Positions 1-64,000 of a stretch of DNA of 64,000 bases are shown here, in pieces. The DNA comes from Stenotrophomonas beteli (GTDB lineage: Bacteria; Pseudomonadota; Gammaproteobacteria; Xanthomonadales; Xanthomonadaceae), in NCBI RefSeq assembly GCF_001431665.1, contig NZ_LLXV01000021.1, positions 62,001-126,000 on the forward strand, in the 5' to 3' direction. A model generated the notes under the pieces. The model was not told where the DNA came from and made no database searches. It was given only the letters and a program-made list of their open reading frames with translations. The position numbers were made by a program, and so were the translations under genes. Positions within the stretch are counted from its first letter, which is position 1. The number at the start of each line of letters is the position of its first letter.

Positions 1-1161
1 CATCTCGCGGAAGCTGTGACTGAAGCCATCTGCGGCGCCGCGCTGAGAGAAGTCTCCCGCCGCAGCGGCTTGGACCAGCCGGCGAATCTCCTCGTTGATG
101 GCCAGCATGTTAGTCCGCGTAGTCTCCATGGCCTCGGTAATGGCGGCCTGATCGCCTGGCAGCAGCGGCATGCGAGCGCTCATGTCCCCGACGGCATAGT
201 GCTGGGCAATGCCTACGATCTGCGAAGTTACTGCGTTGGAGCGCTCCACCATGCCGTTCGTGTCGCCGACCAGTTCACCAAAGGCACCTGGATGGCGAGA
301 CTCATCGATGCGGTGCGACGTCCGGCCTTCGGCCTGGGCGGACGCCATTGCCTTTTGATCCGCAATCAGGCCCTTGATGCGCTCCTGCATCGATCGCATG
401 CTTTCAAGCAAGGCAGAAGTCTCGTCTCGGCCTTCCACCTTGATAACGTTTTCAACGTTGCCCGACGCAATGGCGGTTGCGGTTTTGGTCGCCTCGCCCA
501 ATGGTATGGTCAGGCTTCTCGTGATGGTGATTGCCAATGCGATGCTGAGCAGGACCGCCAAGACCCCAGCGGCGACCAACATCTTCCGGGCGCTTGCTGC
601 AACGGCCTGAGCGTCTTGGTAGCTCGCGTCAGCCAAACGCTCCTGAAGCTCAGCGTTGGCGAAGATGGCCGCCTGCCATTCGTCGAGCAGGGCGTCTCCT
701 TCACTAAGCAGCTTCGTTGCCGTCGACACGTCGCCGTGCGTCGCAGCTTCGACGACCGCATCGTTGACCCGGCGAGCCGCAAGCCGCTTCTCGGTGATCA
801 CTGCACGAATCTTTTTTCCCTCTTCGTCGGCAGGCGTCGCATACAGAGCGTCGCGGGCCTTGTCATAGATGGCCCTTTGCTCTCCGATCTCTTTCAGCAG
901 GGATGCTTGGATCTTCTTGTCCTGCAGCATGATCAGCTCGCGCAATGAAATGCTGATCTGCATGTTTGCACTAGCCATCGTCTTGGAGAGACGGATGCGC
1001 TCCATGCTCTCTTTCACGATGGTGTCCATGCTGGTCTCGGCGCGAGACAGCGCCCAAAGGCCAGATGCCACGATCGACATCGCCACCGCGATCAACACCA
1101 CGAAGGCCGCACCCAATCGGGTGCCGACCCTGTACCGCATCAAGAAATTCTTCACATTCAT
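1..1161 (-). CDS. Methyl-accepting chemotaxis protein, 5' part (runs off the left edge)
   Basis: The minus strand is open from here through base 1. It encodes a basic N-terminus, a first membrane helix (GAAFVVLIAVAMSIVASG), a roughly 150-residue four-helix ligand domain rich in Glu, Gln and Lys, and a second membrane helix (LVAAGVLAVLLSIALAIT). A HAMP segment follows (RSLTIPLGEATKTATAIASG), then the start of the cytoplasmic region. This is the usual transmembrane chemoreceptor layout; the methylation and CheW-binding hairpin lies outside the window. The ligand cannot be predicted. The start is uncertain: ATG at 1161 or 1170 are in frame, and a GTG at 1155 has the best-spaced Shine-Dalgarno (AGAGG, 7 nt). 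A sigma-28-type promoter lies about 50 bp upstream, which fits flagellar co-regulation. Confidence 0.85.
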   Translation of the reverse strand, partial: MNVKNFLMRYRVGTRLGAAFVVLIAVAMSIVASGLWALSRAETSMDTIVKESMERIRLSKTMASANMQISISLRELIMLQDKKIQASLLKEIGEQRAIYDKARDALYATPADEEGKKIRAVITEKRLAARRVNDAVVEAATHGDVSTATKLLSEGDALLDEWQAAIFANAELQERLADASYQDAQAVAASARKMLVAAGVLAVLLSIALAITITRSLTIPLGEATKTATAIASGNVENVIKVEGRDETSALLESMRSMQERIKGLIADQKAMASAQAEGRTSHRIDESRHPGAFGELVGDTNGMVERSNAVTSQIVGIAQHYAVGDMSARMPLLPGDQAAITEAMETTRTNMLAINEEIRRLVQAAAAGDFSQRGAADGFSHSFREM

Positions 1162-1213
1162 ACCTCTCATGGGGGGAGGAGCACGCTCCTGGCCGACAGC
1201 GTCGGCGAGCGAG

Positions 1214-1240
1214 TGATCGGCCCCACGAAGAACAACCTTA
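1214..1240 (-). promoter_or_regulatory. Sigma-28 (FliA)-type promoter for the chemoreceptor
   Basis: On the minus strand the sequence is TAAGGTTG, 11 bases, then GCCGATCA. The family consensus is TAAAGTTT-N11-GCCGATAA, so the spacing is exact and only three of sixteen bases differ. It sits about 50 bp upstream of the chemoreceptor start and points at it. Flagellar and chemotaxis genes are the normal targets of this sigma factor. Confidence 0.75.
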
Positions 1241-2405
1241 ATGCGCCCCATTTATGCAGCTAATTCGCAGAAATGGGCTCACTTAGCGGGCAAATGTCCG
1301 CTTTTGACCACAAATAGCACCATTTCAGACAACAGACATCCATCTAGGAGACAGGATTTGTCGCCCGATAGCGACCAACTATCGAAATTGGAGAGCACAT
1401 GTATCTTTCGTTTGTCCACCATCGGTTGAGGTGAGCATGGCACTGACTTGGAACATGCACTGGTGCTGGGCGACGCCCCGGTAGGTCATACGTGTGGGCG
1501 CACCATTAAAGTCGGCGATGACAGTTGAACGGTACGCCCTGGCCAGCCTTAAGGCGCTTCCGCTTCCTAGAGCGCTCCGAGGTCTTTGATCACCGACTGA
1601 CCTCGCTGAAGGAACCCAGCAGCAACCTTCCCCATGCCACCTTTCGCCCGATGCGCTCGTTGAGCCGATTGGCCTGCAGCCGGCCCGCCTCAAACAGGGC
1701 CGGGGTGGCCATCGAGGGCGGCCAGGCCTGGAAGGGCTCACCGGGCGACGAGAGCTGCCCCGTGATCGGCTGGACCACCGCAGGCACGGCCACGTCGGTG
1801 TTTGGCATAGGCGGTTGCCACCATGCAACCGTTTTGGCACGACCACCCTCCCAGCACCAACAGCGGCCCTCAGTGTGCTGAGTGACCAAGTCAGTGCATT
1901 AGCTCGATCATCCGCCCTAGACTTGAACGGTGGCGAAAGCACGGACCAAGAAGGTTATCTGGGCCAACGGGACAAAAATGATCCCCAAAAGAGCTGAAGG
2001 TGGTCCATGGCTGGAGCGGGCACTGGGCCCGGACACGAAATTAACCCTGTCCAGTCCGCTCGCGCAGCCCTCCGCAGTTGGGCCGGATCGGTCAGCAACC
2101 ACTGCATTGCCCAACAGGGCAGCAAGGTTGATTTCAAAGGCAGCAAGCAGCGGCAAGGAACCGCGCATCGTTTGCTTCCGCCCAAATCGCTCATGCCTGG
2201 CACTGTTCTTAGACTCGGGCGCATCAGCAGCACAGCCTTCAAATGCCGAGATGCTCAGCTAGTAGTTGTTTCGGCGATCACCCTCGGCTATAAAATAGAC
2301 GCCGGTCGCAGAAGCGTCGGTGTTGTGCCCGCATGCCAGTAGGCTCCGGGTGCCCGAGGTCCACCCAATGGGGGCGCGGGAATCCTTTCGATTCCGGAGC
2401 CATCC
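1241..2405. other. 1.2 kb with no intact gene
   Basis: No reading frame here has a credible start, codon pattern or recognisable motif. The only interpretable content is the frameshifted remnant at 1567-1889. The stretch separates the chemoreceptor from an HNH gene and is probably decayed insertion material (inference). Confidence 0.5.
1567..1889 (-). pseudogene. Degraded copy A of a small unrecognised gene family
   Basis: The minus strand encodes a tail conserved with the copies at 14234-14441 and 24983-25297. Shared elements are PITGQLSSPGEP, LFEAGRLQA, LN, GR.VA.GRLLLG, and a C-terminus of the form (V/I).(D/E)(L/I)G.L. In this copy the frame shifts by one base within the LLLG segment at about 1616. 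The lost C-terminus (LQRGQSVIKDLGAL, then TAG) continues in the next frame down to 1567. The upstream frame opens only at a TTG near 1889. I do not recognise the family. Confidence 0.6.
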
Positions 2406-2873
2406 ATGACGACCAAGCGCCTCAAATCCCTTCGCACGTCTGCCTTCCATGCCCAGTCCGGCCACTGCTATTACTGCGGCCTGCCGATGTGGCTCGCGTC
2501 TCCTTCAGAGCTCGGCATAAAGCCCAGCAGGTCCCGGGCATTTCAGTGTACCGCTGAGCACCTCGTGGCTCGGCAAGATGGGGGCCGGGATGTAATCGGG
2601 AACGTGGTGGCCGCACATGCCAGGTGCAACCAAGGTCGCCACAAGCGCCAGGGGCAAGCCCCCTCTCCCGAAGCGTTCCGGGCCTTGGTTCAGAAGCGGC
2701 TGGGGGTGGGAAGGTGGTGGTCCAGACTGCCGCCAGGGATTGCGCGCGCTTCTGTAAGCCCCCATCAGGCCACACGGGCCTTCGCTCGACACGTCCAAGG
2801 CCAAGGTTCATTTGGCACCTCACGACCAGATCAGCCAACCCATCCACGACTGGCCGGGTGCTGCCTTCAATGA
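2406..2873 (+). CDS. HNH endonuclease family protein
   Basis: This 155-residue protein begins MTTKRLKSLR. It has a CYYCG zinc knuckle at about residues 22-26 and the HNH core EHLVARQDGG...NVVAAHARCN..RHKR at about 51-82. That pairs CxxC with a second cysteine after the N-V-V-A segment, as in HNH/McrA-type nucleases, a metal-dependent DNA-nicking fold. The N-terminal 100 residues look intact. The tail after GRWWSRLPPG is low-complexity and may be read in a shifted frame, since such small HNH proteins usually end near there. It stands alone beside decayed DNA. Target and role are unknown. Confidence 0.7.
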   Translation: MTTKRLKSLRTSAFHAQSGHCYYCGLPMWLASPSELGIKPSRSRAFQCTAEHLVARQDGGRDVIGNVVAAHARCNQGRHKRQGQAPSPEAFRALVQKRLGVGRWWSRLPPGIARASVSPHQATRAFARHVQGQGSFGTSRPDQPTHPRLAGCCLQ

Positions 2874-2990
2874 ATGGCAACGCACACAGACCACCAACGA
2901 CTTCAGGCTCAACCTGGTTTGTGTCGTTTATCCAAGGGCAGGAGAAAAGGATCCCTCTCCGGTCACGAGGGAACGGACCCAGATCGCGAC

Positions 2991-3677
2991 TCACGCGGAC
3001 GGCATAGGAACGAAAGCACCGGACTGGTTGCGAGCTAGGCCTTTCGCATGCTCAGGCCAATCGATGAAGTCGTGGCCCGGGACACCAACGCACATGTGGT
3101 AAGCGCACGCCCATGCGGGGACCGCCAATACAAGCCAAGGCGCCCATGGATGCCATTGGGCAAGGGCTGCGATGCCCGAGCCGGCGATGTTCCAGTCCAG
3201 CGCCACCAATGCCACGCCAACCCAACTCGCTCCCACCAAGGCGTGCCAGCGCCCTACCTCAGCCGCGCGCTCCGCGAGCTGCTTCTCCACTGTCTTTGGG
3301 CGAACCGACTCGTCCATATGAGCCAAGGCCTTCTCGGCTTCCCATTGATGGACATAGCGCTGGGGGTCGGGGTTCTCCTGCACAACTGAGACGTCAAGCC
3401 AGCTCTGAATCTTGCGCACAATCGGTCCCAGCACGACCATTACCAACGTTGCGATAGCGGCGGCACCCAGGGTCATGATCACGCTGTAAGCAAGCACCAA
3501 CAGCAGCCACACACCCGGGCGCGAGGTGACATCGTTCCATTTAAAGGTCCACAGGTTGGATCCCGAGACCGCCACCAAGAACACATCCAAGAGCGCCGCA
3601 AACGCCAACAACGCAAGGCATACGCGAAAATCGCGAACCTTTTCCAGCAGATTCAAGTTTTCAGCACTGAAGGCCAT
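2991..3677 (-). CDS. Unrecognised inner-membrane protein
   Basis: The protein has 228 residues from the ATG at 3677, which has a GGAAG Shine-Dalgarno 8 bases upstream; an upstream GTG at 3737 is in frame but less well supported. There are about four to five hydrophobic helices: two in the first 85 residues (VCLALLAFAALLDVFLVAV; LLLVLAYSVIMTLGAAAIATLVMVV) and two to three near the C-terminus. Between them is a charged cytoplasmic-looking segment (EAEKALAHMDESVRPKTVEKQLAERAAEV, split here for description). It follows the GNAT gene by 60 bases on the same strand and may be co-transcribed with it. No family recognised. Confidence 0.65.
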   Translation of the reverse strand: MAFSAENLNLLEKVRDFRVCLALLAFAALLDVFLVAVSGSNLWTFKWNDVTSRPGVWLLLVLAYSVIMTLGAAAIATLVMVVLGPIVRKIQSWLDVSVVQENPDPQRYVHQWEAEKALAHMDESVRPKTVEKQLAERAAEVGRWHALVGASWVGVALVALDWNIAGSGIAALAQWHPWAPWLVLAVPAWACAYHMCVGVPGHDFIDWPEHAKGLARNQSGAFVPMPSA

Positions 3678-3737
3678 GACGTCACTTCCGAACGGGGCGG
3701 CTACGATGCCCCAGCCATGTCTCAACAGCTGCGACAC

Positions 3738-4190
3738 CTAGTGCGTAGGCAAGCACCATTCCCACTCCGGGATGCCATCGACCGTGCGTCCGGTAGCAGC
3801 TGCCCCCACCCGTAGGAACAGCTGTCCATATGCTGACGAGAACTTGCGAACACGAAAAACGATCCGGGTAACCCCGAGTTCGCGCTGAACTGACTCAGCG
3901 AAGCCCCTTAGCAGCGGCTCGCCAAATCCCTTCCCCTCCAGATCCTTCGCCACAGCAAAGTGCCCGACCATGACGGTGCTACCTCTCTGCTGCCATTCGT
4001 GGACGTAGCCGGCGTGCCGCCCCGCGAAGTATACGTAGAGGTTAGGGGACGCCTCATTGGCGCTTTCAAAGTGCATGAGACCACTCTGGCTCCTGTAGGT
4101 TCGTGCGTAGCGCAAGAACCGCGTTCGCAGCTCCGTCCTCATTCTCTCGGTGCCCCACACGCCTCGCTGACGCCACTCCCACATGCTCAT
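3738..4190 (-). CDS. GNAT-family N-acetyltransferase
   Basis: This 150-residue protein has the Gcn5-related fold signature. A beta-strand and acetyl-CoA loop (VGHFAVAKDLEGKGFG, about residues 74-89) match the R/Q-x-x-G-x-G/A motif, followed by a helix (EPLLRGFAESV) and a later V-G-A beta-bulge segment. Such enzymes transfer acetyl from acetyl-CoA to a primary amine; the substrate cannot be predicted. The start at 4190 (MSMWEW) is accepted, but in-frame ATGs at residues 3 and 17 are possible. It lies immediately upstream of the membrane protein at 2991-3677. The 283 bases between it and the pectate lyase hold no gene I can support. Confidence 0.8.
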   Translation of the reverse strand: MSMWEWRQRGVWGTERMRTELRTRFLRYARTYRSQSGLMHFESANEASPNLYVYFAGRHAGYVHEWQQRGSTVMVGHFAVAKDLEGKGFGEPLLRGFAESVQRELGVTRIVFRVRKFSSAYGQLFLRVGAAATGRTVDGIPEWEWCLPTH

Positions 4191-4438
4191 TGATCTCCGT
4201 GCAAACGATCAGCGATCCAATCCATCCACCCGGATCGTGACCTATCGCGTTAGCGTTCCAAGCCCCATGTCCTGGGATGAGTTTAAGGGCGTCGGACTCA
4301 AGGCGGAGCTGATCGAGGGATGGGGGATTGACGCCCATACACCCACATGACCGGGCCGACAGTGAGATTGCGCCGAAGGCTGAATTCGCACCCGGTTTCA
4401 GTCCGTTTTTCTGCGTCCTGCACTAGGAAAGGACACGA

Positions 4439-4455
4439 GGCCGCATCAAGCGGCC
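4439..4455 (-). terminator. Possible terminator after the pectate lyase gene
   Basis: There is a six-base perfect stem, GGCCGC with GCGGCC, around a five-base loop, 19 bases past the pectate lyase stop on the minus strand. The tract after it is TCGTGTCCTTTCC, so there is only a short T run. Confidence 0.4.
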
Positions 4456-4473
4456 CCGGATCCACGAGCGTTG

Positions 4474-5619
4474 TCAGAGTTTTCCGGCTCCCGCCTTAGC
4501 AAGAACATCAGCCTGGACTTGACTCGCATTGAGCGGGATGTAGGAATACGGCGGCTTCCAGCCGATGTTGCGATTCCAGCTGCAGACCAGAGAGGCACCG
4601 TTCAGCACTGAACCGTCATCTCGGTAAACGCTGCCGCCGTAATCTGCGGCGATCTTATCGCAGCTGCTAACGCCGCTGATCTGGAAGACATTTGCCTCTG
4701 AGAAGATCTTTGAGTCTTTGCCAACCCCGTGTGCGTGGGAGAATGGATACACCGGGTGAGTGGTGCTCCCGGTGTGGTAGTTGTTGTAAAGATGGACTTG
4801 GCCGAAACGCACACGCGGGGCTCTGGCGCTGATGTTCTCAAAGAGCGTGTTGTGGATGGTAACTTTCAACTTGCCGCTGTCTTTGCTACCAGCACCGTCG
4901 CTGGAGCCAATGAGATTGTTCTTCTCATGTGAGCGGAATACGGAGTAAGAAACAGTGACAAAGTTGGCACCGTTCTTAACATCCATGGCGCCGTCATGGT
5001 GTTGCTTTGGCCTACCGTTGGCAGAGCCGTTCTGATCATCCGTGCGGCGACCGTCAGTGAAAGTCACATGATCGATCCACACATTGCTGGCGCCATCAAC
5101 GGTCAGTCCGTCCAGCTCCGAATTCCAGTTGCCATCTTTGCCATCGTTGCGGTCCCAGATTGGCTGTGGGTCCCATGGATTCTCGATCGTGACGTTGCGA
5201 ATGATCACATCATTCTGCTTCACAACCAGGTATCCCTCTCGGATCTGCGCTGTGCTCCCCACGCCGATTAGCGTGGTTTTTTCCGGAATCTCAACCCTGC
5301 CCCGGACCTTCATGTCAGCTGTCGTGGTGTAGGCTTTGCCCTCACTCATATCGATCACGCCGGTCACCCGGATGATGCGACCACCGTTGCCGACCGAAGC
5401 CTTCAACGCGTTCTTGAGGGTGGCAGCAGAGTTGACGTTGAAAACAGCGGTAGCGGCAGCATTCGAGCCACCGCGCGTTCCGCCGTTTTGGGTTGCCCAG
5501 CCGGTCGTTGCGATTTCCCTGCTGCGGTCAGCCTGAGCGTACGCTTGAGTTGCGGTGGCCCCAATGGCCGACATGGTCAGAACGAGTGCAATCTTTGCCA
5601 AACGATGTGCGTTTTCCAT
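4474..5619 (-). CDS. Secreted pectate lyase, polysaccharide lyase family 1
   Basis: This 381-residue protein starts with a Sec signal peptide (basic n-region MENAHRLAK, hydrophobic core, probable cut after TQAYAQA). The rest is the right-handed beta-helix of PL1. The signature [10 protein letters not shown] lies near residue 181, aspartates suited to Ca2+ binding surround residues 150-215, and the RAPRVRFG segment carries the family's catalytic arginine near residue 270. Members cleave de-esterified polygalacturonan by beta-elimination outside the cell. Length matches the family. It appears monocistronic, with its own 5' gap and a weak hairpin behind it. Substrate is inferred from the family only. 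Confidence 0.93.
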
Positions 5620-6308
5620 AGATCAGTCCTTTGTTCCTTTGTGTTCACGGAAACTTCCCAGCCTCATAGGTGAGGCAGTTCAGCTTTCACGGGCCGCCAC
5701 GACCCCACGGCAGATCTAAACGACTTAGCAATCGAACGCAGCGCATTGGTCCTCTACACATGCCGTTGCACAGGTGCGGGGCGGGAACGCAATCGAGCCC
5801 CGCTGTCCCTCCAGTCAACTTAGGACAACTGCAAGATCGCACGGCGTTCGATATGCGGCTGAGACGAGTCGGCCCCATTGGTCGCAGCAGAAGCTCTCAT
5901 TGCTACGCCCGGGTCCGATCTTACGGAGCTGCGGATGCTTCAACGGTGGCAGCTCAAAGGTCAATCGCACATGTTGCCTTCGCTGCGCAGTCGGCGTCGG
6001 CAGAGCATAAACAAACGGCAAATACATGTTCTTATGTCTCATCGGTGGATCACTGCCCGTGGCTGGCAAGGTGCATCTCTCCAGTGCCAGACCCGCAGTT
6101 CCGGACCGCCGATTGCGCTCACTTAGTGACGCTCCTCTCGTTCACCTGGAAAGTCCTGCGGGATTGCGGGCGGAACGTCTCCCACTTAGCCAGCTGGGAC
6201 TCGAAGGGGCCGGAAGACCTGGATTCTGGTAGGCGCATGTGCAAGTGGGGAAACTTGCAAGAGCCGCCCTTCAGGAGCAAAGTTTCCCCATCCAAGGGGG
6301 GATGAGCA
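5620..6308. other. Intergenic stretch before the hxs locus
   Basis: The frames here lack codon bias, motifs and ribosome sites, so I call no intact gene. The one informative part is a short fragment at 6113-6175 that resembles hxsC. The hxs promoter should lie in the last 130 bases; I see no clear consensus. Confidence 0.5.
6113..6175 (+). pseudogene. Fragment resembling hxsC
   Basis: In one frame these bases read LRSLSDAPLVHLESPAG, against LRSPGEVPLVRLEGPPG in HxsC (residues 67-83). The nucleotide runs tcctctcgttc and cctggaa are shared with about 8304-8325. Similarity stops on both sides and the frame ends within about 20 codons. It may be a scar of an older hxs copy or a recombination footprint. 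Confidence 0.4.
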
Positions 6309-6614
6309 ATGGAACGCTCGCAATTCATTATCGATCGCGCACTGTATTCAGACGACGTCGTGGCTCGGGCCGTGCATCGCCATACCGGCGAGCTTGGTGT
6401 GGAGGTGCGCAGCCAAGGCGCCAGCCTCACCGTTGGCTTTTGGTCTCTGGACGGCTCCGACCTGCCAGAGAACCTCTGGACCCGGTTTTCCCGAGACTTG
6501 CTGGACGAACGCCTGCGGGCGGCTGTCCGAGCAGAGACGAGCGGGCTGCAGCAGGAGCTGCTTCGCGCAGCGCTGAACCAGGCACAGCCGGTGATGCCCC
6601 ATGTCGAGGTTTAG
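6309..6614 (+). CDS. hxsD: His-Xaa-Ser system protein HxsD
   Basis: This 101-residue soluble protein is the first gene of the hxs cluster. Its N-terminus (FIIDRALYSDDVVARAVHR) has the strand-helix start I associate with HxsD, followed by a beta-rich middle and a Leu/Arg/Gln helical tail. The family was defined by its constant neighbourhood with two radical-SAM enzymes. A helper role, such as peptide recognition, has been suggested only from that context. Its end overlaps hxsB by 14 bases, so translation is probably coupled. Identification rests more on gene order than on residues. Confidence 0.75.
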   Translation: MERSQFIIDRALYSDDVVARAVHRHTGELGVEVRSQGASLTVGFWSLDGSDLPENLWTRFSRDLLDERLRAAVRAETSGLQQELLRAALNQAQPVMPHVEV

Positions 6615-8097
6615 GCCCGCTGAGGCTTTCGCCGCTCCACCGGACTACCAACTGTTGCCTCTGCGGTTCCGGCGCTTGCCGTGGGATCACGATCGGGCTT
6701 TCGTCTCGTCGATGGCCGGCGACTGGCTCATGATGAAGATGGAGGACGTTCAGCGCCTGGTGACCCACCAATTGCCGACCAACTCAGCCCTCTTTGCAGA
6801 TTTGGAAGCCCGGCACCTGGTCATCGGCGGGACCGACCGAAGCAGCTTGGCGCCCCTGCTTAGTCAAATTCGCAGCCGAAAGTCCTACCTGATGGGTGGC
6901 CCCGCTCTCCACATCTTCGTGGTGTCGCTGCGTTGCCACCACACCTGCAACTACTGCCAAGTGTCGCGGCAAGAAACGAACGCCACTTCCTTTGACATGG
7001 AAGGTGCGCATGCTGAACAGGCGGTCGAACGGTTGTTCGAATGGCCGAGCCGAGAGCTGACGATCGAGTTCCAAGGGGGGGAGCCCCTGCTCAATTTTGG
7101 GCAAGTGAAGGCCATCACTCGGCGGATCGTCGAGCGCAATCGGAGCGCCCGACGCACCCTGCGCTTCGTGCTTGCTTCCACCCTGCATGACCTGACCGAC
7201 GACCAGCTGGCGTTTCTGGCCGAGCACCGCTTCAAGCTCTCCACCTCGCTGGACGGTCCCGAATGGCTCCACAACGCCAACCGCCCCCGGCCCGGTCGCG
7301 ACAGCTACCGGCGGACCGTGGAAGGGATTGAACGCGGACGCCGTTGGCTGGGAGAGGATGCCGTCTCGGCGCTGACGACGCTGACCCGCCAAAGCCTCGA
7401 GGTTCCTGAGGCCATCATCGATGAGTACCAGAAGCTCGGGTTCCACAGCATCTCTCTACGTCCCTTGAGCCCCTACGGGTTCGCCACCAAGACGGCCCGG
7501 CGCACCGGCTACCCCACGGAAGACTTCCTCGCCTTCTACCGGCGCGCCTTCGACCACTTGCTGTCGATGAACCTGGCCGGCTACGCCATGGAAGAGTCCT
7601 ACGCGTCTCTCCTTCTCTCCCAGCTATTCACTTCGTTCGGGCACGGTTACGTCGATCTCCGATCGCCCTCCGGAGCCGGGTTGGGCGCCGTCATCTACGA
7701 CCACGACGGGCGGGTCTATCCGTCGGACGAGGCACGCATGCTTGCCGCCATGGGGGACGATGCCTTTGCCTTGGGCCACGTCAGCCAACCGGTCAGCCAA
7801 TGGCTGTCCTCGCCCGCCATGGCCCGCTTGCTGGACGCCGGGGTCGCCGAGGCCCTACCCACGTGCTCCGACTGCGCGTTTGTGCCGATGTGCGGCGCCG
7901 ATCCGATCGAGCACTACGCCCGCCAAGGGGATCCGATCGGCCATCGGCCCAGCAGCGACTTCTGCCAGCGGAACATGGGGCTCTTTGATTTCCTGCTGGA
8001 GCGCTACGAGAAGGCTGACCGGAACATCCAAGGGTTGATGCGCTCCTGGGCCAATCCGAAGCCATCGGTGGAGGCCGCCGTCCATGCTGCCGCTTGA
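6601..8097 (+). CDS. hxsB: His-Xaa-Ser system radical SAM maturase HxsB
   Basis: This 498-residue radical-SAM enzyme has Cys112, Cys116 and Cys119 (CHHTCNYC) to hold the SAM-binding [4Fe-4S] cluster, and FQGGEPLLNF as the SAM-contacting GGE motif. The C-terminal part (CSDCAFVPMCG..., then a further Cys in SSDFC) is a SPASM-like domain for auxiliary clusters, typical of peptide-modifying maturases. About 110 residues precede the core. It is expected to act in the cytoplasm on the HxsA repeat; the actual modification is unknown. It overlaps hxsD upstream and hxsC downstream by 14 bases each, which indicates tight coupling. Confidence 0.92.
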   Translation: MSRFRPAEAFAAPPDYQLLPLRFRRLPWDHDRAFVSSMAGDWLMMKMEDVQRLVTHQLPTNSALFADLEARHLVIGGTDRSSLAPLLSQIRSRKSYLMGGPALHIFVVSLRCHHTCNYCQVSRQETNATSFDMEGAHAEQAVERLFEWPSRELTIEFQGGEPLLNFGQVKAITRRIVERNRSARRTLRFVLASTLHDLTDDQLAFLAEHRFKLSTSLDGPEWLHNANRPRPGRDSYRRTVEGIERGRRWLGEDAVSALTTLTRQSLEVPEAIIDEYQKLGFHSISLRPLSPYGFATKTARRTGYPTEDFLAFYRRAFDHLLSMNLAGYAMEESYASLLLSQLFTSFGHGYVDLRSPSGAGLGAVIYDHDGRVYPSDEARMLAAMGDDAFALGHVSQPVSQWLSSPAMARLLDAGVAEALPTCSDCAFVPMCGADPIEHYARQGDPIGHRPSSDFCQRNMGLFDFLLERYEKADRNIQGLMRSWANPKPSVEAAVHAAA

Positions 8098-9253
8098 AAC
8101 CAGAGCGGAGCTGGCGCCGTCGGCGAAGGCCAGCCTGCTCAAGGTCGTGTCCCTGGCAGAGTTTGCCCAATCAGCGCTTCCCTTGGAGCGTCTGGCGCTG
8201 GACCTGCGGGACGTCCCAGCGGACCACTTCAGCCGTGACCTGCTAAACCTGCCTTGGGGCGCTGTCTTGCCTTCAATCGGGTTGCGTTCCCCCGGTGAGG
8301 TTCCTCTCGTTCGCCTGGAAGGTCCGCCGGGTGTTTGCAAGCCTGGGGATGTGGTGGAGCTCAACCCCCTGCAGAAGAAAGTGGCGATCCGCTATCGGCG
8401 CGGAGACACCGGCAATGTCCTGTTCGCGACCGAGCGCTGCAACAGCTACTGCCTGATGTGCTCTCAGCCGCCCCGAGACGTTCAAGACGATTGGCGGGTG
8501 AGGCACCTCTTGGACCTGATCGAGCTCATCGATCCGGAGGAACCTTCGCTGGCGATCAGCGGCGGGGAACCGACCCTGCTGGGTGACGGGTTGGTCGGCG
8601 TGGTGACCAAATGCGCGCACGTGCTGCCCAACACCCACCTGCACATCCTGTCCAACGGCCGACTGCGTGAGCCCGGCCTGCACGCGAAATTTGCGGGCCT
8701 CCATCCCAACCTGAGCTGGGGCATTCCGCTCTACGGGGACCGCTATGCTCTGCACGACTACGTGGTGCAAAGCGAGGGTGCGTTCGCTCAGACCCTTCGT
8801 GGGCTTTACGCATTGGAAGCCGCCCAGCAGCGGGTGGAGATACGGGTCGTGTTGGTCAAGCCCACTGTCGAGCGGCTGGTACAGCTGGCCCGCTACATCT
8901 GGCGCAACCTGCCCTTCGTCGAACACGTTGCACTGATGGGCATCGAGCCCATCGGGTTTGCCAAAGCCCATCAGCGTGAGCTTTGGGCCGATCCAGCGGA
9001 CTACGGTGACGTCCTGTCCGAAGCGGTGGGGCTGCTGGCCGAGGGCGGAATTCCGGTCTCACTCTACAACCTGCCCTTGTGCGCGTTGGACCGATCGCTT
9101 TGGCCCTACGCCGTGCAGAGCATTTCGCCTTGGAAGAACGACTACCTGCCCGCCTGTAGCGGCTGCTCGGTTCGGCAGCAGTGTGGCGGCTTCTTCTCTT
9201 GGGTCACGCCGGCTTGGACCAGCCGGTCCATCTCTCCCGTCTTGGAAACCTGA
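8084..9253 (+). CDS. hxsC: His-Xaa-Ser system radical SAM maturase HxsC
   Basis: This 389-residue second radical-SAM enzyme has Cys119, Cys123 and Cys126 (CNSYCLMC) for the SAM cluster and ISGGEPTLLG as the GGE motif. A C-terminal cluster segment, CSGCSVRQQCGG, resembles those of other HxsC proteins. The N-terminal 110 residues form a separate region found in this family. Two different maturases dedicated to one substrate are unusual and suggest two modifications or a two-step reaction (inference). The stop codon ends two bases before the hxsA start, so all four genes form one operon. Confidence 0.92.
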   Translation: MLPLETRAELAPSAKASLLKVVSLAEFAQSALPLERLALDLRDVPADHFSRDLLNLPWGAVLPSIGLRSPGEVPLVRLEGPPGVCKPGDVVELNPLQKKVAIRYRRGDTGNVLFATERCNSYCLMCSQPPRDVQDDWRVRHLLDLIELIDPEEPSLAISGGEPTLLGDGLVGVVTKCAHVLPNTHLHILSNGRLREPGLHAKFAGLHPNLSWGIPLYGDRYALHDYVVQSEGAFAQTLRGLYALEAAQQRVEIRVVLVKPTVERLVQLARYIWRNLPFVEHVALMGIEPIGFAKAHQRELWADPADYGDVLSEAVGLLAEGGIPVSLYNLPLCALDRSLWPYAVQSISPWKNDYLPACSGCSVRQQCGGFFSWVTPAWTSRSISPVLET

Positions 9254-9255
9254 TC

Positions 9256-9918
9256 ATGCCCAACGCACTGATGATCGTCGGCGCCGCCACCTTGGGCACC
9301 TTGGGCACGGAGCCGCCCAAGGGCCAGTCCGACCTTTCCAGGCTCTCAGAGATGGACGGGAAATACGCGACCGTCCTGAGCACCTCGTTGAATGCAGGCC
9401 GGCACAACCTGTATGCAGGGCACCGCAGCCACAGCTCCCATCGATCACACAGTTCCCATCGCTCCCATTCGTCCGGGTCGGGAAGCTCGTATCGCTCCTA
9501 CACCCCACCACCGGCGACCTATACCCCACCGCCCACCCGCTACACCGCGCCAGCGGCACCGGCGGCGCCCGTAGCTCCCCGAACTACCGGGAGTGGCGCC
9601 AGCCATTTGAATAGCTACCCGACCCAGAATTTGGAGCCGGCCGCTCGAGCAAACTCCCGGCCTGCAAACAACCTGACCTTGGAGCCCGGCACCTACGACA
9701 AGCCGGTCACGGAGGGACGGGACGCCGATGCGCTCAAGCTGCTGATCATGCGTGTCCAGGCAGCGCTCTATTCCAAGGGCTACGATCCAGGTGCCATCGA
9801 CGGGGTCCTCACTCCTGAGACCCAATCGGCGCTGCGGATGTTCCAATTGGCCCACGGCATCCGGGCCACCGGAACGATGACGACTCCCACCCTGGACGCG
9901 CTTGGCGTGCGGATCTAG
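9256..9918 (+). CDS. hxsA: His-Xaa-Ser repeat protein HxsA, with peptidoglycan-binding domain
   Basis: The protein has 220 residues from the ATG at 9256; an upstream in-frame start at 9181 lies inside hxsC and is less likely. Residues 1-18 are mildly hydrophobic. Residues 56-73 are three copies of HRSHSS, giving six back-to-back His-Xaa-Ser units, the presumed site of radical-SAM modification. A Tyr/Pro/Ser/Thr-rich linker follows (about 77-105). A C-terminal PG_binding_1 fold (about 155-218; core LYSKGYDPGAIDG and FQLAHGI) implies an envelope location. No classical signal peptide is clear. Function is unknown for the whole family. Confidence 0.9.
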   Translation: MPNALMIVGAATLGTLGTEPPKGQSDLSRLSEMDGKYATVLSTSLNAGRHNLYAGHRSHSSHRSHSSHRSHSSGSGSSYRSYTPPPATYTPPPTRYTAPAAPAAPVAPRTTGSGASHLNSYPTQNLEPAARANSRPANNLTLEPGTYDKPVTEGRDADALKLLIMRVQAALYSKGYDPGAIDGVLTPETQSALRMFQLAHGIRATGTMTTPTLDALGVRI

Positions 9919-10232
9919 CCCTCAACACCTTCAATCCCGCGGCTCCGGGAGGCCAAAAAGCGACCGGCCTCCAGAAGAGTGAGACACCCGTGGCATTTAA
10001 GGACCGAATCGCAAACGGAATTGACTGCGATAAATCGAAATAAATTTCTAGAAAACCCCTTGTTTTATAGGGTTTCGCACTGATAACGGATTCAGTCGTT
10101 TCCGAGAAGCAAGCTCGTCAGAAACGCAACGCCTAGGGCGGTTACCCGGCATGCAAGTTTTTGTATCAGGCCGGTTGACGAAATCGCCGCCTGTTTTATC
10201 CGTACTTCCATCCCCCAGATGGAAGTGAACCA
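9919..10232. other. AT-richer gap between hxsA and the integrase
   Basis: It has no gene. It holds a 7-bp inverted repeat GGAGGCC/GGCCTCC (9948-9972) without a T tract, a perfect 6-bp repeat AAACCC/GGGTTT around an 11-base loop (10053-10075), and the hairpin noted at 10204-10226. An integrase attachment core is expected in such a gap. The 10053-10075 palindrome is the best candidate, but its partner is not in the window. Confidence 0.45.
10204..10226 (+). promoter_or_regulatory. Hairpin covering the integrase ribosome-binding site
   Basis: ACTTCCAT at 10204-10211 pairs perfectly with ATGGAAGT at 10219-10226. The second arm contains GGAAG, the Shine-Dalgarno sequence 7 bases before the ATG at 10233. 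In the folded mRNA the ribosome site would be hidden. Confidence 0.55.
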
Positions 10233-11633
10233 ATGACCGCTCTACCCTCCTCAGCACTCACCGACTACATCGCATCGCCCTTCGGCACCCTTCATTTGGA
10301 AGGCATCCACATCGGTCGCTTCCGCATTGACCGAGCCACCATCCAAGGTCGCGAGGCGGCGATTAATCTCCAGGAATGCATCTTGGCTGCCTTGGACGAG
10401 ACCGGCCGCAAGAACACCCTGAAGAGCGGCACCCGGTATCCCCAGCAACTGCCCATGGGGACACCGGCGCGTCCCTTGGCCAAAGAGATCGATGATCACC
10501 TCGCGGACATGCGCCGCCGGCAGCTGGATCCCAAGACCGTGCTCGCCACCGAGCGCACCCTGAAGCTTCTCCTGCTGACCTGCGGCAACATTTCGGCCTG
10601 CCGCGTAGATTACAAACACATCCAAGCGTTGTGGCAGCTGCTGCGCTGGGCTCCGAAAAACCTGTTGTCGGATCCCTTGCTGAAACGCCTCAGCTTCGAT
10701 GACGCGATCACCTTGGGCAAAGAGCAGGACGTCCCGCCCTTGGCTCCGGCCACCGAAGAGCGCCATCGGCGCTTCTTGGTCGCCTTCTTCAACCACCTGG
10801 TCAACGGGCAAGCCATCGCGTCCTCGCCCATGAAGGCCTTCCGCAAACCAAAAGAAGATCACGCCATCGATCCCGACAAGGCCATCCGCCTGTTCGAGGA
10901 CGGAGACCTGCAGGCCATCTTCGACCCGGCCACCTTCATCCCTTGGGCGAGAAAGCCGCAGCACTGGTGGGCACCGATGATTGGCCTCTACACGGGTGCT
11001 CGCGTCAACGAGGTGTGCCAGCTGAAGCTAACCGACATCCTCCAGGAGCGCGGCGTCTGGTGCGTCGCCTTCCAAAAGACCATCGATGAAGACCTAGCCG
11101 CGGATCCGAAGCGCCAACGGCGGAGCCGGCAAAGCATGAAGGGAGCCGGGTGCATGCGCATCGTCCCCATCGCAAAGCGCTTGCTGGACGCCGGCTTCCT
11201 CGAGTTCGTCGAAGACATGAAGGCCACTGGCCACCCACGGCTGTTCCCCCTCCTCTCCGCTGGAGTGAACCGCAAGACTGGGGAAACCAACGCGCGTTAC
11301 AGTCAGCAGTTCGTGGTGGATTTCGGCCGCTACTTGAAGCGCCTTGGGTTCGCCAAAGGTATCGGGTTCCATGCCTTCCGCCACACCCTAGCAACCGAAT
11401 TGGATGTCAACGACGTTCCAAAGAAGGAGATTGCGCTTGTTACCGGCCATAGCACCGATCCACGGGATAGGGTCCAGGTGTTGCGCAAGCACTATCTCCA
11501 CAAGAAACCGCAGGTAACCCGGAGCAAGCAGATCAGCGCCCTGGAGTTGTATCAGCCTAACGTGGAACTGCCGCGCTACGAGCGCGGGCAGTTTGCGGAA
11601 CAGTTGCGGGACCCGACCAAGTTCCATCCGTGA
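10233..11633 (+). CDS. Tyrosine-type site-specific integrase
   Basis: This 466-residue recombinase has the catalytic set of the phage-integrase family: Arg257 (TGARVNEVC), His380 and Arg383 (HAFRHT), His406 (VTGHS) and Tyr421 (RKHYLHK). An N-terminal arm and core-binding region precedes the catalytic half. It catalyses strand exchange through a 3'-phosphotyrosine intermediate, normally to insert or excise a mobile element. It directly follows the hxs operon and leads an H-NS-like gene and unrecognised genes, so it may mark an integrated element here. No excisionase lies beside it. Its start carries a ribosome-site hairpin. Confidence 0.9.
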   Translation: MTALPSSALTDYIASPFGTLHLEGIHIGRFRIDRATIQGREAAINLQECILAALDETGRKNTLKSGTRYPQQLPMGTPARPLAKEIDDHLADMRRRQLDPKTVLATERTLKLLLLTCGNISACRVDYKHIQALWQLLRWAPKNLLSDPLLKRLSFDDAITLGKEQDVPPLAPATEERHRRFLVAFFNHLVNGQAIASSPMKAFRKPKEDHAIDPDKAIRLFEDGDLQAIFDPATFIPWARKPQHWWAPMIGLYTGARVNEVCQLKLTDILQERGVWCVAFQKTIDEDLAADPKRQRRSRQSMKGAGCMRIVPIAKRLLDAGFLEFVEDMKATGHPRLFPLLSAGVNRKTGETNARYSQQFVVDFGRYLKRLGFAKGIGFHAFRHTLATELDVNDVPKKEIALVTGHSTDPRDRVQVLRKHYLHKKPQVTRSKQISALELYQPNVELPRYERGQFAEQLRDPTKFHP

Positions 11634-11755
11634 TACCAGCAGCTGTTGCCCAGGTCCAACCAACTCACGAAGAGGGACCTGGGCTGGTCAAGGGAGCATT
11701 CGCATCGAATTCCATTTGGAATTACGCTAAAGCCCTCGACACTTGGACCACACAG

Positions 11756-12124
11756 ATGACGATCGATGTCAGCGGCCTGTCGGCCAAAGAACTCAAAGCC
11801 CTGATCGCTCAGGCAGAAAAGCAGCAAACCAAGGTGCTGACCCGGCCCAAGGCTGCCGCCATGCGAGCCAAGATCAACCAATACGTCAAGGACCACGGTT
11901 ACACGATTGAGGAGCTTTACGGAGCGGTTTCAACGGTTTCTTCCGAGACCCCCAAGAGGCCCTCCGGCCGCAGGCCCAGGAAGTCCGCCGGCAGCAAGGT
12001 CGCCCCTAAGTACCGCAATCCGGCCAACCTCAGCGAAACGTGGTCCGGACGTGGCCGCCAACCAAGGTGGCTTGCTGCACTGGTCCAGAAGGGGAAAGAG
12101 CCCAGCGAGTTCTTGATCAAGTAG
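11756..12124 (+). CDS. H-NS family nucleoid-associated protein
   Basis: The protein has 122 residues from the ATG at 11756 (MTIDVSGLSAKELKALIAQ); a longer frame back to 11630 overlaps the integrase stop and has no matching N-terminus. A helical, Lys/Ala-rich dimerisation region covers about residues 5-60. A basic linker (RPSGRRPRKSAGSK) and the C-terminal DNA-binding motif YRNPANLSETWSGRGRQPRW follow. The Gly-Arg-Gly-Arg-type core is how these proteins read the minor groove of AT-rich foreign DNA. Such genes are often carried on mobile elements to silence their own cargo. Confidence 0.88.
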   Translation: MTIDVSGLSAKELKALIAQAEKQQTKVLTRPKAAAMRAKINQYVKDHGYTIEELYGAVSTVSSETPKRPSGRRPRKSAGSKVAPKYRNPANLSETWSGRGRQPRWLAALVQKGKEPSEFLIK

Positions 12125-12282
12125 TCCAAAGTGCAGGTCGAAGATCGAAGGCGAATCAACGGCCAGGACCTTTATCGGCACGCACGCGGGCGCATGGGAA
12201 GGTCTGAGACCGGTTGCCATGAACGGCGGATACACTCGAGCGAAGGCACCGATCAGTTCCACCCAACATTTCAGGACAGGAC

Positions 12283-13056
12283 ATGCGCCCACTCGCAGGC
12301 GTGCTCAAGGTGGAGTTCCTCGATAGGGTGTGCCAACGGTGGACCAAGCCTCCGCTGCGGCGACGCTTGGAGGTGCTTCAGACGTTGTCAACACTGTTTG
12401 ACCAGTTTCATCAGATGGGGTTGGCCGACCCTCATTTCTCCAGACTTCTGGCTCGGGGTTCTCACGCGGAACACCACCAAAGGCTCGCGGAGATGCTCTT
12501 GGCAAAGCACCTTTGGGATGATGGCTTCTCGTTGACCAGCGCCCCTGCTGGACCGGACTTCAACGCAGCGAAGAACGGTCATTCGGTGTGGATCGAGCTG
12601 GTTACTCCCGAGCCCAAGGGGATCGACCCTCACTGGCTGAACGTGTCCCACCAAGAAGGCGTGTGGACCTATCCCCACGAAGCGATCGCACTGCGCTACA
12701 CCAGCGCGCTGAAGGAAAAGCACCAGAAACTCGTGGGAGATCCAGCGAAGAGCGCCGGCTATTTGGCCAAAGGCATCGTGTTGCCGGGCGAGAGCTACGT
12801 TGTCGCAATTAACCAGCATCTCCTGCAGGGCGCCTTTCGTTCGCTAAGCGGCATCAGCCAAGCACCTGTGGCTGGTGAAGTGGTCTATGCGATTGGACCG
12901 CAGCAGTTGCATCTAAGCCGCTCCACCGGACAGGCGCTCCATTCAGACCATGCCCACCGACCTTCGCTGAGCAAAGCCGGCCAAGCCGGCGGAAGGGTGG
13001 GCGTGCCTGCGGACAGCTTTCTCAATTCGGCATACGATCCCGTTTCAGCAGTTTGA
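12283..13056 (+). CDS. Unrecognised protein, possibly nuclease-like, probably truncated
   Basis: This 257-residue protein has a helical first 75 residues and then a segment GPDFNAAKNGHSVWIELVTP. Its D...(12)...E-x-V spacing is reminiscent of PD-(D/E)xK nuclease folds, but the lysine is absent and I cannot assign the fold. The last part, FLNSAYDPVSAV, ends abruptly at TGA. The same frame continues 60 codons to TAG at 13237-13239 with coding-like content (MIHNERATSRVPPHLLPAQ). A single premature stop is therefore likely. The ATG at 12283 has AGGACAGG just upstream. Neighbours give no functional clue. Confidence 0.55.
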   Translation: MRPLAGVLKVEFLDRVCQRWTKPPLRRRLEVLQTLSTLFDQFHQMGLADPHFSRLLARGSHAEHHQRLAEMLLAKHLWDDGFSLTSAPAGPDFNAAKNGHSVWIELVTPEPKGIDPHWLNVSHQEGVWTYPHEAIALRYTSALKEKHQKLVGDPAKSAGYLAKGIVLPGESYVVAINQHLLQGAFRSLSGISQAPVAGEVVYAIGPQQLHLSRSTGQALHSDHAHRPSLSKAGQAGGRVGVPADSFLNSAYDPVSAV

Positions 13057-13324
13057 GCGCTTGACCTTCAGGAGGCAGCCCTGATCTCCAGCACCGCGCC
13101 GCACTTTCCCGCTGTTCATTTGTCCGCAATGATCCACAACGAAAGGGCCACCTCGAGAGTGCCGCCCCACTTGCTGCCTGCGCAGGAGGACTGGATCGGA
13201 AGGACGACGGCCTCTTCCATAGAGTTGTGTCGACTCTAGCAATCGAGAACCGGCTTGTTGTGCTCGGAAATGAAAAGAATGGCTCGGCGAAACGAATCAC
13301 TCTCTGCTTGCTGAAGGAACCAGG

Positions 13325-14098
13325 ATGTTCGACATCCCGCGCAACATGAAACTGCTTCATCAAGGCGAAGAGGAACTTCATGAGCGCTCCGTTGCTCTGA
13401 TCGCATCCCATCGAGATCTTTCAGATCACTTGGCCTTGGTAGAGCGGGCCATGGACGTTCTGGACGTGCTCCGCCAGCACCACCAAGCCAATGATGACGA
13501 GCGTACCGTGAGCCACCTCGCGATACGCTGTTTCAATCACTTTGCTGGGTCATGGAAGTTGACGGCCTCGGGCTACTACCAAGCGGCTGCGCTCCTTCTC
13601 CGAGACGTTGTTGAAACCACCTACTTGATCAACGCCTTCCACATCGACCCTACCCACATTGCCATGTGGCGTACGGCTGACCGCAAGACGAAGAAGGCAC
13701 TCTTCGCTCCCGCAGCGGTTAGGAAGCGCTTGGACGCGGACATGGGAGTCGCACGCAGTCGACGGGAACAGATCTATGCCACGTTTTCCAGCCTAGCTGG
13801 ACACCCCTCGGTCGAAGGGTTTGCGATGCTTCGGCCAATGGGGATGGACGCGCACAACGGCCCATTTCTCGACCCGACGGCGCTGCGCGCACTTTTGAAA
13901 GAGCTAGGCAAGCTAGCGGCCCAAACCGGACATGCGTTTTGTGCCTTCCTTGACTTGTCTAAACCGGCCGCCGCGCAAGTTGCACACCGATTCATCGCAC
14001 TTGCCATGGACTATTCAGGACTCTATCTAGGCCACTCTTACACCGACGAGGAACGCTCAGAGGTCGATCGACTGTACTCAGAAATCACTGAGACCTGA
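13325..14098 (+). CDS. Unrecognised helical protein
   Basis: This 257-residue soluble protein is predicted largely alpha-helical, with no signal peptide or membrane segment. Notable parts are a conserved-looking core, ASGYYQAAALLLRDVVETTYL, described here in pieces (SGYYQAA; LLRDVVET), and a C-terminal helix pair ending YTDEERSEVDRLYSEITET. The xxLLRDVxET pattern occurs in several uncharacterised helical families of unknown role, but I cannot place it firmly. It starts at ATG 13325 after AAGGAACCAGG. It lies between a broken nuclease-like gene and gene remnants, so it is probably accessory. Confidence 0.6.
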   Translation: MFDIPRNMKLLHQGEEELHERSVALIASHRDLSDHLALVERAMDVLDVLRQHHQANDDERTVSHLAIRCFNHFAGSWKLTASGYYQAAALLLRDVVETTYLINAFHIDPTHIAMWRTADRKTKKALFAPAAVRKRLDADMGVARSRREQIYATFSSLAGHPSVEGFAMLRPMGMDAHNGPFLDPTALRALLKELGKLAAQTGHAFCAFLDLSKPAAAQVAHRFIALAMDYSGLYLGHSYTDEERSEVDRLYSEITET

Positions 14099-14233
14099 CC
14101 ACGCCTGTTCCAATCTGGCGGGACACGACTTCCCGCCCATGCGGACCATCTGGCTCCCCGCGTGCTCGAGTGGTCTGGTCCGTCCTACCTACGGAAGCTT
14201 GGCTTCTCCAGCCAAGGGAAGAAGGTCCAGTTT

Positions 14234-14441
14234 TTAAATAACGCCGAGGTCTTTCACCACGGCTTGACCCTGTTGCAGAAAACCTAGCAACAACCGTCCT
14301 CCGGCCACTCGCCTGCCCGCCCTTTCGTTGAGCCACTGCGCCTGGCGCCGGCCCGCCTCAAACAGGGCCGGCGTTGCCATTGAGGGCGGCCAATCCTGCA
14401 AGGGCTCACCAGGCGACGAGAGCTGCCCCGTGATCGGCTGC
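14234..14441 (-). pseudogene. Degraded copy B of the unrecognised small family
   Basis: On the minus strand this encodes PITGQLSSPGEPLQDWPPSM, ALFEAGRRQAQWLNERAG, RRVAGGRLLLGFLQQGQ and the tail VVKDLGVI, then TAA at 14234. It is the least disrupted C-terminus of the three copies and nearly identical in places to copy A. The N-terminal half is missing: the homology ends where the LysR fragment begins on the other strand. Confidence 0.6.
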
Positions 14442-14445
14442 CCGC

Positions 14446-15138
14446 GTGGCCCTAGCGGTGCTGGAGGAAGTGCAGGAACTGGCGACCGGCGGCAACCAAG
14501 AACTAAGCGGCATCATCCGCCTGACGGCCCCCATGCCGTTCGGGCGCAAGTTCGTGGCCCCAGCGATCCACGATTTTTGTCGTCTACATCCCCGAGTCGG
14601 CTTCGACCTGCGCCTGTCCGATCAGGTGCAGGACCTGTATAGCGGCGATCTGGACTTGGCGATCCGCAAGGGCGAACTGGCCGACTCACGCCTGGTGGCG
14701 AGGCGCGTGGCCGACAATCGGCGGATTCTTGCGGCGTCTCCCGCCTACCTAAAAGTGAATGGACAGCCCGCTCAGCCGGAAGATCTGGAGCGGCACAACT
14801 GCTTGGTGTTCGCCTATCCGGGGCTGTTGCAAGACACCTGGCCGCTGCGTAAGGGCCGGCGGGAGAAGTCTGTCACGGTCAGCGGCACGCTCTGTAGCGA
14901 CAGCGGCGACGTCCTACACGCTTGGTGCCTTGCCGGACTGGGCGTCTCGCTACGCGAAACCTGGGACATCCACGAGGAACTCCGCGACGGTCGCTTGGTG
15001 CGCGTTTTGCCGGACTGGGAGGCCATCCCCTCGAAGATCAGCGTCGTGCGGGCGCGGCGAGAGCCTGTGCCCCGCCGACTGACTGCCTTCAGCGACTTCC
15101 TACTGAGGCGCTGGCAGCAGGCGCCTTGGGATCAATGA
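14446..15138 (+). pseudogene. LysR-type regulator lacking its DNA-binding domain
   Basis: These 230 residues match only the C-terminal co-inducer domain of LysR proteins, with IIRLTAPMPFGRKFVAPAI at the start of subdomain I and YSGDLDLAIRKG, then VARRVADNRRILAASPAYL. The N-terminal helix-turn-helix, normally about 90 residues, is absent. The frame instead begins with a weak GTG right at the edge of remnant B. It cannot bind DNA as it stands and is best read as a truncated relic created by a deletion or insertion that fused it to copy B. Confidence 0.8.
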
Positions 15139-15297
15139 CAGCCTAAAGCTCGGACCCAGCCACTCAATCGAACCAGGTTGCCCCCCCCTCAGCTACCGCT
15201 GGGAACACACTGGCATTGAGCCGTTCTTCCGCGTGAAGCTTCGACGTGGCGCCACCCCAGATGGCTTCCTGCTACGGAAACGCTATATCCAAGCAAG

Positions 15298-15687
15298 CTA
15301 CGGTTTTCTCAAGGCAGTGAGCATCGATTCCAGATTTGCCCCAGCCGGGGCCGCCAGGAGCGCAGTCCTCTCCGCCGAGCTGATCGCCAGATAGGTCATG
15401 CGACCGCCCGATGCCGTTGTAAACAGGTAGAAGCCTGCCAACTTCGGCTGATTGGTGACCTCATACACACCCTCGTCCTTAATGACGAAATGAATATTCT
15501 TGGGCTTGGCCTTCTCATCGCCTTTTCGAGGGTGCCACACCTTCACCTCACCCAAGACAGCCTGGGCTGCTCCTTTTGGAAGCAAACGAAACACTTGGGA
15601 TACGGCCTCGGATTTATTGCATTGCAAGAAGATGCCCCGCTCGCCGCCGATGACCTCAAACGTCAGAGTTTTCCTGTAGTCAGCCAC
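15298..15687 (-). CDS. Unrecognised small protein
   Basis: This 129-residue, probably cytoplasmic protein starts at GTG 15687 (GGAAG four bases upstream). It is beta-rich in the first two thirds (LTFEVIGGERGIFLQC; GVYEVTNQPKLAGFYLF) with a helical end (AERTALLAAPAGANLESML). The alternating pattern resembles a small beta-barrel or sandwich, but no family is recognised. The 159 bases on its 3' side and the 400 bases on its 5' side hold no gene I can support; the latter are AT-richer than the neighbours near 15.70-15.80 kb. Confidence 0.5.
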   Translation of the reverse strand: MADYRKTLTFEVIGGERGIFLQCNKSEAVSQVFRLLPKGAAQAVLGEVKVWHPRKGDEKAKPKNIHFVIKDEGVYEVTNQPKLAGFYLFTTASGGRMTYLAISSAERTALLAAPAGANLESMLTALRKP

Positions 15688-16090
15688 TTGACTTCCTTTC
15701 CTTTCGCCGTATCAAGAACAACCTCAACTGCGGCGGTTTATTTGTGTATTGGCTAGAAATATTCAATCATGAAGGGCTCTCTAGCCGGCTAGAGAACCTT
15801 GAGGAAGGGCAGCTCCAACCCCTATTTTGCCTTTTCCTAAGCACCGAACTCGGCTGGCAATATGGAACCATGGAAAGCGAACACGTCCTGGGCGGCTGCC
15901 TCTTGGCGGCCAGCGATCCGCAGAACGGCCATATCCTGTCCTTGGAATCTCCAGACTCGGATGTGAGCGCTCCGCTCCCGCAGTAATTAGTGCATTCCAA
16001 AACCGGGTATCGGCCGGGCGCTCCGGTTCTTTAGGGCCCTCTCTAGACGCCAAAGGACTGACTCTTGAGCCTGATGTTGAGTTCACGAAC

Positions 16091-16870
16091 TCAGTTAGGC
16101 ACCGCACGGGCCAACTCTTCCTCAATGGCCGCGATGAGCAGCTTTCGGTGCTCGATGCCAGTCATTACCCTAACCAAATTGCGGAGCATCCGCAGGTCCT
16201 GGCGCCGCCCGAGGCGGTCACTGAGCTGGTGAAGCACTTTGGCCTTCCCAACCGCCTTCTTAGATGAAACATCCACGCCGAGGGCCTGCATGGCTTCTAT
16301 TTGCATACGCAGCCTGCGCACCGCCCTTCGCCAACGGTGGAGGACTTCGACGTCGTCCGAGCCAGCCGCTTTCTTTCGCACCTTCACCACACGTCGCTCA
16401 CTGCGCTTATAGCCAGCCCAGATCGCATCGCTCTTCACCTCGGGCCAAGGCTGCGTGCTCAGTAGCTCAGCCACCTTCTGAACTGCCTTCCGACGGCGGG
16501 CAAAGCTTGGGTCCTTGTCGAGCTCCGCTGCCAGCACGTGCTCACGTCGGGCATCCAGCCTTCGCAGAATCGTTCCCCATGGCAAGTCTGGATACTTTTT
16601 TTCCATCCCTCGCGCCGATTCGATCACAACATGGCTGTCTCGTAAGGCCGAGAGGCCCTTTCCAATCCTGCGGAGGCGTTGGTCCTCTGTAGCCAGATCC
16701 AGATCGGAGGCATCGAAAAGCCGCAGCAAAGCCCGCAGCCGCCGGATGCCTTTGCGCGCGCCATGCACGGATTCATGGACGCCGTCGCCCGGGCACAGCG
16801 CTGCAGCGATAGCTGAGCACTCGTGTTGCGCCAACTCGAGCGCCTTTGCGCCAACCGCACTGACTGGCAT
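16091..16870 (-). CDS. CHAD domain-containing protein
   Basis: This 259-residue protein carries a CHAD (conserved histidine alpha-helical) domain along its length. The signature ESVHGARKGIRRLRALLRLF lies at about residues 33-52, and a second half carries VLHRWRRAVRRLRMQIEAM. The His and clustered Arg/Lys face long helices, the pattern linked with binding of polyphosphate and other polyanions. The usual partner, a CYTH/triphosphate tunnel enzyme, is not fused or adjacent. The ATG at 16870 has GGAG eight bases upstream. It stands alone, and the 367 bases beyond its start hold no supported gene. Confidence 0.85.
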   Translation of the reverse strand: MPVSAVGAKALELAQHECSAIAAALCPGDGVHESVHGARKGIRRLRALLRLFDASDLDLATEDQRLRRIGKGLSALRDSHVVIESARGMEKKYPDLPWGTILRRLDARREHVLAAELDKDPSFARRRKAVQKVAELLSTQPWPEVKSDAIWAGYKRSERRVVKVRKKAAGSDDVEVLHRWRRAVRRLRMQIEAMQALGVDVSSKKAVGKAKVLHQLSDRLGRRQDLRMLRNLVRVMTGIEHRKLLIAAIEEELARAVPN

Positions 16871-17237
16871 CTCTACGTCTCCGGAGACTGCTTGAGAACA
16901 GTAGTTCTAACCCCAGTCCTTTGCAATTTTCTGAATCCCAAGCCTGACATCCGCGGCTTGTTGTCCTAAACGTCATCCCCATGTCTACCCCTTGCGTGGC
17001 GCGCAGGCCTTGCAGCCAATGCAGAGCGGCTCGGAACCTGCGTATGGTTCCATACGGTGTTGAGCTCCGTTGCCGTGCCAGACCTATGGGCCACTCAAGC
17101 AGGCGTTTCGTCTCTGTTCCACGATGGACAGTTCTCTGCGATCCCTCGGTAGGCAGCTTCCAGTGAATAATGGTCGATAGCAGGCCAACGCCCGCGCCAT
17201 TCACAACAAAGCCCTGTCTTAAGCACTAGGAAGCACC

Positions 17238-17762
17238 ATGACCATCTATCAAATGACCATCTGCGGTTTTGCGCAGATGCTTCGCGCGCTCAAAGGCCAG
17301 CTGGACAAGGCCGACGCACATGCGCTGGCCATCGGCTATGACCCGCGCAACCTGCTCTCAGCGCGCTTGGCGCCGGACATGCACCCGCTGTCCAAGCAGA
17401 TACAGTTCGCCTGCACCCAGGCACGCGAAGCGGGCTGCCGACTCAGTGGAGAGCCGTTGCCGTCACTTCATGCACCCCACGACATGGATCAGGCGCGTGC
17501 GCTGATCGATCAGACACTGGACCACTTGGCCGCAGTCGACGCAGCGGTCATCGATGCCAGCGCCTCGCGTGAAGTGGCAATCGAGCTGGCTGACGGCCTT
17601 GCCTTCGACATGAACGGAGGCGAATACGCCGCAAACTGGGCCACGCCGCAGTTCTACTTTCACCTGATCACCGCTTACAGCATCCTGCGCCACAACGGTG
17701 TGCCGCTGGGAAAAGCCGATTACGTGCCGCACATGTTCGCCTGGATGCGACAAGGCGGTTGA
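17238..17762 (+). CDS. DUF1993 family protein
   Basis: This 174-residue protein matches the DUF1993 pattern throughout. It has an N-terminal helix (MTIYQMTICGFAQMLRALKG), the segment LAPDMHPLSKQIQFACTQA, and the C-terminal FYFHLITAYSILRHNGVPLGK. The family is predicted to adopt a DinB-like four-helix bundle; no activity is established. An AGGAAG Shine-Dalgarno sits four bases before the ATG. It points towards the end of the redox cluster on the other strand, so it is probably a separate transcript. Confidence 0.85.
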   Translation: MTIYQMTICGFAQMLRALKGQLDKADAHALAIGYDPRNLLSARLAPDMHPLSKQIQFACTQAREAGCRLSGEPLPSLHAPHDMDQARALIDQTLDHLAAVDAAVIDASASREVAIELADGLAFDMNGGEYAANWATPQFYFHLITAYSILRHNGVPLGKADYVPHMFAWMRQGG

Positions 17763-17976
17763 ACCATGCAGCTAGCCCCGACGAAGTCTGCGGGGCGGCA
17801 GCCGATCTGGACAACGTGGCAAGTGCATAGTGAACATCGCCTACGGTTTTGAGGACAGGAGGATATCGGCGCCCTGCCCCGAAGCGGCTGGCCCTGAGCT
17901 AGCCAGGGAGCAGATCCCAATGCCGGAGAGAGCCATCAGGATTCTGCTGGCCCCCGGGTCGACCGCACCTCTCTAC

Positions 17977-19419
17977 TCAAGAGCCTGGCAAGCAATCCAA
18001 ACAGGCTTCCGGCGGTGGCGGTGGGATGACCAGCTTGCGCTGTATTTGACGCAAAGCCGTCCGAACACCTTCCTCGACAACCGGGTGATAGAACGGACTG
18101 TCGATCATCTGCTGGACGGTATCTCGCCGCTGAACGCTCCACGAAAGCAGGTGGCCAATGTGTTCGGCCGATGGGCCAACCATCTCTGCACCCAAGAAGG
18201 TTCCTGTGGCGCTGTCGGCGTAGACACGGATTACCCCGTGGTTCTCCAGCATGACCCGGCTGCGCCCCTGATCAGCAAACGATGCCTCTCCAACCTCAAA
18301 GGCCGCGCCACTCTCGCTCAACTGCCGGAAGGTGGCGCCCGCCATCGCGATCTGGGGGTTGGAGAACACGATCCCCAGTGGTGCCCTGCGTGGACGGGGG
18401 CGCACGTTTGGATAGCGGCCCGCGTTGTCACCTGCGATGCGGCCGTCGTCTGCGGCCTCATGAAGGATATCGGCCATCCCATTGGCATCCCCGGCAACGA
18501 AGATGTGCGGGCAGGTGCTCTGACCGGTAGCGCGGTCGACCATGGGCAGTCCGTAGCTGTCCAAACCAATACCGGCTTTGTCCAAGCCGATTCCGAGCAT
18601 GTTGGGCTTACGACCTGTCGCAGCAATCAAGAAGTCGAATGTCTCAGTGCTGCGAACACCCTCAGAATCCTCGGAAACCACTAATACGCGGCCATCCTCC
18701 GTGCGCGAGGGTGTGACCTTTGCGCCCAGGCTCACAGGAACTTCTTCAGAGAAGATGCGCGTGGCCTCCGCCGCAACCACTGGGTCGCTCAGCGGTCCGA
18801 TGAGCCGGCTGCGACCGTAAAGGCGAACCGTCACTCCAAGGCGATGCAGGGCCTGTGCCAACTCAAGGCCGATGACCCCGCTGCCAACAACGGCCACTGA
18901 GCTGGGCAGATCAGTCCACTCAAAAACGTCATCGTTCACAAGAAGCCGGTCGCCCAGCGTCTCACGCCATCCCTCCGGAACGAAGGGGCTGGACCCTGTC
19001 GCTACAACGATGCGATCAGCTTCGACGATGGTGGATGACCCGACTAAAAGCTCATGAGGGGAGAGGAACGTCGCCTTGCCGCGCAGGCGGTGCTCCTCCG
19101 GCCACGCTTCTACCGACTCCACAACGAAGCCGACGAAGCGATCACGCTCGCGGCGCACCCGAGCCATTACTTCCCGTCCGTCGACCTTGATTGCTCCAGG
19201 CATGACGCCAAAGCTCGGCGCCAACGCCAGCATATGAGCAGCATCTGCGGCACTGATGAGCAGCTTGCTCGGCATGCAGCCAACCCTCGCACAGGTGGTT
19301 CCGTAGACGCCACCTTCAATCACCACGATGCTGTCGGTATGCGCTTTGGCCGCGCGGTAGGCTGTCATTCCGGCACTGCCGGCGCCAATGATGGCGACAT
19401 CAACCTTGATACGAGTCAT
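17977..19419 (-). CDS. Dihydrolipoyl dehydrogenase-like flavoprotein
   Basis: This 480-residue class I pyridine nucleotide-disulfide oxidoreductase has an FAD-binding GAGSAGM near residue 12 and the redox disulfide CARVGC with MPSK following (about residues 43-52). The NAD(P)-binding VVGSGVIGLELA is near 180, the second FAD motif IFVAGDANG near 310, and the C-terminal HPVVEEG supplies the catalytic His-Glu. These enzymes pass electrons from NAD(P)H to a disulfide. No 2-oxoacid dehydrogenase genes are nearby. Its place as last gene of a thioredoxin/OsmC/FrnE cluster suggests it reduces a thiol carrier there (inference). An extra C-terminal CLDC pair is unusual. Confidence 0.85.
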   Translation of the reverse strand: MTRIKVDVAIIGAGSAGMTAYRAAKAHTDSIVVIEGGVYGTTCARVGCMPSKLLISAADAAHMLALAPSFGVMPGAIKVDGREVMARVRRERDRFVGFVVESVEAWPEEHRLRGKATFLSPHELLVGSSTIVEADRIVVATGSSPFVPEGWRETLGDRLLVNDDVFEWTDLPSSVAVVGSGVIGLELAQALHRLGVTVRLYGRSRLIGPLSDPVVAAEATRIFSEEVPVSLGAKVTPSRTEDGRVLVVSEDSEGVRSTETFDFLIAATGRKPNMLGIGLDKAGIGLDSYGLPMVDRATGQSTCPHIFVAGDANGMADILHEAADDGRIAGDNAGRYPNVRPRPRRAPLGIVFSNPQIAMAGATFRQLSESGAAFEVGEASFADQGRSRVMLENHGVIRVYADSATGTFLGAEMVGPSAEHIGHLLSWSVQRRDTVQQMIDSPFYHPVVEEGVRTALRQIQRKLVIPPPPPEACLDCLPGS

Positions 19420-19534
19420 CTGAGACCTCTTTTCGCCAGTGCATTGCAGTTGCCTGCAGCACGATCAGCGGAGAATGAATCGACCTCAACTTGTGGACGG
19501 CCGATTCGAACATTTCGGAGCATTCGGTTGTCGA

Positions 19535-19900
19535 CTATTGGCGTGCGCTATCGAGTCGCTTCTGAGCCCACTGCGCGATACGCGGTGCGGACAACGAGCC
19601 CAGGAGCCTGCCTACTTCTTGACCTTGCTCGTCATACATCAGGAGCATCGGCACAGCAGCGACCTTCAACGAGTCCAACAGCTGCGGATCCGTCGCTGCA
19701 TTCACCTTGAGGAATCGGGCCTTTGTGCCCATTGCCTCGGCGGCGGTAGCGAAAGCAGGCTCCATCGTCTTGCAGGGAGGACACCATGGTGCCCCTATGT
19801 AGAGCAGAAGAGGATCGGCTGTAGAGCGCGCAATGCGGTTGAATCCCATGGCGTTCACTTCTTCCACCTTCCCAACCCATGAAGGCACGGACGTGTTCAT
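19535..19900 (-). CDS. Thioredoxin-family protein with WCPPC active site
   Basis: The protein has 121 residues from ATG 19900 (GGTGAAG just upstream), with a thioredoxin fold and active site APWCPPCKTMEP at about residues 38-49. Classical thioredoxin has WCGPC; proline in the third position changes redox potential. The cis-proline loop VAAVPMLLMYDEQGQ is present. It has no signal peptide, so it is cytoplasmic. It lies between the flavoprotein gene and a second WCPPC thioredoxin in the same minus-strand operon, which suggests a dedicated thiol relay (inference). Confidence 0.85.
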   Translation of the reverse strand: MNTSVPSWVGKVEEVNAMGFNRIARSTADPLLLYIGAPWCPPCKTMEPAFATAAEAMGTKARFLKVNAATDPQLLDSLKVAAVPMLLMYDEQGQEVGRLLGSLSAPRIAQWAQKRLDSARQ

Positions 19901-19957
19901 CGCTTCACCTTCTTTGCTACGCGGGCGCCCCATAGAGGACGCCCGCTTGGTTGTGGC

Positions 19958-20287
19958 TTACTCGCCCTTTACGAACGGAGCGATCTGCTCGTGCAAAGCC
20001 TGCTTAGGCATCGCGCCGACGATCTCCTTGGCGACCTTGCCATCCACGAACACTTTCAAGGTAGGGATGGACCGCACCCCAAATCGCTGAGCCAACTCCG
20101 GGTTCTGATCGATATCGACCTTGACCACGTGGAGCTTGCCTTCAAGCTCATCGGATATCTCTTCCAAGGAAGGGGCGATGGCTCGGCAAGGCGGGCACCA
20201 AGGGGCCCAGAAGTCCACCAGCACCGGCGTCTTGCTTTCAATGACGTCGGACTCGAAGTCGAAGGTTGTCGTGCTACGGGTTGCCAT
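19958..20287 (-). CDS. Thioredoxin, WCPPC type
   Basis: This 109-residue protein is close to canonical thioredoxin in length, with VDFWAPWCPPCRAIAPSLEE as the active-site helix, VDIDQNPELAQRFGVRSIPT carrying the cis-proline, and the usual C-terminal G and F/V pattern. The start ATG 20287 has a GAGGTG ribosome site; the longer frame adds only MRCD. It shares the WCPPC motif with its neighbour but is otherwise different in sequence, so the pair is not a recent duplication. Likely a cytoplasmic electron carrier within the redox operon. Confidence 0.9.
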   Translation of the reverse strand: MATRSTTTFDFESDVIESKTPVLVDFWAPWCPPCRAIAPSLEEISDELEGKLHVVKVDIDQNPELAQRFGVRSIPTLKVFVDGKVAKEIVGAMPKQALHEQIAPFVKGE

Positions 20288-20327
20288 GTCACACCTCATC
20301 TGTAGCCCGCATTAGCGGGGTAGTTGA

Positions 20328-21449
20328 TCAGACGACTTCTGCGGCGGCGCTAGCGCCATCGTAGGTCGGATAGTCCGTGTAACCCTTGGCTCCGATCACG
20401 CCATAGAAGGTGGACGGATCAGGCTTTGCCAGCGGCCAGCCGTTCTTCATCCGCTCCACCAGGTCGGGGTTGGAGATGAAGTTGGTGCCGAACGCAATCA
20501 GGTCGAGCTCGCCCTTGGCCAGTTCCGCCTCGGCCAGCTCCTGGGTGAACCCACCTGCACCGATCAGCGTGCCCTGATATGCCTTTCGGAACGCGGCGCC
20601 GAAGCCAGCCGGCGTGCCCGCTGCCGAGATCGTGGTCTGGTAGTTCAGATGCACGAACGCCAGGGTCCGCTCGTTCAGAGCCGAGGCCATGCTTGCCCAC
20701 GCTTCAGCCTCGCCTTCGAAGGCCTCCATATCGTAGATGCGACCAAACGGGGACACGCGAACGCCCACCTTCTCGCCGCCAATTTCAGCCGCGACCGCGT
20801 CGATGGTTTCCAGCAGCAGACGCTGACGGTTCTCGATCGACCCACCATACTGGTCGGTGCGGGTATTGAGCTTGCTGCTCAGGAACTGGTCGAACAGGAA
20901 CGCGTTGGCGGCCATCAGTTCGACGCCATCGAAGCCCGCATCCATCGCACGACGCGCAGACGAGGCGAAGTCCTGAATGACACGCTTGACCTCATCGGTG
21001 GTCAGTGCACGCGGCTTGCTCGGAAGCACCGGGCCTTCCTTGCCAGGCTCGACCCATGCGTAGACCATCGTGGTGGTCGCCGGCACGTCGCCCGACGACA
21101 CCGGCGCGACGTTGCCCGGCTGCAGCGAGACGTGCGACAGCCTACCGACGTGCCAGAGCTGGGCAAAGATCTTGCCGCCATTGGCATGCACCGCATCGGT
21201 GACTTTACGCCAGCCTTCGGTCTGCTCATCGGTGTAGAGGCCGGGGGTATACAGGTATCCACGACCCTCATCGGAGACCGGAAGGCCCTCGGTGATGATC
21301 AGACCGGCCGAGGCGCGTTGGCCGTAGTAGAGCGCCGTCAGTTCGCTCGGGATGTTCTCCGGCGTGCGGGTGCGGGTCATCGGGGCCATGACGACGCGGT
21401 TTGCCAGCGGCAAGCCGGAAAGGTCGTAGGTAGTGAACAGCTTGCTCAT
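20328..21449 (-). CDS. Old Yellow Enzyme family ene-reductase with altered active site
   Basis: This 373-residue flavoprotein has the family's (beta/alpha)8 barrel. Visible parts are the N-terminal NRVVMAPMTRTR, the FMN-side FAQLWHVGRLSH, LNTRTDQYGGSIENRQR, and IGAGGF/IAFGTNFISNPDLVERM near the C-terminus. These enzymes use NAD(P)H to reduce activated alkenes, quinones or nitro compounds. The canonical substrate-binding segment E-L-H-x-A-(N/H)-G-Y reads E-L-M-A-A-N-A-F (residues 177-184). The anchoring His is Met179 and the proton-donor Tyr is Phe184. The protein is otherwise full length, so this is divergence rather than decay. Confidence 0.9.
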   Translation of the reverse strand: MSKLFTTYDLSGLPLANRVVMAPMTRTRTPENIPSELTALYYGQRASAGLIITEGLPVSDEGRGYLYTPGLYTDEQTEGWRKVTDAVHANGGKIFAQLWHVGRLSHVSLQPGNVAPVSSGDVPATTTMVYAWVEPGKEGPVLPSKPRALTTDEVKRVIQDFASSARRAMDAGFDGVELMAANAFLFDQFLSSKLNTRTDQYGGSIENRQRLLLETIDAVAAEIGGEKVGVRVSPFGRIYDMEAFEGEAEAWASMASALNERTLAFVHLNYQTTISAAGTPAGFGAAFRKAYQGTLIGAGGFTQELAEAELAKGELDLIAFGTNFISNPDLVERMKNGWPLAKPDPSTFYGVIGAKGYTDYPTYDGASAAAEVV

Positions 21450-21519
21450 GATGGTCTCTCTTTATTGAATACGCAGTGCGAAGGGGCTGCTGCTACAGGT
21501 GCTGTAAATGGAGGAAGGC

Positions 21520-22080
21520 TCAGCCCTCGACGACTTCGAGCTTCGGAACCATGCGGATTGCCTTGGAGAAGTTGGCGTAGTTCACCGAGGTTTTAGTAAC
21601 GGTTCTGTGCAGCTCTTCCACTTGCTCGCGCGATCCATCTGTGTGCAGCCGAACCACGTAGCTCACCTCGTCGTAGCCAGGATTGACGCTCTCATCCAGG
21701 CCCAGCACGCCGCGCAGATCGAGCTCGCCATCGGTTTCGATTTCCAAGCTGTGGATCGTGATGCCCATGGCAGCAGCATTGACCGCATAGCCCACCGACA
21801 AGCACGCATTGAGGGCGGCCATGAGCAGTTCCTGCGGATTCGGCGCCGTGTTCTGACCCAGGAACTCCAGCGGTTCATCCGCGGCAATCTCGAAGTGGCG
21901 CTTGTACTCTTCACCGCGGATCGAATACCGGCTCACGGTCGCAACGCTGCGGGTCTGGTTCTCCCACTTCGTCTTCACGTTGAAACGGGCACTACGCTTT
22001 GCAGGCTCAGTGGTTGCGGCGACTTCTTGTGCGACAGCCTGAAGAGCAGAGACGTCAATGCCGTTGAGGTTGGTGGTCAT
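21520..22080 (-). CDS. OsmC/Ohr-family protein
   Basis: The protein has 186 residues from ATG 22080 (AAGGACC upstream); a longer frame to 22137 lacks a ribosome site. The OsmC fold is recognised from the central helix PNPQELLMAALNACLSVGYA with the peroxidatic cysteine and the preceding FLGQNTAPN. The second cysteine of hydroperoxide-reducing members is not found in the expected C-terminal stretch (TVTKTSVNYANFS), so catalysis would need an external thiol. OsmC proteins remove organic hydroperoxides or bind thiols. It sits in the operon led by the FrnE-like gene. Confidence 0.85.
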   Translation of the reverse strand: MTTNLNGIDVSALQAVAQEVAATTEPAKRSARFNVKTKWENQTRSVATVSRYSIRGEEYKRHFEIAADEPLEFLGQNTAPNPQELLMAALNACLSVGYAVNAAAMGITIHSLEIETDGELDLRGVLGLDESVNPGYDEVSYVVRLHTDGSREQVEELHRTVTKTSVNYANFSKAIRMVPKLEVVEG

Positions 22081-22186
22081 TTGAATGGTCCTTTCAAGAA
22101 TGCGCCCTTGGCGCGTTGAAGTGCATCGGAAGGGCATCGAGCCACTTCCTTAGATTTATCGATATCTCGTTGCGTGTCCGGAAGGC

Positions 22187-22867
22187 TCAATGGCAGCCGT
22201 CGATGCCGCAGCTTTCGCCTTCGCCGGCGACACTCATTGGCGCTGGCATCTCACGGGCTGCTTCAAGGATGGCGCGTTCGAACACATCCACTTCTCGAGC
22301 ACCGGAGACAAACACCTTGTTGTTGAACAAGAACAACGGAACGCCATTGGCGATCTGGTTTGCATCCATTTCATCGCGTCCGATCTCAGCGGCGATGCGC
22401 TCAGAGTCGAACTCGAACAAGGTGTCCGTCACGCCGACCTCTTTGGCAAGCGATGCCAGGACGTCCTGGTCAAAGATGTCGATGCCATCGGTGGTCGCTG
22501 CTTTGTAGATGCGCTCGCTCAGCAGCTGGGACACCACCGGGGAGCGGATACTCTTGACCAGCGCATGCGCAACCGTCGTATCACCGAAACGCATGGTGTC
22601 GAAGTTGTAGACCAAGCCTTCCAGGATGCCATTCGTGCTGACGGCCGCCATCATCCGATCTGCGCCCGCCGGCCCGCCCAGCTTCTGATACAACGCGGTC
22701 TTGTAGTCCATGGGCTTGCCCCCTCGCGCAAGGCGATAGGCCTTGTGAGTCACCTCAACCTGGACCTGCCCTGCGAGCGAGACAACCGCCTTTTCAAAGC
22801 GTTTCTTCGCAATCCAGCACCACGGGCAGACGTAGTCCGACCAGATGTCCACCTTGACCGTTTTCAT
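22187..22867 (-). CDS. FrnE-like DsbA-family oxidoreductase
   Basis: The protein has 226 residues from ATG 22867, with GGAG six bases upstream. The N-terminal thioredoxin strand leads into DYVCPWCWIAKKRFE, the CPWC active site of the FrnE branch. The inserted helical domain follows, and then NGVPLFLFNNKVFVSGA with the cis-proline. An extra C-terminal CGIDGC pair resembles the second disulfide of FrnE proteins. It has no signal peptide, so it is a cytoplasmic thiol oxidoreductase. It is the first gene after a CTACC-N8-GGTAG operator and probably leads the operon that runs down to the flavoprotein gene. Confidence 0.88.
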   Translation of the reverse strand: MKTVKVDIWSDYVCPWCWIAKKRFEKAVVSLAGQVQVEVTHKAYRLARGGKPMDYKTALYQKLGGPAGADRMMAAVSTNGILEGLVYNFDTMRFGDTTVAHALVKSIRSPVVSQLLSERIYKAATTDGIDIFDQDVLASLAKEVGVTDTLFEFDSERIAAEIGRDEMDANQIANGVPLFLFNNKVFVSGAREVDVFERAILEAAREMPAPMSVAGEGESCGIDGCH

Positions 22868-22898
22868 GACGCTCTCCATTAATCCGAGCAGATGCGAA

Positions 22899-22916
22899 CT
22901 ACCATTCAGTCGGTAG
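22899..22916. promoter_or_regulatory. Operator copy 1, CTACC-N8-GGTAG
   Basis: CTACC at 22899-22903 and GGTAG at 22912-22916 flank eight bases, 32 bp upstream of the FrnE-like start. The same arms and spacing occur at 23574 and 24816. Probable binding site of the TetR-family repressor encoded next door. Confidence 0.7.
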
Positions 22917-22979
22917 GCTAAGCATCTGTAAAAAATGCCGTGCGAGCCCTCAGTGCTTGAAGGCAGCACCGCGATAAGG

Positions 22980-23543
22980 TCAGGCGTTTTCGACGATCAG
23001 CCTGATGACACTTGGCTGCAACGAGTCGGCGTCTTTGGTGGCCCAGTTGATGAAGCTGGAGCCCTCCAGAACACTGAGAAGCAGGAATGCTTTCTGCCTG
23101 GCGCCACTGCCTTTGGGGATTTGCTTGAGCTTGATGCCTTGCTCCAGCATTCGGGTGAGCCAAGTCAGCTGCATCTCAAAGAACCGCTGAGTCAATTGCT
23201 GCATGCTCGGTGGCAACGCGGACATCTCTGCAGCCAGCGCCCCGCATAGAGGGAGCAACTTGCCGTCGTCACCAGATTTAAAGATCTGGAAAAAGGCTTC
23301 AAGGCGGGCAACCACATCGCTGTGCTGAACCTCAACACGATCGAACTCGGTGCGGACTCGTTCAATGTAGTCCTCCACGATTGCCCCGCCCAAGTCTTCC
23401 TTGGTCGGGAAATGGTGATGGATGCTTGCCTTGCGAATGCCGACAACCTCAGCGAGGTCCGCGTAACTGAAGGCGCTGTAGCCGCGGGTTCGCATCAGGT
23501 TTTCAGCGGTGTGAACCAGGGCGTCGCGTGTGCCAACGGCCAT
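22980..23543 (-). CDS. TetR/AcrR-family transcriptional regulator
   Basis: This 187-residue protein has a typical TetR N-terminal helix-turn-helix, LMRTRGYSAFSYADLAEVVG followed by IRKASIHHHFPTKEDL (residues 17-53). The C-terminal helical ligand domain includes MLEQGIKLKQIPKGS and SSFINWATKDADSL. Such proteins usually repress neighbouring genes until a small molecule binds. It is flanked by genes for electrophile and peroxide handling. The CTACC-N8-GGTAG palindrome lies upstream of its own start and at two further starts in the cluster. The inducer is unknown; a cysteine near residue 100 (PLCGALAAE) could serve as a sensor (inference). Confidence 0.92.
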   Translation of the reverse strand: MAVGTRDALVHTAENLMRTRGYSAFSYADLAEVVGIRKASIHHHFPTKEDLGGAIVEDYIERVRTEFDRVEVQHSDVVARLEAFFQIFKSGDDGKLLPLCGALAAEMSALPPSMQQLTQRFFEMQLTWLTRMLEQGIKLKQIPKGSGARQKAFLLLSVLEGSSFINWATKDADSLQPSVIRLIVENA

Positions 23544-23573
23544 CTCGATACCTCCACTTTGATGAGATCAACT

Positions 23574-23591
23574 CTACCTACCACATGGTAG
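23574..23591. promoter_or_regulatory. Operator copy 2, CTACC-N8-GGTAG
   Basis: CTACC 23574-23578 and GGTAG 23587-23591 lie inside a longer near-perfect palindrome, CTACCTACCACATGGTAGTT. It is 31 bp upstream of the tetR start, which suggests autoregulation. Confidence 0.75.
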
Positions 23592-23638
23592 TTAGTCAAT
23601 GCCCAACGACAACCTCATTGCCGTCGTTGGGCTGCGGT

Positions 23639-23989
23639 TTACGCACCAATCTCGTCATACGCCTCAAGAGCGCGCGAGGAGTAGACATAGGCGGCGCCGG
23701 CATTGAGTGCGATGGCGGTGCCCAGGGCAGCGGCGATTTCTTCCTTGGTCGCCCCGGCCTTCTTGGCCGCGCCGGCATGTGCAGCGATACACCCATCGCA
23801 ACGGGTGGTCACAGCCACCGCGAGCGAGATCAGCTCATGGGTCTTGGCGTCCAGCACGTTGCCCTCACGGGTAGCGAGCTCCAGCTTATGGAAGGCGCTG
23901 GCCACAGGGGCATTGGCCTTGTTGAAGCCACTGACACGCTTGATGAGCGACTTCAGCTCTTCGGTCCACTTCTTTTCCATTTCGTTCAC
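23639..23989 (-). CDS. Carboxymuconolactone decarboxylase/AhpD-like protein
   Basis: This 116-residue single-domain protein of the CMD/AhpD superfamily has the motif VTTRCDGCIAAHAGAAKKAG at about residues 60-80. It holds the CxxC pair and downstream His used by AhpD for thiol-dependent peroxidase chemistry. It lacks the extra features of true protocatechuate-pathway decarboxylases. It begins 14 bases after the SDR stop and shares its promoter. The start may be MEKKWTEEL, three codons in. Likely a cytoplasmic peroxide or electrophile defence enzyme. Confidence 0.88.
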   Translation of the reverse strand: MNEMEKKWTEELKSLIKRVSGFNKANAPVASAFHKLELATREGNVLDAKTHELISLAVAVTTRCDGCIAAHAGAAKKAGATKEEIAAALGTAIALNAGAAYVYSSRALEAYDEIGA

Positions 23990-24003
23990 CTTTGTATGTT
24001 GGA

Positions 24004-24798
24004 TTAATTGCCGAGCTTGCGAGCAGCCATGACGCCGCCGTCAACGTCCCAGACCGCGCCGGTCACCCAGGAGGCCTTGTCAGACAGCAGGAAGATGACG
24101 GTCTCTGCAACGTCGCGCGGTGTGCCATTGCGACCCAGCGGGTGGAAGCTCTTGAATGCATCCAAAGCCCCAGTGAGTTGCTCGCCGGGGATGAAGCGCT
24201 CAAAGATCTTGGTTTCCACCATGCCGGGGCTGACTGCGTTCACGCGGATGCCGTGCTCCGCCAGCTCTGCAGCAACGTGCCTGGTCATTGCATCCAACCC
24301 CATCTTGGCCATCGAGTAGGCGGGCGCCTTCACCGTTTCGATGGCCTGGCGGGCCGCAACAGCGGTGACGTTGACGATCGAACCCGGCTTCTTCTGCGCG
24401 ACCAGCGAAGCGGCCACCTGCTGGGTGATGAAGAACAGCGAGCGATTCAGGTCGAGGAAGTTGTTGTAGTCCTCAATCGAGTGCTCCAAGAATGCCTTCG
24501 GATAGAAGATGCCTGCCGTGTTGACGAGGAGGTCAATGTCGCTGTGTTCCGCCGCCAGCTTTGCAAGCAACGTCTGCACGCTTTCCGGGTTCGAGAGATC
24601 TGCGGCGAAAGCAGCTGCCTTGCCCTCCCCCGCTACGGCCGCCAACTGCTGGCGCGCAACCTCTGCCTTTTCCGGGCGATTGCCGACCACAACGACCGCG
24701 CCGCCCTGCTCGGCCACCATTTGGGCGACCTCCAGGCCGATCCCACTGCTGCCACCCACGACCAACAACTTGCGACCGTCGAACTGTTTGATGTCCAT
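24004..24798 (-). CDS. Short-chain dehydrogenase/reductase
   Basis: This 264-residue protein has the classical SDR features: the cofactor motif GGSSGIGLE at about residues 14-22, LVNTAG near 88, a serine/threonine in IVNVTAVAAR, the catalytic YSMAK near 158, and VNAVSPGMV after it. The second strand ends in NRPEKAE rather than an acidic residue, which favours NADP(H) (inference). It is the first gene of a two-gene unit with the AhpD-like protein. A CTACC-N8-GGTAG operator lies 18 bp before its start. Substrate unknown; a carbonyl detoxifier would fit. Confidence 0.9.
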   Translation of the reverse strand: MDIKQFDGRKLLVVGGSSGIGLEVAQMVAEQGGAVVVVGNRPEKAEVARQQLAAVAGEGKAAAFAADLSNPESVQTLLAKLAAEHSDIDLLVNTAGIFYPKAFLEHSIEDYNNFLDLNRSLFFITQQVAASLVAQKKPGSIVNVTAVAARQAIETVKAPAYSMAKMGLDAMTRHVAAELAEHGIRVNAVSPGMVETKIFERFIPGEQLTGALDAFKSFHPLGRNGTPRDVAETVIFLLSDKASWVTGAVWDVDGGVMAARKLGN

Positions 24799-24815
24799 CT
24801 GATTGGCCCTTATGC

Positions 24816-24833
24816 CTACCTAGTGGTTGGTAG
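24816..24833. promoter_or_regulatory. Operator copy 3, CTACC-N8-GGTAG
   Basis: CTACC 24816-24820 and GGTAG 24829-24833 flank eight bases, just upstream of the SDR start. The match extends to CCTACC/GGTAGG. Same arms and spacing as the copies at 22899 and 23574. Confidence 0.75.
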
Positions 24834-24982
24834 GCTATGCCGATGATCGATGGGTGTCAAGAAAGACTCGCGGCCTTTTCATTCAGCTTGTTCAGGTCTA
24901 GCCCTGAACCACCTAGGGAGCCCTGGGCTGACCTTGGTCAGCCATAGCAGGTCGATAAATAGTGGAGCGCCGCAAAAGGACG

Positions 24983-25297
24983 TCAGAGAGTCCCGATCTC
25001 GGAAATGGTTACCTGTGCTTCTACAAGGACAGCGACCAGCATCCGTCCCCCGGCAACGGTCCGCCCCACGCTTTTGTTGAGGTAGGCCGCCTGCAGCCGG
25101 CCGGCCTCCAATACGGCGTCAAGTTCGAAGCTGCCCGGACGCCCGCGCAATGGTTCCCCGGGTAACGCCAGGCCACCTTCCAGCGGCTGCAGCCGTGTCG
25201 GAGCACCGCCCGCATGGGCACCGACGCGTTGATCGCTGCGGCCAAAACGGGCCTCAGGGACGCCTGCGAGAACTACCGGACGGCGCTGATCGAGCAT
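24983..25297 (-). pseudogene. Copy C of the unrecognised small family
   Basis: The minus frame is open for 104 codons and ends ISEIGTL. Shared elements with copies A and B are LALPGEP, VLEAGRLQAAYLN, GRTVAGGRML and the tail. It is the most diverged copy. No good ribosome site or ATG is visible, so it may be a relic, although its frame is uninterrupted. The rest of 24834-25396 holds nothing I can interpret. Confidence 0.5.
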
Positions 25298-25396
25298 CGA
25301 GGGACGTAGGCGGCCATCGTCGCGGCGTCTTTTGCGGACCGCCCAAAGGCGACATTTCCCCTCCCTTTGACGGTTTTTAGAAGTTCGTGGCCCGCC

Positions 25397-25891
25397 CTAC
25401 AGACTGGTGGCGCGCCACGCGCGCCCGATCAACCCGCCCACCAGTGGCGCAATCGGGAAGACGGTGTAGAGGGCGGCCAGCGCCAGCGGCGGGACGGAAA
25501 CAAAGAAATTGCGTTCCGATTCAATCAGACCGGGGTAGAAGATTCCCACACCGATGCTCGCCAGCTGGATCGCGACCACGACCAGCGTCCCCATCAGTGC
25601 CCCCTTCCAAAAGCCCCCGCGCCTCGGTTCCAAGAAGGGATTGACCGCCTTGGCTGCCCGAACGCGCGCCGCCCGCCAGTTCAGCACGTAAAGCAGCAGG
25701 AGGAGCGCCAGCGCGCCGACACCGGCAGCGAACGCCGCCACAGCCTGCCAGGCAAACCCCAACTCTCCAGAAATTTCTGCACCTCCTACGAAGGCGAGCA
25801 GGCCAGCGCCTCCAAGAAGGACCGTTGCGGGTGCGAGCAGGCCCCACTGCATAGTGGACGCGGTCGAGTGAGAGCGAACGTGAACATTCAT
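25397..25891 (-). CDS. Unrecognised inner-membrane protein
   Basis: This 164-residue protein has about four membrane helices: LLAPATVLLGGAGLLAFVGG, AFAAGVGALALLLLLYVLNW, ALMGTLVVVAIQLASIGVGI and VPPLALAALYTVFPIAPLVG. A short basic cytoplasmic loop (WRAARVRAAK) and a charged tail separate them. The ATG has GGAGG at ideal spacing. It lies 45 bases after a lipoprotein gene and a periplasmic-protein gene on the same strand, so the three probably form an operon of envelope proteins. No family is recognised. Confidence 0.65.
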   Translation of the reverse strand: MNVHVRSHSTASTMQWGLLAPATVLLGGAGLLAFVGGAEISGELGFAWQAVAAFAAGVGALALLLLLYVLNWRAARVRAAKAVNPFLEPRRGGFWKGALMGTLVVVAIQLASIGVGIFYPGLIESERNFFVSVPPLALAALYTVFPIAPLVGGLIGRAWRATSL

Positions 25892-25936
25892 GGAACCTCC
25901 AAATGAGCGAAACCGAGGGCGGGTTACGGGGGCCGA

Positions 25937-26299
25937 TCAGGGCTTCTTCTGTGCGTCGATGAGCACCCACTGTCCTGCCCGCTTTTCAAAAACCAGGTCT
26001 ACCCGGGCCGGCACAGGTGCAGGAGCCTCCTTCAGTTGGCGACCGCCCTCGAAACCGATCACATCGAGGGTGCCGCCCGTCACGCACGTCGTTCGCTCGG
26101 GCCCGGTCTGACTACAGTCGGCGCTCAAGTTGTCCCAGCCACGCACTTCCACGCGCTGCCCCAGTTCGGCCACCAAGTTCGCGTTGAAATACTGCTCGTA
26201 CCCCTTCGCCACCTGCTCTACCGACGGGCCCTGCTCCGCCTTACCGCATGCGCTCAAGGCAACGGCTGCTACCGCGGCGACCACCATTCCACGCTTCAT
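25937..26299 (-). CDS. Small lipoprotein of unknown function
   Basis: The protein has 120 residues from ATG 26299. The lipobox LSAC follows a short hydrophobic signal (VVAAVAAVAL), so it is expected to be lipid-anchored after cleavage by signal peptidase II. The mature part is a small alpha-beta domain with two further cysteines (ADCSQTGPERTTCV) and an end FEKRAGQWVLIDAQKKP typical of small NTF2-like or ligand-binding lipoproteins. Its start overlaps the stop of the upstream gene (ATGA), showing translational coupling. Confidence 0.75.
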   Translation of the reverse strand: MKRGMVVAAVAAVALSACGKAEQGPSVEQVAKGYEQYFNANLVAELGQRVEVRGWDNLSADCSQTGPERTTCVTGGTLDVIGFEGGRQLKEAPAPVPARVDLVFEKRAGQWVLIDAQKKP

Positions 26300-27159
26300 G
26301 CACCTTCTCCTTGGTTCCTGGTGACATCCACTTCGATCGTTTCGTTCCGATAGCCCAGGCTCACCTTCTCGACAGTCACGTCCATCTTGGGCTCCGTGCC
26401 GTCGATCCAAACCCGATTGACCGAGAAGACCACGCGGTCGTCCTGGAACGACCGGCCTTGCCGCGCGAGGTTGGCCGCTTCAGCGGGGTCCATCCGGATC
26501 AGCAACCGGTAGCGCCCCGCGTTCGGAGGACTGGACACGCCCGTCGGCGTCTTGCGGATCCAGGGGACGAAGTTCTTTCCGGTGACACTCAAGCCAGCAA
26601 CCGAGATCTGCGGCATCGGCACGAACACTTCCATGACGCCCCGATCCGGGTTGTAACTGACCCCACCCAGTGCCTTGAAATTCGGGCGTACGGCATACCG
26701 CCGAATCCCTTTGAACCGCTCCAGCCGGGCGTCGAAAGCAGGCCCGAAACGCTTCTCGATCGCCGCCGCGGATGGCTCCGCCTCTTGGCTGCCGGTCGTC
26801 CTCTTTGCAGCCACCCACGCCTGCCGTAAGCACCACTGCCGCTTTTCCGATGGCAACTGATAGGAGGAATGGGCCATGGCCAACAGGCCCATGTCGCACA
26901 TGTCGATCCCTTGCGCGCCCGTGGAGGACAGCCCTTCGCGCAGGTGCTGAGCACCCTCAAGGGTGTCCCCGTCCAGGTCCCAGTAGATGCCGGCCGGCTC
27001 GGCGTACAGGGGATGGGATACCTTGGCCTGTGATCCGGACTTTCCAGAAAGGGCCCCTCCAACCTGCCGTAGCAAACCCGATGGGGTCTTGGATTGGGCG
27101 CTGGCACCCGTCGATAAGGCCAGCGCGATCGCGCCAGCCAGAACTGCCCCGTTCTTCAT
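26296..27159 (-). CDS. Secreted protein of unknown function
   Basis: The protein has 287 residues from ATG 27159 (GAGGGG ribosome site). A clear Sec signal peptide (MKNGAVLAGAIALALSTGASA) ends before QSKTP. The mature protein has two cysteine-containing stretches (GIDMCDMG; RQWCLRQAW) and a C-terminal half of beta-strands (YRLLIRMDPAEAANL; DDRVVFSVNRVWIDG; MDVTVEKVSLGY). It is predicted periplasmic. It is coupled by a 4-base overlap to the lipoprotein gene and then to the membrane protein at 25397-25891. The function of the trio is unknown. Confidence 0.7.
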   Translation of the reverse strand: MKNGAVLAGAIALALSTGASAQSKTPSGLLRQVGGALSGKSGSQAKVSHPLYAEPAGIYWDLDGDTLEGAQHLREGLSSTGAQGIDMCDMGLLAMAHSSYQLPSEKRQWCLRQAWVAAKRTTGSQEAEPSAAAIEKRFGPAFDARLERFKGIRRYAVRPNFKALGGVSYNPDRGVMEVFVPMPQISVAGLSVTGKNFVPWIRKTPTGVSSPPNAGRYRLLIRMDPAEAANLARQGRSFQDDRVVFSVNRVWIDGTEPKMDVTVEKVSLGYRNETIEVDVTRNQGEGA

Positions 27160-27246
27160 ACAGCCCCTCGTTCCTTTGGATGGACTTGCCACATACTTAC
27201 GTGGCACGTAGAGTCTACCCGGGGCGTAGGCCTTGCGTCATGATCG

Positions 27247-27654
27247 GTGCATGCTTGCACTGCATCCGTTCAGCCTGTGACTACGCCGACAACTCCGCGA
27301 GCGATCGTGGCCGCGCGCTTGCGCCAAGCCAGGATCCTTCGAGGCTTCAGCCAGCGCGAAGTGGGGGTCAGGATGGGCCTGGACAAAGACACCGCATCGG
27401 CTCGCATCAGTCGATATGAAAGCGAGTCGATGACGGTGAGCCTGGAAGCACTGTTTGAGCTTGCGCAGGCACTGGACGTGCCGCCGGCCTACCTGCTGGC
27501 GACGACGCCGGCGATGGCCGACGCGATTTTGGCACTGGGCGTTCAAAGCGAGACCCAGCAGGCCAAGCTGTCTCAAGCCCTCGAAGGGCTCGCCGCGCTC
27601 CCACCCGGCAAGCGGAAGCAAGCCATTGACCGACTCTTGGCAGACTTCACATAG
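27247..27654 (+). CDS. XRE-family transcriptional regulator
   Basis: This 135-residue protein has a Cro/CI-type helix-turn-helix at about residues 20-75: LRQARILRGFSQREVGVRMG then RISRYESESMTVSLEALFEL. A Gln/Ala/Leu-rich C-terminal helix suggests dimerisation. Possible starts are GTG at 27247 or GTG at 27277 (VTTPTTPRA); no ATG fits. It is divergent from the envelope trio with an 87-bp shared promoter gap, so it may regulate them or itself (inference). Confidence 0.8.
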   Translation: MHACTASVQPVTTPTTPRAIVAARLRQARILRGFSQREVGVRMGLDKDTASARISRYESESMTVSLEALFELAQALDVPPAYLLATTPAMADAILALGVQSETQQAKLSQALEGLAALPPGKRKQAIDRLLADFT

Positions 27655-27913
27655 CCGATAGCGATCGTTCTGTCGGTTTCAGTCGCCTGCGCGCGGTGAC
27701 GCCACGGATGCGGGTCGTTGCCTGTATGCCAGCCGCCTCCTCCAGCATTCGCTCACCCAGCCTTCAGTTCCTGCGATCCGACTTCGAGGTCCCGCTGCAG
27801 GTTGTTGCCAACAGGATTTAGACCTACTAACGAAGGGCATATTCTCCAGAGCGATAGCTCCTCATGCAGCCGAGGGGCCTTGACAGGCTAGAAATTCAGC
27901 ATACCTTTCCAAA

Positions 27914-28009
27914 ATGAAGAAGCACTCCCAAGCTAGAGGAATTATTGCCGTTGCTCTCGCATGGCTTGCTGTAGCCATTGTTCTTGCAGATAAGATCATG
28001 GCCAGCTAA
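27914..28009 (+). CDS. Possible 31-residue single-helix membrane peptide
   Basis: A short frame reads MKKHSQARG, then a hydrophobic stretch IIAVALAWLAVAIVLA, then DKIMAS and TAA. A basic head, one membrane helix and a charged tail are what small membrane proteins or type I toxins look like. No strong ribosome site is visible, and it lies in an AT-rich gap overlapping the end of the opposite gene by 4 bases. Presented as a candidate only. Confidence 0.3.
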   Translation: MKKHSQARGIIAVALAWLAVAIVLADKIMAS

Positions 28010-28614
28010 ATGAGAGGAAGCGCTGCCGCCGCAAGAACCATAGCAGTTCCATAGAACGTATTGTATGAGGCAGACAGTAGGCCTTCGGCTATATCTTTCT
28101 GAGACAGCCACTCTCGCCTTTGTTTTTTGGAAGACTGCTCCATGACGGCCTGTTCGTAGTTGGATATTAAATCATCAACATCTGAGCGCCACTGCTGAAG
28201 CGAGCAGGGATCACAGTTGCGCAGACCTTCTAGCAACTTGACAAAGGCCCGGCTCTGCATGACCTCTCTAACATACACTGTCGGATGCTCTTTTTCGTTA
28301 TCTATCAGCCGGTTAAGATAATTTCTCTTCCAGAATCCGACATAGACACCCAAGAGGATCTGAAGACCACCGGCGAATGTGAGAATGAGCTGCGCATCCT
28401 GTATCGTCCGCGGGGAATGGACATACTTTCCGTACACAACGACAGCAATTGAAAGTATGCCCGCCACTATCCAGGTGTACCTACCAAGGAAATTTGCCAC
28501 CAGCTCTATTTTGGCCCACTTCCCCGCCATCTGCCTGCCTTGTGCTGCGCGAATCTCCCACTCAGCACCCATGTCTACCGGCTCAGTATTCGCATCTTCC
28601 ATATTCAGCCCCAT
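28006..28614 (-). CDS. Unrecognised membrane protein
   Basis: This 202-residue protein has an N-terminal soluble part, two membrane helices (YTWIVAGILSIAVVVYG; LILTFAGGLQILLGVYVGF), a charged domain of about 90 residues with CDPC, and a final hydrophobic helix (FYGTAMVLAAAALPLI). Base composition is lower in GC than most of the window, suggesting transfer. The start is 28614, or an internal ATG five codons on with GGGG six bases upstream. It resembles small effector-like membrane proteins in accessory DNA, but I do not recognise a family. Confidence 0.6.
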   Translation of the reverse strand: MGLNMEDANTEPVDMGAEWEIRAAQGRQMAGKWAKIELVANFLGRYTWIVAGILSIAVVVYGKYVHSPRTIQDAQLILTFAGGLQILLGVYVGFWKRNYLNRLIDNEKEHPTVYVREVMQSRAFVKLLEGLRNCDPCSLQQWRSDVDDLISNYEQAVMEQSSKKQRREWLSQKDIAEGLLSASYNTFYGTAMVLAAAALPLI

Positions 28615-28708
28615 TTATCGTTCAAGGTTCACACCTCGGACACGCCACCCAACTAAATAAAAGAAAATTTAAATCGACCCAGCTGCTGCGACTCCAACTC
28701 TGAGACTA

Positions 28709-29131
28709 TCATCTGGATTGTAGGTAATCTGCTAAATCATAGTCGCCCGCCGAGCGAGCGGCCTCAGCCGCCCCTCCTTCTTGAACGTCCGCCCCTGCAG
28801 CAAAGAGTGCCTCGGCGATCTGACGCTTCACCTCGAAACCAAGCTCGGTGTCACGGGCCAGCCAGACCAATGGAGGCTGATCCTCATCGTCGTCTGTGTA
28901 GGTATAGGCATCGGGGTCCAGGCCAGTAGCTAAGAGCGCCGTCACCAGTTCGGCATCCCCCATCGCGCAGGCATTGTGCAGTTGGGGATACATCAGTGAC
29001 CGCCCACGCTCCTGGAGGCTTTCTGGCAGCGCCTTTACCGCATCCAGCATCTCATCGAAGCGCTCACGGAAGGCCTCATTTCCGCTGTACAGGTCGTCGA
29101 AGCCCATGGCGGCTGCAATGCGTGCGTTCAT
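28709..29131 (-). CDS. Ankyrin-repeat protein
   Basis: This 140-residue protein has at least two ankyrin units in its C-terminal half. The first reads YPQLHNACAMGDAELVTALLATGLDPDA, noted by its parts LHNACAMGDAELV and LLATGLDPDAY; the second is IAEALFAAGADVQEGG. Ankyrin repeats bind partner proteins. The N-terminal 45 residues (ALPESLQERGRSL) are helical. An AGGAAGAG ribosome site precedes ATG 29131. It could be an antidote or adaptor to a neighbouring protein, but no partner is evident. Confidence 0.75.
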   Translation of the reverse strand: MNARIAAAMGFDDLYSGNEAFRERFDEMLDAVKALPESLQERGRSLMYPQLHNACAMGDAELVTALLATGLDPDAYTYTDDDEDQPPLVWLARDTELGFEVKRQIAEALFAAGADVQEGGAAEAARSAGDYDLADYLQSR

Positions 29132-29265
29132 ATCTCTTCCTCTCTAAGGTTGAAGGACCATCACCTATCCAAGTGGGTGCTACGCGCTACGACTACGGCT
29201 TTGGCCAACTGCGCGCTGTCTGTCAAACGTGCCCTTAGTCGCCTCCCCCAGGCCCATCTGCCGCG

Positions 29266-30039
29266 TCACGACACTTCTTTGTCTCGGGCAAAAGGCCGCA
29301 CTGGCACACCCATCGCATCCCCTGGTGCCCAACGCGCCTCCAGATCATTGGCTCGCTGGACGGCTTGCGCTTCGCAGAGTTCACGCATCGCCGCCTGCAA
29401 CACCTTTGCGAAGGCGGCATGGTAGGGCTCACGCGTCTCCCCGTTGACCCAAGGCGCCTGCAATGCAGCTTCAACCGTGGCGTCCCATAGGTCACCCCGT
29501 TCAAGCGCACCGCTGAGCACTTGGTCGCTCACCACCAGGACATGCCCAGCCACCCGGCCATCCACCAGTGCCCACTCATGGGGAACCAGGGCAATGTCAT
29601 CGAGCGTGGCCAGCGTTGCGATACGCCCCAACTTCTTCTGAAGCCGGCTTGCATCGTCCCGGGCCTGCCGCAGGGCCAGTTCTATTTCCAGCTCACGAAC
29701 CCGTTGTTGGGCTGCGTCCAGTTCGTCGATCAGGCGACGCTCTTTGACACTGCGCCCCACGCGGGAGGCCTGCCAAGCGACAAGTTCGGTGTAAGGGTAA
29801 CGGACGTGCTCGTTGGCCCCTCCACCAGCGCGGCCGGCGCCTTTCACAAAGGGCGGCCCTGCAGGAGGCGTTCGGCGGCGCCACTCGCCAAGCGTATCGA
29901 AGTGGACCCCGAGGTAACGCGCCGCTGCTTTGGTGCTGACCGTAGGAGGCGGCAAGCCTGCGGCGGCTTTGTTCAGCTCAGCATCCAGTGCCGCAGAGCG
30001 CTGCTCCAGGTAATCCTCTTCTTTGCGTTGGCATTCCAT
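29266..30039 (-). CDS. Putative DNA-binding protein paired with the integrase
   Basis: The protein has 257 residues from ATG 30039 (GGAG seven bases before); a longer frame overlaps the integrase and is a shadow. Residues 35-55, TKAAARYLGVHFDTLGEWRR, form a helix-turn-helix like those of MerR/excisionase-type proteins. A coiled-coil follows (KERRLIDELDAAQQRVRELE and on). The C-terminal 100 residues are unrecognised. It starts 11 bases after the integrase stop on the same strand, so it is probably co-expressed and may be the directionality factor or a regulator of the element (inference). Confidence 0.6.
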   Translation of the reverse strand: MECQRKEEDYLEQRSAALDAELNKAAAGLPPPTVSTKAAARYLGVHFDTLGEWRRRTPPAGPPFVKGAGRAGGGANEHVRYPYTELVAWQASRVGRSVKERRLIDELDAAQQRVRELEIELALRQARDDASRLQKKLGRIATLATLDDIALVPHEWALVDGRVAGHVLVVSDQVLSGALERGDLWDATVEAALQAPWVNGETREPYHAAFAKVLQAAMRELCEAQAVQRANDLEARWAPGDAMGVPVRPFARDKEVS

Positions 30040-30050
30040 TGGGTCGCTCC

Positions 30051-31964
30051 TTACTGGGCGTCGCGCCGGTTTCTTGCTGAGAAAATGGAGACTGGGGCAT
30101 CGCCGGACTCGTCCAACCGAGGCTTGTCCGTCCCCTTCAAGCGATTCCAGACACGAGGACTGGTCGCGACCATGTGCTCCTCCACGCGGCCCATAGCCTC
30201 GCGAAGCTTTGACCATTCCTGCTCGGTGTAGCGTTCGGAGACAGCGGCCATGCGATCCTCGCCTCGCCCCAACGTTCTGTGGTGGAGCAGTTGGGACACG
30301 ATTCGACTTTCGCCGAACAGGAGGGCGGCGTAACGGCCGAGCGTCCGGCGCAGATCGTGGAGGGTCAGCCCAATGTCCACCTCTGCCCGCAAATCGAGCA
30401 ACCCCGCGTCCCGGCGCACGTTTGCCACGATGCTCTTGCTGTCCGAGTAGTGCCCCGTGGTGCTTCGGTCCGATCGGGCGGGGAACACGAACATGGTTTT
30501 GGCCAGCGCGCGGCGTGCCCTCTCCACCTCTTTTTCCAGCCGGTCCAGCAGATCCCGGCGTGCACGCCTGGCTCGAGCGGCGCCCAACACTTCTTCCGCG
30601 TCCGCCAAGTCTTGCTTGAGCTTGGTTTCGTCCGCGCGCTCGTCGAAACGCCGCTGCAAAATCTTTTCAGCAAAGTAGGCCACCGGCAGGTAGCGCTCCT
30701 CGCCATTCTTGGTGTCAAACAAGTAAACCTGAGAGCCCGCTCGCCTCGTGTAAGGGTTGACCTCCTCCGGCCCGGCCAACCATACCCAGGACACTTCCGA
30801 CTGGCGCAGCTCGCCCGGGGAGCACCGGTCAAACCAGCGCAGGGGAGCGGCCTCGCCGCGGCGGGTACCCCAGAGCAGGGTCAGCAGCAAGTAGTCCGCG
30901 CCGGTCGCGTTCAAGCCGCCTTGCTCGTCCCGCCGAGCCAAGATCACTTTGAGGACCGTAGGCAGCGTCTCGTCCCCTAACGGATTGCGCACTTCGGCGC
31001 GCTCGTAGTGTCGGCGCAGTGCTTGCGAGTCCCGCAGCATGTCGTCGTCGTGGATGACTTGGAACGGGTTGTAACGCAGCACCGGCTCCCGCTGCTGCTG
31101 AGCCGCCGCTTTGCGCTCCCGCTTCAACACCAGGTCGACCGCCCTCTTCGCGTCTGTGAACGCGTGCTCGGTCGACGCCAAACCGGCCGCTTTGACTCGC
31201 TGGATGTATTTCCCGGTCACGCCCAACGCTTCGAGCTGTTGCGTGGAGAGCTCGGCCCAATCCGACTGGTCGGCCAGTGCTTGGCGCATCGGGGTGGGGA
31301 TCCGATTGGAGCGCACCATGGACGATCGCCGCAGGCCGTCGAACGCACGGTGGATGTCCTTGTCCAGAAGCTGAAGGATCGGTTTGTCCGCGAGCCCGAC
31401 TTCCGGGCGGGCAAACCGCGCCAAACTGTCTTGGATCGCCCGGATGCTGGCGGGCTTGGCTTTCTTGTTGCGGACGCGCTTCTGCAGGTCCTCAACGTAG
31501 GCCGCAAAGCAATCCGCCAGCGTGAGCCCCTTCAGCTCCACGAGCTGCTCGGCTCGGGCCTCTTCCTTCGAAGGATGCTCGCCCGTTTCTCGAACCACGG
31601 CCAACTTCCGCCGCGCCAGCTCGTAGGCTTGCTCCGGTCCGATGTCGGTGACGCTGCCCAGGGAAAACCGACGAACCCCGGCCGGGCCTCGGACCACGAC
31701 TTCATAGGTGGTGCGGGTAGTGCCCACGTAGAAACCAAAGCCCGTTGGCGCCCCCTGATTGCCGTCCAGGACGCGGTAAGGCTTCCCGGCGTCTTCGGGC
31801 AGTCGAGGGGCGATGACCACCCTTCCCTGCTTGCCTTCGACCGGGCCTCGCGCCACGCTCAACTCGCAGATTTGCCGGTAGGTCAGCTTAAACTTGGTGC
31901 CTCGGCGGCGCGGGGCCGCAACAACCGTATCCATGGTCGATCCGCCGTCTGTCCGTCGCAACAT
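30051..31964 (-). CDS. Large tyrosine-type integrase next to mutS
   Basis: The protein has 637 residues from ATG 31964 (GAGG nine bases upstream); ATG 31934 is an alternative. The catalytic domain is recognised by LLWGTRRGEAAPLRW (first Arg), LTLHDLRRTLGRYAA (His-x-x-Arg), LLHHRTLG and the tyrosine in SERYTEQEW. The N-terminal 300 residues are long for this family, and a coiled-coil insertion (about residues 430-485, rich in Arg/Glu/Ala) lies inside the catalytic half. It is divergent to mutS with about 100 bp between, the position expected if the element inserted at the mutS 5' end. Confidence 0.85.
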   Translation of the reverse strand: MLRRTDGGSTMDTVVAAPRRRGTKFKLTYRQICELSVARGPVEGKQGRVVIAPRLPEDAGKPYRVLDGNQGAPTGFGFYVGTTRTTYEVVVRGPAGVRRFSLGSVTDIGPEQAYELARRKLAVVRETGEHPSKEEARAEQLVELKGLTLADCFAAYVEDLQKRVRNKKAKPASIRAIQDSLARFARPEVGLADKPILQLLDKDIHRAFDGLRRSSMVRSNRIPTPMRQALADQSDWAELSTQQLEALGVTGKYIQRVKAAGLASTEHAFTDAKRAVDLVLKRERKAAAQQQREPVLRYNPFQVIHDDDMLRDSQALRRHYERAEVRNPLGDETLPTVLKVILARRDEQGGLNATGADYLLLTLLWGTRRGEAAPLRWFDRCSPGELRQSEVSWVWLAGPEEVNPYTRRAGSQVYLFDTKNGEERYLPVAYFAEKILQRRFDERADETKLKQDLADAEEVLGAARARRARRDLLDRLEKEVERARRALAKTMFVFPARSDRSTTGHYSDSKSIVANVRRDAGLLDLRAEVDIGLTLHDLRRTLGRYAALLFGESRIVSQLLHHRTLGRGEDRMAAVSERYTEQEWSKLREAMGRVEEHMVATSPRVWNRLKGTDKPRLDESGDAPVSIFSARNRRDAQ

Positions 31965-32070
31965 CGATTTGATCCTCTTTGAATGACTGGCGCAACCGCG
32001 GCGCAACGAAGAACCCCGTTACTTGCCGCAAGTCGCCTGGATTGATCGCTACAACCCGTAGGAAGTTCTC

Positions 32071-34692
<2,622 letters not shown>

Positions 34693-34715
34693 CCGCGCCC
34701 GCTGGCAGGCCTGGG

Positions 34716-34778
34716 CCGAGCACGGGCTCGGCTCTACAACTCACGCCCTGCCTGTAGCCGGACCCATGCTCGGCTGCC
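34716..34778. repeat. SMAG-type REP pair downstream of mutS
   Basis: Two GTAG-headed imperfect palindromes face each other. The first reads GTAGAGCCGAGCCCGTGCTC on the minus strand (34716-34735); the second reads GTAGCCGGACCCATGCTCGG on the plus strand (34754-34773, continuing to 34778). Palindromes of this form are the S. maltophilia GTAG elements. Confidence 0.7.
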
Positions 34779-34845
34779 TTCGCATTCCCGTAGTGCACGC
34801 AGCGTTATGCTCGGGCCGTCCTTCCTTCACAGAACGGAGACTGCC

Positions 34846-35445
34846 ATGAACACCGAATCGCTCGCTGCATCCCTCTTCCAGCAGCTGCAGCAGGGCCAGG
34901 GCCTGCAGCAGGTGTCCCAGCAACTCGGCCTGGACAGCAGCCAGACCGCCCAGGCCGTCGGCAGCGCCCTGCCCCTGCTGCTCGGCGCGATGGGGCAGAA
35001 CGCCAGTGAGCCGCAGGGCGCGCAGTCGCTGCTCAACGCGTTGCAGCGCGACCACAGCAGTGGCGGCGGTTTCGACCTGGGCGGGATCCTGGGCGCGGTG
35101 ATGGGCGGGGGCGGCAGCGGCGCCACCGATGGCGCCGGCATCCTCGGCCACGTGTTCGGTGGCCAGCAACCGCAGGCGGCACAACTGCTCGGGCAGAAGA
35201 CCGGTCTCGACAGCGGCACTTCGGGCAAGCTGCTGGCAATCCTCGCCCCCATCGTCATGTCCTTCCTGGCCCAGCGCTTCGCCCAGGGTGGCAACGCGGG
35301 CCAGCTGAGCCAGGCATTGGGCCAGGAAACGCAGCAGTCCGGCGGCATCGGCAACCTGCTCGGCGGCGTCCTGGACCAGGACGGCGACGGCCAGTTCGGA
35401 GCCAGTGACTTGATGAAGCTGGGCGCGGGCCTGCTGAAGCGTTGA
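34846..35445 (+). CDS. DUF937 (YidB-like) protein
   Basis: The protein has 199 residues from ATG 34846 (CGGAGA upstream). The N-terminus is helical and Gln-rich (FQQLQQGQGLQQVSQQLG), the middle is Gly-rich (GGILGAVMGGGGSG), and two LLAILAPIVMSFLAQ/LGGVLDQDGDG segments match DUF937 throughout. The DQDGDGQFG stretch looks like a single calcium-type loop. The family is small, widespread and of unknown function. It is conserved beside mutS and katG in this group as far as I know. Confidence 0.85.
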   Translation: MNTESLAASLFQQLQQGQGLQQVSQQLGLDSSQTAQAVGSALPLLLGAMGQNASEPQGAQSLLNALQRDHSSGGGFDLGGILGAVMGGGGSGATDGAGILGHVFGGQQPQAAQLLGQKTGLDSGTSGKLLAILAPIVMSFLAQRFAQGGNAGQLSQALGQETQQSGGIGNLLGGVLDQDGDGQFGASDLMKLGAGLLKR

Positions 35446-35476
35446 TCGGACACGACCGTCCTAGTCGGACGGCTCC

Positions 35477-35539
35477 ATAGGTCGCCACTATCGCATCGGT
35501 TGAATCAATCGAATTTACCCATTGGTAGGCGCCACCTAT
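35477..35539 (+). promoter_or_regulatory. Two OxyR-type sites upstream of katG
   Basis: ATAG-N7-CTAT occurs at 35477-35491 and GTAG-N7-CTAT at 35525-35539, both with the OxyR half-operator spacing. The first continues into a poorer second half (GTTG-N7-CGAA) at the correct distance. katG starts 54 bp beyond the second. OxyR activation of katG is known in related bacteria. Confidence 0.6.
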
Positions 35540-35586
35540 CGTGGTCAGGCCTCCCCCGATTCCACCTTTCGCCAGTCCACAGGTAG

Positions 35587-37830
<2,244 letters not shown>

Positions 37831-37840
37831 GGCGATCGGG

Positions 37841-37869
37841 GTAGTCGCCGGGCATGGCCCGGCGCTACC
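37841..37869. repeat. SMAG-type REP after katG
   Basis: A GTAG head is followed by the palindrome GCCGGGCATGGCCCGGC and ends in a CTAC on the other arm, so it reads GTAG-headed on both strands. The remainder of 37870-38052 contains no supported gene. Confidence 0.65.
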
Positions 37870-38052
37870 GGCGCGCTCCAGCGGGTGCGAAGCGTCGGTT
37901 CGCATGCTCTCCGCAGCAGGTACGCCATCTCGGCCGGCGTCCCGCAGCGCCTGGACGCAGGCACGGTCCGGCGGCGAGCTCTCATGAAGCCGTTGCCACC
38001 GCGCTGCGGCGTATCCCGGAAGGCGATATCGCCGGCGAACGCCGGGGCTGCG

Positions 38053-38460
38053 TCACAGCGCGTCGATGTCCCCCAGGGCGCGGATCAATCGCCGCGCACG
38101 CTTGTCCGGCTTGTGCTCCGGCGGCTGGAACCCGTCACGCGCGGCGATACGCAGCGCGCGCTGTTCGGCGCGCCGGGCCTTGGACGCCTCGCTCTCGGTA
38201 TACAGCTGCTGCGCGGCCGGCGCCGGCCCGCGCTGATCGCTCAGGCCCAGCACCTGGATCTCGAAGTGCTCCTCACCGCGATCCACCTGCAGCTGCTCGC
38301 CCACGCGCACCGCGCGCGAGGATTTCGGGCGCTGCCCGGCCACGCTGACCTTGCCGGTTTCGATGGCCTGCTTGGCCAGGCTGCGGGTCTTGAAGAAACG
38401 GGCCGCCCACAACCAGATGTCCAGGCGGACACTGGGCGACGGCGGTGAAAGCTCGGGCAT
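38053..38460 (-). CDS. hslR: Ribosome-associated heat shock protein Hsp15 (S4 domain)
   Basis: This 135-residue protein has an S4 RNA-binding domain at about residues 10-60 (RLDIWLWAARFFKTRSLAKQ and KVSVAGQRPKSSRAVRVGE). A basic tail follows (KARRAEQRALRIAARDG, HKPDKRARRLIRAL). The tail and length fit HslR, which binds 50S subunits carrying a stalled nascent chain, rather than RluD-type enzymes. It is followed by a small lipoprotein gene on the same strand; the order relative to MATE on the other strand is divergent. Confidence 0.9.
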   Translation of the reverse strand: MPELSPPSPSVRLDIWLWAARFFKTRSLAKQAIETGKVSVAGQRPKSSRAVRVGEQLQVDRGEEHFEIQVLGLSDQRGPAPAAQQLYTESEASKARRAEQRALRIAARDGFQPPEHKPDKRARRLIRALGDIDAL

Positions 38461-38469
38461 GAGGCGAAA

Positions 38470-38709
38470 CTACTCCGGTGGCTTGTTCAAGGGACGCGGA
38501 TTGTCCGGGTCGGCGCGGCAGCCGGTGCCGCCGATCAGGGGCCGCACGCCGGACGCAAGATCCTGGCGTTGGCTGCCAACCAGGCATTCGGGCCGGTCGG
38601 TGGGGCGGATCCGGGTATCACCCAACCGGTCGTCCATCGAACATGCGGCCAGTGCGGCGCCGATCAAGGCCAGCGCTACGCTCCACTTCACCTGCAGTCG
38701 TTGATGCAT
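38470..38709 (-). CDS. Small lipoprotein
   Basis: The protein has 79 residues from ATG 38709. The hydrophobic signal (WSVALALIGAAL) ends in a lipobox AAC. The mature part is short and contains two further cysteines (PECLVGS; GTGCRADPDN), possibly forming a disulfide. No family is recognised. It ends 10 bases before the hslR start, so the pair may be co-transcribed. Confidence 0.6.
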   Translation of the reverse strand: MHQRLQVKWSVALALIGAALAACSMDDRLGDTRIRPTDRPECLVGSQRQDLASGVRPLIGGTGCRADPDNPRPLNKPPE

Positions 38710-38771
38710 TGCCACATCCCGCAAACCGGCTTGGTGCTAGTGTGCGCCTCCCGGGATTCGATCACCACTCC

Positions 38772-40232
38772 ATGGCCAAAGCGCCGCTTGACCTGACCTC
38801 CGGCCCGATCGGCCGCAGTCTCCTGCTGTTCTCCCTGCCGATCCTGGCGGGCAACATCGCACAGTCACTGAACGGCTCGGTGAACGCGGTCTGGGTGGGG
38901 CGCTTCCTCGGCGAGGCGGCGCTGACCGCCACCGCGAACGCCAACAACATCATGTTTTTCCTGATCGGCTCGGTGTTCGGCTTCGGCATGGCCTCCACCA
39001 TCCTGATCGGCCAGGCCATGGGTGCACGCGACATCGCGCAGGCGCGGCGGGTGGTCGGCACCAGCGCCACGTTCTTCATCGGGCTGTCGGTGATCATCGC
39101 CGTCGCCGGCTGGTTCATGGCCCACCCGCTGCTGGCGGCGATGGGCACGCCGGCGGCCTCGTTGCCATTGGCCGAGGCCTACCTGCAGATCATCTTCCTG
39201 GCGATGCCGACGCTGTATGCATTCGCCTTCCTCACTGCCGCGCTGCGCGGTGCCGGCGATTCGCGCACGCCGTTCCGCTTCCTGATGGTGTCGGTGGTCC
39301 TGGACATCGTGCTCAACCCCCTGCTGATCTTCGGCGTGGGCCCGCTGCCTGCGCTCGGCATCGCCGGCTCTGCCTGGGCCACGCTGGTCGCGCAGACGCT
39401 GTCTCTGGCCGGCCTACTGCTGTACATGCGCCACAAACGCCACAGCCTGTGGCTGGGCCGTGCCGACATGCACCTGTTCAAGCTCGACCTGGCCATCCTC
39501 AAGTCGCTGGTGGTGAAGGGCGTGCCGATGGGCTTCCAGATGGTGCTGATCTCGCTGTCGATCATCCTGCTGATGACCATGGTCAACCGGTACGGCACCG
39601 ACACCGCCGCCGGTTATGGTGCCGCGCTGCAACTGTGGAACTACCTGCAGATGCCGGCGATGGCGATCGGCGCGGCCTGTTCGTCGATGGCCGCGCAGAA
39701 CGTCGGCGCGCAGCGCTGGGACCGCGTGCGCGGCACTGCGCGCCAGGGTGTGCTGTTCAACTTCCTGCTGACCGGTGCGCTGATCCTGCCGCTGGTGGTG
39801 TTCGACCGGCAGCTGCTTGCACTGTTCCTGCCGCCGGCCAGCCAGGCACTGGAGACGGCCCGGCATCTGAATCACGTGGTGATCGGCTCGTTCCTGTTCT
39901 TCGGCGTCAGCTTCGTGATCTCTGGCGTGGTGCGCTCCACCGGCGCGGTCATCGCCCCGCTGCTGATCCTGGCCGCATCGCTGTGGGGCGTGCGTGTGCC
40001 GTTCGCCGAACTGCTGCAACCGTACTGGGGCGCCGATGCAATCTGGTGGAGTTTCCCGGTCAGTTCGCTGGTCTCGATGCTGCTGTCGCTGGCCTATTAC
40101 CGCTGGGGCGGCTGGCGCAAGGCAAAGATGATGGGCAGCCCATCGCACGCTGAAGAGCTGGCCACGCCCTCGGAAGTGCCTGCCTGCCCGCCCTCGCCGG
40201 TGGCCGACCCGGATGCCGCACCGCCACGGTAG
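38772..40232 (+). CDS. MATE-family efflux transporter
   Basis: The protein has 486 residues from ATG 38772, with twelve predicted membrane helices in two similar halves. Marker segments are LFSLPILAGNIAQSLNGSVN, GFGMASTILIGQAMGARD and, in the second half, AMAIGAACSSMAAQNVGAQR. MATE proteins export cationic drugs or metabolites in exchange for Na+ or H+. The C-terminal 40 residues are a Pro-rich cytoplasmic tail. Substrate cannot be inferred. The TAG stop lies within the GTAG head of a REP element. Confidence 0.93.
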   Translation: MAKAPLDLTSGPIGRSLLLFSLPILAGNIAQSLNGSVNAVWVGRFLGEAALTATANANNIMFFLIGSVFGFGMASTILIGQAMGARDIAQARRVVGTSATFFIGLSVIIAVAGWFMAHPLLAAMGTPAASLPLAEAYLQIIFLAMPTLYAFAFLTAALRGAGDSRTPFRFLMVSVVLDIVLNPLLIFGVGPLPALGIAGSAWATLVAQTLSLAGLLLYMRHKRHSLWLGRADMHLFKLDLAILKSLVVKGVPMGFQMVLISLSIILLMTMVNRYGTDTAAGYGAALQLWNYLQMPAMAIGAACSSMAAQNVGAQRWDRVRGTARQGVLFNFLLTGALILPLVVFDRQLLALFLPPASQALETARHLNHVVIGSFLFFGVSFVISGVVRSTGAVIAPLLILAASLWGVRVPFAELLQPYWGADAIWWSFPVSSLVSMLLSLAYYRWGGWRKAKMMGSPSHAEELATPSEVPACPPSPVADPDAAPPR

Positions 40233-40305
40233 TGCCGGCCGCTGGCCGGCAACCTCATGCCTCTCCGGAAGCATCAGGCAACAGCCGGCCAGCGGCCGGC
40301 TCTAC
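40229..40305. repeat. SMAG-type REP pair after the MATE gene
   Basis: GTAGTGCCGGCCGCTGGCC at 40229 and its inverted partner ending CTAC at 40302-40305 form two facing palindromes (GCCGGCCGCTGGCCGGC; AGCCGGCCAGCGGCCGGCT). The first GTAG supplies the TAG stop of the transporter gene, and the partner runs into the end of the DUF1801 gene. Confidence 0.75.
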
Positions 40306-40709
40306 CGTTTCTTCCTGGCCGCGTTGAACGTCGCCGCCGCACGCAGCAAGGCCTTCAACGCAGTCGCATCCGGCATCGCCCCTTCATGGATGTCGATCGC
40401 GCGCCGGGTGTTGCCGTCCAGGCTGGCGTTGAACAGGCCCTTCGGGTCCGGCAGCGCCGCGCCGTGGGCGAAGGTCAGTTTCACCGCCTGCCTGTAGGTT
40501 TCGCCGGTGCACAGAATGCCGTCCTGCTCCCACACCGGCGTGCCGCGCCACTTCCAGGTTTCCTGCACGTCGGGCAGGGCTTCATGGATCAAGGCGCGTA
40601 CGCGTGCCAGCGATTCGCCGCGCCAGTCACCCAGTTCGGCGATGCGCGCGTCGATCAGTTCAGCGGCCGGTGTTCCGGCATCGGCAGGGTTCGGTGCATG
40701 CGTGGCCAT
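40302..40709 (-). CDS. DUF1801 protein (first of two)
   Basis: This 135-residue protein of the DUF1801 fold is recognised by IHEALPDVQETWKWRGTPVW, where the W-x-x-P-x-W pattern is typical. LTFAHGAALPDPKGLFNAS and the C-terminal helix ALKALLRAAATFNAARKKR follow. The family is small, intracellular and of unknown function, with weak similarity to iron-chaperone-like proteins. It lies 38 bases after another DUF1801 gene on the same strand. Confidence 0.85.
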   Translation of the reverse strand: MATHAPNPADAGTPAAELIDARIAELGDWRGESLARVRALIHEALPDVQETWKWRGTPVWEQDGILCTGETYRQAVKLTFAHGAALPDPKGLFNASLDGNTRRAIDIHEGAMPDATALKALLRAAATFNAARKKR

Positions 40710-40747
40710 CAGCGGCTCTCGTCGGGAAGGGAATCGGAACGTCGGGG

Positions 40748-41182
40748 TTACATGCGCTCGCCGGGCAACGCGGCGGCCTGGCGCACCCAGTCGCGGAACT
40801 GCGTTTCATCCAACGGGGCATCTTCGAAGATGTGCAGGTAGCGCGTGTCGGCACTCCTGGACGGCTCGGGTGGCATCGGCTTCAGTGCAGCGCCACGGAA
40901 GAACGCCACCTTGATGTAGCGGGTGAAGCAATGGAAGCTGAGGAACCAGCCTGCGCCCGGGGCCACCGCATACATCGGTGAGTTCCATTTCACCGCCTTG
41001 TGCAGGCCGGGTACGACCTGTTCGATCAGCGCATCCAGCTGTGCGCCGATCGGGCGTTTCCAGTCCGGCATGGCGGCGATGTACGCCTGCACCGGAGCAT
41101 CGCCCTCGCCCTTGGCGATCTGCGGGTTGCCACCGGACAGCAGCGTGGGCGCAGCGGCGGGCGCGGTTGGCTTGGCAGGCAT
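40748..41182 (-). CDS. DUF1801 protein (second of two)
   Basis: This 144-residue DUF1801 protein has LDALIEQVVPGLHKAVKWNS, the P-M-Y/W pattern (SPMYAVAPGAGWFLSF) and CFTRYIKVAFFRGAAL. Its sequence differs clearly from the neighbour, so the pair is an old duplication or independent recruitment. The first 30 residues are Ala/Pro-rich and poorly conserved. Function unknown. Confidence 0.87.
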   Translation of the reverse strand: MPAKPTAPAAAPTLLSGGNPQIAKGEGDAPVQAYIAAMPDWKRPIGAQLDALIEQVVPGLHKAVKWNSPMYAVAPGAGWFLSFHCFTRYIKVAFFRGAALKPMPPEPSRSADTRYLHIFEDAPLDETQFRDWVRQAAALPGERM

Positions 41183-41261
41183 CGCACGGTACGAGCATCG
41201 GGATGAAGCTGCAGCCTAGCGCGGCCCGTAGCCGCCGGTCACGGCGCAGTGCGCCATCGGC

Positions 41262-41642
41262 TCAGTCCGCCTGCCGCGCCCGGAACCGGCGCCAGTCCGG
41301 CAGCTTGCGGTGGCGGCGCAGCGAGCGCATCAGCGCCGCCATCACCATGCCGAACAGCGCTCCGGCCAGCAGACCGACCGCCAGCAGCAGCCCCAGCGGG
41401 CGCTCGCTGCCCTGCCACAGCATCAGCCACATCAGCGCGGTCCAGAACAGCCCGAACAGCAGGCCCTGCACCAGCGCGTTGGTAGCAAAACCGGCCAGGA
41501 TCGGCGGCGGCAGTGCAATGCCCAGGCGCCACAGCAGGCGATGCAGCAGCGGTGCCGACTGCACGCGCGCCAGCCCCTTGCCGTCGAGAAAGCGCAGCGC
41601 CGCCTGGATCACGGCGGGATAGCGCGGGTTGATGTCGTTCAT
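41262..41642 (-). CDS. DUF6404 family membrane protein
   Basis: The protein has 126 residues from ATG 41642. The N-terminus LLHRLLWRLGIALPPPILAG and two membrane helices (ALVQGLLFGLFWTALMWLML; LGLLLAVGLLAGALFGMVMA) fit the DUF6404 pattern. A basic tail (RSLRRHRKLPDWRRFRARQ) faces the cytoplasm. The role of the family is unknown. It ends the minus-strand run before the ribosomal operon terminator. Confidence 0.75.
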   Translation of the reverse strand: MNDINPRYPAVIQAALRFLDGKGLARVQSAPLLHRLLWRLGIALPPPILAGFATNALVQGLLFGLFWTALMWLMLWQGSERPLGLLLAVGLLAGALFGMVMAALMRSLRRHRKLPDWRRFRARQAD

Positions 41643-41670
41643 CACCCGATCGTGGCCGATGCCGTGCCAC

Positions 41671-41700
41671 AAACGCAAACGGCCGCCCGAAGGCGGCCGT
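41671..41700 (-). terminator. Terminator of the rpsP-rimM-trmD-rplS operon
   Basis: A nine-base perfect stem ACGGCCGCC/GGCGGCCGT with loop CGAA is followed on the minus strand by TTTGCGTTTG. It lies 24 bases past the rplS stop. Confidence 0.85.
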
Positions 41701-41724
41701 CGCGGCAACAACCGAAGTTGTTTA

Positions 41725-42126
41725 TCAGGCCTTTTCGGCCAGGCGGGCAGCCTTGGCGGCAGCAGCGGCAGCCAGGTCTTCCTTGATGCGGGCAGCCTTG
41801 CCTTCCAGGCCACGCAGGTAGTACAGCTTACCGGCGCGGACCTTACCACGACGCTTCACTTCGACCGAGTCGATGATGGCGCTGTGGGTCTGGAACACGC
41901 GCTCGACGCCGTAGCCGTGCGAGATCTTGCGCACGGTGAACGAGGAGTTCAGGCCGGCGTTCTTGGTGGCGATGACGACGCCTTCGTAGGCCTGCACGCG
42001 CTCGCGGCTGCCTTCCTTCACCTTCACGTTGACGACAACGGTGTCGCCCTGGCTGAACTTCGGCAGTTCACGGGTGATCTGGGCGGATTCGAATTCCGCG
42101 ACGATGGACTTGTTCAGCTTGCTCAT
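41725..42126 (-). CDS. rplS: Ribosomal protein bL19
   Basis: This 133-residue large-subunit protein sits at the interface with the small subunit. It is recognised by [40 protein letters not shown] and [20 protein letters not shown], the last close to the family's C-terminal signature. An alanine-rich tail ([16 protein letters not shown]) extends it slightly beyond the E. coli length. It is the last gene of the conserved rpsP operon, with a strong terminator behind it. Confidence 0.98.
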
Positions 42127-42280
42127 GGGTTACACCGATTCTTGTTCGGGTGGGCGTGTCGTATCGACAACGTAGGCTCATGCAGTCACCGGACTGTGCT
42201 GCACGTTTGTTTTGGGTACTGCGCGCGCCGACCGGGGCCGGCGGGAATTGGCCATGATAGCCGATAAAGCCAGCCCTGCG

Positions 42281-43039
42281 CTAGGGGCCGGCCTTCTGGT
42301 TCCGGGCCTGGCGGCCCTGCTCCAGCAGTTTGCGGTCGGCCTTGCCCAGCGCCTGTTCATCCAGCAGGTCCGGGCGCCGCGCGGCGGTCCGCAGCAGCGA
42401 CTGCTGGCGGCGCCAGGCGGCGATGGCCGCGTGGTTGCCCGAACGCAGCACCTCCGGCACGTCACCCAGCGGGTGCTGGGCCGGCTGGCTGTAATGCGGG
42501 CAGTCGAGCAGGCCGAGGTCGCCCTCGAAGCTGTCCTGCGCTGCCGATTCGGCGTCGTTCAGGGCACCGTCCTGCAGGCGGGCCACGGCGTCGATGATCA
42601 CCGCCGCGCCCAGTTCCCCCCCGGACAGCACGTAGTCGCCGAGGGAAATCTCCTCGTCGACATTGGCCTCCAGGAAACGCTCGTCGATGCCCTCGTAGCG
42701 GCCGCAGAGCAGGACCATGCGCGGCAGTGCCGCCAGTTCCCGCACCTTGGCCTGGGTCAACGGCGCGCCCTGCGGGCTGAGGTAGATCACCCGCGCCGGG
42801 GCCGGATCGGCCTCACGGATCGCCTGCAGGCAGGCCTGCAGCGGCTCGATCAGCATCACCATGCCCGGGCCACCACCGAACGGACGGTCGTCCACCCGGC
42901 GGTAATTGCCTTCGGCGTAGTCACGGGGGTTCCAGCCATGCAGGCTGAACAGCCCCTTCTCCTGCGCACGCCCGACCACGCCCAGCCCAGCGGACTGGGC
43001 GAGGAATTCGGGGAACAGGGTGATGACGTCGAAACGCAT
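42281..43039 (-). CDS. trmD: tRNA (guanine-N1)-methyltransferase TrmD
   Basis: The protein has 252 residues from ATG 43039 (a GTG two codons upstream is also in frame). The trefoil-knot SAM site is seen as [34 protein letters not shown] and [14 protein letters not shown]. TrmD methylates G37 of tRNAs that read codons starting with C to prevent frameshifting; it acts as a dimer in the cytoplasm. It sits between rimM and rplS as usual, though 154 bases separate it from rplS. Confidence 0.97.
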
Positions 43040-43047
43040 GCTCACAC

Positions 43048-43560
43048 TCAGAACTCGGGATCCCAGTCGACTACGACCAGGTTGGCCTCGAAATCGACGG
43101 AAACCACGAAGTCCGGCTGCACGAACGGAATCATCCGCTCGCGGTCACCGCGGACCACCACCACATCGTTGGCGCCGGTGCTGAACAGATGCGAGACCTG
43201 GCCCAGGGCAACGCCCTCGGTGGTCTTCACGTCCAGGCCTTCCAGGTCCACCCAGTAGTATTCATCGGGCTTCGGCGGCGGCAACGCGCTGCGGGCCACG
43301 TAGATCTCGGTGCCACGCATCGCTTCGACCGCATCACGGTCCTCGACGCCGGGGAACCGGGCGACCAGGTGCTTGCCGCTGTCGCGGCCACGCACACCTT
43401 CAATCGTGGTTTCCACGCCGGACGGGCTGCGCACGATCCACGGCTGGTAACGGAAAATGGCGGAACGTGGCTCGGTCCAGGACTCGAGCTTGATCTCGCC
43501 GCGCACACCAAAAGCGCCGACAACCCTGCCCAGCAGGATGCGGCGCTCGATATCTTTCAT
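43048..43560 (-). CDS. rimM: Ribosome maturation factor RimM
   Basis: The protein has 170 residues from ATG 43560. The N-terminal barrel reads [20 protein letters not shown], and the C-terminal PRC barrel is in [20 protein letters not shown] and [13 protein letters not shown]. RimM binds ribosomal protein uS19 and assists assembly of the 30S head. It lies 44 bases after rpsP and 8 bases before trmD. Upstream frames reaching 43689 overlap rpsP and are not used. Confidence 0.96.
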
Positions 43561-43604
43561 CTGCTTCAACCAAGAGGGCCACGCCGAAGCGTGGCCCGTC
43601 AGGA

Positions 43605-43865
43605 TCAGGCCGCAGCGGCCTGGGACTTGGTCGCTTCCTTGATCAGGTTGCGGACCTTGTCGGTCGGCTGGGCGCCGTTCTTGACCCAATGGTCAACGCG
43701 GGCCAGGTCCAGCTCGATGCGCTTCTCGGCGCCCTGGGCGACCGGGTTGTAGAAGCCAACGCGCTCGATGTTGCGGCCGTCGCGCGCGCTGCGCACGTCG
43801 GTGACGATGATGTGGTAGAACGGACGCTTCTTGGCGCCGCCGCGGGTCAGTCGAATCTTGACCAT
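43605..43865 (-). CDS. rpsP: Ribosomal protein bS16
   Basis: This 86-residue small-subunit protein starts with [19 protein letters not shown] and includes [19 protein letters not shown] and the helix [18 protein letters not shown]. All are typical of bS16, which is needed early in 30S assembly. It is the first gene of the rpsP-rimM-trmD-rplS operon. Its promoter should lie in the 90 bases up to the palindrome at 43959. Confidence 0.98.
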
Positions 43866-43958
43866 GGTGTTTTTCCTATTGCCCAGTCGCCAGGATGGCG
43901 AGGTAAGCGGGCGATTATAGCGGCAGAGCCCGGCCGAGCCAACCCCGGGGACGTACTC

Positions 43959-44003
43959 CTGGGGTCAGATCCCTTTTGCGCCGCAGAAGGGATCTGACCC
44001 CAG
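43959..44003. repeat. Long palindrome with GGGGTCAGATCCC arms
   Basis: Seventeen-base arms, CTGGGGTCAGATCCCTT and its exact complement, enclose an 11-base centre. A related element lies at 57407-57445. The element overlaps and ends the class-IV aminotransferase gene. Confidence 0.7.
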
Positions 44004-44777
44004 CCTGTCCCAAGCCACCGCCGCCAGCACCGCCCTGCCCTGTTCAGCCAGCGCCTGCGAGCCGGGCAGCATGTGCCCGTCGATGGCCTCCAGCGCCCAA
44101 AGGCCGCTGGCGTTGCAGGCAAAAGCGGCCTTCACGCCGGCCAGTGCGGCCCTCGGCAAGGGCCGGGTGGCCTGCAGACCGGGCCAATGCTGCTTCAGCA
44201 GGCTCTCGGCCGTACCGCGCAGGGCAGGCGCACGCGGCCAGAGCAGCTGGTGGCCATCGTGCACGGCCAGGTTCCAGGTCGTGCCTTCGCTGACATGATC
44301 ATCGGAACCGACCAGCAGGGCATCGTCGAAGCCCTCGGCCAGCGCCGCCCGGCGCTGCGCGAACAGGCCGAACGTACCCACATGCTTGATCTGGGGCAGC
44401 TCACGCTGCCAGGCCACGCAGCGCACCTGCTTGGCCGCGCTCAAGGCCACCGGCGCCGACACCGCCACCAGCACGTCCACCGGCACCGCCGCCAGCGGAT
44501 TGCGGAAATCGAAGTGGCGCGAATACACGGTCACCCGCAGCGAGGCATCGGCCTGCCCTGACTGCCGCAATGCCTGCGCCATCCACGCCTGCACCTGCGC
44601 CGTGTCGAGCTCGCTGCCGAACAGTTCACGCGTGGCCTGTGACAGCCTTGCCAGATGCAGGCCCAGTCCCTGCACTGCGTGGTCGCGCACCTGCAGCGAG
44701 GTGAAGTGGCCGTAGTTCACCAGCGCCGGCAGCAGATCCTCGACCTGTGCCGGCAGGCCGTTGCAGGTCAGCGTCAT
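43965..44777 (-). CDS. Class-IV aminotransferase / aminodeoxychorismate lyase-like
   Basis: The protein has 270 residues from ATG 44777 of the fold-type IV PLP family. Visible marks are the N-terminal [19 protein letters not shown], the lysine candidate in [17 protein letters not shown], and [20 protein letters not shown], where Glu and Thr recall the E-x-T-x-x-N motif. Members include PabC, IlvE and D-amino acid aminotransferase; folate synthesis is one possibility. The last residues, [11 protein letters not shown], and the stop are encoded by an intergenic palindrome, so the native C-terminus was replaced. It starts within the stop of the gene upstream (ATGA). Confidence 0.8.
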
Positions 44778-45850
44778 CGCAGCAGCGCCTGCGCCTGTTC
44801 CCACATGCCGCGCAGCACGTCGGCGGCCGGCTGTGCCGGCGCCATCCACGCCGACTGCCCGGCCCAGGCCTGCATCGCGGCCAGCCGGTTTTCCTGCACG
44901 GCCTGCCTGCGCATCGGCGCGGTCAGCCCGCGCTGCACCGGGTACGGGCGTGGTGCCGGGGCGCCTTCCGCAGCGACGGCGCGCACATAGGGTGTCGCCA
45001 GGCCACGGCCCAAGCGACCGCTGAAGGCGCGGGTCGGCCAGGTGTCTTCGGGTTCGCTGGCGGCCAGCCCATCAGCCCACGCCGAGGCGATCGCCGCTTC
45101 GGGCGTGCGCAGGAAGGCGGTACCGATCTGCACGGCGCTGGCCCCCAACGTGAGTGCGGCGGCGATGCCACGGCCATCGGCAATGCCGCCGGCGGCAATC
45201 ACTGGAATCTGCAGGTGATCGGCCAGGCGTGGCAGCAGCGCGAACAGGCCGACCAGCTGGCGTTCGGCCATCGCCGGATCGAACGCACCGCGATGGCCAC
45301 CGGCCTCCATGCCTTGCGCCACCACCGCATCGGCACCGGCATCCTGGGCGGCGCGTGCTTCAGACAACGTGGTCGCGCACGCGATCCAGGCGATGCCGGC
45401 GTCCTTGAGCTGTTGCACGTGGCGCGGCAACAGTACGCCCATGATGGTCGAGGCCACCGCCGGGCGCGCCGCCAGCAGTGCGGCGAACTGTTCTTCGAAG
45501 TCGGCGGGCGTGGCGTCGGCGGCGCTGGCTGGCACGTCCGGGCCCCACTGCGCGAGGAAGGCGCGGCTGGCGGCCTCGGCGGCAACATCACGGGTCGGTG
45601 CCGGGTCCGGCACCCACAGGTTCACCTGCGCCGGGCCGGTCGAGGCCGCGCGGAAATCGTCCATCCAGCGCCCGATGTCGGCCGACGACGACAGCACCGC
45701 GCCCATCGCGCCCATGCTGCCGGCGTTGGCCAGCGCCGCCGACAACGGCACCGGGCACGCACCGGCCATCGGTGCCAGCAGGATCGGAAGCTGCAATGAA
45801 AAACGCCGACAGAAGGCGTCGGCGCGTTCAAGGGTCGGCAATGCGTTCAC
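44774..45850 (-). CDS. Nitronate monooxygenase family flavoprotein
   Basis: This 358-residue FMN-dependent TIM-barrel enzyme has [20 protein letters not shown] at the start, [16 protein letters not shown] near residue 190, which carries the catalytic histidine region, and [19 protein letters not shown] followed by [16 protein letters not shown] for phosphate binding. The family oxidises alkyl nitronates and detoxifies propionate-3-nitronate. It is coupled by a 4-base overlap to the aminotransferase gene. Two cysteines in the centre (IACATT) are not motif residues. Substrate by family only. Confidence 0.9.
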
Positions 45851-45931
45851 GCGACATACCTGTGGGAGAAGTCGCTGCCCAGCATACGCCAGTCACTGCG
45901 GCCAGAACCCGAGGGGCTGGCCGCGCGAGGA

Positions 45932-46366
45932 TCAGCGCGCCGCCACTGCGTAGGTGCGCACCAGCTGGCTGTCCATCTCCTCGTTGAACTGGAAGGTCAC
46001 ATAGCGTGCGTCGTCGGCGGCGAATTCCACCTCGGCCGATGCACGGCCGATCTCGGTACCGTCGGCGTCCAGCGCGCGCGCCACCAGCTTGCCCTTGAAG
46101 GCCTTGTCGGCCACTACGTACACCGCCGCGTCCTTGGAACCCAAGCCACGGCTCTTGCCCAGGGTCACGGTCAGGCCGCGTGCGGCCAGGCCCGGATCGG
46201 CCTGAAGCGTCACATTCATGCGCTTGTCCACGCCCTCGCCCAGGCCTGCGACGAAATCGGCAGCCGTGCCACTGATGGCACTGCCAGCCTTCTGCGACAC
46301 CGAGGTGTCGTCCTTGCATGCGGTCAGGCCCAGGGCCAGGACCATCACCACGGTCACTTTGTTCAT
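45932..46366 (-). CDS. Putative lipoprotein
   Basis: The protein has 144 residues from ATG 46366 (GGGA six bases upstream). The signal VVMVLALG leads to the lipobox LTAC. The mature protein begins with Lys-Asp and has a helical first part (AGSAISGTAADFVAGLGEG), then a beta-rich domain ending FNEEMDSQLVRTYAVAAR. No family is recognised; the context (between ffh and the monooxygenase) gives no direct clue. Confidence 0.65.
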   Translation of the reverse strand: MNKVTVVMVLALGLTACKDDTSVSQKAGSAISGTAADFVAGLGEGVDKRMNVTLQADPGLAARGLTVTLGKSRGLGSKDAAVYVVADKAFKGKLVARALDADGTEIGRASAEVEFAADDARYVTFQFNEEMDSQLVRTYAVAAR

Positions 46367-46461
46367 GAACATTCCCTTGTCAGATACGGCAGGTAGTCAA
46401 GCAATACGGGCGGTGGCATGCAAGTGCCGATCCCGGCACCTGCGCCTTGCCCTCGCGCTGA

Positions 46462-47838
46462 TCAACGGAACGGCATGCCGCGGCCGCCCATGGCGCCCAT
46501 CATGCCCTTCATGCTGCGCAGCATGCCCTTCATGCCGCCGCCAGCCATCTTGCTCATCATCTTTTCCATCTGCATGTACTGCTTCATCAGCTTGTTGACG
46601 TCGGCCGGGGTGACGCCCGAGCCCTTGGCAATGCGCGCGCGGCGCGAGCCGTTCAGCAGGTTCGGGTTGCGCCGTTCCTTCTTGGTCATCGAGCCGATAA
46701 TGGCGATCATGCGCGGCACTTCCTTGCCCTGGCTGACCTGCTGCTTCAGATGGTCGGGGATGTTGCCCAGGCCCGGCAACTTGTCCATCAGGCCGCCGAT
46801 GCCGCCCATGTTCTGCATCTGCTCGAGCTGGTCGCGCATGTCGTTCAGGTCGAACTTCTTGCCCTTGGCGACCTTCTCGGCCAGCTTGGCGGCCTTGTCC
46901 TTGTCGACCTGCTGCTCGACCTGCTCGACCAGCGATAGCACGTCGCCCATGTCGAGGATGCGGCTGGCGATACGGTCCGGGTGGAACACGTCCAGGCCTT
47001 CCGGCTTTTCACTGACACCGACAAACTTGATCGGCTTGCCGGTGATGTAGCGCACGCTCAGCGCGGCGCCGCCGCGGGCGTCACCGTCGGTCTTGGTCAG
47101 CACCACGCCGGTCAGCGGCAGGGCATCGCCGAAGGCCTTGGCGGTGTTGGCCGCGTCCTGGCCGGTCATGGCGTCGACCACGAACAGGGTTTCGGCCGGG
47201 TTGACCGCCGCGTGCAGGGCCTTGATCTCGGCCATCATCGCTTCGTCGATGGCCAGGCGGCCGGCGGTATCGACCAGCAGCACGTCCACGAACGACTTGC
47301 GCGCGTCGTCGATGGCGGCGCGGACGATGGCCTCCGGCTTCTGGTCGGCGCTGGACGGGAAGAACAGCACGCCGACCTGTTCAGCCAGGGTCTTCAGCTG
47401 CTCGATGGCGGCCGGACGGTAGACGTCGGCCGAGACCACCATCACCTTCTTCTTGCGCTTTTCCTTCAGGTGCTTGGCCAGCTTGCCCACCGTGGTGGTC
47501 TTGCCGGCGCCCTGCAGGCCCGCCATCAGGATGATGGCCGGGGCAGGAACATTGAGGTTCAGGTCGCTGGCTTCGGCGCCCATCACCGCGGTCAGCTCGT
47601 CGCGCACCACCTTGATCAGGGCCTGGCCCGGGGTCAGCGACTTCAGCACTTCCTGGCCGACCGCGCGCACCTTGATGCGCTCGATCAGGGCCTGCACCAC
47701 CGGCAGCGCAACGTCGGCCTCAAGCAGCGCGATGCGGACCTCGCGGGTCGCCTCGCGGATGTTCTCCTCGGTCAGGCGGCCGCGGCCACGCAGGCGCTCG
47801 ATGGTGCCGGAAAGGCGCTGGGTCAGGGACTCGAACAT
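46462..47838 (-). CDS. ffh: Signal recognition particle protein Ffh
   Basis: The protein has 458 residues from ATG 47838; the frame upstream to 47967 is not conserved. The N domain, then the GTPase with AGLQGAGKTTTVGKLA (P-loop), DTAGRLAIDEAMM and LTKTDGDARGGAAL, lead to the methionine-rich M domain (MKQYMQMEKMMSKMAGGGMK, GMLRSMKGMMGAM). Ffh with 4.5S RNA binds signal sequences as they leave the ribosome and delivers them to FtsY and SecYEG. Length and motifs are standard. It is divergent from the CcsA-like gene. Confidence 0.98.
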   Translation of the reverse strand: MFESLTQRLSGTIERLRGRGRLTEENIREATREVRIALLEADVALPVVQALIERIKVRAVGQEVLKSLTPGQALIKVVRDELTAVMGAEASDLNLNVPAPAIILMAGLQGAGKTTTVGKLAKHLKEKRKKKVMVVSADVYRPAAIEQLKTLAEQVGVLFFPSSADQKPEAIVRAAIDDARKSFVDVLLVDTAGRLAIDEAMMAEIKALHAAVNPAETLFVVDAMTGQDAANTAKAFGDALPLTGVVLTKTDGDARGGAALSVRYITGKPIKFVGVSEKPEGLDVFHPDRIASRILDMGDVLSLVEQVEQQVDKDKAAKLAEKVAKGKKFDLNDMRDQLEQMQNMGGIGGLMDKLPGLGNIPDHLKQQVSQGKEVPRMIAIIGSMTKKERRNPNLLNGSRRARIAKGSGVTPADVNKLMKQYMQMEKMMSKMAGGGMKGMLRSMKGMMGAMGGRGMPFR

Positions 47839-47960
47839 GCGGCGCAACCTGTCTGAAAGCGGGGGACAATAAGGCAGACAGTATAGCGGGTCCGCCCCGC
47901 CCCCCGGGCTGCGACGCCGCGGCCGTCGCCACCGCAGCGGGGGTATGCGAAACTGCAACG

Positions 47961-48755
47961 ATGACAATCGTTCTCATCGCCGTCCTGCTCTACCTGGCCG
48001 CCAGTGCCCTGCTGGTGCGCGCGCTCGGCCGCGATGAAAGCACCGGCTCCCCCACCTGGCTGTGGCCCGCCCTGCCAGCGATGCTGCTGCATGGCGGCTA
48101 CCACGTGATGGTGGCGATGCGTACCAGCGGCGGGCCGGACATGCACTTCTTCGCCGCGCTGTCGCTGGTCGGCCTGGGCATGGCCTGGCTGACCTCGCTG
48201 GTCGGTGCGCGTGGGCGGATGTCGGCGCTGGGCGTGGTGGTGTTCCCGCTGGCCGCGGTGCTGCTGCTGGCCTACCACGGCTACGGCCACGAACCGAGCA
48301 GGATGCTGGGCTGGCGCCTGGCCAGCCATGCCTGGCTGGCGCTGCTGGCCTATGCCACGCTGAGCATCGCCGCACTGCTGGCGATCATGCTGTGGCTGCA
48401 GGAACGCGCACTGCGCCGCCGCGAGTTCCGCCCATGGCTGCGCGCCCTGCCGCCACTGGCCGACCTGGAGTCGCTGCTGTTCCGGGTGATCACCGTGGGT
48501 TTCGCGCTGCTGACCCTGACCCTGGTCACCGGCGTGCTGTTCGTCGATGACCTGCTGGCGCAGAAGCTGGTGCACAAGACCGTGCTGAGCGTGCTGTCGT
48601 GGATCGTGTTCGGCGTGCTGCTGATCGGCCGTCGCCGCTATGGCTGGCGCGGCATGAAGGCGGTGCACTGGACGCTGGCGGCGATGCTGTTGCTGCTGCT
48701 GGCCTTCTTCGGCAGCCAGTTCGTGATCGAACTGGTGTTCGGGCACACGCGGTAG
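47961..48755 (+). CDS. CcsA/YpjD-type cytochrome c assembly protein
   Basis: This 264-residue protein has about eight membrane helices. Histidines sit where the CcsA-like haem-handling family has them (AMLLHGGYHV; RLASHAWLAL; QKLVHKTVLSVLSWIVF; KAVHWTLAAM). The family is often next to ffh and annotated as an inner-membrane cytochrome c biogenesis protein. Complete CcsA function is not shown for these short YpjD forms. The TAG stop is part of the GTAG head of the following REP. Confidence 0.85.
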   Translation: MTIVLIAVLLYLAASALLVRALGRDESTGSPTWLWPALPAMLLHGGYHVMVAMRTSGGPDMHFFAALSLVGLGMAWLTSLVGARGRMSALGVVVFPLAAVLLLAYHGYGHEPSRMLGWRLASHAWLALLAYATLSIAALLAIMLWLQERALRRREFRPWLRALPPLADLESLLFRVITVGFALLTLTLVTGVLFVDDLLAQKLVHKTVLSVLSWIVFGVLLIGRRRYGWRGMKAVHWTLAAMLLLLLAFFGSQFVIELVFGHTR

Positions 48756-48794
48756 GCGGTGTGCCGACCAACGGTCGGCGCCCACCGGCGCTAC
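48752..48794. repeat. SMAG-like REP
   Basis: GTAG at 48752 and CTAC at 48791 bound a weak palindrome (GTGCCGACC...GGTCGGCGC) between two genes. It is less regular than the other copies. Confidence 0.45.
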
Positions 48795-48796
48795 CG

Positions 48797-49255
48797 TCAA
48801 GGCTGCGCCAGGATCTTCCGCACCGAGCGGCCGCTGTTGGTGAGAATGTCATCGACCTGCCAGCACCCCTGGCCCTGGCGCACCATCGGCAGGCGGGTCA
48901 CGTAGGCCTTCTTCCACACCGAATAGCGCATCTCGACCTGGCCGGCGGTGGCCGAGGCCTCTTTCCAGCGGTAGCGCACCGGAGGTTCGATGTCGCCGTC
49001 CTGCGCATCCAGCCACGGATCGGAATCGATCGTACAGATGCCCTCCTCGCGCTGCTGGCAGGCGCGCTCGCCACGCAGTGCCTCGCCGAAGGCCGCGCTG
49101 ACCAGCGCCGGCGGTGGCTCCAGCAGATCGCCATCGCCCGTCGTTGCCTCGTAGAAGGCACGGGCAATGGCCGTGGGTTCCCTGCAGGCCGGTGCGGCCT
49201 GCACGATGGGGGCCAGCAGCACCCCGGCAAGCAAGAACATCCCTGTCTTTCGCAT
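48797..49255 (-). CDS. Secreted protein, DUF3828-like
   Basis: The protein has 152 residues from ATG 49255 (an ATG three codons upstream is equally possible). The signal peptide (FLLAGVLLAPIVQA) is cut before APACREP. The mature part begins with a helix (PTAIARAFYEATTGDGD), has an E..CQQREEGICTIDSDPWLDAQ segment and ends in a beta-rich VEMRYSVWKKAYVTRLPMVR...GCWQVDDILT. That matches small periplasmic proteins of the DUF3828 kind. Role unknown. Confidence 0.7.
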   Translation of the reverse strand: MRKTGMFLLAGVLLAPIVQAAPACREPTAIARAFYEATTGDGDLLEPPPALVSAAFGEALRGERACQQREEGICTIDSDPWLDAQDGDIEPPVRYRWKEASATAGQVEMRYSVWKKAYVTRLPMVRQGQGCWQVDDILTNSGRSVRKILAQP

Positions 49256-49285
49256 GTAGTCCATTTCTGGGTGGTGGTGATCCGT

Positions 49286-49345
49286 GTAGAGCCGAGCCCA
49301 TGCCCGGCTACTTTCGGCGTGAGCCGAGCGCAGGCTCGGCTCTAC
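49286..49345. repeat. SMAG-type REP pair
   Basis: GTAGAGCCGAGCCCATGCCC at 49286 and the inverted partner at 49321-49345 (ends CTAC) face each other. Typical GTAG-headed dimer, ending 14 bases before the TPR gene stop. Confidence 0.75.
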
Positions 49346-49358
49346 AGGAGCGTGGAGC

Positions 49359-51665
49359 CTACAACCCGTAACGCTCGATCACGTCCAGGTGTGGCTGGCG
49401 ATCCTGGTCGCAGGCTTCGGCCAGGCGCAGCCAGCAGTGCGGATGCGGCCACTTCACGGTTTCCTGCTGCAGGAAGCGGTGCAGCGCCAGCGGCGCATGG
49501 TCCTGCGGCTGGGCCACCGTGAACAGCAGGCCCGGCAGCGTGCCCTCCTCCGCATCGGGATCGGTCACGGTGTAGTCCGGGCGGCAGTGCGACCACACCT
49601 TCCAACCCTGTGCTTCGGCCGCCTCGACGAAGGCATTCCAGGCCTCGTCGCCCGGGTGCGCGCCGTCGATCATCCAGCTGCGGGCGAAGCCACCGCGCTC
49701 CAGCACATGCACCTGCGCATAGGTCGGGATGAAATGCTCGCGAGCTTCCTCCTCCTCGGGTGCCGGATGCACCAGCGCGGCATCGAACACCACCCAGTCG
49801 CCCACCTGCTGGGCGCGGTTGGACGGCGCATTCTCGACGATGCGTGCGGTGACCGGGCCACTGCGGCGCGCGTAGTACTCCATCGGTTCGCCGTTCTCTT
49901 CGCTGCGGATGATCACCCAGCCCCACGGTTCCTCGACCACGCCCTCGTGGCTGGACAGCTCCATGCCAAGCGCCGCAGCCGAGCGGCGCACCGCATCCCA
50001 GTCGCGTGCCGCGCTGGCCGCACTCATATGGTCCCAATGCGCGGCATTCGGTTCTTCCAGCAGCTCCACCAGCTGCGCATAGCAGGCCTGTGCCTCGCTG
50101 AAGCGGCCGGTTTCCATGTACATCCGCGCCAGCGTGCTGCGTGCACCGTGCGAACCCGGCGATGCCGCCAGCAGCGCCTGCGCGGCCTGCTCCAGCGCCG
50201 GCCAATCGGACACCCGGCGGGCGCGCTGCACCTCGCACCAGTGCGCGAACACCGGCACGCTGCTGCGGTAGACCTCGGCCAGCTGCCGCAGGCCGTCGTC
50301 ATCCCCCTGCTCGGCCAGCCAGCGCATCAGCGTGTAGGCCGCAGGGCCGTCATCCTGCGCATGTGCGCGCACGAATCGCCACAGCAATGCGCGCGCTTCC
50401 GCCTGTGCACCACAGGCGCTCAACGCAGAGGCGGCCATCTCGGCCAGCGCTTCGTCATCGGGCAGCTGCGCCTGTGCCTGCAGCAGCCACTGCGCCTCGC
50501 GTTCGGGATCGCGCGACTGGTTCTGTTCGCCCTGCGCCTCCAGCCACGCCAGCAACTCGCCGGCCAGTACCGGCAGCGGTGCGACCTCCGGCAACGCATC
50601 GATACGCGCAGCCAGGCCAGCCACCAGCGCAGCGGCGCCGCGGTCCTGGCGCAGCTGCGCCAGATGGGTACGGGCCAGTTCCAGCTGCCGTTGCGCCACC
50701 CAGCGCGCACCGCGCTGCAGGGCCAGCTCCAGGCTCAGTGCGGCCACCTCGATCAGCAGGCGGTGCGAACCGACGCGGGCGAAGTGTTCGATGATGGTGT
50801 TGAAGCGGGTGCCCAGATCCCAGGTATTGCGCTGCGGATCGCGCTGGCACAGCGCGGCGGCAGTGTTGGCCCACAGCCGCCAGTAGGTCGGGGTCAGTTC
50901 GCTCCACGGCACCAGCTGCTGCAGTGCTTCTTCGTCGCGCCCGAGCTGGGCCAGCGCCCAGGCCTTGGACAGGCGGCGCGGCACCGTGCAGTTGGCCGGC
51001 TCGTACTCTCCGGACGCAGCAACTTCGGCCTCCCGCTTTTCGATCAGCGCCAACGCCTCTTCAGCGCGGCCCATGCCGAGCAGGATCTTGATCTGCATCT
51101 CGGGGAAGCTGTCGAACACTTCCTTGCCGCAGGCCTCGATCGCGTCGGACTGCACCTGCAGGTAGTCCAATGCATCCTGGCCACGGCCATCATCAAGCAG
51201 CGCGTCGGCCTTCTCGCAGCTCAGGCACTGGAAACAGGCCCAGCTCGGATCGATGCGCGCCAGCGTTTCATCGCACACCTCGATGCGCTCGGGCACCCAG
51301 CCCGGGCCGTCGATGTTGCCGTAGCAGGCGGCCAGATCCTGGGTCACGCAGATCGACTGGGGGCACTCCAACGTATCTTCGCGATGGGCACGTTCGAACA
51401 GCGCTACCGCCTCGCCCAGCGCACTTTCACCTTCGACGCGGTTGCCGACGCGGTTGCGCAGCGCCCAGTGGCCGACGTAGACGTCGACCCACGGATTGTC
51501 CAGCGCCTTGCCCAGCGCGCGTGCTTCCGGCAGCAGGGCATCAACGCGATCAACGTGCAGCTCGCTCACCTCGTCGGCGAGCCGGTTCAGCAGCTGCGCA
51601 TTCTGCGCCTGGCCGGCCTGGCGCAGGTCACCCTGCAGTTTTTCGACCCAGTTCCAGATGTCCAT
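49359..51665 (-). CDS. Large TPR-like protein paired with the Hsp90-like gene
   Basis: This 768-residue soluble protein is almost entirely helical until about residue 560, with repeating Ala/Leu/Glu helices of TPR type (for example EVAALSLELALQRGARWVAQ and GRFSEAQACYAQLVELLEE). A Cys group, CFQCLSCEKAD, lies near residue 145. The last 200 residues are beta-rich (EPWGWVIIRSEENGEP; VGDWVVFDAALVHP). I do not know a named family. It starts 51 bases after the Hsp90-like gene ends, on the same strand, which suggests one transcript and a partner or client-adaptor role (inference). Confidence 0.75.
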   Translation of the reverse strand: MDIWNWVEKLQGDLRQAGQAQNAQLLNRLADEVSELHVDRVDALLPEARALGKALDNPWVDVYVGHWALRNRVGNRVEGESALGEAVALFERAHREDTLECPQSICVTQDLAACYGNIDGPGWVPERIEVCDETLARIDPSWACFQCLSCEKADALLDDGRGQDALDYLQVQSDAIEACGKEVFDSFPEMQIKILLGMGRAEEALALIEKREAEVAASGEYEPANCTVPRRLSKAWALAQLGRDEEALQQLVPWSELTPTYWRLWANTAAALCQRDPQRNTWDLGTRFNTIIEHFARVGSHRLLIEVAALSLELALQRGARWVAQRQLELARTHLAQLRQDRGAAALVAGLAARIDALPEVAPLPVLAGELLAWLEAQGEQNQSRDPEREAQWLLQAQAQLPDDEALAEMAASALSACGAQAEARALLWRFVRAHAQDDGPAAYTLMRWLAEQGDDDGLRQLAEVYRSSVPVFAHWCEVQRARRVSDWPALEQAAQALLAASPGSHGARSTLARMYMETGRFSEAQACYAQLVELLEEPNAAHWDHMSAASAARDWDAVRRSAAALGMELSSHEGVVEEPWGWVIIRSEENGEPMEYYARRSGPVTARIVENAPSNRAQQVGDWVVFDAALVHPAPEEEEAREHFIPTYAQVHVLERGGFARSWMIDGAHPGDEAWNAFVEAAEAQGWKVWSHCRPDYTVTDPDAEEGTLPGLLFTVAQPQDHAPLALHRFLQQETVKWPHPHCWLRLAEACDQDRQPHLDVIERYGL

Positions 51666-51715
51666 GGGGTAATTGTTCCTGTCTAGCGAAGGCTGGATGA
51701 GAGGGGGCGCGGTGC

Positions 51716-53572
51716 TCAGCGCAGCATCTGCTGCAGGGCACCGGCGATATCGGTAAAGGCGCCGTTGAGATCCGGGCCAGGTGTGGCCGTGGCACGGGCC
51801 AATGGACGGCCCTGCGCGGCGACGATGATCTTCAGCGAGCGCAGCAGGCGCGCCGCCGCTTCGGCCTGTGGATGACCCTCGCGCTGGGCGCGCAACAGCG
51901 CCTGCACCGCCGCGTTGTCCAGATTGAGGTACAGCCGCGACGGTGCGCGCGATTCGATGCGTGCGGTGAACTGCCGGGCCAGGCGCAGCGCAGCCATCGA
52001 CACGCGCTTGTCGTTCTCGTCGTCTTCCAGGCGCTGCTTCAACTCGGCTTCGCGGTCCGGTACCACCACCACCGGCAGCGCCTCGGGGCTGAAGCGTGCC
52101 GGCAGCAGCTGCTCGCCGTCACCGAGCTGCTCGCGCAGCCAGGCCAGCTGCGCTTCGTCCAGACTATCATCACTGCGGAACAGCGCGCGATTGCCCTGCT
52201 CGGTGCCCAGTTCAACCAGGCGCAGGCCCTTGGCCTGGGCCCAGCGGCGCAGGAACGGCACCACCGCGTAGCGATGGCCATGCGCCACCGGCACGCCCAT
52301 CGCGCGGAACAGCATCTCCTCGAAGCCGCCACCGTTATCGAGAATCACGTGCACAGCGCCACGTGCCGGCAACGCGCTGGCCGGCAGGTCGCCCTGCGAG
52401 GTCGGCACGCGCACATGCTCCATCAGCAGCTCGAACAGCCGGTCATCACAGAGTGCCGCGCCCAGCAGCGCCTCGTTGTGGCGGGTCAGTACCCGTCGCC
52501 ACGCTTCCGGCTGCTGCCGCGCGACGTCGGCCAGGCCATCGATCAGCGCTTCCAGCAACGCATGCTGCACCGCGCGGTACTGGTCGTCGCGCTGCAGGTC
52601 TTCGCGGCTGGCGGTGGGCGTGAGGCGGGACGATTCGATCACTCCACCGATGAAACCGGCCCACGGCGGCAGCAGATCGCGCGCGTCGTCGTCCAGCAGC
52701 ATGCCGCGCACGAACACCGACAGGTTGCGGTTGTCGCTGGTGCCATAGGTGGCGCCGTCCTGCACCCACAGCAGGCCGGTGGCATCGCTGCTGCCGTCGG
52801 CACGCAGCGGCACGGTGACAATCGGCTCGAAATCGTGCTCGAAGCGCGCAGCGAACTGCAGTGCCTGGCGGCGCGCCTGCACCGGGTGCACGGCCACGTC
52901 ACCCTGCCCCCGCCACGGCGGCGGCTCGGGGTTGAGCGCTTCGGTCGCAGCACCGATGAAGATCGGCTCGGACAGCAGCGCGCAGTAGCGGCCCAGCACT
53001 TCGTGCAGGCGCGCCTCGTTGGCCAGCGGCAGGAAATCCGGATGCAGCTCCAGTTCCACCTCGGTGCCGACCGCACGTGCCGGCACTTCGCTGACGGTGT
53101 ACTGCTCGGCGTTGCTGGACACGTACAGGTGCCCCAGAGCGGGCGTCTGGTATGACGTGGTACGCACGCTGACCCGGCGCGCCAGCACGAAAGCCGACAG
53201 GAAACCGAGGCCGAACATGCCGATCAGGCCTTCATCGTCCTCGCCGCCCTGGCGCAGGCCCCGGGTATAGCCGACGCCGACGGTGGCCAGGTAGTCGTGG
53301 ATTTCCTGGCGGGTCAGGCCCGCCCCCGTGTCGGTGATGCGCAGCACGCCAGCACCGGCGTCGACCTGCACCGAGATGCGCGAAGGCACCTCGGTCCCGG
53401 GTTGCTCGATGCGCCGGCGGATGATCGAGTCGTGCGCGTTCTGCACCAGTTCGCGCAGGGCCACCACCGGGGTGGAATACAGGTGCTTGCCCAGCACCGT
53501 CATCAATCCATTGAGATCAACCCCGGCGCGGCGGATTTCGGCGTTGGGGGCGATGAGCGCGGTGTCCTGCAT
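51716..53572 (-). CDS. Hsp90-family ATPase distinct from HtpG
   Basis: This 618-residue protein has the GHKL ATPase start of Hsp90: LYSTPVVALRELVQNAHDSI, with the ATP-coordinating Glu/Asn, then LRITDTGAGLTRQEI and GLIGMFGLGFLSAFVL. The middle domain has ESSRLTPTASREDLQRD with the conserved ATP-contacting arginine. The C-terminal dimerisation region is shorter and differs from standard HtpG (ends ALQQMLR). It is not the main HtpG by sequence pattern, more likely a second Hsp90-like chaperone. It precedes the TPR-like gene in the same direction. Confidence 0.88.
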   Translation of the reverse strand: MQDTALIAPNAEIRRAGVDLNGLMTVLGKHLYSTPVVALRELVQNAHDSIIRRRIEQPGTEVPSRISVQVDAGAGVLRITDTGAGLTRQEIHDYLATVGVGYTRGLRQGGEDDEGLIGMFGLGFLSAFVLARRVSVRTTSYQTPALGHLYVSSNAEQYTVSEVPARAVGTEVELELHPDFLPLANEARLHEVLGRYCALLSEPIFIGAATEALNPEPPPWRGQGDVAVHPVQARRQALQFAARFEHDFEPIVTVPLRADGSSDATGLLWVQDGATYGTSDNRNLSVFVRGMLLDDDARDLLPPWAGFIGGVIESSRLTPTASREDLQRDDQYRAVQHALLEALIDGLADVARQQPEAWRRVLTRHNEALLGAALCDDRLFELLMEHVRVPTSQGDLPASALPARGAVHVILDNGGGFEEMLFRAMGVPVAHGHRYAVVPFLRRWAQAKGLRLVELGTEQGNRALFRSDDSLDEAQLAWLREQLGDGEQLLPARFSPEALPVVVVPDREAELKQRLEDDENDKRVSMAALRLARQFTARIESRAPSRLYLNLDNAAVQALLRAQREGHPQAEAAARLLRSLKIIVAAQGRPLARATATPGPDLNGAFTDIAGALQQMLR

Positions 53573-53671
53573 GTAATCGTTTACTCCTGGGCACGGAAAG
53601 ACGCCAGAGGGCGTCTTCGTCGAGCGGGAAAAACTAGCACAGTGGAGCTGACCGTTACTGCATTGGCATGA

Positions 53672-53800
53672 GTAGACCCGAGCCGATGCTCGGCTGCCGT
53701 CCGTTCTCTGTAGAGTCGAGCCATGCTCGACGGCAGCTCCACCACCAGTCGAGCATGGCTCGACTCTACGAAAGGCAGCCGGGCGTGGGCGCGGCTCTAC
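53672..53800. repeat. Cluster of four SMAG-type REPs
   Basis: GTAG-headed palindromes lie at 53672-53698 and 53710-53732 on the plus strand, and 53749-53769 and 53774-53800 on the minus strand. Their stems (GAGCCATGCTC, GAGCATGGCTC) match in pairs. The cluster fills the space before the end of radA. Confidence 0.75.
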
Positions 53801-53810
53801 AGGGCCGGCC

Positions 53811-55187
53811 TCACGCCGCGTCGATGGCCTCGGACAGGCGCTCGACCGCGATCACCTCCATGCCCTTCACTGAACCGCCTTTGGGCGCATTGGCCTTGGG
53901 CACGATCGCGCGCTTGAAACCATGGGTGGCGGCCTCGCGCAGCCGGTCTTCACCATTGGGCACCGGGCGGATCTCGCCGGACAGGCCAACCTCACCGAAG
54001 GCGATGGTCTTTTCCGCCAGCGGACGGTCCTGCAGCGAGGACAGCACGGCCAGCAGCACCGGCAGGTCGGCGGCGGTCTCCTGCACCCGGATGCCACCGA
54101 CCACGTTGACGAACACGTCCTGGTCACCGACCAGCACGCCGCCGTGGCGATGCAGCACCGCCAGCAGCATCGCCAGCCGGTTCTGTTCCAGGCCCACGGC
54201 GACGCGGCGCGGGTTCGACAACGGCGAGGCATCGACCAGCGCCTGTACTTCGACCAGCAACGGCCGGGTGCCCTCGCGGGTGACCATCACGCAGCTGCCG
54301 GGCTGGTGGGTGCTGCCCCCGGACAGGAAGATCGCCGACGGGTTGGACACTTCCTTCAGCCCCTTGTCGCCCATCGCGAAGACGCCCAGTTCATTGACCG
54401 CACCGAAGCGGTTCTTGAACGCGCGCAACAGGCGGAAGCGGCTGCCGCTCTCACCTTCGAAGTACAGCACCGCATCGACCATGTGCTCGAGCACGCGCGG
54501 GCCGGCGATGCCGCCCTCCTTGGTGACGTGGCCGACCAGGAACACCGCGGTGCCGGTTTCCTTGGCAAAGCGCACCAGCCGTGCCGCGCTCTCGCGCACC
54601 TGGCTCACCGAGCCTGGTGCGGCGGTCAGGCTCTCGGTCCACAGGGTCTGCACGGAGTCGGCCACGATCAGCCGCGGGCCGGCCTTGGACGCATGCTGCA
54701 GGATCGACTCGACGCCGGTCTCGGCCAAGGCATTGACGCCATCCAATGGCAGCTCCAGCCGATGCGCGCGGCCGGCCACCTGCGCCAGCGACTCCTCGCC
54801 GGTCACGTACAGCACCGGCAGTTCGGCCGCCATCTTCGCCACCGCCTGCAGCAGCAGGGTCGACTTGCCGATGCCCGGATCGCCGCCCACCAGCACCACG
54901 GCCCCTTCCACCAGACCGCCACCCAGCACCCGGTCGAATTCACCGATACCGGTGCTGACCCGGCGGTGCTCGGTCTGCTCGACATCCTTCAGCGCGGTGA
55001 TCTTCGGCGGATCGATCTTGCCGGCCCAGCCGGCCCGTCGCGAGGCGGGCGCCTTGGCTGCGGCGGCGCTTTCCAGGACGATTTCCGACAGCGAATTCCA
55101 GGCATTGCACTCGGTGCACTGGCCCTGCCACTTGCTGAATTCAGCGCCGCATTCATTGCAGACGTAGGCGGTACGGGCTTTTGCCAT
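53811..55187 (-). CDS. radA: DNA repair protein RadA
   Basis: The protein has 458 residues from ATG 55187. The N-terminal zinc finger is CNECGAEFSKWQGQCTEC, the RecA-like ATPase carries GGDPGIGKSTLLLQ, the RadA-specific KNRFG motif is in AFKNRFGAVNELG, and the C-terminal Lon-like domain spans VNVVGGIRVQET onwards. RadA is a helicase that extends recombination D-loops by branch migration. Domain order and length are canonical. It overlaps no other gene and is divergent from the c-di-GMP protein. Confidence 0.98.
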   Translation of the reverse strand: MAKARTAYVCNECGAEFSKWQGQCTECNAWNSLSEIVLESAAAAKAPASRRAGWAGKIDPPKITALKDVEQTEHRRVSTGIGEFDRVLGGGLVEGAVVLVGGDPGIGKSTLLLQAVAKMAAELPVLYVTGEESLAQVAGRAHRLELPLDGVNALAETGVESILQHASKAGPRLIVADSVQTLWTESLTAAPGSVSQVRESAARLVRFAKETGTAVFLVGHVTKEGGIAGPRVLEHMVDAVLYFEGESGSRFRLLRAFKNRFGAVNELGVFAMGDKGLKEVSNPSAIFLSGGSTHQPGSCVMVTREGTRPLLVEVQALVDASPLSNPRRVAVGLEQNRLAMLLAVLHRHGGVLVGDQDVFVNVVGGIRVQETAADLPVLLAVLSSLQDRPLAEKTIAFGEVGLSGEIRPVPNGEDRLREAATHGFKRAIVPKANAPKGGSVKGMEVIAVERLSEAIDAA

Positions 55188-55336
55188 CGGGTGATTTCCT
55201 GCAGCGGGAGCGAGCGTGGCAGGATAGCCGAGCCGGGTCGCAGGTGCTGCGACCACTCAAGTCCTGCCCACCTGCGCCGATAGGGGTCGCGGGCGTGCGC
55301 CTTGCGGGCGCCCCTTCCTCTCCCACTGGATTCAAC

Positions 55337-57394
55337 ATGACTGGCAGTTACAGTCAGAGCCTGGTCATCATCTCCCTGCTGGTGGCCATTCTTGCTTCGT
55401 ACACGGCGCTGGACATGGCCGGGCGGCTGGCCACGGCCGAGGGCCGCGTGGCCCGCTGGTGGCTGGCCGGTGGCGCGGCGGCCATGGGCCTGGGCATCTG
55501 GTCGATGCACTTCATCGGCATGCTCGCCTTCGACCTGCCGATCCCGGTGGGTTACGACCTTGGGATCACGCTGTACTCGCTGGCGGTCTCGATCGGTGCT
55601 TCGGCCTATGCGCTGTGGCTGGTGTCGCGGCCCAGCCTGCCGTGGCGCCGGCTGCTGGCCGGTGCGGTGCTGATGGGCCTGGGCATCGCCACCATGCACT
55701 ACCTGGGCATGGCAGCGATGCGCATGCAACCCGGCATCGACTACCACCCGGGCTGGTTTGCCGCCTCCGTCGCCGTGGCCATCGGCGCCGCTGGCGCCGC
55801 TCTGTGGATCGCATTCCGCCTGCGCGCCGAGCAGCGCCACACCCTGCTCCTGCGCGCGCTCGCATCGCTGGTGATGGGCCTGGCCATCGTCGGCATGCAT
55901 TACACCGGCATGGCCGCGGCGCGCTTCCCCGAAGGCAGCATCTGTGGCGCCGTCGGTAGCGGTGGCATCGACACGCGCTGGCTGGCGGTGCTGGTGATCG
56001 TGACCACCGTGGCCACGCTGGGCATCGCCCTGGTCGCCTCGCTGTTCGACCGGCAGATGCGCGTGCGCACCGGCCTGCTGGCCGACTCACTGGCGCATGC
56101 CAACGACAAGCTGATCCAGGCCGCGCTGCATGATCCACTGACCCAGCTGCCCAACCGCATGCTGCTGCAGGACCGTATCGAGCAGGCCATCGAGAAGGCG
56201 CGGCGCCGCAATCATGCGGTGGCAGTGATGTTCTGCGATCTGGACGGTTTCAAGGCAGTCAATGATGCCTATGGCCACCAGCTCGGCGACCGCCTGCTGG
56301 TGGCGGTGGCGCAGCGCATCGGCAGCCTGCTGCGGCCGCAGGATACGTTCGCCCGCCTCGGTGGCGACGAGTTCGTGATCGTGCTGGACATCGATATTCC
56401 CGACGATGCGGTGGTGGTGGCCGAGCGCATCATCGCCGCTGCCGGCGAACCGTTCGCGCTGGATGCGGCCGAACTGCAGGTGAGTGCCAGCCTGGGCATC
56501 GCCCTGTACCCGGATGACGCAAGCAATGAGCGTGAGCTGATGGCGCACGCCGATGCGGCGATGTACCACACCAAGGAAACCGGGCGGAACGGCTACACCT
56601 TCTTCACCCCGTCGATGCAGCTCAGTGCCAACCGCCAGCTGCGCCTGCTGCAGGACCTGCGCAAGGCGATCGCACGCGGCGAACTGGTGCTGCACTACCA
56701 GCCCAAGTTCCCGGCCGCCGGCGCCCCGGCCACCGGTGCCGAGGCGCTGCTGCGCTGGCAGCACCCGGAACTGGGCCTGCTGGCGCCGGACGTGTTCATT
56801 CCCATCGCCGAGCGCAGCGGACTGATCCTGCCGATCGGCGACTGGGTGCTGGACCGCGCCTGCGCGCAGCTGCGCGCGTGGCACGACGCCGGGCATGCGC
56901 AATGGACGATGGCGGTGAACCTGTCGCCCCTGCAGTTCGCCTCGCCAGCGCTGCTGGGCAGCGTGCGCGAAGTGCTGCAGCGGCATCGGATCGAACCGGC
57001 GCGGCTGACGCTGGAGATCACCGAAACCACCGCGATGAAGGATGTCGATGCCAGCCTGGCGATCCTCAACGACCTCACCGCGATGGGCGTGCACATTGCC
57101 ATCGATGATTTCGGTACCGGCTATTCCAGCCTGCTGTACCTCAAGCGCATGCCGGCCACCGAACTGAAGATCGACCGCGCCTTCGTGCACGATCTGGAAT
57201 GCAATGCCGAAGATGCGGCCATCGTCTCCTCGATCATCGCGCTGGGCCGCACCCTGCAGCTGCAGGTGGTGGCCGAGGGCGTGGAGACGCAGGCGCAGCG
57301 CGAGTACCTGAGCGCACTGGGCTGCGACCAGCTGCAGGGCTACCACCTGGGCCGGCCGATGGAGGCCGACGAGTTCCTGCGCCGGGTGGGGTGA
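55337..57394 (+). CDS. MHYT-GGDEF-EAL c-di-GMP signalling protein
   Basis: The protein has 685 residues from ATG 55337. Seven membrane helices contain three MHYT motifs (MHFIGM, MHYLGM, MHYTGM at about residues 57, 120 and 188), thought to bind copper and sense gases such as O2, CO or NO. The cytoplasmic part has a GGDEF domain with an intact RLGGDEF site, which can make c-di-GMP. An EAL domain follows with EALLRWQHP, DDFGTGYSS and EGVET, which can hydrolyse it. Either or both activities may be active. Upstream frames are ignored. A palindrome and terminator follow. Confidence 0.95.
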   Translation: MTGSYSQSLVIISLLVAILASYTALDMAGRLATAEGRVARWWLAGGAAAMGLGIWSMHFIGMLAFDLPIPVGYDLGITLYSLAVSIGASAYALWLVSRPSLPWRRLLAGAVLMGLGIATMHYLGMAAMRMQPGIDYHPGWFAASVAVAIGAAGAALWIAFRLRAEQRHTLLLRALASLVMGLAIVGMHYTGMAAARFPEGSICGAVGSGGIDTRWLAVLVIVTTVATLGIALVASLFDRQMRVRTGLLADSLAHANDKLIQAALHDPLTQLPNRMLLQDRIEQAIEKARRRNHAVAVMFCDLDGFKAVNDAYGHQLGDRLLVAVAQRIGSLLRPQDTFARLGGDEFVIVLDIDIPDDAVVVAERIIAAAGEPFALDAAELQVSASLGIALYPDDASNERELMAHADAAMYHTKETGRNGYTFFTPSMQLSANRQLRLLQDLRKAIARGELVLHYQPKFPAAGAPATGAEALLRWQHPELGLLAPDVFIPIAERSGLILPIGDWVLDRACAQLRAWHDAGHAQWTMAVNLSPLQFASPALLGSVREVLQRHRIEPARLTLEITETTAMKDVDASLAILNDLTAMGVHIAIDDFGTGYSSLLYLKRMPATELKIDRAFVHDLECNAEDAAIVSSIIALGRTLQLQVVAEGVETQAQREYLSALGCDQLQGYHLGRPMEADEFLRRVG

Positions 57395-57406
57395 GACCCC
57401 GGGTCG

Positions 57407-57445
57407 GGGGTCGGATCCCTTGCCGCAGGCAAGGGCTCTGACCCC
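57407..57445. repeat. Palindrome related to the one at 43959
   Basis: GGGGTCGGATCCCTTGCC (57407-57424) pairs with GGCAAGGGCTCTGACCCC (57428-57445), with two mismatches. The arms share GGGGTC.GATCCCTT with the element at 43959-44003. Confidence 0.65.
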
Positions 57446-57522
57446 ATGCACGTGTGCTGTGGATCTCCGGGCCGGCATTACCCCCTGGCATGCGTTGCAC
57501 GTGCTGCCCTCTACCCGCCAAC

Positions 57523-57550
57523 AGAAAGGCCGCCCGAGGGCGGCCTTTCT
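57523..57550. terminator. Bidirectional terminator between the EAL gene and cyoD
   Basis: A twelve-base perfect stem AGAAAGGCCGCC/GGCGGCCTTTCT with loop CGAG lies between convergent genes. It has T-rich flanks on both strands, so it may serve both. Confidence 0.8.
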
Positions 57551-57572
57551 GCGTGGCAACGTCGCCAGGACG

Positions 57573-57914
57573 TCAGTGCATCATGTGCACGTTCATGTTG
57601 TGCATGACCCACAGGGTACCGACCACGATGATGCCGATCACCACCACGGTGAAGGCCGCGGCGTTGACGTTCCAGCGGCTTTCCGAGGAGCGGTCCAGGT
57701 GCAGGAAGAACACCAGGTGCACCAGCATCTGCAGGACCGCGGTGATGGCGATCACCACACCGCTGACGGTGCGCGAGAAATCACCCGACATCACCGTCCA
57801 GAACGGGATGACGGTCAGCACCACCGCCAGCACGAAGCCGATCAGGTACGACTTCACGGTGCCATGGCTTTCGCCGCCGGTGCCGTGGTCGTGTGCATGG
57901 TTGTCATGTGCCAT
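57573..57914 (-). CDS. cyoD: Cytochrome bo3 ubiquinol oxidase subunit IV
   Basis: The protein has 113 residues from ATG 57914, three membrane helices (SYLIGFVLAVVLTVIPFW, VVIAITAVLQMLVHLVFFL, NVNAAAFTVVVIGIIVVG), as in CyoD. It is a small subunit needed for assembly or stability of the bo3 oxidase. The N-terminus is histidine-rich ([11 protein letters not shown]). It overlaps the stop of cyoC (TAATG) and ends the operon before the terminator at 57523. cyoE, the haem O synthase gene, is not adjacent. Confidence 0.95.
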   Translation of the reverse strand: MAHDNHAHDHGTGGESHGTVKSYLIGFVLAVVLTVIPFWTVMSGDFSRTVSGVVIAITAVLQMLVHLVFFLHLDRSSESRWNVNAAAFTVVVIGIIVVGTLWVMHNMNVHMMH

Positions 57915-58552
57915 TACAGCGCTCCATTGAGGTAGACGACGGAGAACACGCCGATCCAGATCAGGTCCAGGAAGTGCCAGAACAGGCTCAGGCACGCCAT
58001 GCGGGTCTTGTTGGTCGGGGTCAGGCCGTACTTCTTCAGCTGCACGAACATCACCAGCAGCCACAGCAGGCCGGCGCTGACGTGCAGGCCGTGGGTACCC
58101 ACCAGGGCGAAGAACGCCGACAGGAAGGCACTGCGGTCCGGACCGTAGCCCTGATGGATCAGGTGCTGGAACTCCCACACTTCCATGCACATGAAGCCGA
58201 AGCCCAGCAGCCAGGTGATGGCCAGCCACAGGTACATCTGGCCCATCTGCTTGCGGTGCATGGCAATCATGCCCAGGCCGAAGGTCAGCGACGAGGTCAG
58301 CAGCAGCGCGGTTTCCCACGCCACGAACGGCAGCTCGAACAGGTCCTTCGCGGTGGGACCACCATCGGTACCGCCGGCCAGCACCACGTAGGTGGCGAAC
58401 AGCGAGGCGAAGATGAGGCAGTCGCTCATCAGGTACACCCAGAAACCAAAGACGGTGTTGCCGCCGGTGTCGTGGTGCTCGTGGTCGTCATGGCCATGGG
58501 CCGCCGCGTGCGCGGCGTGCCCGTGGCTCAGGGTCGAGGTATTGGTGCTCAT
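57914..58552 (-). CDS. cyoC: Cytochrome bo3 ubiquinol oxidase subunit III
   Basis: The protein has 212 residues with five membrane helices after a histidine-rich head ([19 protein letters not shown]). Core segments such as [35 protein letters not shown] and [16 protein letters not shown] are typical of haem-copper oxidase subunit III. It helps stabilise proton uptake in the catalytic subunit and holds no redox centre. Its ATG overlaps the cyoB stop by 4 bases. Confidence 0.96.
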
Positions 58553-60552
58553 GCCTTCAGCTCCGACTTCACCAGGCCCTGGGCTTCCAGGTGCTTGCGG
58601 TGTGCGTTCTCGATGCGTTCCACCTCGGCGGCCGGGACCCAGTAGTCCACGTCCTGGTCGAAGGTGCGGTAGATGAACGTGGCGATCATGCCGACGAAGC
58701 CGACGATGGCCAGCCACCAGATGTGCCAGATCATCGCGAAGCCGAACACCAGGCTGAAGGCACCGATGACAACGCCCGTGCCGGTGTTGCGCGGCATGTG
58801 GATGTCGGTGTACTTGGCCGGCTTCGGCCAGGCTTCACCACGCTGCTTGCGCTCCCAGAAATCGTCCAGCTCGGTGACTTCCGGCAGGGTGCCGAAGTTG
58901 TAGAAGGCCGGCGGCGAAGAGGTTTCCCACTCCAGCGTACGGGCATCCCACGGGTCGCCGGTCAGGTCGACGGTCTTCTTGCGGTCGCGGATCGACACGG
59001 CCACCTGGATGATCTGGCACAGGATGCCGGCGCCGACGATGAAGGCACCCGCAGCGGCGATCAGCAGCAGCGGCTCGTAGGCCGGATTGACCGTGCTCTG
59101 CAGGCGACGGGTCATGCCCATGAAGCCCAGCACGTACATCGGCATGAAGGTCACGTAGAAGCCGATGAACCAGCACCAGAACGCGCACTTGCCCCAGAAC
59201 TCGTTGAGGCGGAAGCCGAACATCTTCGGCCACCAGTAGGTGATGCCGGCGAACATGCCGAACACCACGCCGCCGATGATGACGTTGTGGAAGTGGGCAA
59301 TCAGGAACAGGCTGTTGTGCAGCACGAAGTCGATGGCCGGGATCGCCAGCATCACGCCGGTCATGCCGCCGATGACGAAGGTGACCATGAAGCCGATCGT
59401 CCACAGCACCGGGGTGGTGAAGTGCACGCGGCCACGGAACATGGTGAACAGCCAGTTGAAGATCTTCACGCCGGTCGGGATCGAGATGATCATCGTCGTG
59501 ATGCCGAAGAAGGCATTGACGTTGGCACCCGAGCCCATGGTGAAGAAGTGGTGCAGCCACACGATGAACGACAGCACGCCGATGCAGGCGGTGGCGTAGA
59601 CCATGCCCTTGTAGCCGAACAGCGCCTTGCGCGAGAAGGTCGCGATGACTTCGGAGAACACACCGAACGCCGGCAGGACCAGGATGTACACCTCCGGGTG
59701 ACCCCAGATCCAGATCAGGTTGATGTACAGCATGGCGTTGCCGCCACCGTCATTGGTGAAGAAGTGCGTACCCAGGTAACGGTCCAGGGTCAGCAGCACC
59801 AGGGTGATGGTCAGCACCGGGAAGGCAGCGACGATCAGCACGTTGGTCACCAGGGCGGTCCAGGTGAACACCGGCATCTGCATCAGCTTCATGCTGGGGG
59901 TACGCATCTTCAGGATGGTAATGAAGAAGTTGATACCGCTCAGCGTGGTACCCAGGCCTGCGACCTGTAGGCCCCAGATGTAGTAGTCCATGCCGACGCT
60001 TGGACTGTATTCGATGCCCGACAACGGCGGGAACGCCAGCCAGCCGGTGGCCGCGAACTCACCGATCCACAGCGACAGCATGATCAGCACCGCGCCCGCC
60101 ACGAACAGCCAGAAGCTGAGCGAGTTGACGAACGGGAACGCGACGTCGCGCGCACCGATCTGCAGCGGCACGGCCAGGTTCATCAGGCCGGTGATCAGCG
60201 GCATCGCCACGAAGAAGATCATGATCACGCCGTGGGCGGTGAAGATCTGGTCGTAGTGGTGCGGCGGCAGGTAACCCTCGGACCCGCCGACGGCGAGCGC
60301 CTGCTGGGTACGCATCATGATCGCGTCGGAGAAGCCGCGCAGCAGCATGACGAAGGCGACGATGAGGTACATCACGCCGATCTTCTTGTGGTCCACCGAG
60401 GTGAACCACTCCTTCCACAGATAGCCCCACAGCTTGAACTTGGTGATCAGGGCCATCACGCCCAGGCCACCCAGCACCGCGCCGACCAGGGTGGTCAGTA
60501 CGATCGGATCGTGGGGGATCGACTCAAGAGAGAGTTTTCCCAACATGTTCAT
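58549..60552 (-). CDS. cyoB: Cytochrome bo3 ubiquinol oxidase subunit I (catalytic)
   Basis: This 667-residue protein has 15 or so membrane helices. It carries the haem b and binuclear haem o3-CuB site: [14 protein letters not shown] with a haem histidine, [15 protein letters not shown] with the CuB-linked His and Tyr, WLHHFFTMG with the CuB histidines, and [12 protein letters not shown] with the histidines for haems. It reduces O2 to water with electrons from ubiquinol and pumps protons. The start may be ATG 60552 or two codons later (60546). Gene order cyoABCD is standard. Confidence 0.98.
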
Positions 60553-61589
60553 TCTCCCGAACCCGCGTGGCCGGCATGGCCTGCGTGTTCGTGTTCGGTG
60601 GCGTCCAGGTTCTCACCCGACTCCTTGGAATCATGCGCGTCACTGGGGGCGTGACCCTCGTGCGCTTCATGGGTGGCGGCATCGGCAGCGGCGGCACCGG
60701 CGTGTTCGTGCTTCATGCCGTAGTGCTTGTTGTCGCCCATGTGCTTGGCGATGACCCAGTTGAACAGGCCTTCCTCGGTCTTGCCGAAGTAGGTGACCGG
60801 GTACCACTCGGCGTTGCGTGCTTCACCCAGGGCCTTGAAGGAGGCCTTGTCCAGGGTCTGCTCGCCGGCGCGGACCTGGTCCAGCCACTGGCGGTATTCG
60901 GCATCGGTGACCGAATAGGCGGTGAAGTGCATCTTGGCGAAGCCTGCGCCGCTGTAGTGCGAGGACATGCCCGGGAATTCACCGGTCTCGTTGGCGATCA
61001 GATGAAGCTTGGTCTCCATCGCGGCCATCGAGTAGATCATGCTGCCCAGGTGCGGGATGAAGAACGCATTCATCACCGTGTCGGACGTGATCTTGAAGTT
61101 CAGCGGAGTGTTGACCGGGAACTTGATTTCGTTGACGACCGCCACCTTCTCTTCCGGATAGATGAACAGCCACTTCCAGTCCAGCGAGATGGCCTCGATG
61201 GTGACCGGCTTGACGTCCGATTCCAGCGGCTTGTACGGGTCAAGCGCGTGCGACGAACGCCAGGTCAGGACCGCCAGCACCAGCACGATCATGCAGGGAA
61301 TGGACCACACCACCACCTCGATCGCCGTCGAGTGGGACCACTTCGGCTCGTAACGGGCCTTGGTGTTGGAGGCGCGATACTTCCACGCGAAGGTCAGGGT
61401 CATGATGATGACCGGGATGACGACCAGCAGCATGAGCACGGTGGCCGTGATCAGCAGGGTCTTCTCATCCTGGCCGATCTGGCCCTTCGGACTGAGGATG
61501 GCCACCGCATCGCAGCCGGTGAGCATCACCAGCAGCGACAGCAGCAGGCCCGGGCGCAACCAGCGCCCAAGGGTTTTCAACGGAATCAT
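60549..61589 (-). CDS. cyoA: Cytochrome bo3 ubiquinol oxidase subunit II
   Basis: The protein has 346 residues from ATG 61589. It is a lipoprotein (signal LLLSLLVML, lipobox TGC) with two membrane helices and a periplasmic cupredoxin domain that lacks the CuA ligands, as in quinol oxidases. [20 protein letters not shown] and FNFKIT-like stretches match CyoA. The C-terminus is an unusually long histidine/alanine-rich tail ([17 protein letters not shown] and further [11 protein letters not shown]). cyoA leads the operon; the promoter lies in the 300 bases upstream, where I see only a weak Anr-like box. Confidence 0.96.
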
Positions 61590-61898
61590 CGGTCGATCCA
61601 ATTGCGAGGGAATGCCGTTCCCCGTCCTGCCCGCTCCAGCAAAAGCCGGTCCCACCGGTCCGAAGGACAGGCAGGGAGGTGGGGTCGAGTCAGCCTTTCA
61701 ATTTTAGGCCGTCACCCACCATTTAAGAAAGACATTGACAATGATCGGGCGCAGGAAAGGCCCGATTCTGACTGCGACACGTTGTCGCACCGCGCAGGCC
61801 CGGCGGGCGTTCCGCCCCCATTGGGCAAAGTCATCTGAACCTGTTCAGGCGTGCTGGCGGGGGCCCGGCATGGGATGCTCGGCGCAGGAGGAAGGCCC

Positions 61899-62534
61899 AT
61901 GGACAAGATCGACTTCAAGAAGCGCGACCGGGCGCTCTATCAAGCGCCCGCCGGCAGGTTCATACGGGTCGATGTACCGCCCTTGCCCTACGTGATGGTT
62001 GATGGTCGCGGCGACCCGAACACCGCCCCCGCCTACCTGCAGGCCGTGCAGTGGCTGTATGCGGTGAGCTATGCACTGAAGTTCGCGCTGAAGGCCCTGG
62101 GCCGGGATTACGTGGTGCCACCGCTGGAGGCGCTGTGGAGCGCCGATGACCCGGCCAGCTTCGTCGCGCGGCGGAAGCAGGAGTGGGCGTGGACCGTCAT
62201 GATCCGCACGCCCGAGGGCGTCAGCCCTGCACAGTGGCAGGCCGCCCTCAGCACGGCGCGCGCGAAGCTGGGGGATGCGCCGCCCAGCCTTCGCCATGAC
62301 ATCCTTGCAGAGGGTCCCAGCCTGCAGACCTTGCACGTGGGCGCCTACGACGACGAAGGCCCCACCCTGGCGCATCTGCATGACGAAGTGATGCCCGCAC
62401 TGGGTTACACCTTCGCCGGCCCCCATCATGAGATCTACCTGAGCGACCCGCGCAGGACCGTCGCGGCGCGGTTGAAAACCGTGCTGAGGCAGCCGGTGCG
62501 CCCGATGAAGCCTGATGAGGATTCCCGCACATGA
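61899..62534 (+). CDS. GyrI-like small-molecule-binding protein
   Basis: The protein has 211 residues from ATG 61899 with AGGAGGAAGG just before. It has the GyrI-like/AraC effector-binding (SOUL/BacR) fold: VPPLPYVMVDGRGDPNTAPA at the front, WAWTVMIRTPEGVSPAQW, HVGAYDDEGPTLAHLHDEV and a C-terminal HHEIYLSDPRRT. No DNA-binding domain is attached. Such stand-alone proteins hydrolyse or bind hydrophobic cyclic compounds. Function here unknown. Faces away from cyoA. Confidence 0.82.
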   Translation: MDKIDFKKRDRALYQAPAGRFIRVDVPPLPYVMVDGRGDPNTAPAYLQAVQWLYAVSYALKFALKALGRDYVVPPLEALWSADDPASFVARRKQEWAWTVMIRTPEGVSPAQWQAALSTARAKLGDAPPSLRHDILAEGPSLQTLHVGAYDDEGPTLAHLHDEVMPALGYTFAGPHHEIYLSDPRRTVAARLKTVLRQPVRPMKPDEDSRT

Positions 62535-62547
62535 CACAAGGAACGCC

Positions 62548-62883
62548 ATGCGCCTGATCAACCGGCTGCTGCACTGGACCACCCTGCCCGCCGCGCGCCA
62601 TGTGATGGTTGTGTTCGGGATGCTGCTGGTGATCGTGCTGGCCTGCAATCCAGATCTGCTGCCGTTGTTGCCGGTGGTGGACGCGCTCGGGCTGGACGTG
62701 CTGATGCTGCTACTGGGTGCGCAGGTGGTGGCGGTATTGCCTTGGGTGCGGGAGCGGGCCGCGCACGGGACCCGCGTGCTTGCACGCCTGCTGATCGGCG
62801 CATCGGCGGGGGCAGCAGGTGGTTATCTCCGGCAGCTCGCGTGGTGGCTGGCACGGGGTGCGGTGATGCCGATGCACCGATAG
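62548..62883 (+). CDS. Small membrane protein
   Basis: This 111-residue protein has three hydrophobic helices: HVMVVFGMLLVIVLACNP, LPLLPVVDALGLDVLMLLLG with AQVVAVLPWV, and ARLLIGASAGAAGGYLR. It begins 14 bases after the GyrI-like gene and is likely co-transcribed with it. No family is recognised; no ribosome site stands out (AAGGAACGCC). Confidence 0.55.
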   Translation: MRLINRLLHWTTLPAARHVMVVFGMLLVIVLACNPDLLPLLPVVDALGLDVLMLLLGAQVVAVLPWVRERAAHGTRVLARLLIGASAGAAGGYLRQLAWWLARGAVMPMHR

Positions 62884-62990
62884 AGCACTGCATCGGCCCT
62901 TTGGCGGGATCACTTAGCGCCGGGCTGCTCGCCGACACGATGGCCTCAATCCCCGCTTCCGCCCCTATTCCCAGGGCGGGCGGCTTGGCT

Positions 62991-63320
62991 TCAGACGGGC
63001 CAATTCGTCCTGACCAGATCCGCCTCGAAGACTTCACCATCTTCAATGTAGAGCTGCACGCCCCTGTCCGATGACAGGCAAATGTCCAGGACCCACACCT
63101 GCGGCGCGCCTGCAAGCGCATCACACAGATCGCCCGTGGACACCGTCGCCGGGCCGTTCTCCATTCGCCCTCGAAGTACGCTCAGCATAGTGGATGACGC
63201 GGTTCCCGAAGGCACATCCAGATGCGATACCAGCCACATTTCATCTGCATCAAATGCGCCCCTCAGTACCTCACTCACCCTATTCCCGGTAATCGGAAAG
63301 CTCCATACCGTCGTCATCAT
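62991..63320 (-). CDS. Small protein of unknown function
   Basis: The protein has 109 residues from ATG 63320, with CGAGGG six bases upstream. It is beta-rich and acidic (DADEMWLVSHLDV; QVWVLDICLSSDRG; YIEDGEVFEADLV) and has two cysteines. It ends the minus-strand set that starts with the Rhs fragment. Its position behind that fragment, next to another small acidic protein, is typical of Rhs immunity or orphan genes (inference). No family recognised. Confidence 0.5.
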   Translation of the reverse strand: MMTTVWSFPITGNRVSEVLRGAFDADEMWLVSHLDVPSGTASSTMLSVLRGRMENGPATVSTGDLCDALAGAPQVWVLDICLSSDRGVQLYIEDGEVFEADLVRTNWPV

Positions 63321-63362
63321 TCCCGACCCTCGACATACCCGCGACGTTGACACTTCGGCCAC

Positions 63363-63704
63363 TCAGGCCGACCAGCAGTACAACGGACTTCCAAAGACGC
63401 CGTGCGCGCCAAGATGCCCTGCCCCCGGGCCCCAGAAGGCATAGAACAGATCGTCTTCCGGGCGATACACCAACCAGCGGCCGCCCTCCTTCGCAACGCA
63501 CAGCCCGGATATCTCCTCACCCTCATCAAATCCCGGAATACCTGGCGCCATTACCACCGCGGACAGTTCAAATGGCTGACATGCATTCCGCCTGATGTCC
63601 TCCGCAAGCTCATCAAAACAGCGCCTCGAATTCCCGCCAGCACTCACGTAGACGCCGGATCCATCTGTCAGGCGCGACTCCAAAGTTTCAGCGAGCTTGT
63701 TCAT
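63363..63704 (-). CDS. Small protein, possible orphan immunity protein
   Basis: The protein has 113 residues from ATG 63704 (GGGGG six bases upstream) or a longer form from 63758. The N-terminus is helical (MNKLAETLESRLTDGSG), followed by an alpha-beta part (RRCFDELAEDIRRNACQPF; LSAVVMAPGIPGFDEGEE; GRWLVYRPEDDLFYAFWGPG). This aromatic, acidic pattern is common in small immunity proteins of contact toxins. The frame continues upstream without a stop into the Rhs fragment region. Family unknown. Confidence 0.5.
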   Translation of the reverse strand: MNKLAETLESRLTDGSGVYVSAGGNSRRCFDELAEDIRRNACQPFELSAVVMAPGIPGFDEGEEISGLCVAKEGGRWLVYRPEDDLFYAFWGPGAGHLGAHGVFGSPLYCWSA

Positions 63705-63757
63705 CCATTCCCCCTCTCCGGCGGCAGCGCATCGCTCGAGCATCATGAACGAATCCA

Positions 63758-64000
63758 TCAACGTTGTCGCAGAGGCGGTCGGATAGTCCTTCCATCCGTG
63801 ATCTGACCACCGGCCACGGGCTCGTAGGGCTCGTAGGGCCCGTAGCCATATTGTTGGATTACATTGCCATTGATGTCTCCCTCGGCCACAACCGAGCCCA
63901 GGGCGTCCGTGTGGATGCCTGTCACCTTGGCCCGGGCAATTACGGATGACGACACGCCAAGGTCAATGAGCAGCACACAGCACAGCCAAGCGCCTGATAC
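63758..64000 (-). pseudogene. Rhs-repeat core remnant at the window edge
   Basis: The minus frame starts beyond the edge, shows a hydrophobic signal-like piece (AWLCCVLLIDLGVSS), then GIHTDALGSVVAEGDINGNV and IQQYGYGPYEP. Those match the YD/Rhs core (HTDALGS, G-N-V, Y-P-Y-G). The conserved continuation (GYTGH.. to ..YYDP) is missing: the frame ends TIRPPLRQR. Three 9-bp repeats (63819-63845) encode YGP-YEP-YEP. It is probably a truncated Rhs gene, although the 5' end is outside the window. Confidence 0.6.
63819..63845. repeat. Three tandem 9-bp repeats in the Rhs remnant
   Basis: GGCTCGTAG occurs twice in a row, then GGCCCGTAG. On the coding strand this adds Tyr-Glu-Pro units without shifting the frame. 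Confidence 0.8.

What the first reader, a model, noticed from the sequence alone, without database searches (positions are those of the whole stretch)
22899..24833. Three-site TetR regulon for thiol/electrophile defence
CTACC-N8-GGTAG occurs with identical arms and spacing at 22899, 23574 and 24816, that is upstream of the FrnE-like gene, of tetR itself and of the SDR gene. These are the three starts expected for the minus-strand cluster. The predicted regulon covers an FrnE protein, OsmC, Old Yellow Enzyme, two thioredoxins, a flavoprotein disulfide reductase, an AhpD-like protein and an SDR.
Basis: partly seen in the sequence, partly recalled or inferred. Interest (0 to 1): 0.68.

Follow-up and report, generated by a model that had tools for sequence, protein, structure and literature searches.

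The report
Three-operator allicin tolerance regulon
A bacterium, probably a Stenotrophomonas, carries on a stretch of foreign-looking DNA a cluster of redox genes resembling those other bacteria use to survive garlic and onion toxins, with three copies of a control sequence placed where the cluster's own repressor would bind; the kind of system is known, but the shared control sequence speaks to a detail left open in print.

Summary
CTACC-N8-GGTAG occurs exactly at 22899, 23574 and 24816, 17-31 bp upstream of the frnE/dsbA, tetR and SDR starts, and nowhere else in the 4.48-Mb genome. A motif learned from related clusters without the window is the same 18-mer on the same axis; the three sites are its best matches in 64 kb.

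The genes form a thiosulfinate (allicin) tolerance cluster, alt/TTG type, as in Pseudomonas PfAR-1. The TetR is AltR-like: it falls in a clade with both PfAR-1 types, and its only cysteine aligns with Pantoea AltR Cys100, reported essential for thiosulfinate response. I infer repression relieved by modification of Cys100.

Beyond the papers seen: both Pantoea boxes published as separate (AltR box, IR2) contain this 18-mer, with 2 mismatches each, and it precedes 44 of 51 related TetR genes without an alt neighbourhood, cyanobacterial and actinobacterial ones included. So the operator marks the regulator subfamily; gene content marks the function. No binding, induction or tolerance was measured. 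New member of a known kind.

The parts
22899..22916 (.). Operator 1, CTACCATTCAGTCGGTAG, upstream of frnE/dsbA; shares two bases with a TAGCCT hexamer (22920-22915, - strand) that is not kept in congener G414; no clear -35
   Evidence: (18.5 bits)
23574..23591 (.). Operator 2, CTACCTACCACATGGTAG, upstream of tetR; fills most of the spacer between TTGACT (23599-23594) and TAGAGT (23576-23571) on the - strand and shares three bases with the latter; 18 of 18 identical in congener G414
   Evidence: (23.0 bits)
24816..24833 (.). Operator 3, CTACCTAGTGGTTGGTAG, upstream of the SDR gene; begins in the -10-like TAGCCT (24837-24832) that follows TTGACA (from 24860) at 17 bp on the - strand; TTGAC and TAGCCT are kept in G414
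   Evidence: (28.7 bits)
22980..23543 (-). altR-like TetR-family repressor, 187 aa, single cysteine Cys100 in an LPLCGALAAE motif
   Evidence: PF00440 42.3 bits, PF16925 27.7 bits; tree; alignment with P. ananatis AltR
24004..24798 (-). Short-chain dehydrogenase/reductase, 264 aa
   Evidence: PF13561; 52-86% identical to SDRs in five of the six clusters compared, none found in the sixth
23639..23989 (-). AhpD-like / carboxymuconolactone decarboxylase family protein, 116 aa, CDGC motif
   Evidence: PF02627, TIGR00778
22187..22867 (-). FrnE-like DsbA-family oxidoreductase, 226 aa, CPWC motif (start taken at MKTVKVD)
   Evidence: PF01323 96 bits
21520..22080 (-). OsmC-like protein, 186 aa (start taken at MTTNLNG; a longer ORF begins at 22137)
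   Evidence: PF02566
20328..21449 (-). Old Yellow Enzyme / alkene reductase (NemA-like), 373 aa
   Evidence: PF00724 264.5 bits; PRK10605 364.5 bits, below its cut-off of 403
19958..20299 (-). Thioredoxin 1, CPPC active site
   Evidence: PF00085; TIGR01068 119.5 bits, cut-off 96.8
19535..19900 (-). Thioredoxin-like protein 2, CPPC active site (start taken at MNTSVPSW)
   Evidence: PF00085 58 bits
17977..19419 (-). Flavoprotein disulfide reductase, PRK06292-type 'dihydrolipoyl dehydrogenase' with CARVGC redox site and an extra C-terminal CxxC; stands in for the gor gene of some published clusters
   Evidence: NF004939 672.7 bits, cut-off 435; tails compared
17983..24837 (-). Block shared at 93.7% with congener G414; it ends at 24837, just beyond operator 3, so genes and three operators form one unit

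Best explanation
This is an alt-type thiosulfinate (allicin) tolerance cluster, acquired horizontally, controlled by its own AltR repressor through three operators. Without the toxin an AltR dimer sits on each 18-bp operator, at the edge of the -10 region (SDR, probably frnE) or in the -35/-10 spacer (altR), and blocks three - strand transcripts: sdr-ahpD, altR, and frnE-osmC-oye-trx1-trx2-reductase. Allium-type thiosulfinates modify the single cysteine Cys100, AltR lets go, and the redox proteins are made: DsbA/FrnE-like, AhpD-like, OsmC-like and thioredoxin proteins and a flavoprotein disulfide reductase, which would undo mixed disulfides and restore thiols. Shown here: the sites, their rarity and conservation, the gene set, the AltR grouping, and Cys100 as the only cysteine. 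Inferred: binding, repression, the promoters and transcripts, the inducer and the tolerance.
For: Three exact sites, unique in the genome, at three gene starts. EM without a palindrome prior, on 176 non-redundant upstream regions from 36 related loci (no window sequence), finds CTACCAACTAGTAGGTAG with the N8 axis the most symmetric (0.686; next 0.557); the window sites are the three best-scoring places in 64 kb at 28.7, 23.0 and 18.5 bits, the next distinct place 11.7. Operators more conserved than flanks against G414. Same gene order SDR-AhpD-TetR-DsbA-OsmC-OYE in Sphingobium pTomMM15b and, with the OYE match in two pieces, B. cenocepacia pBCPS27. PfAR-1, characterised for allicin resistance, carries osmC, sdr, tetR, dsbA/frnE-like, trx, ahpD and oye, and all seven have matches here. 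AltR falls in a 41-row clade, 38 of them labelled alt, with both PfAR-1 TetR types (96/92). Cys100 is the sole cysteine and aligns with Pantoea Cys100; KASIHHHFPTKE is identical in all five rows of that alignment. The published Pantoea work reports repression, an operator requirement, Cys100 dependence and thiosulfinate specificity.
Against: Nothing was measured. The operator is not specific to alt clusters: 44 of 51 related TetR genes without an alt neighbourhood have it upstream, so it cannot by itself tell the inducer; the PLC motif around Cys100 is not specific either (13 of those 51 have it). In loci with three or more alt genes only 11 of 43 tetR genes have the operator within 250 bp upstream of themselves; in the Pseudomonas type the sites lie before osmC and ahpD instead. 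The alt label is not one clade on the tree (5 changes needed; Pantoea AltR lies outside the 41-row clade, and long branches meet near it). OsmC is only 31% identical to Pantoea's. The window's operator centres have drifted from the ACTAGT core. KefC/KefF, 4-OT and a Gor are missing. The promoter scan found 1 promoter-like site against a mean of 2.0 in shuffles, and no terminator-like site between the genes.
Confidence: 0.83

Rival explanations
1. A NemR-like general reactive-electrophile or reactive-chlorine regulon: the same three-operator repressor, but induced by quinones, aldehydes, N-ethylmaleimide or hypochlorite, with OYE and SDR as the main detoxifying enzymes.
For: The TetR is distantly related to E. 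coli NemR (4yze, E = 7.6e-6); the OYE is NemA-like (PRK10605 364.5 bits, below cut-off); the operator is shared with many TetR loci outside alt clusters.
Against: The regulator groups with cluster-encoded AltRs; FrnE, AhpD, OsmC and thioredoxins beside it are the alt set; Pantoea AltR is reported not to respond to NEM, diamide or H2O2; no NemR model is among the 13 NCBIfam matches.
Confidence: 0.1
2. Not exclusive of the best explanation: the cluster is an alt-type cassette, but in this host it serves mainly against another sulfur electrophile, for example Brassica thiosulfinates, isothiocyanates or polysulfides, rather than Allium toxins.
For: The records seen for the nearest clusters (Corticibacterium, S. 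rhizophila, Sphingobium) name no Allium source, though only titles were seen for the first two. The AltR paper notes that dimethyl thiosulfinate is also made by Brassica. The reductase differs from the Gor of known clusters.
Against: No evidence here separates the compounds; the known alt clusters were characterised with allicin.
Confidence: 0.3
3. The sites are chance or are bound by another factor, and the cluster is not one regulon.
For: No binding data; exact arms of only 5 bp; drifted centres (4, 3 and 2 mismatches to the family consensus).
Against: Three exact matches in the genome, all at these starts; independently derived motif; conservation above flanks; 84 sites within 4 mismatches in 35 related loci and the window (4 of them in the window) against 3.9 in single-base shuffles.
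Confidence: 0.03

Closest known systems
alt thiosulfinate-tolerance cluster and AltR of Pantoea ananatis PNA 97-1R (PMC13178969; L121)
   Same: TetR repressor with Cys100; OsmC, DsbA, OYE, SDR, AhpD, thioredoxins; inverted repeats in several intergenic regions. The perfect AltR box and the perfect IR2 each contain the 18-mer found here, with 2 mismatches each.
   Different: AltR 37% identical; two further cysteines in Pantoea; gorA, a DMT transporter and a PLP enzyme there, a PRK06292-type reductase here; different gene order; OsmC 31%. The published boxes are written as 8-bp arms around N6.
Allicin-resistance islands of Pseudomonas fluorescens PfAR-1 (PMC7119367; L046, L075)
   Same: osmC, sdr, tetR, dsbA/frnE-like, trx, ahpD and oye, with OsmC 76%, OYE 74% and TetR 53% identical; operator-like sites before osmC and ahpD (3 and 1 mismatches).
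   Different: Two gene sets, with 4-ot, kefF and kefC and gor; no operator above threshold directly before its tetR genes.
Plasmid clusters: Burkholderia cenocepacia pBCPS27, Sphingobium pTomMM15b, Pseudomonas aeruginosa pKLC102 (L034, L035, L038)
   Same: SDR-AhpD-TetR-DsbA-OsmC-OYE in the same order in the first two (OYE match in two pieces in pBCPS27); TetR 62-69% identical; operators before the SDR gene in all three.
   Different: Shorter; no match to the thioredoxins or the flavoprotein reductase within the 9 kb held on each side; pKLC102 has only four of the genes.
E. coli NemR-NemA electrophile response
   Same: TetR repressor with a redox cysteine, co-transcribed with a reductase gene nemA (as told in the AltR paper).
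   Different: Only remote sequence similarity; reported inducers include NEM, bleach and diamide.

Membership tests
alt / thiosulfinate tolerance gene cluster | Clustered thiol-redox genes: osmC, sdr, dsbA/frnE, trx, ahpD, oye with a tetR | tested here: met
alt / thiosulfinate tolerance gene cluster | Glutathione reductase (gor), kefFC and 4-ot, as in PfAR-1 | tested here: not met
   None of the nine genes of 17977-24798 matches these families best. The PRK06292 reductase is 29% identical over residues 33-369 to its best match in the Pantoea cluster. Published alt clusters vary in content and gor is not shared by all, so I do not treat these genes as defining.
alt / thiosulfinate tolerance gene cluster | Confers tolerance to allicin or other thiosulfinates | not testable with these tools
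   needs a mutant or heterologous assay
AltR | TetR-family protein | tested here: met
   PF00440 42.3 bits, cut-off 24
AltR | Groups with AltRs of known clusters | tested here: met
   41-row clade with both PfAR-1 types, 96/92; Pantoea AltR lies outside it, inside a 58-row clade of 99/97 that also holds 16 rows not labelled alt; the alt label as a whole is not one clade
AltR | Cysteine equivalent to Cys100 | tested here: met
   same column and same number; sole cysteine (sequence)
AltR | Inverted-repeat operator in its own promoter and before cluster genes | tested here: met
   as sequence only, no binding
AltR | Derepression by thiosulfinates and not by NEM, diamide or H2O2 | not testable with these tools
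   needs a reporter assay
NemR | NCBIfam-level membership or close similarity to NemR | tested here: not met
   No NemR model among 13 NCBIfam matches at E up to 0.001, and none of the 13 reaches its cut-off; 4yze at E = 7.6e-6 only

The most novel reading that the evidence does not exclude
One 18-bp operator, YWAYCWACTAGTWGRTWR, is the ancestral binding site of a whole AltR-like TetR subfamily spanning proteobacteria, cyanobacteria, actinobacteria and planctomycetes; alt clusters arose by gathering redox genes under it. The AltR box and IR2 of Pantoea are then a single kind of AltR site, and the one-cysteine AltR of this window is a minimal thiosulfinate switch that works with Cys100 alone. 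The flavoprotein reductase with a C-terminal CxxC tail would be the cluster's own thioredoxin reductase.
Probability: 0.4. Interest if true: 0.58.

Novelty: new member of a known kind. Interest (0 to 1): 0.4.

Why it matters
It adds a well-defined carrier, probably a Stenotrophomonas, to the hosts of a mobile garlic/onion-toxin tolerance cassette, and it offers a sequence answer to a question the 2026 AltR paper leaves open, namely whether AltR reads both the AltR box and IR2: both contain the same 18-mer. The motif also gives a simple way to look for regulons of this repressor subfamily, within and outside alt clusters.

Tried and rejected
N6 reading of the operator (as published for Pantoea): considered because site 2 also reads CTACCTAC-N6-GTAGTTAG. 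Against the published N6 consensus the sites have 3, 1 and 2 mismatches. I do not take it as the main axis because the unconstrained motif is most symmetric on the N8 axis (0.686 against 0.557). Not settled: the two perfect Pantoea boxes are 8 of 8 palindromic in the N6 register and, counted by eye, 6 of 9 in the N8 register, so two overlapping registers remain possible.

The axis table used sites picked with a palindromic seed and is therefore biased; I rely instead.

A phage record as source: no match of the TetR in 50,697 phage records. A tRNA in the window as attachment site: none found. Further operators elsewhere in the genome: no other exact site; at one mismatch 59 places against 320 in the control, uninformative, and only the listed part was seen.

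Literature: six literal operator strings were searched in the held library and gave one paper, on melanoma; a looser search listed 12 of 5,713 papers, none of which I opened and none of whose titles names AltR or thiosulfinates. So I found no report of this 18-mer in those searches of open-licence papers. Papers: PMC13178969 parts 1-3 of 7 and passages; PMC12306174 parts 1-2 of 9 and passages; PMC7119367 outline and passages; all others only in listings.
Full report
Observation. CTACC-N8-GGTAG is present exactly at 22899-22916, 23574-23591 and 24816-24833. With one mismatch allowed, 6 matches are found against 0.68 expected, and none of 100 shuffles reached 6. The whole genome has just these three exact places; the reversed control pattern has 20. 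They precede the ATGs taken for frnE/dsbA, tetR and the SDR gene by 31, 30 and 17 bp.

Genes. On the - strand from 24798 to 17977: SDR (PF13561), AhpD-like (PF02627), TetR (PF00440, PF16925), FrnE/DsbA-like (PF01323), OsmC (PF02566), Old Yellow Enzyme (PF00724), two thioredoxins (PF00085) and a flavoprotein disulfide reductase (NF004939, 672.7 bits, cut-off 435). This is the set described for allicin resistance in Pseudomonas PfAR-1: osmC, sdr, tetR, dsbA/frnE-like, trx, ahpD, oye, plus 4-ot, kefF and kefC (passages seen). Against PfAR-1, OsmC is 76% and OYE 74% identical; against Pantoea ananatis PNA 97-1R the OYE is 66%, the SDR 52% and OsmC only 31%.

Relatives. A TetR alignment was used to fetch 79 loci from genome records, beside 7 plasmid loci. 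The closest are Corticibacterium sp. (82%) and Stenotrophomonas rhizophila GN_RF2.1 (80%). Corticibacterium has the gene order from SDR to the second thioredoxin and then only a remnant of the reductase. OsmC and OYE are 95% and 94% identical to that alphaproteobacterium, and the S. rhizophila TetR groups with the Corticibacterium one and not with the window's (100/96): horizontal transfer. Among 395 genomes drawn from the window's family, 6 including its own have a TetR match at E up to 1e-40; of these only G414 is a congener, at 97%. G414 shares 17983-24837 at 93.7%, ending just beyond operator 3.

Motif. Without any window sequence and without a palindrome prior, EM on 176 non-redundant upstream regions of 36 loci gives CTACCAACTAGTAGGTAG; its most symmetric axis is that of the N8 reading. 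Scored over the window, the three sites come out on top (28.7, 23.0, 18.5 bits; next distinct place 11.7). In 35 related loci plus the window, 84 sites (4 in the window, two of them overlapping; some loci are near copies) lie within 4 mismatches of CTACCWACTAGTWGGTAG, against 3.9 in single-base shuffles. Between the window and G414 the operators keep 49 of 54 positions and the flanks 182 of 276 (p = 8.9e-5). In G414 two of the three sites match CTACC-N8-GGTAG exactly; the third has one changed arm base.

Promoters. Operator 2 lies in the 17-bp spacer between TTGACT and TAGAGT and touches the latter. Operator 3 begins in TAGCCT, which follows TTGACA at 17 bp; TTGAC and TAGCCT are kept in G414. 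Operator 1 touches the same hexamer, but there it is not kept in G414 and no -35 is evident. The geometry fits steric repression, but the promoter scan as a whole found no excess over shuffles (1 against 2.0) and no terminator-like site between the genes, so promoters and transcripts are inferred.

Regulator. The window TetR has one cysteine, Cys100, in LPLCGALAAE. It aligns with Pantoea AltR Cys100, which the AltR paper reports as essential for thiosulfinate derepression while Cys101 and Cys159 tune it (parts 1-3 of 7 read). Four of the seven other members of alignment A1 also have a single cysteine. In loci with at least three alt genes, 42 of 43 TetRs read PLC at this place and one (L083, a doubtful alt locus) reads CLC; outside them 13 of 51 also read PLC, so the motif is not exclusive. 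The DNA-reading stretch KASIHHHFPTKE is identical in the five rows; it varies slightly among the eight. On the tree the window lies in a 41-row clade (38 labelled alt, that is with four or more alt genes; the other 3 have three) together with both PfAR-1 types (96/92). The alt label as a whole needs 5 changes, and Pantoea AltR sits outside that clade where long branches meet.

Unifying the Pantoea boxes. The paper describes an AltR box, CAATCTAC-N6-GTAGATTG, and a second repeat, IR2, TTACCAAC-N6-GTTGGTAA; it says AltR may recognise both and leaves it open. In the PNA 97-1R cluster the 18-mer occurs, with 1 to 3 mismatches, at five intergenic places; the perfect AltR box and the perfect IR2 each contain one. 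I therefore expect AltR to read both. The register is not finally settled (see Tried and rejected).

A wider family. Upstream of 51 related TetR genes with fewer than three alt genes in the DNA held around them, 44 have a motif score above the 99% level of shuffled sequence, among them genes of Methylobacterium, Hyphomicrobium, Lysobacter, Actinokineospora, cyanobacteria and a planctomycete. Those loci were not used to build the motif; for a few only a short contig was held. Five of the six cyanobacterial ones have an SDR gene directly downstream. So the operator belongs to a repressor subfamily, and the function here rests on gene content and regulator grouping. Against simple autoregulation everywhere: only 11 of 43 tetR genes in loci with three or more alt genes have the site just upstream of themselves.

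Host and setting. A 2-kb COX1-family oxidase gene of the window is 90% identical to that of S. rhizophila GN_RF2.1, 99% and 89% in two congeners, and 67-69% over part of its length in two Lysobacter; the peroxidase gene at 35593 is 87% in S. rhizophila against 71-76% in two Lysobacter and Corticibacterium. The host is therefore very probably a Stenotrophomonas; this is inference. GC per kb is 53-65% up to about 32 kb and 64-71% in 28 of the 32 kb beyond, and 55-64% in the 60 kb to the left on the same contig. An integrase-like protein (phrog_1, E = 6.5e-9) and an excisionase-like one (phrog_66, E = 1.4e-7) lie at 29266-31970 near this step. The cluster thus seems to lie in a long integrated region.

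Prior work. DeepBGC mining already linked alt-like clusters to S. maltophilia, and an altC/altE pair from a strain of it was tested (passages seen; parts 1-2 of 9 read). This is therefore a new member of a known kind. What I did not find in the parts of papers seen is the common 18-mer.

Reductase. Where some published clusters have gor there is a PRK06292-type reductase whose C-terminus carries CLDC. Three plasmid-collection relatives, chosen among 15 listed because their match reached the end, close with CMDCGPGA, CIDCGPGG and CLECGPGA; most of the other listed matches stop near residue 463, and four relatives from the window's order and one from Pseudorhodoferax show no such CxxC in their last 40 residues. 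Together with two thioredoxins this suggests, but does not show, a dedicated thioredoxin-reducing pair.

The TAGCCT hexamer at operator 1 is not conserved in G414, as I had first written it was; several counts were qualified.

Noticed in passing
17977-19419; L136, L137, L138: Flavoprotein reductase with a C-terminal CxxC tail (CLDC here; C-x-D/E-C-G-P-G in three selected relatives), reminiscent of tails that shuttle electrons in large thioredoxin reductases (recalled).
   Followed up: partly
6601-9253: His-Xaa-Ser system radical SAM maturases HxsB (554.8 bits, cut-off 370) and HxsC (364.1 bits, cut-off 267.9) side by side: a peptide-modifying system in the same low-GC region.
   Followed up: no
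4474-5619: Pectate lyase (PF00544, 185.8 bits) in the same low-GC region, which hints at plant association.
   Followed up: no
10233-11633; L123:7948-9348: Two ORFs with nearly the same N-terminus (MTALPSSALTDYIA / MTALPSAALTDYIA), about 42 kb apart on the contig; the window one is an integrase (PF00589), the other was not searched: possible repeated integration modules.
   Followed up: partly
29266-32006: Integrase-like (phrog_1) and excisionase-like (phrog_66) proteins at the GC step near 32 kb; no Pfam match at E up to 1e-5.
   Followed up: partly
L093, L094, L109, L113, L116, L117, L077: In five cyanobacteria and two others a related TetR is followed by an SDR gene; all but L117 have the operator upstream of the TetR. 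Possibly the ancestral pair.
   Followed up: no
L038; plasmid matches: pKLC102 of P. aeruginosa carries SDR, TetR, AhpD and DsbA of this kind, and 882 Klebsiella plasmid records have a TetR match under 60% identity, some near 41%; whether those lie in alt clusters was not checked.
   Followed up: partly
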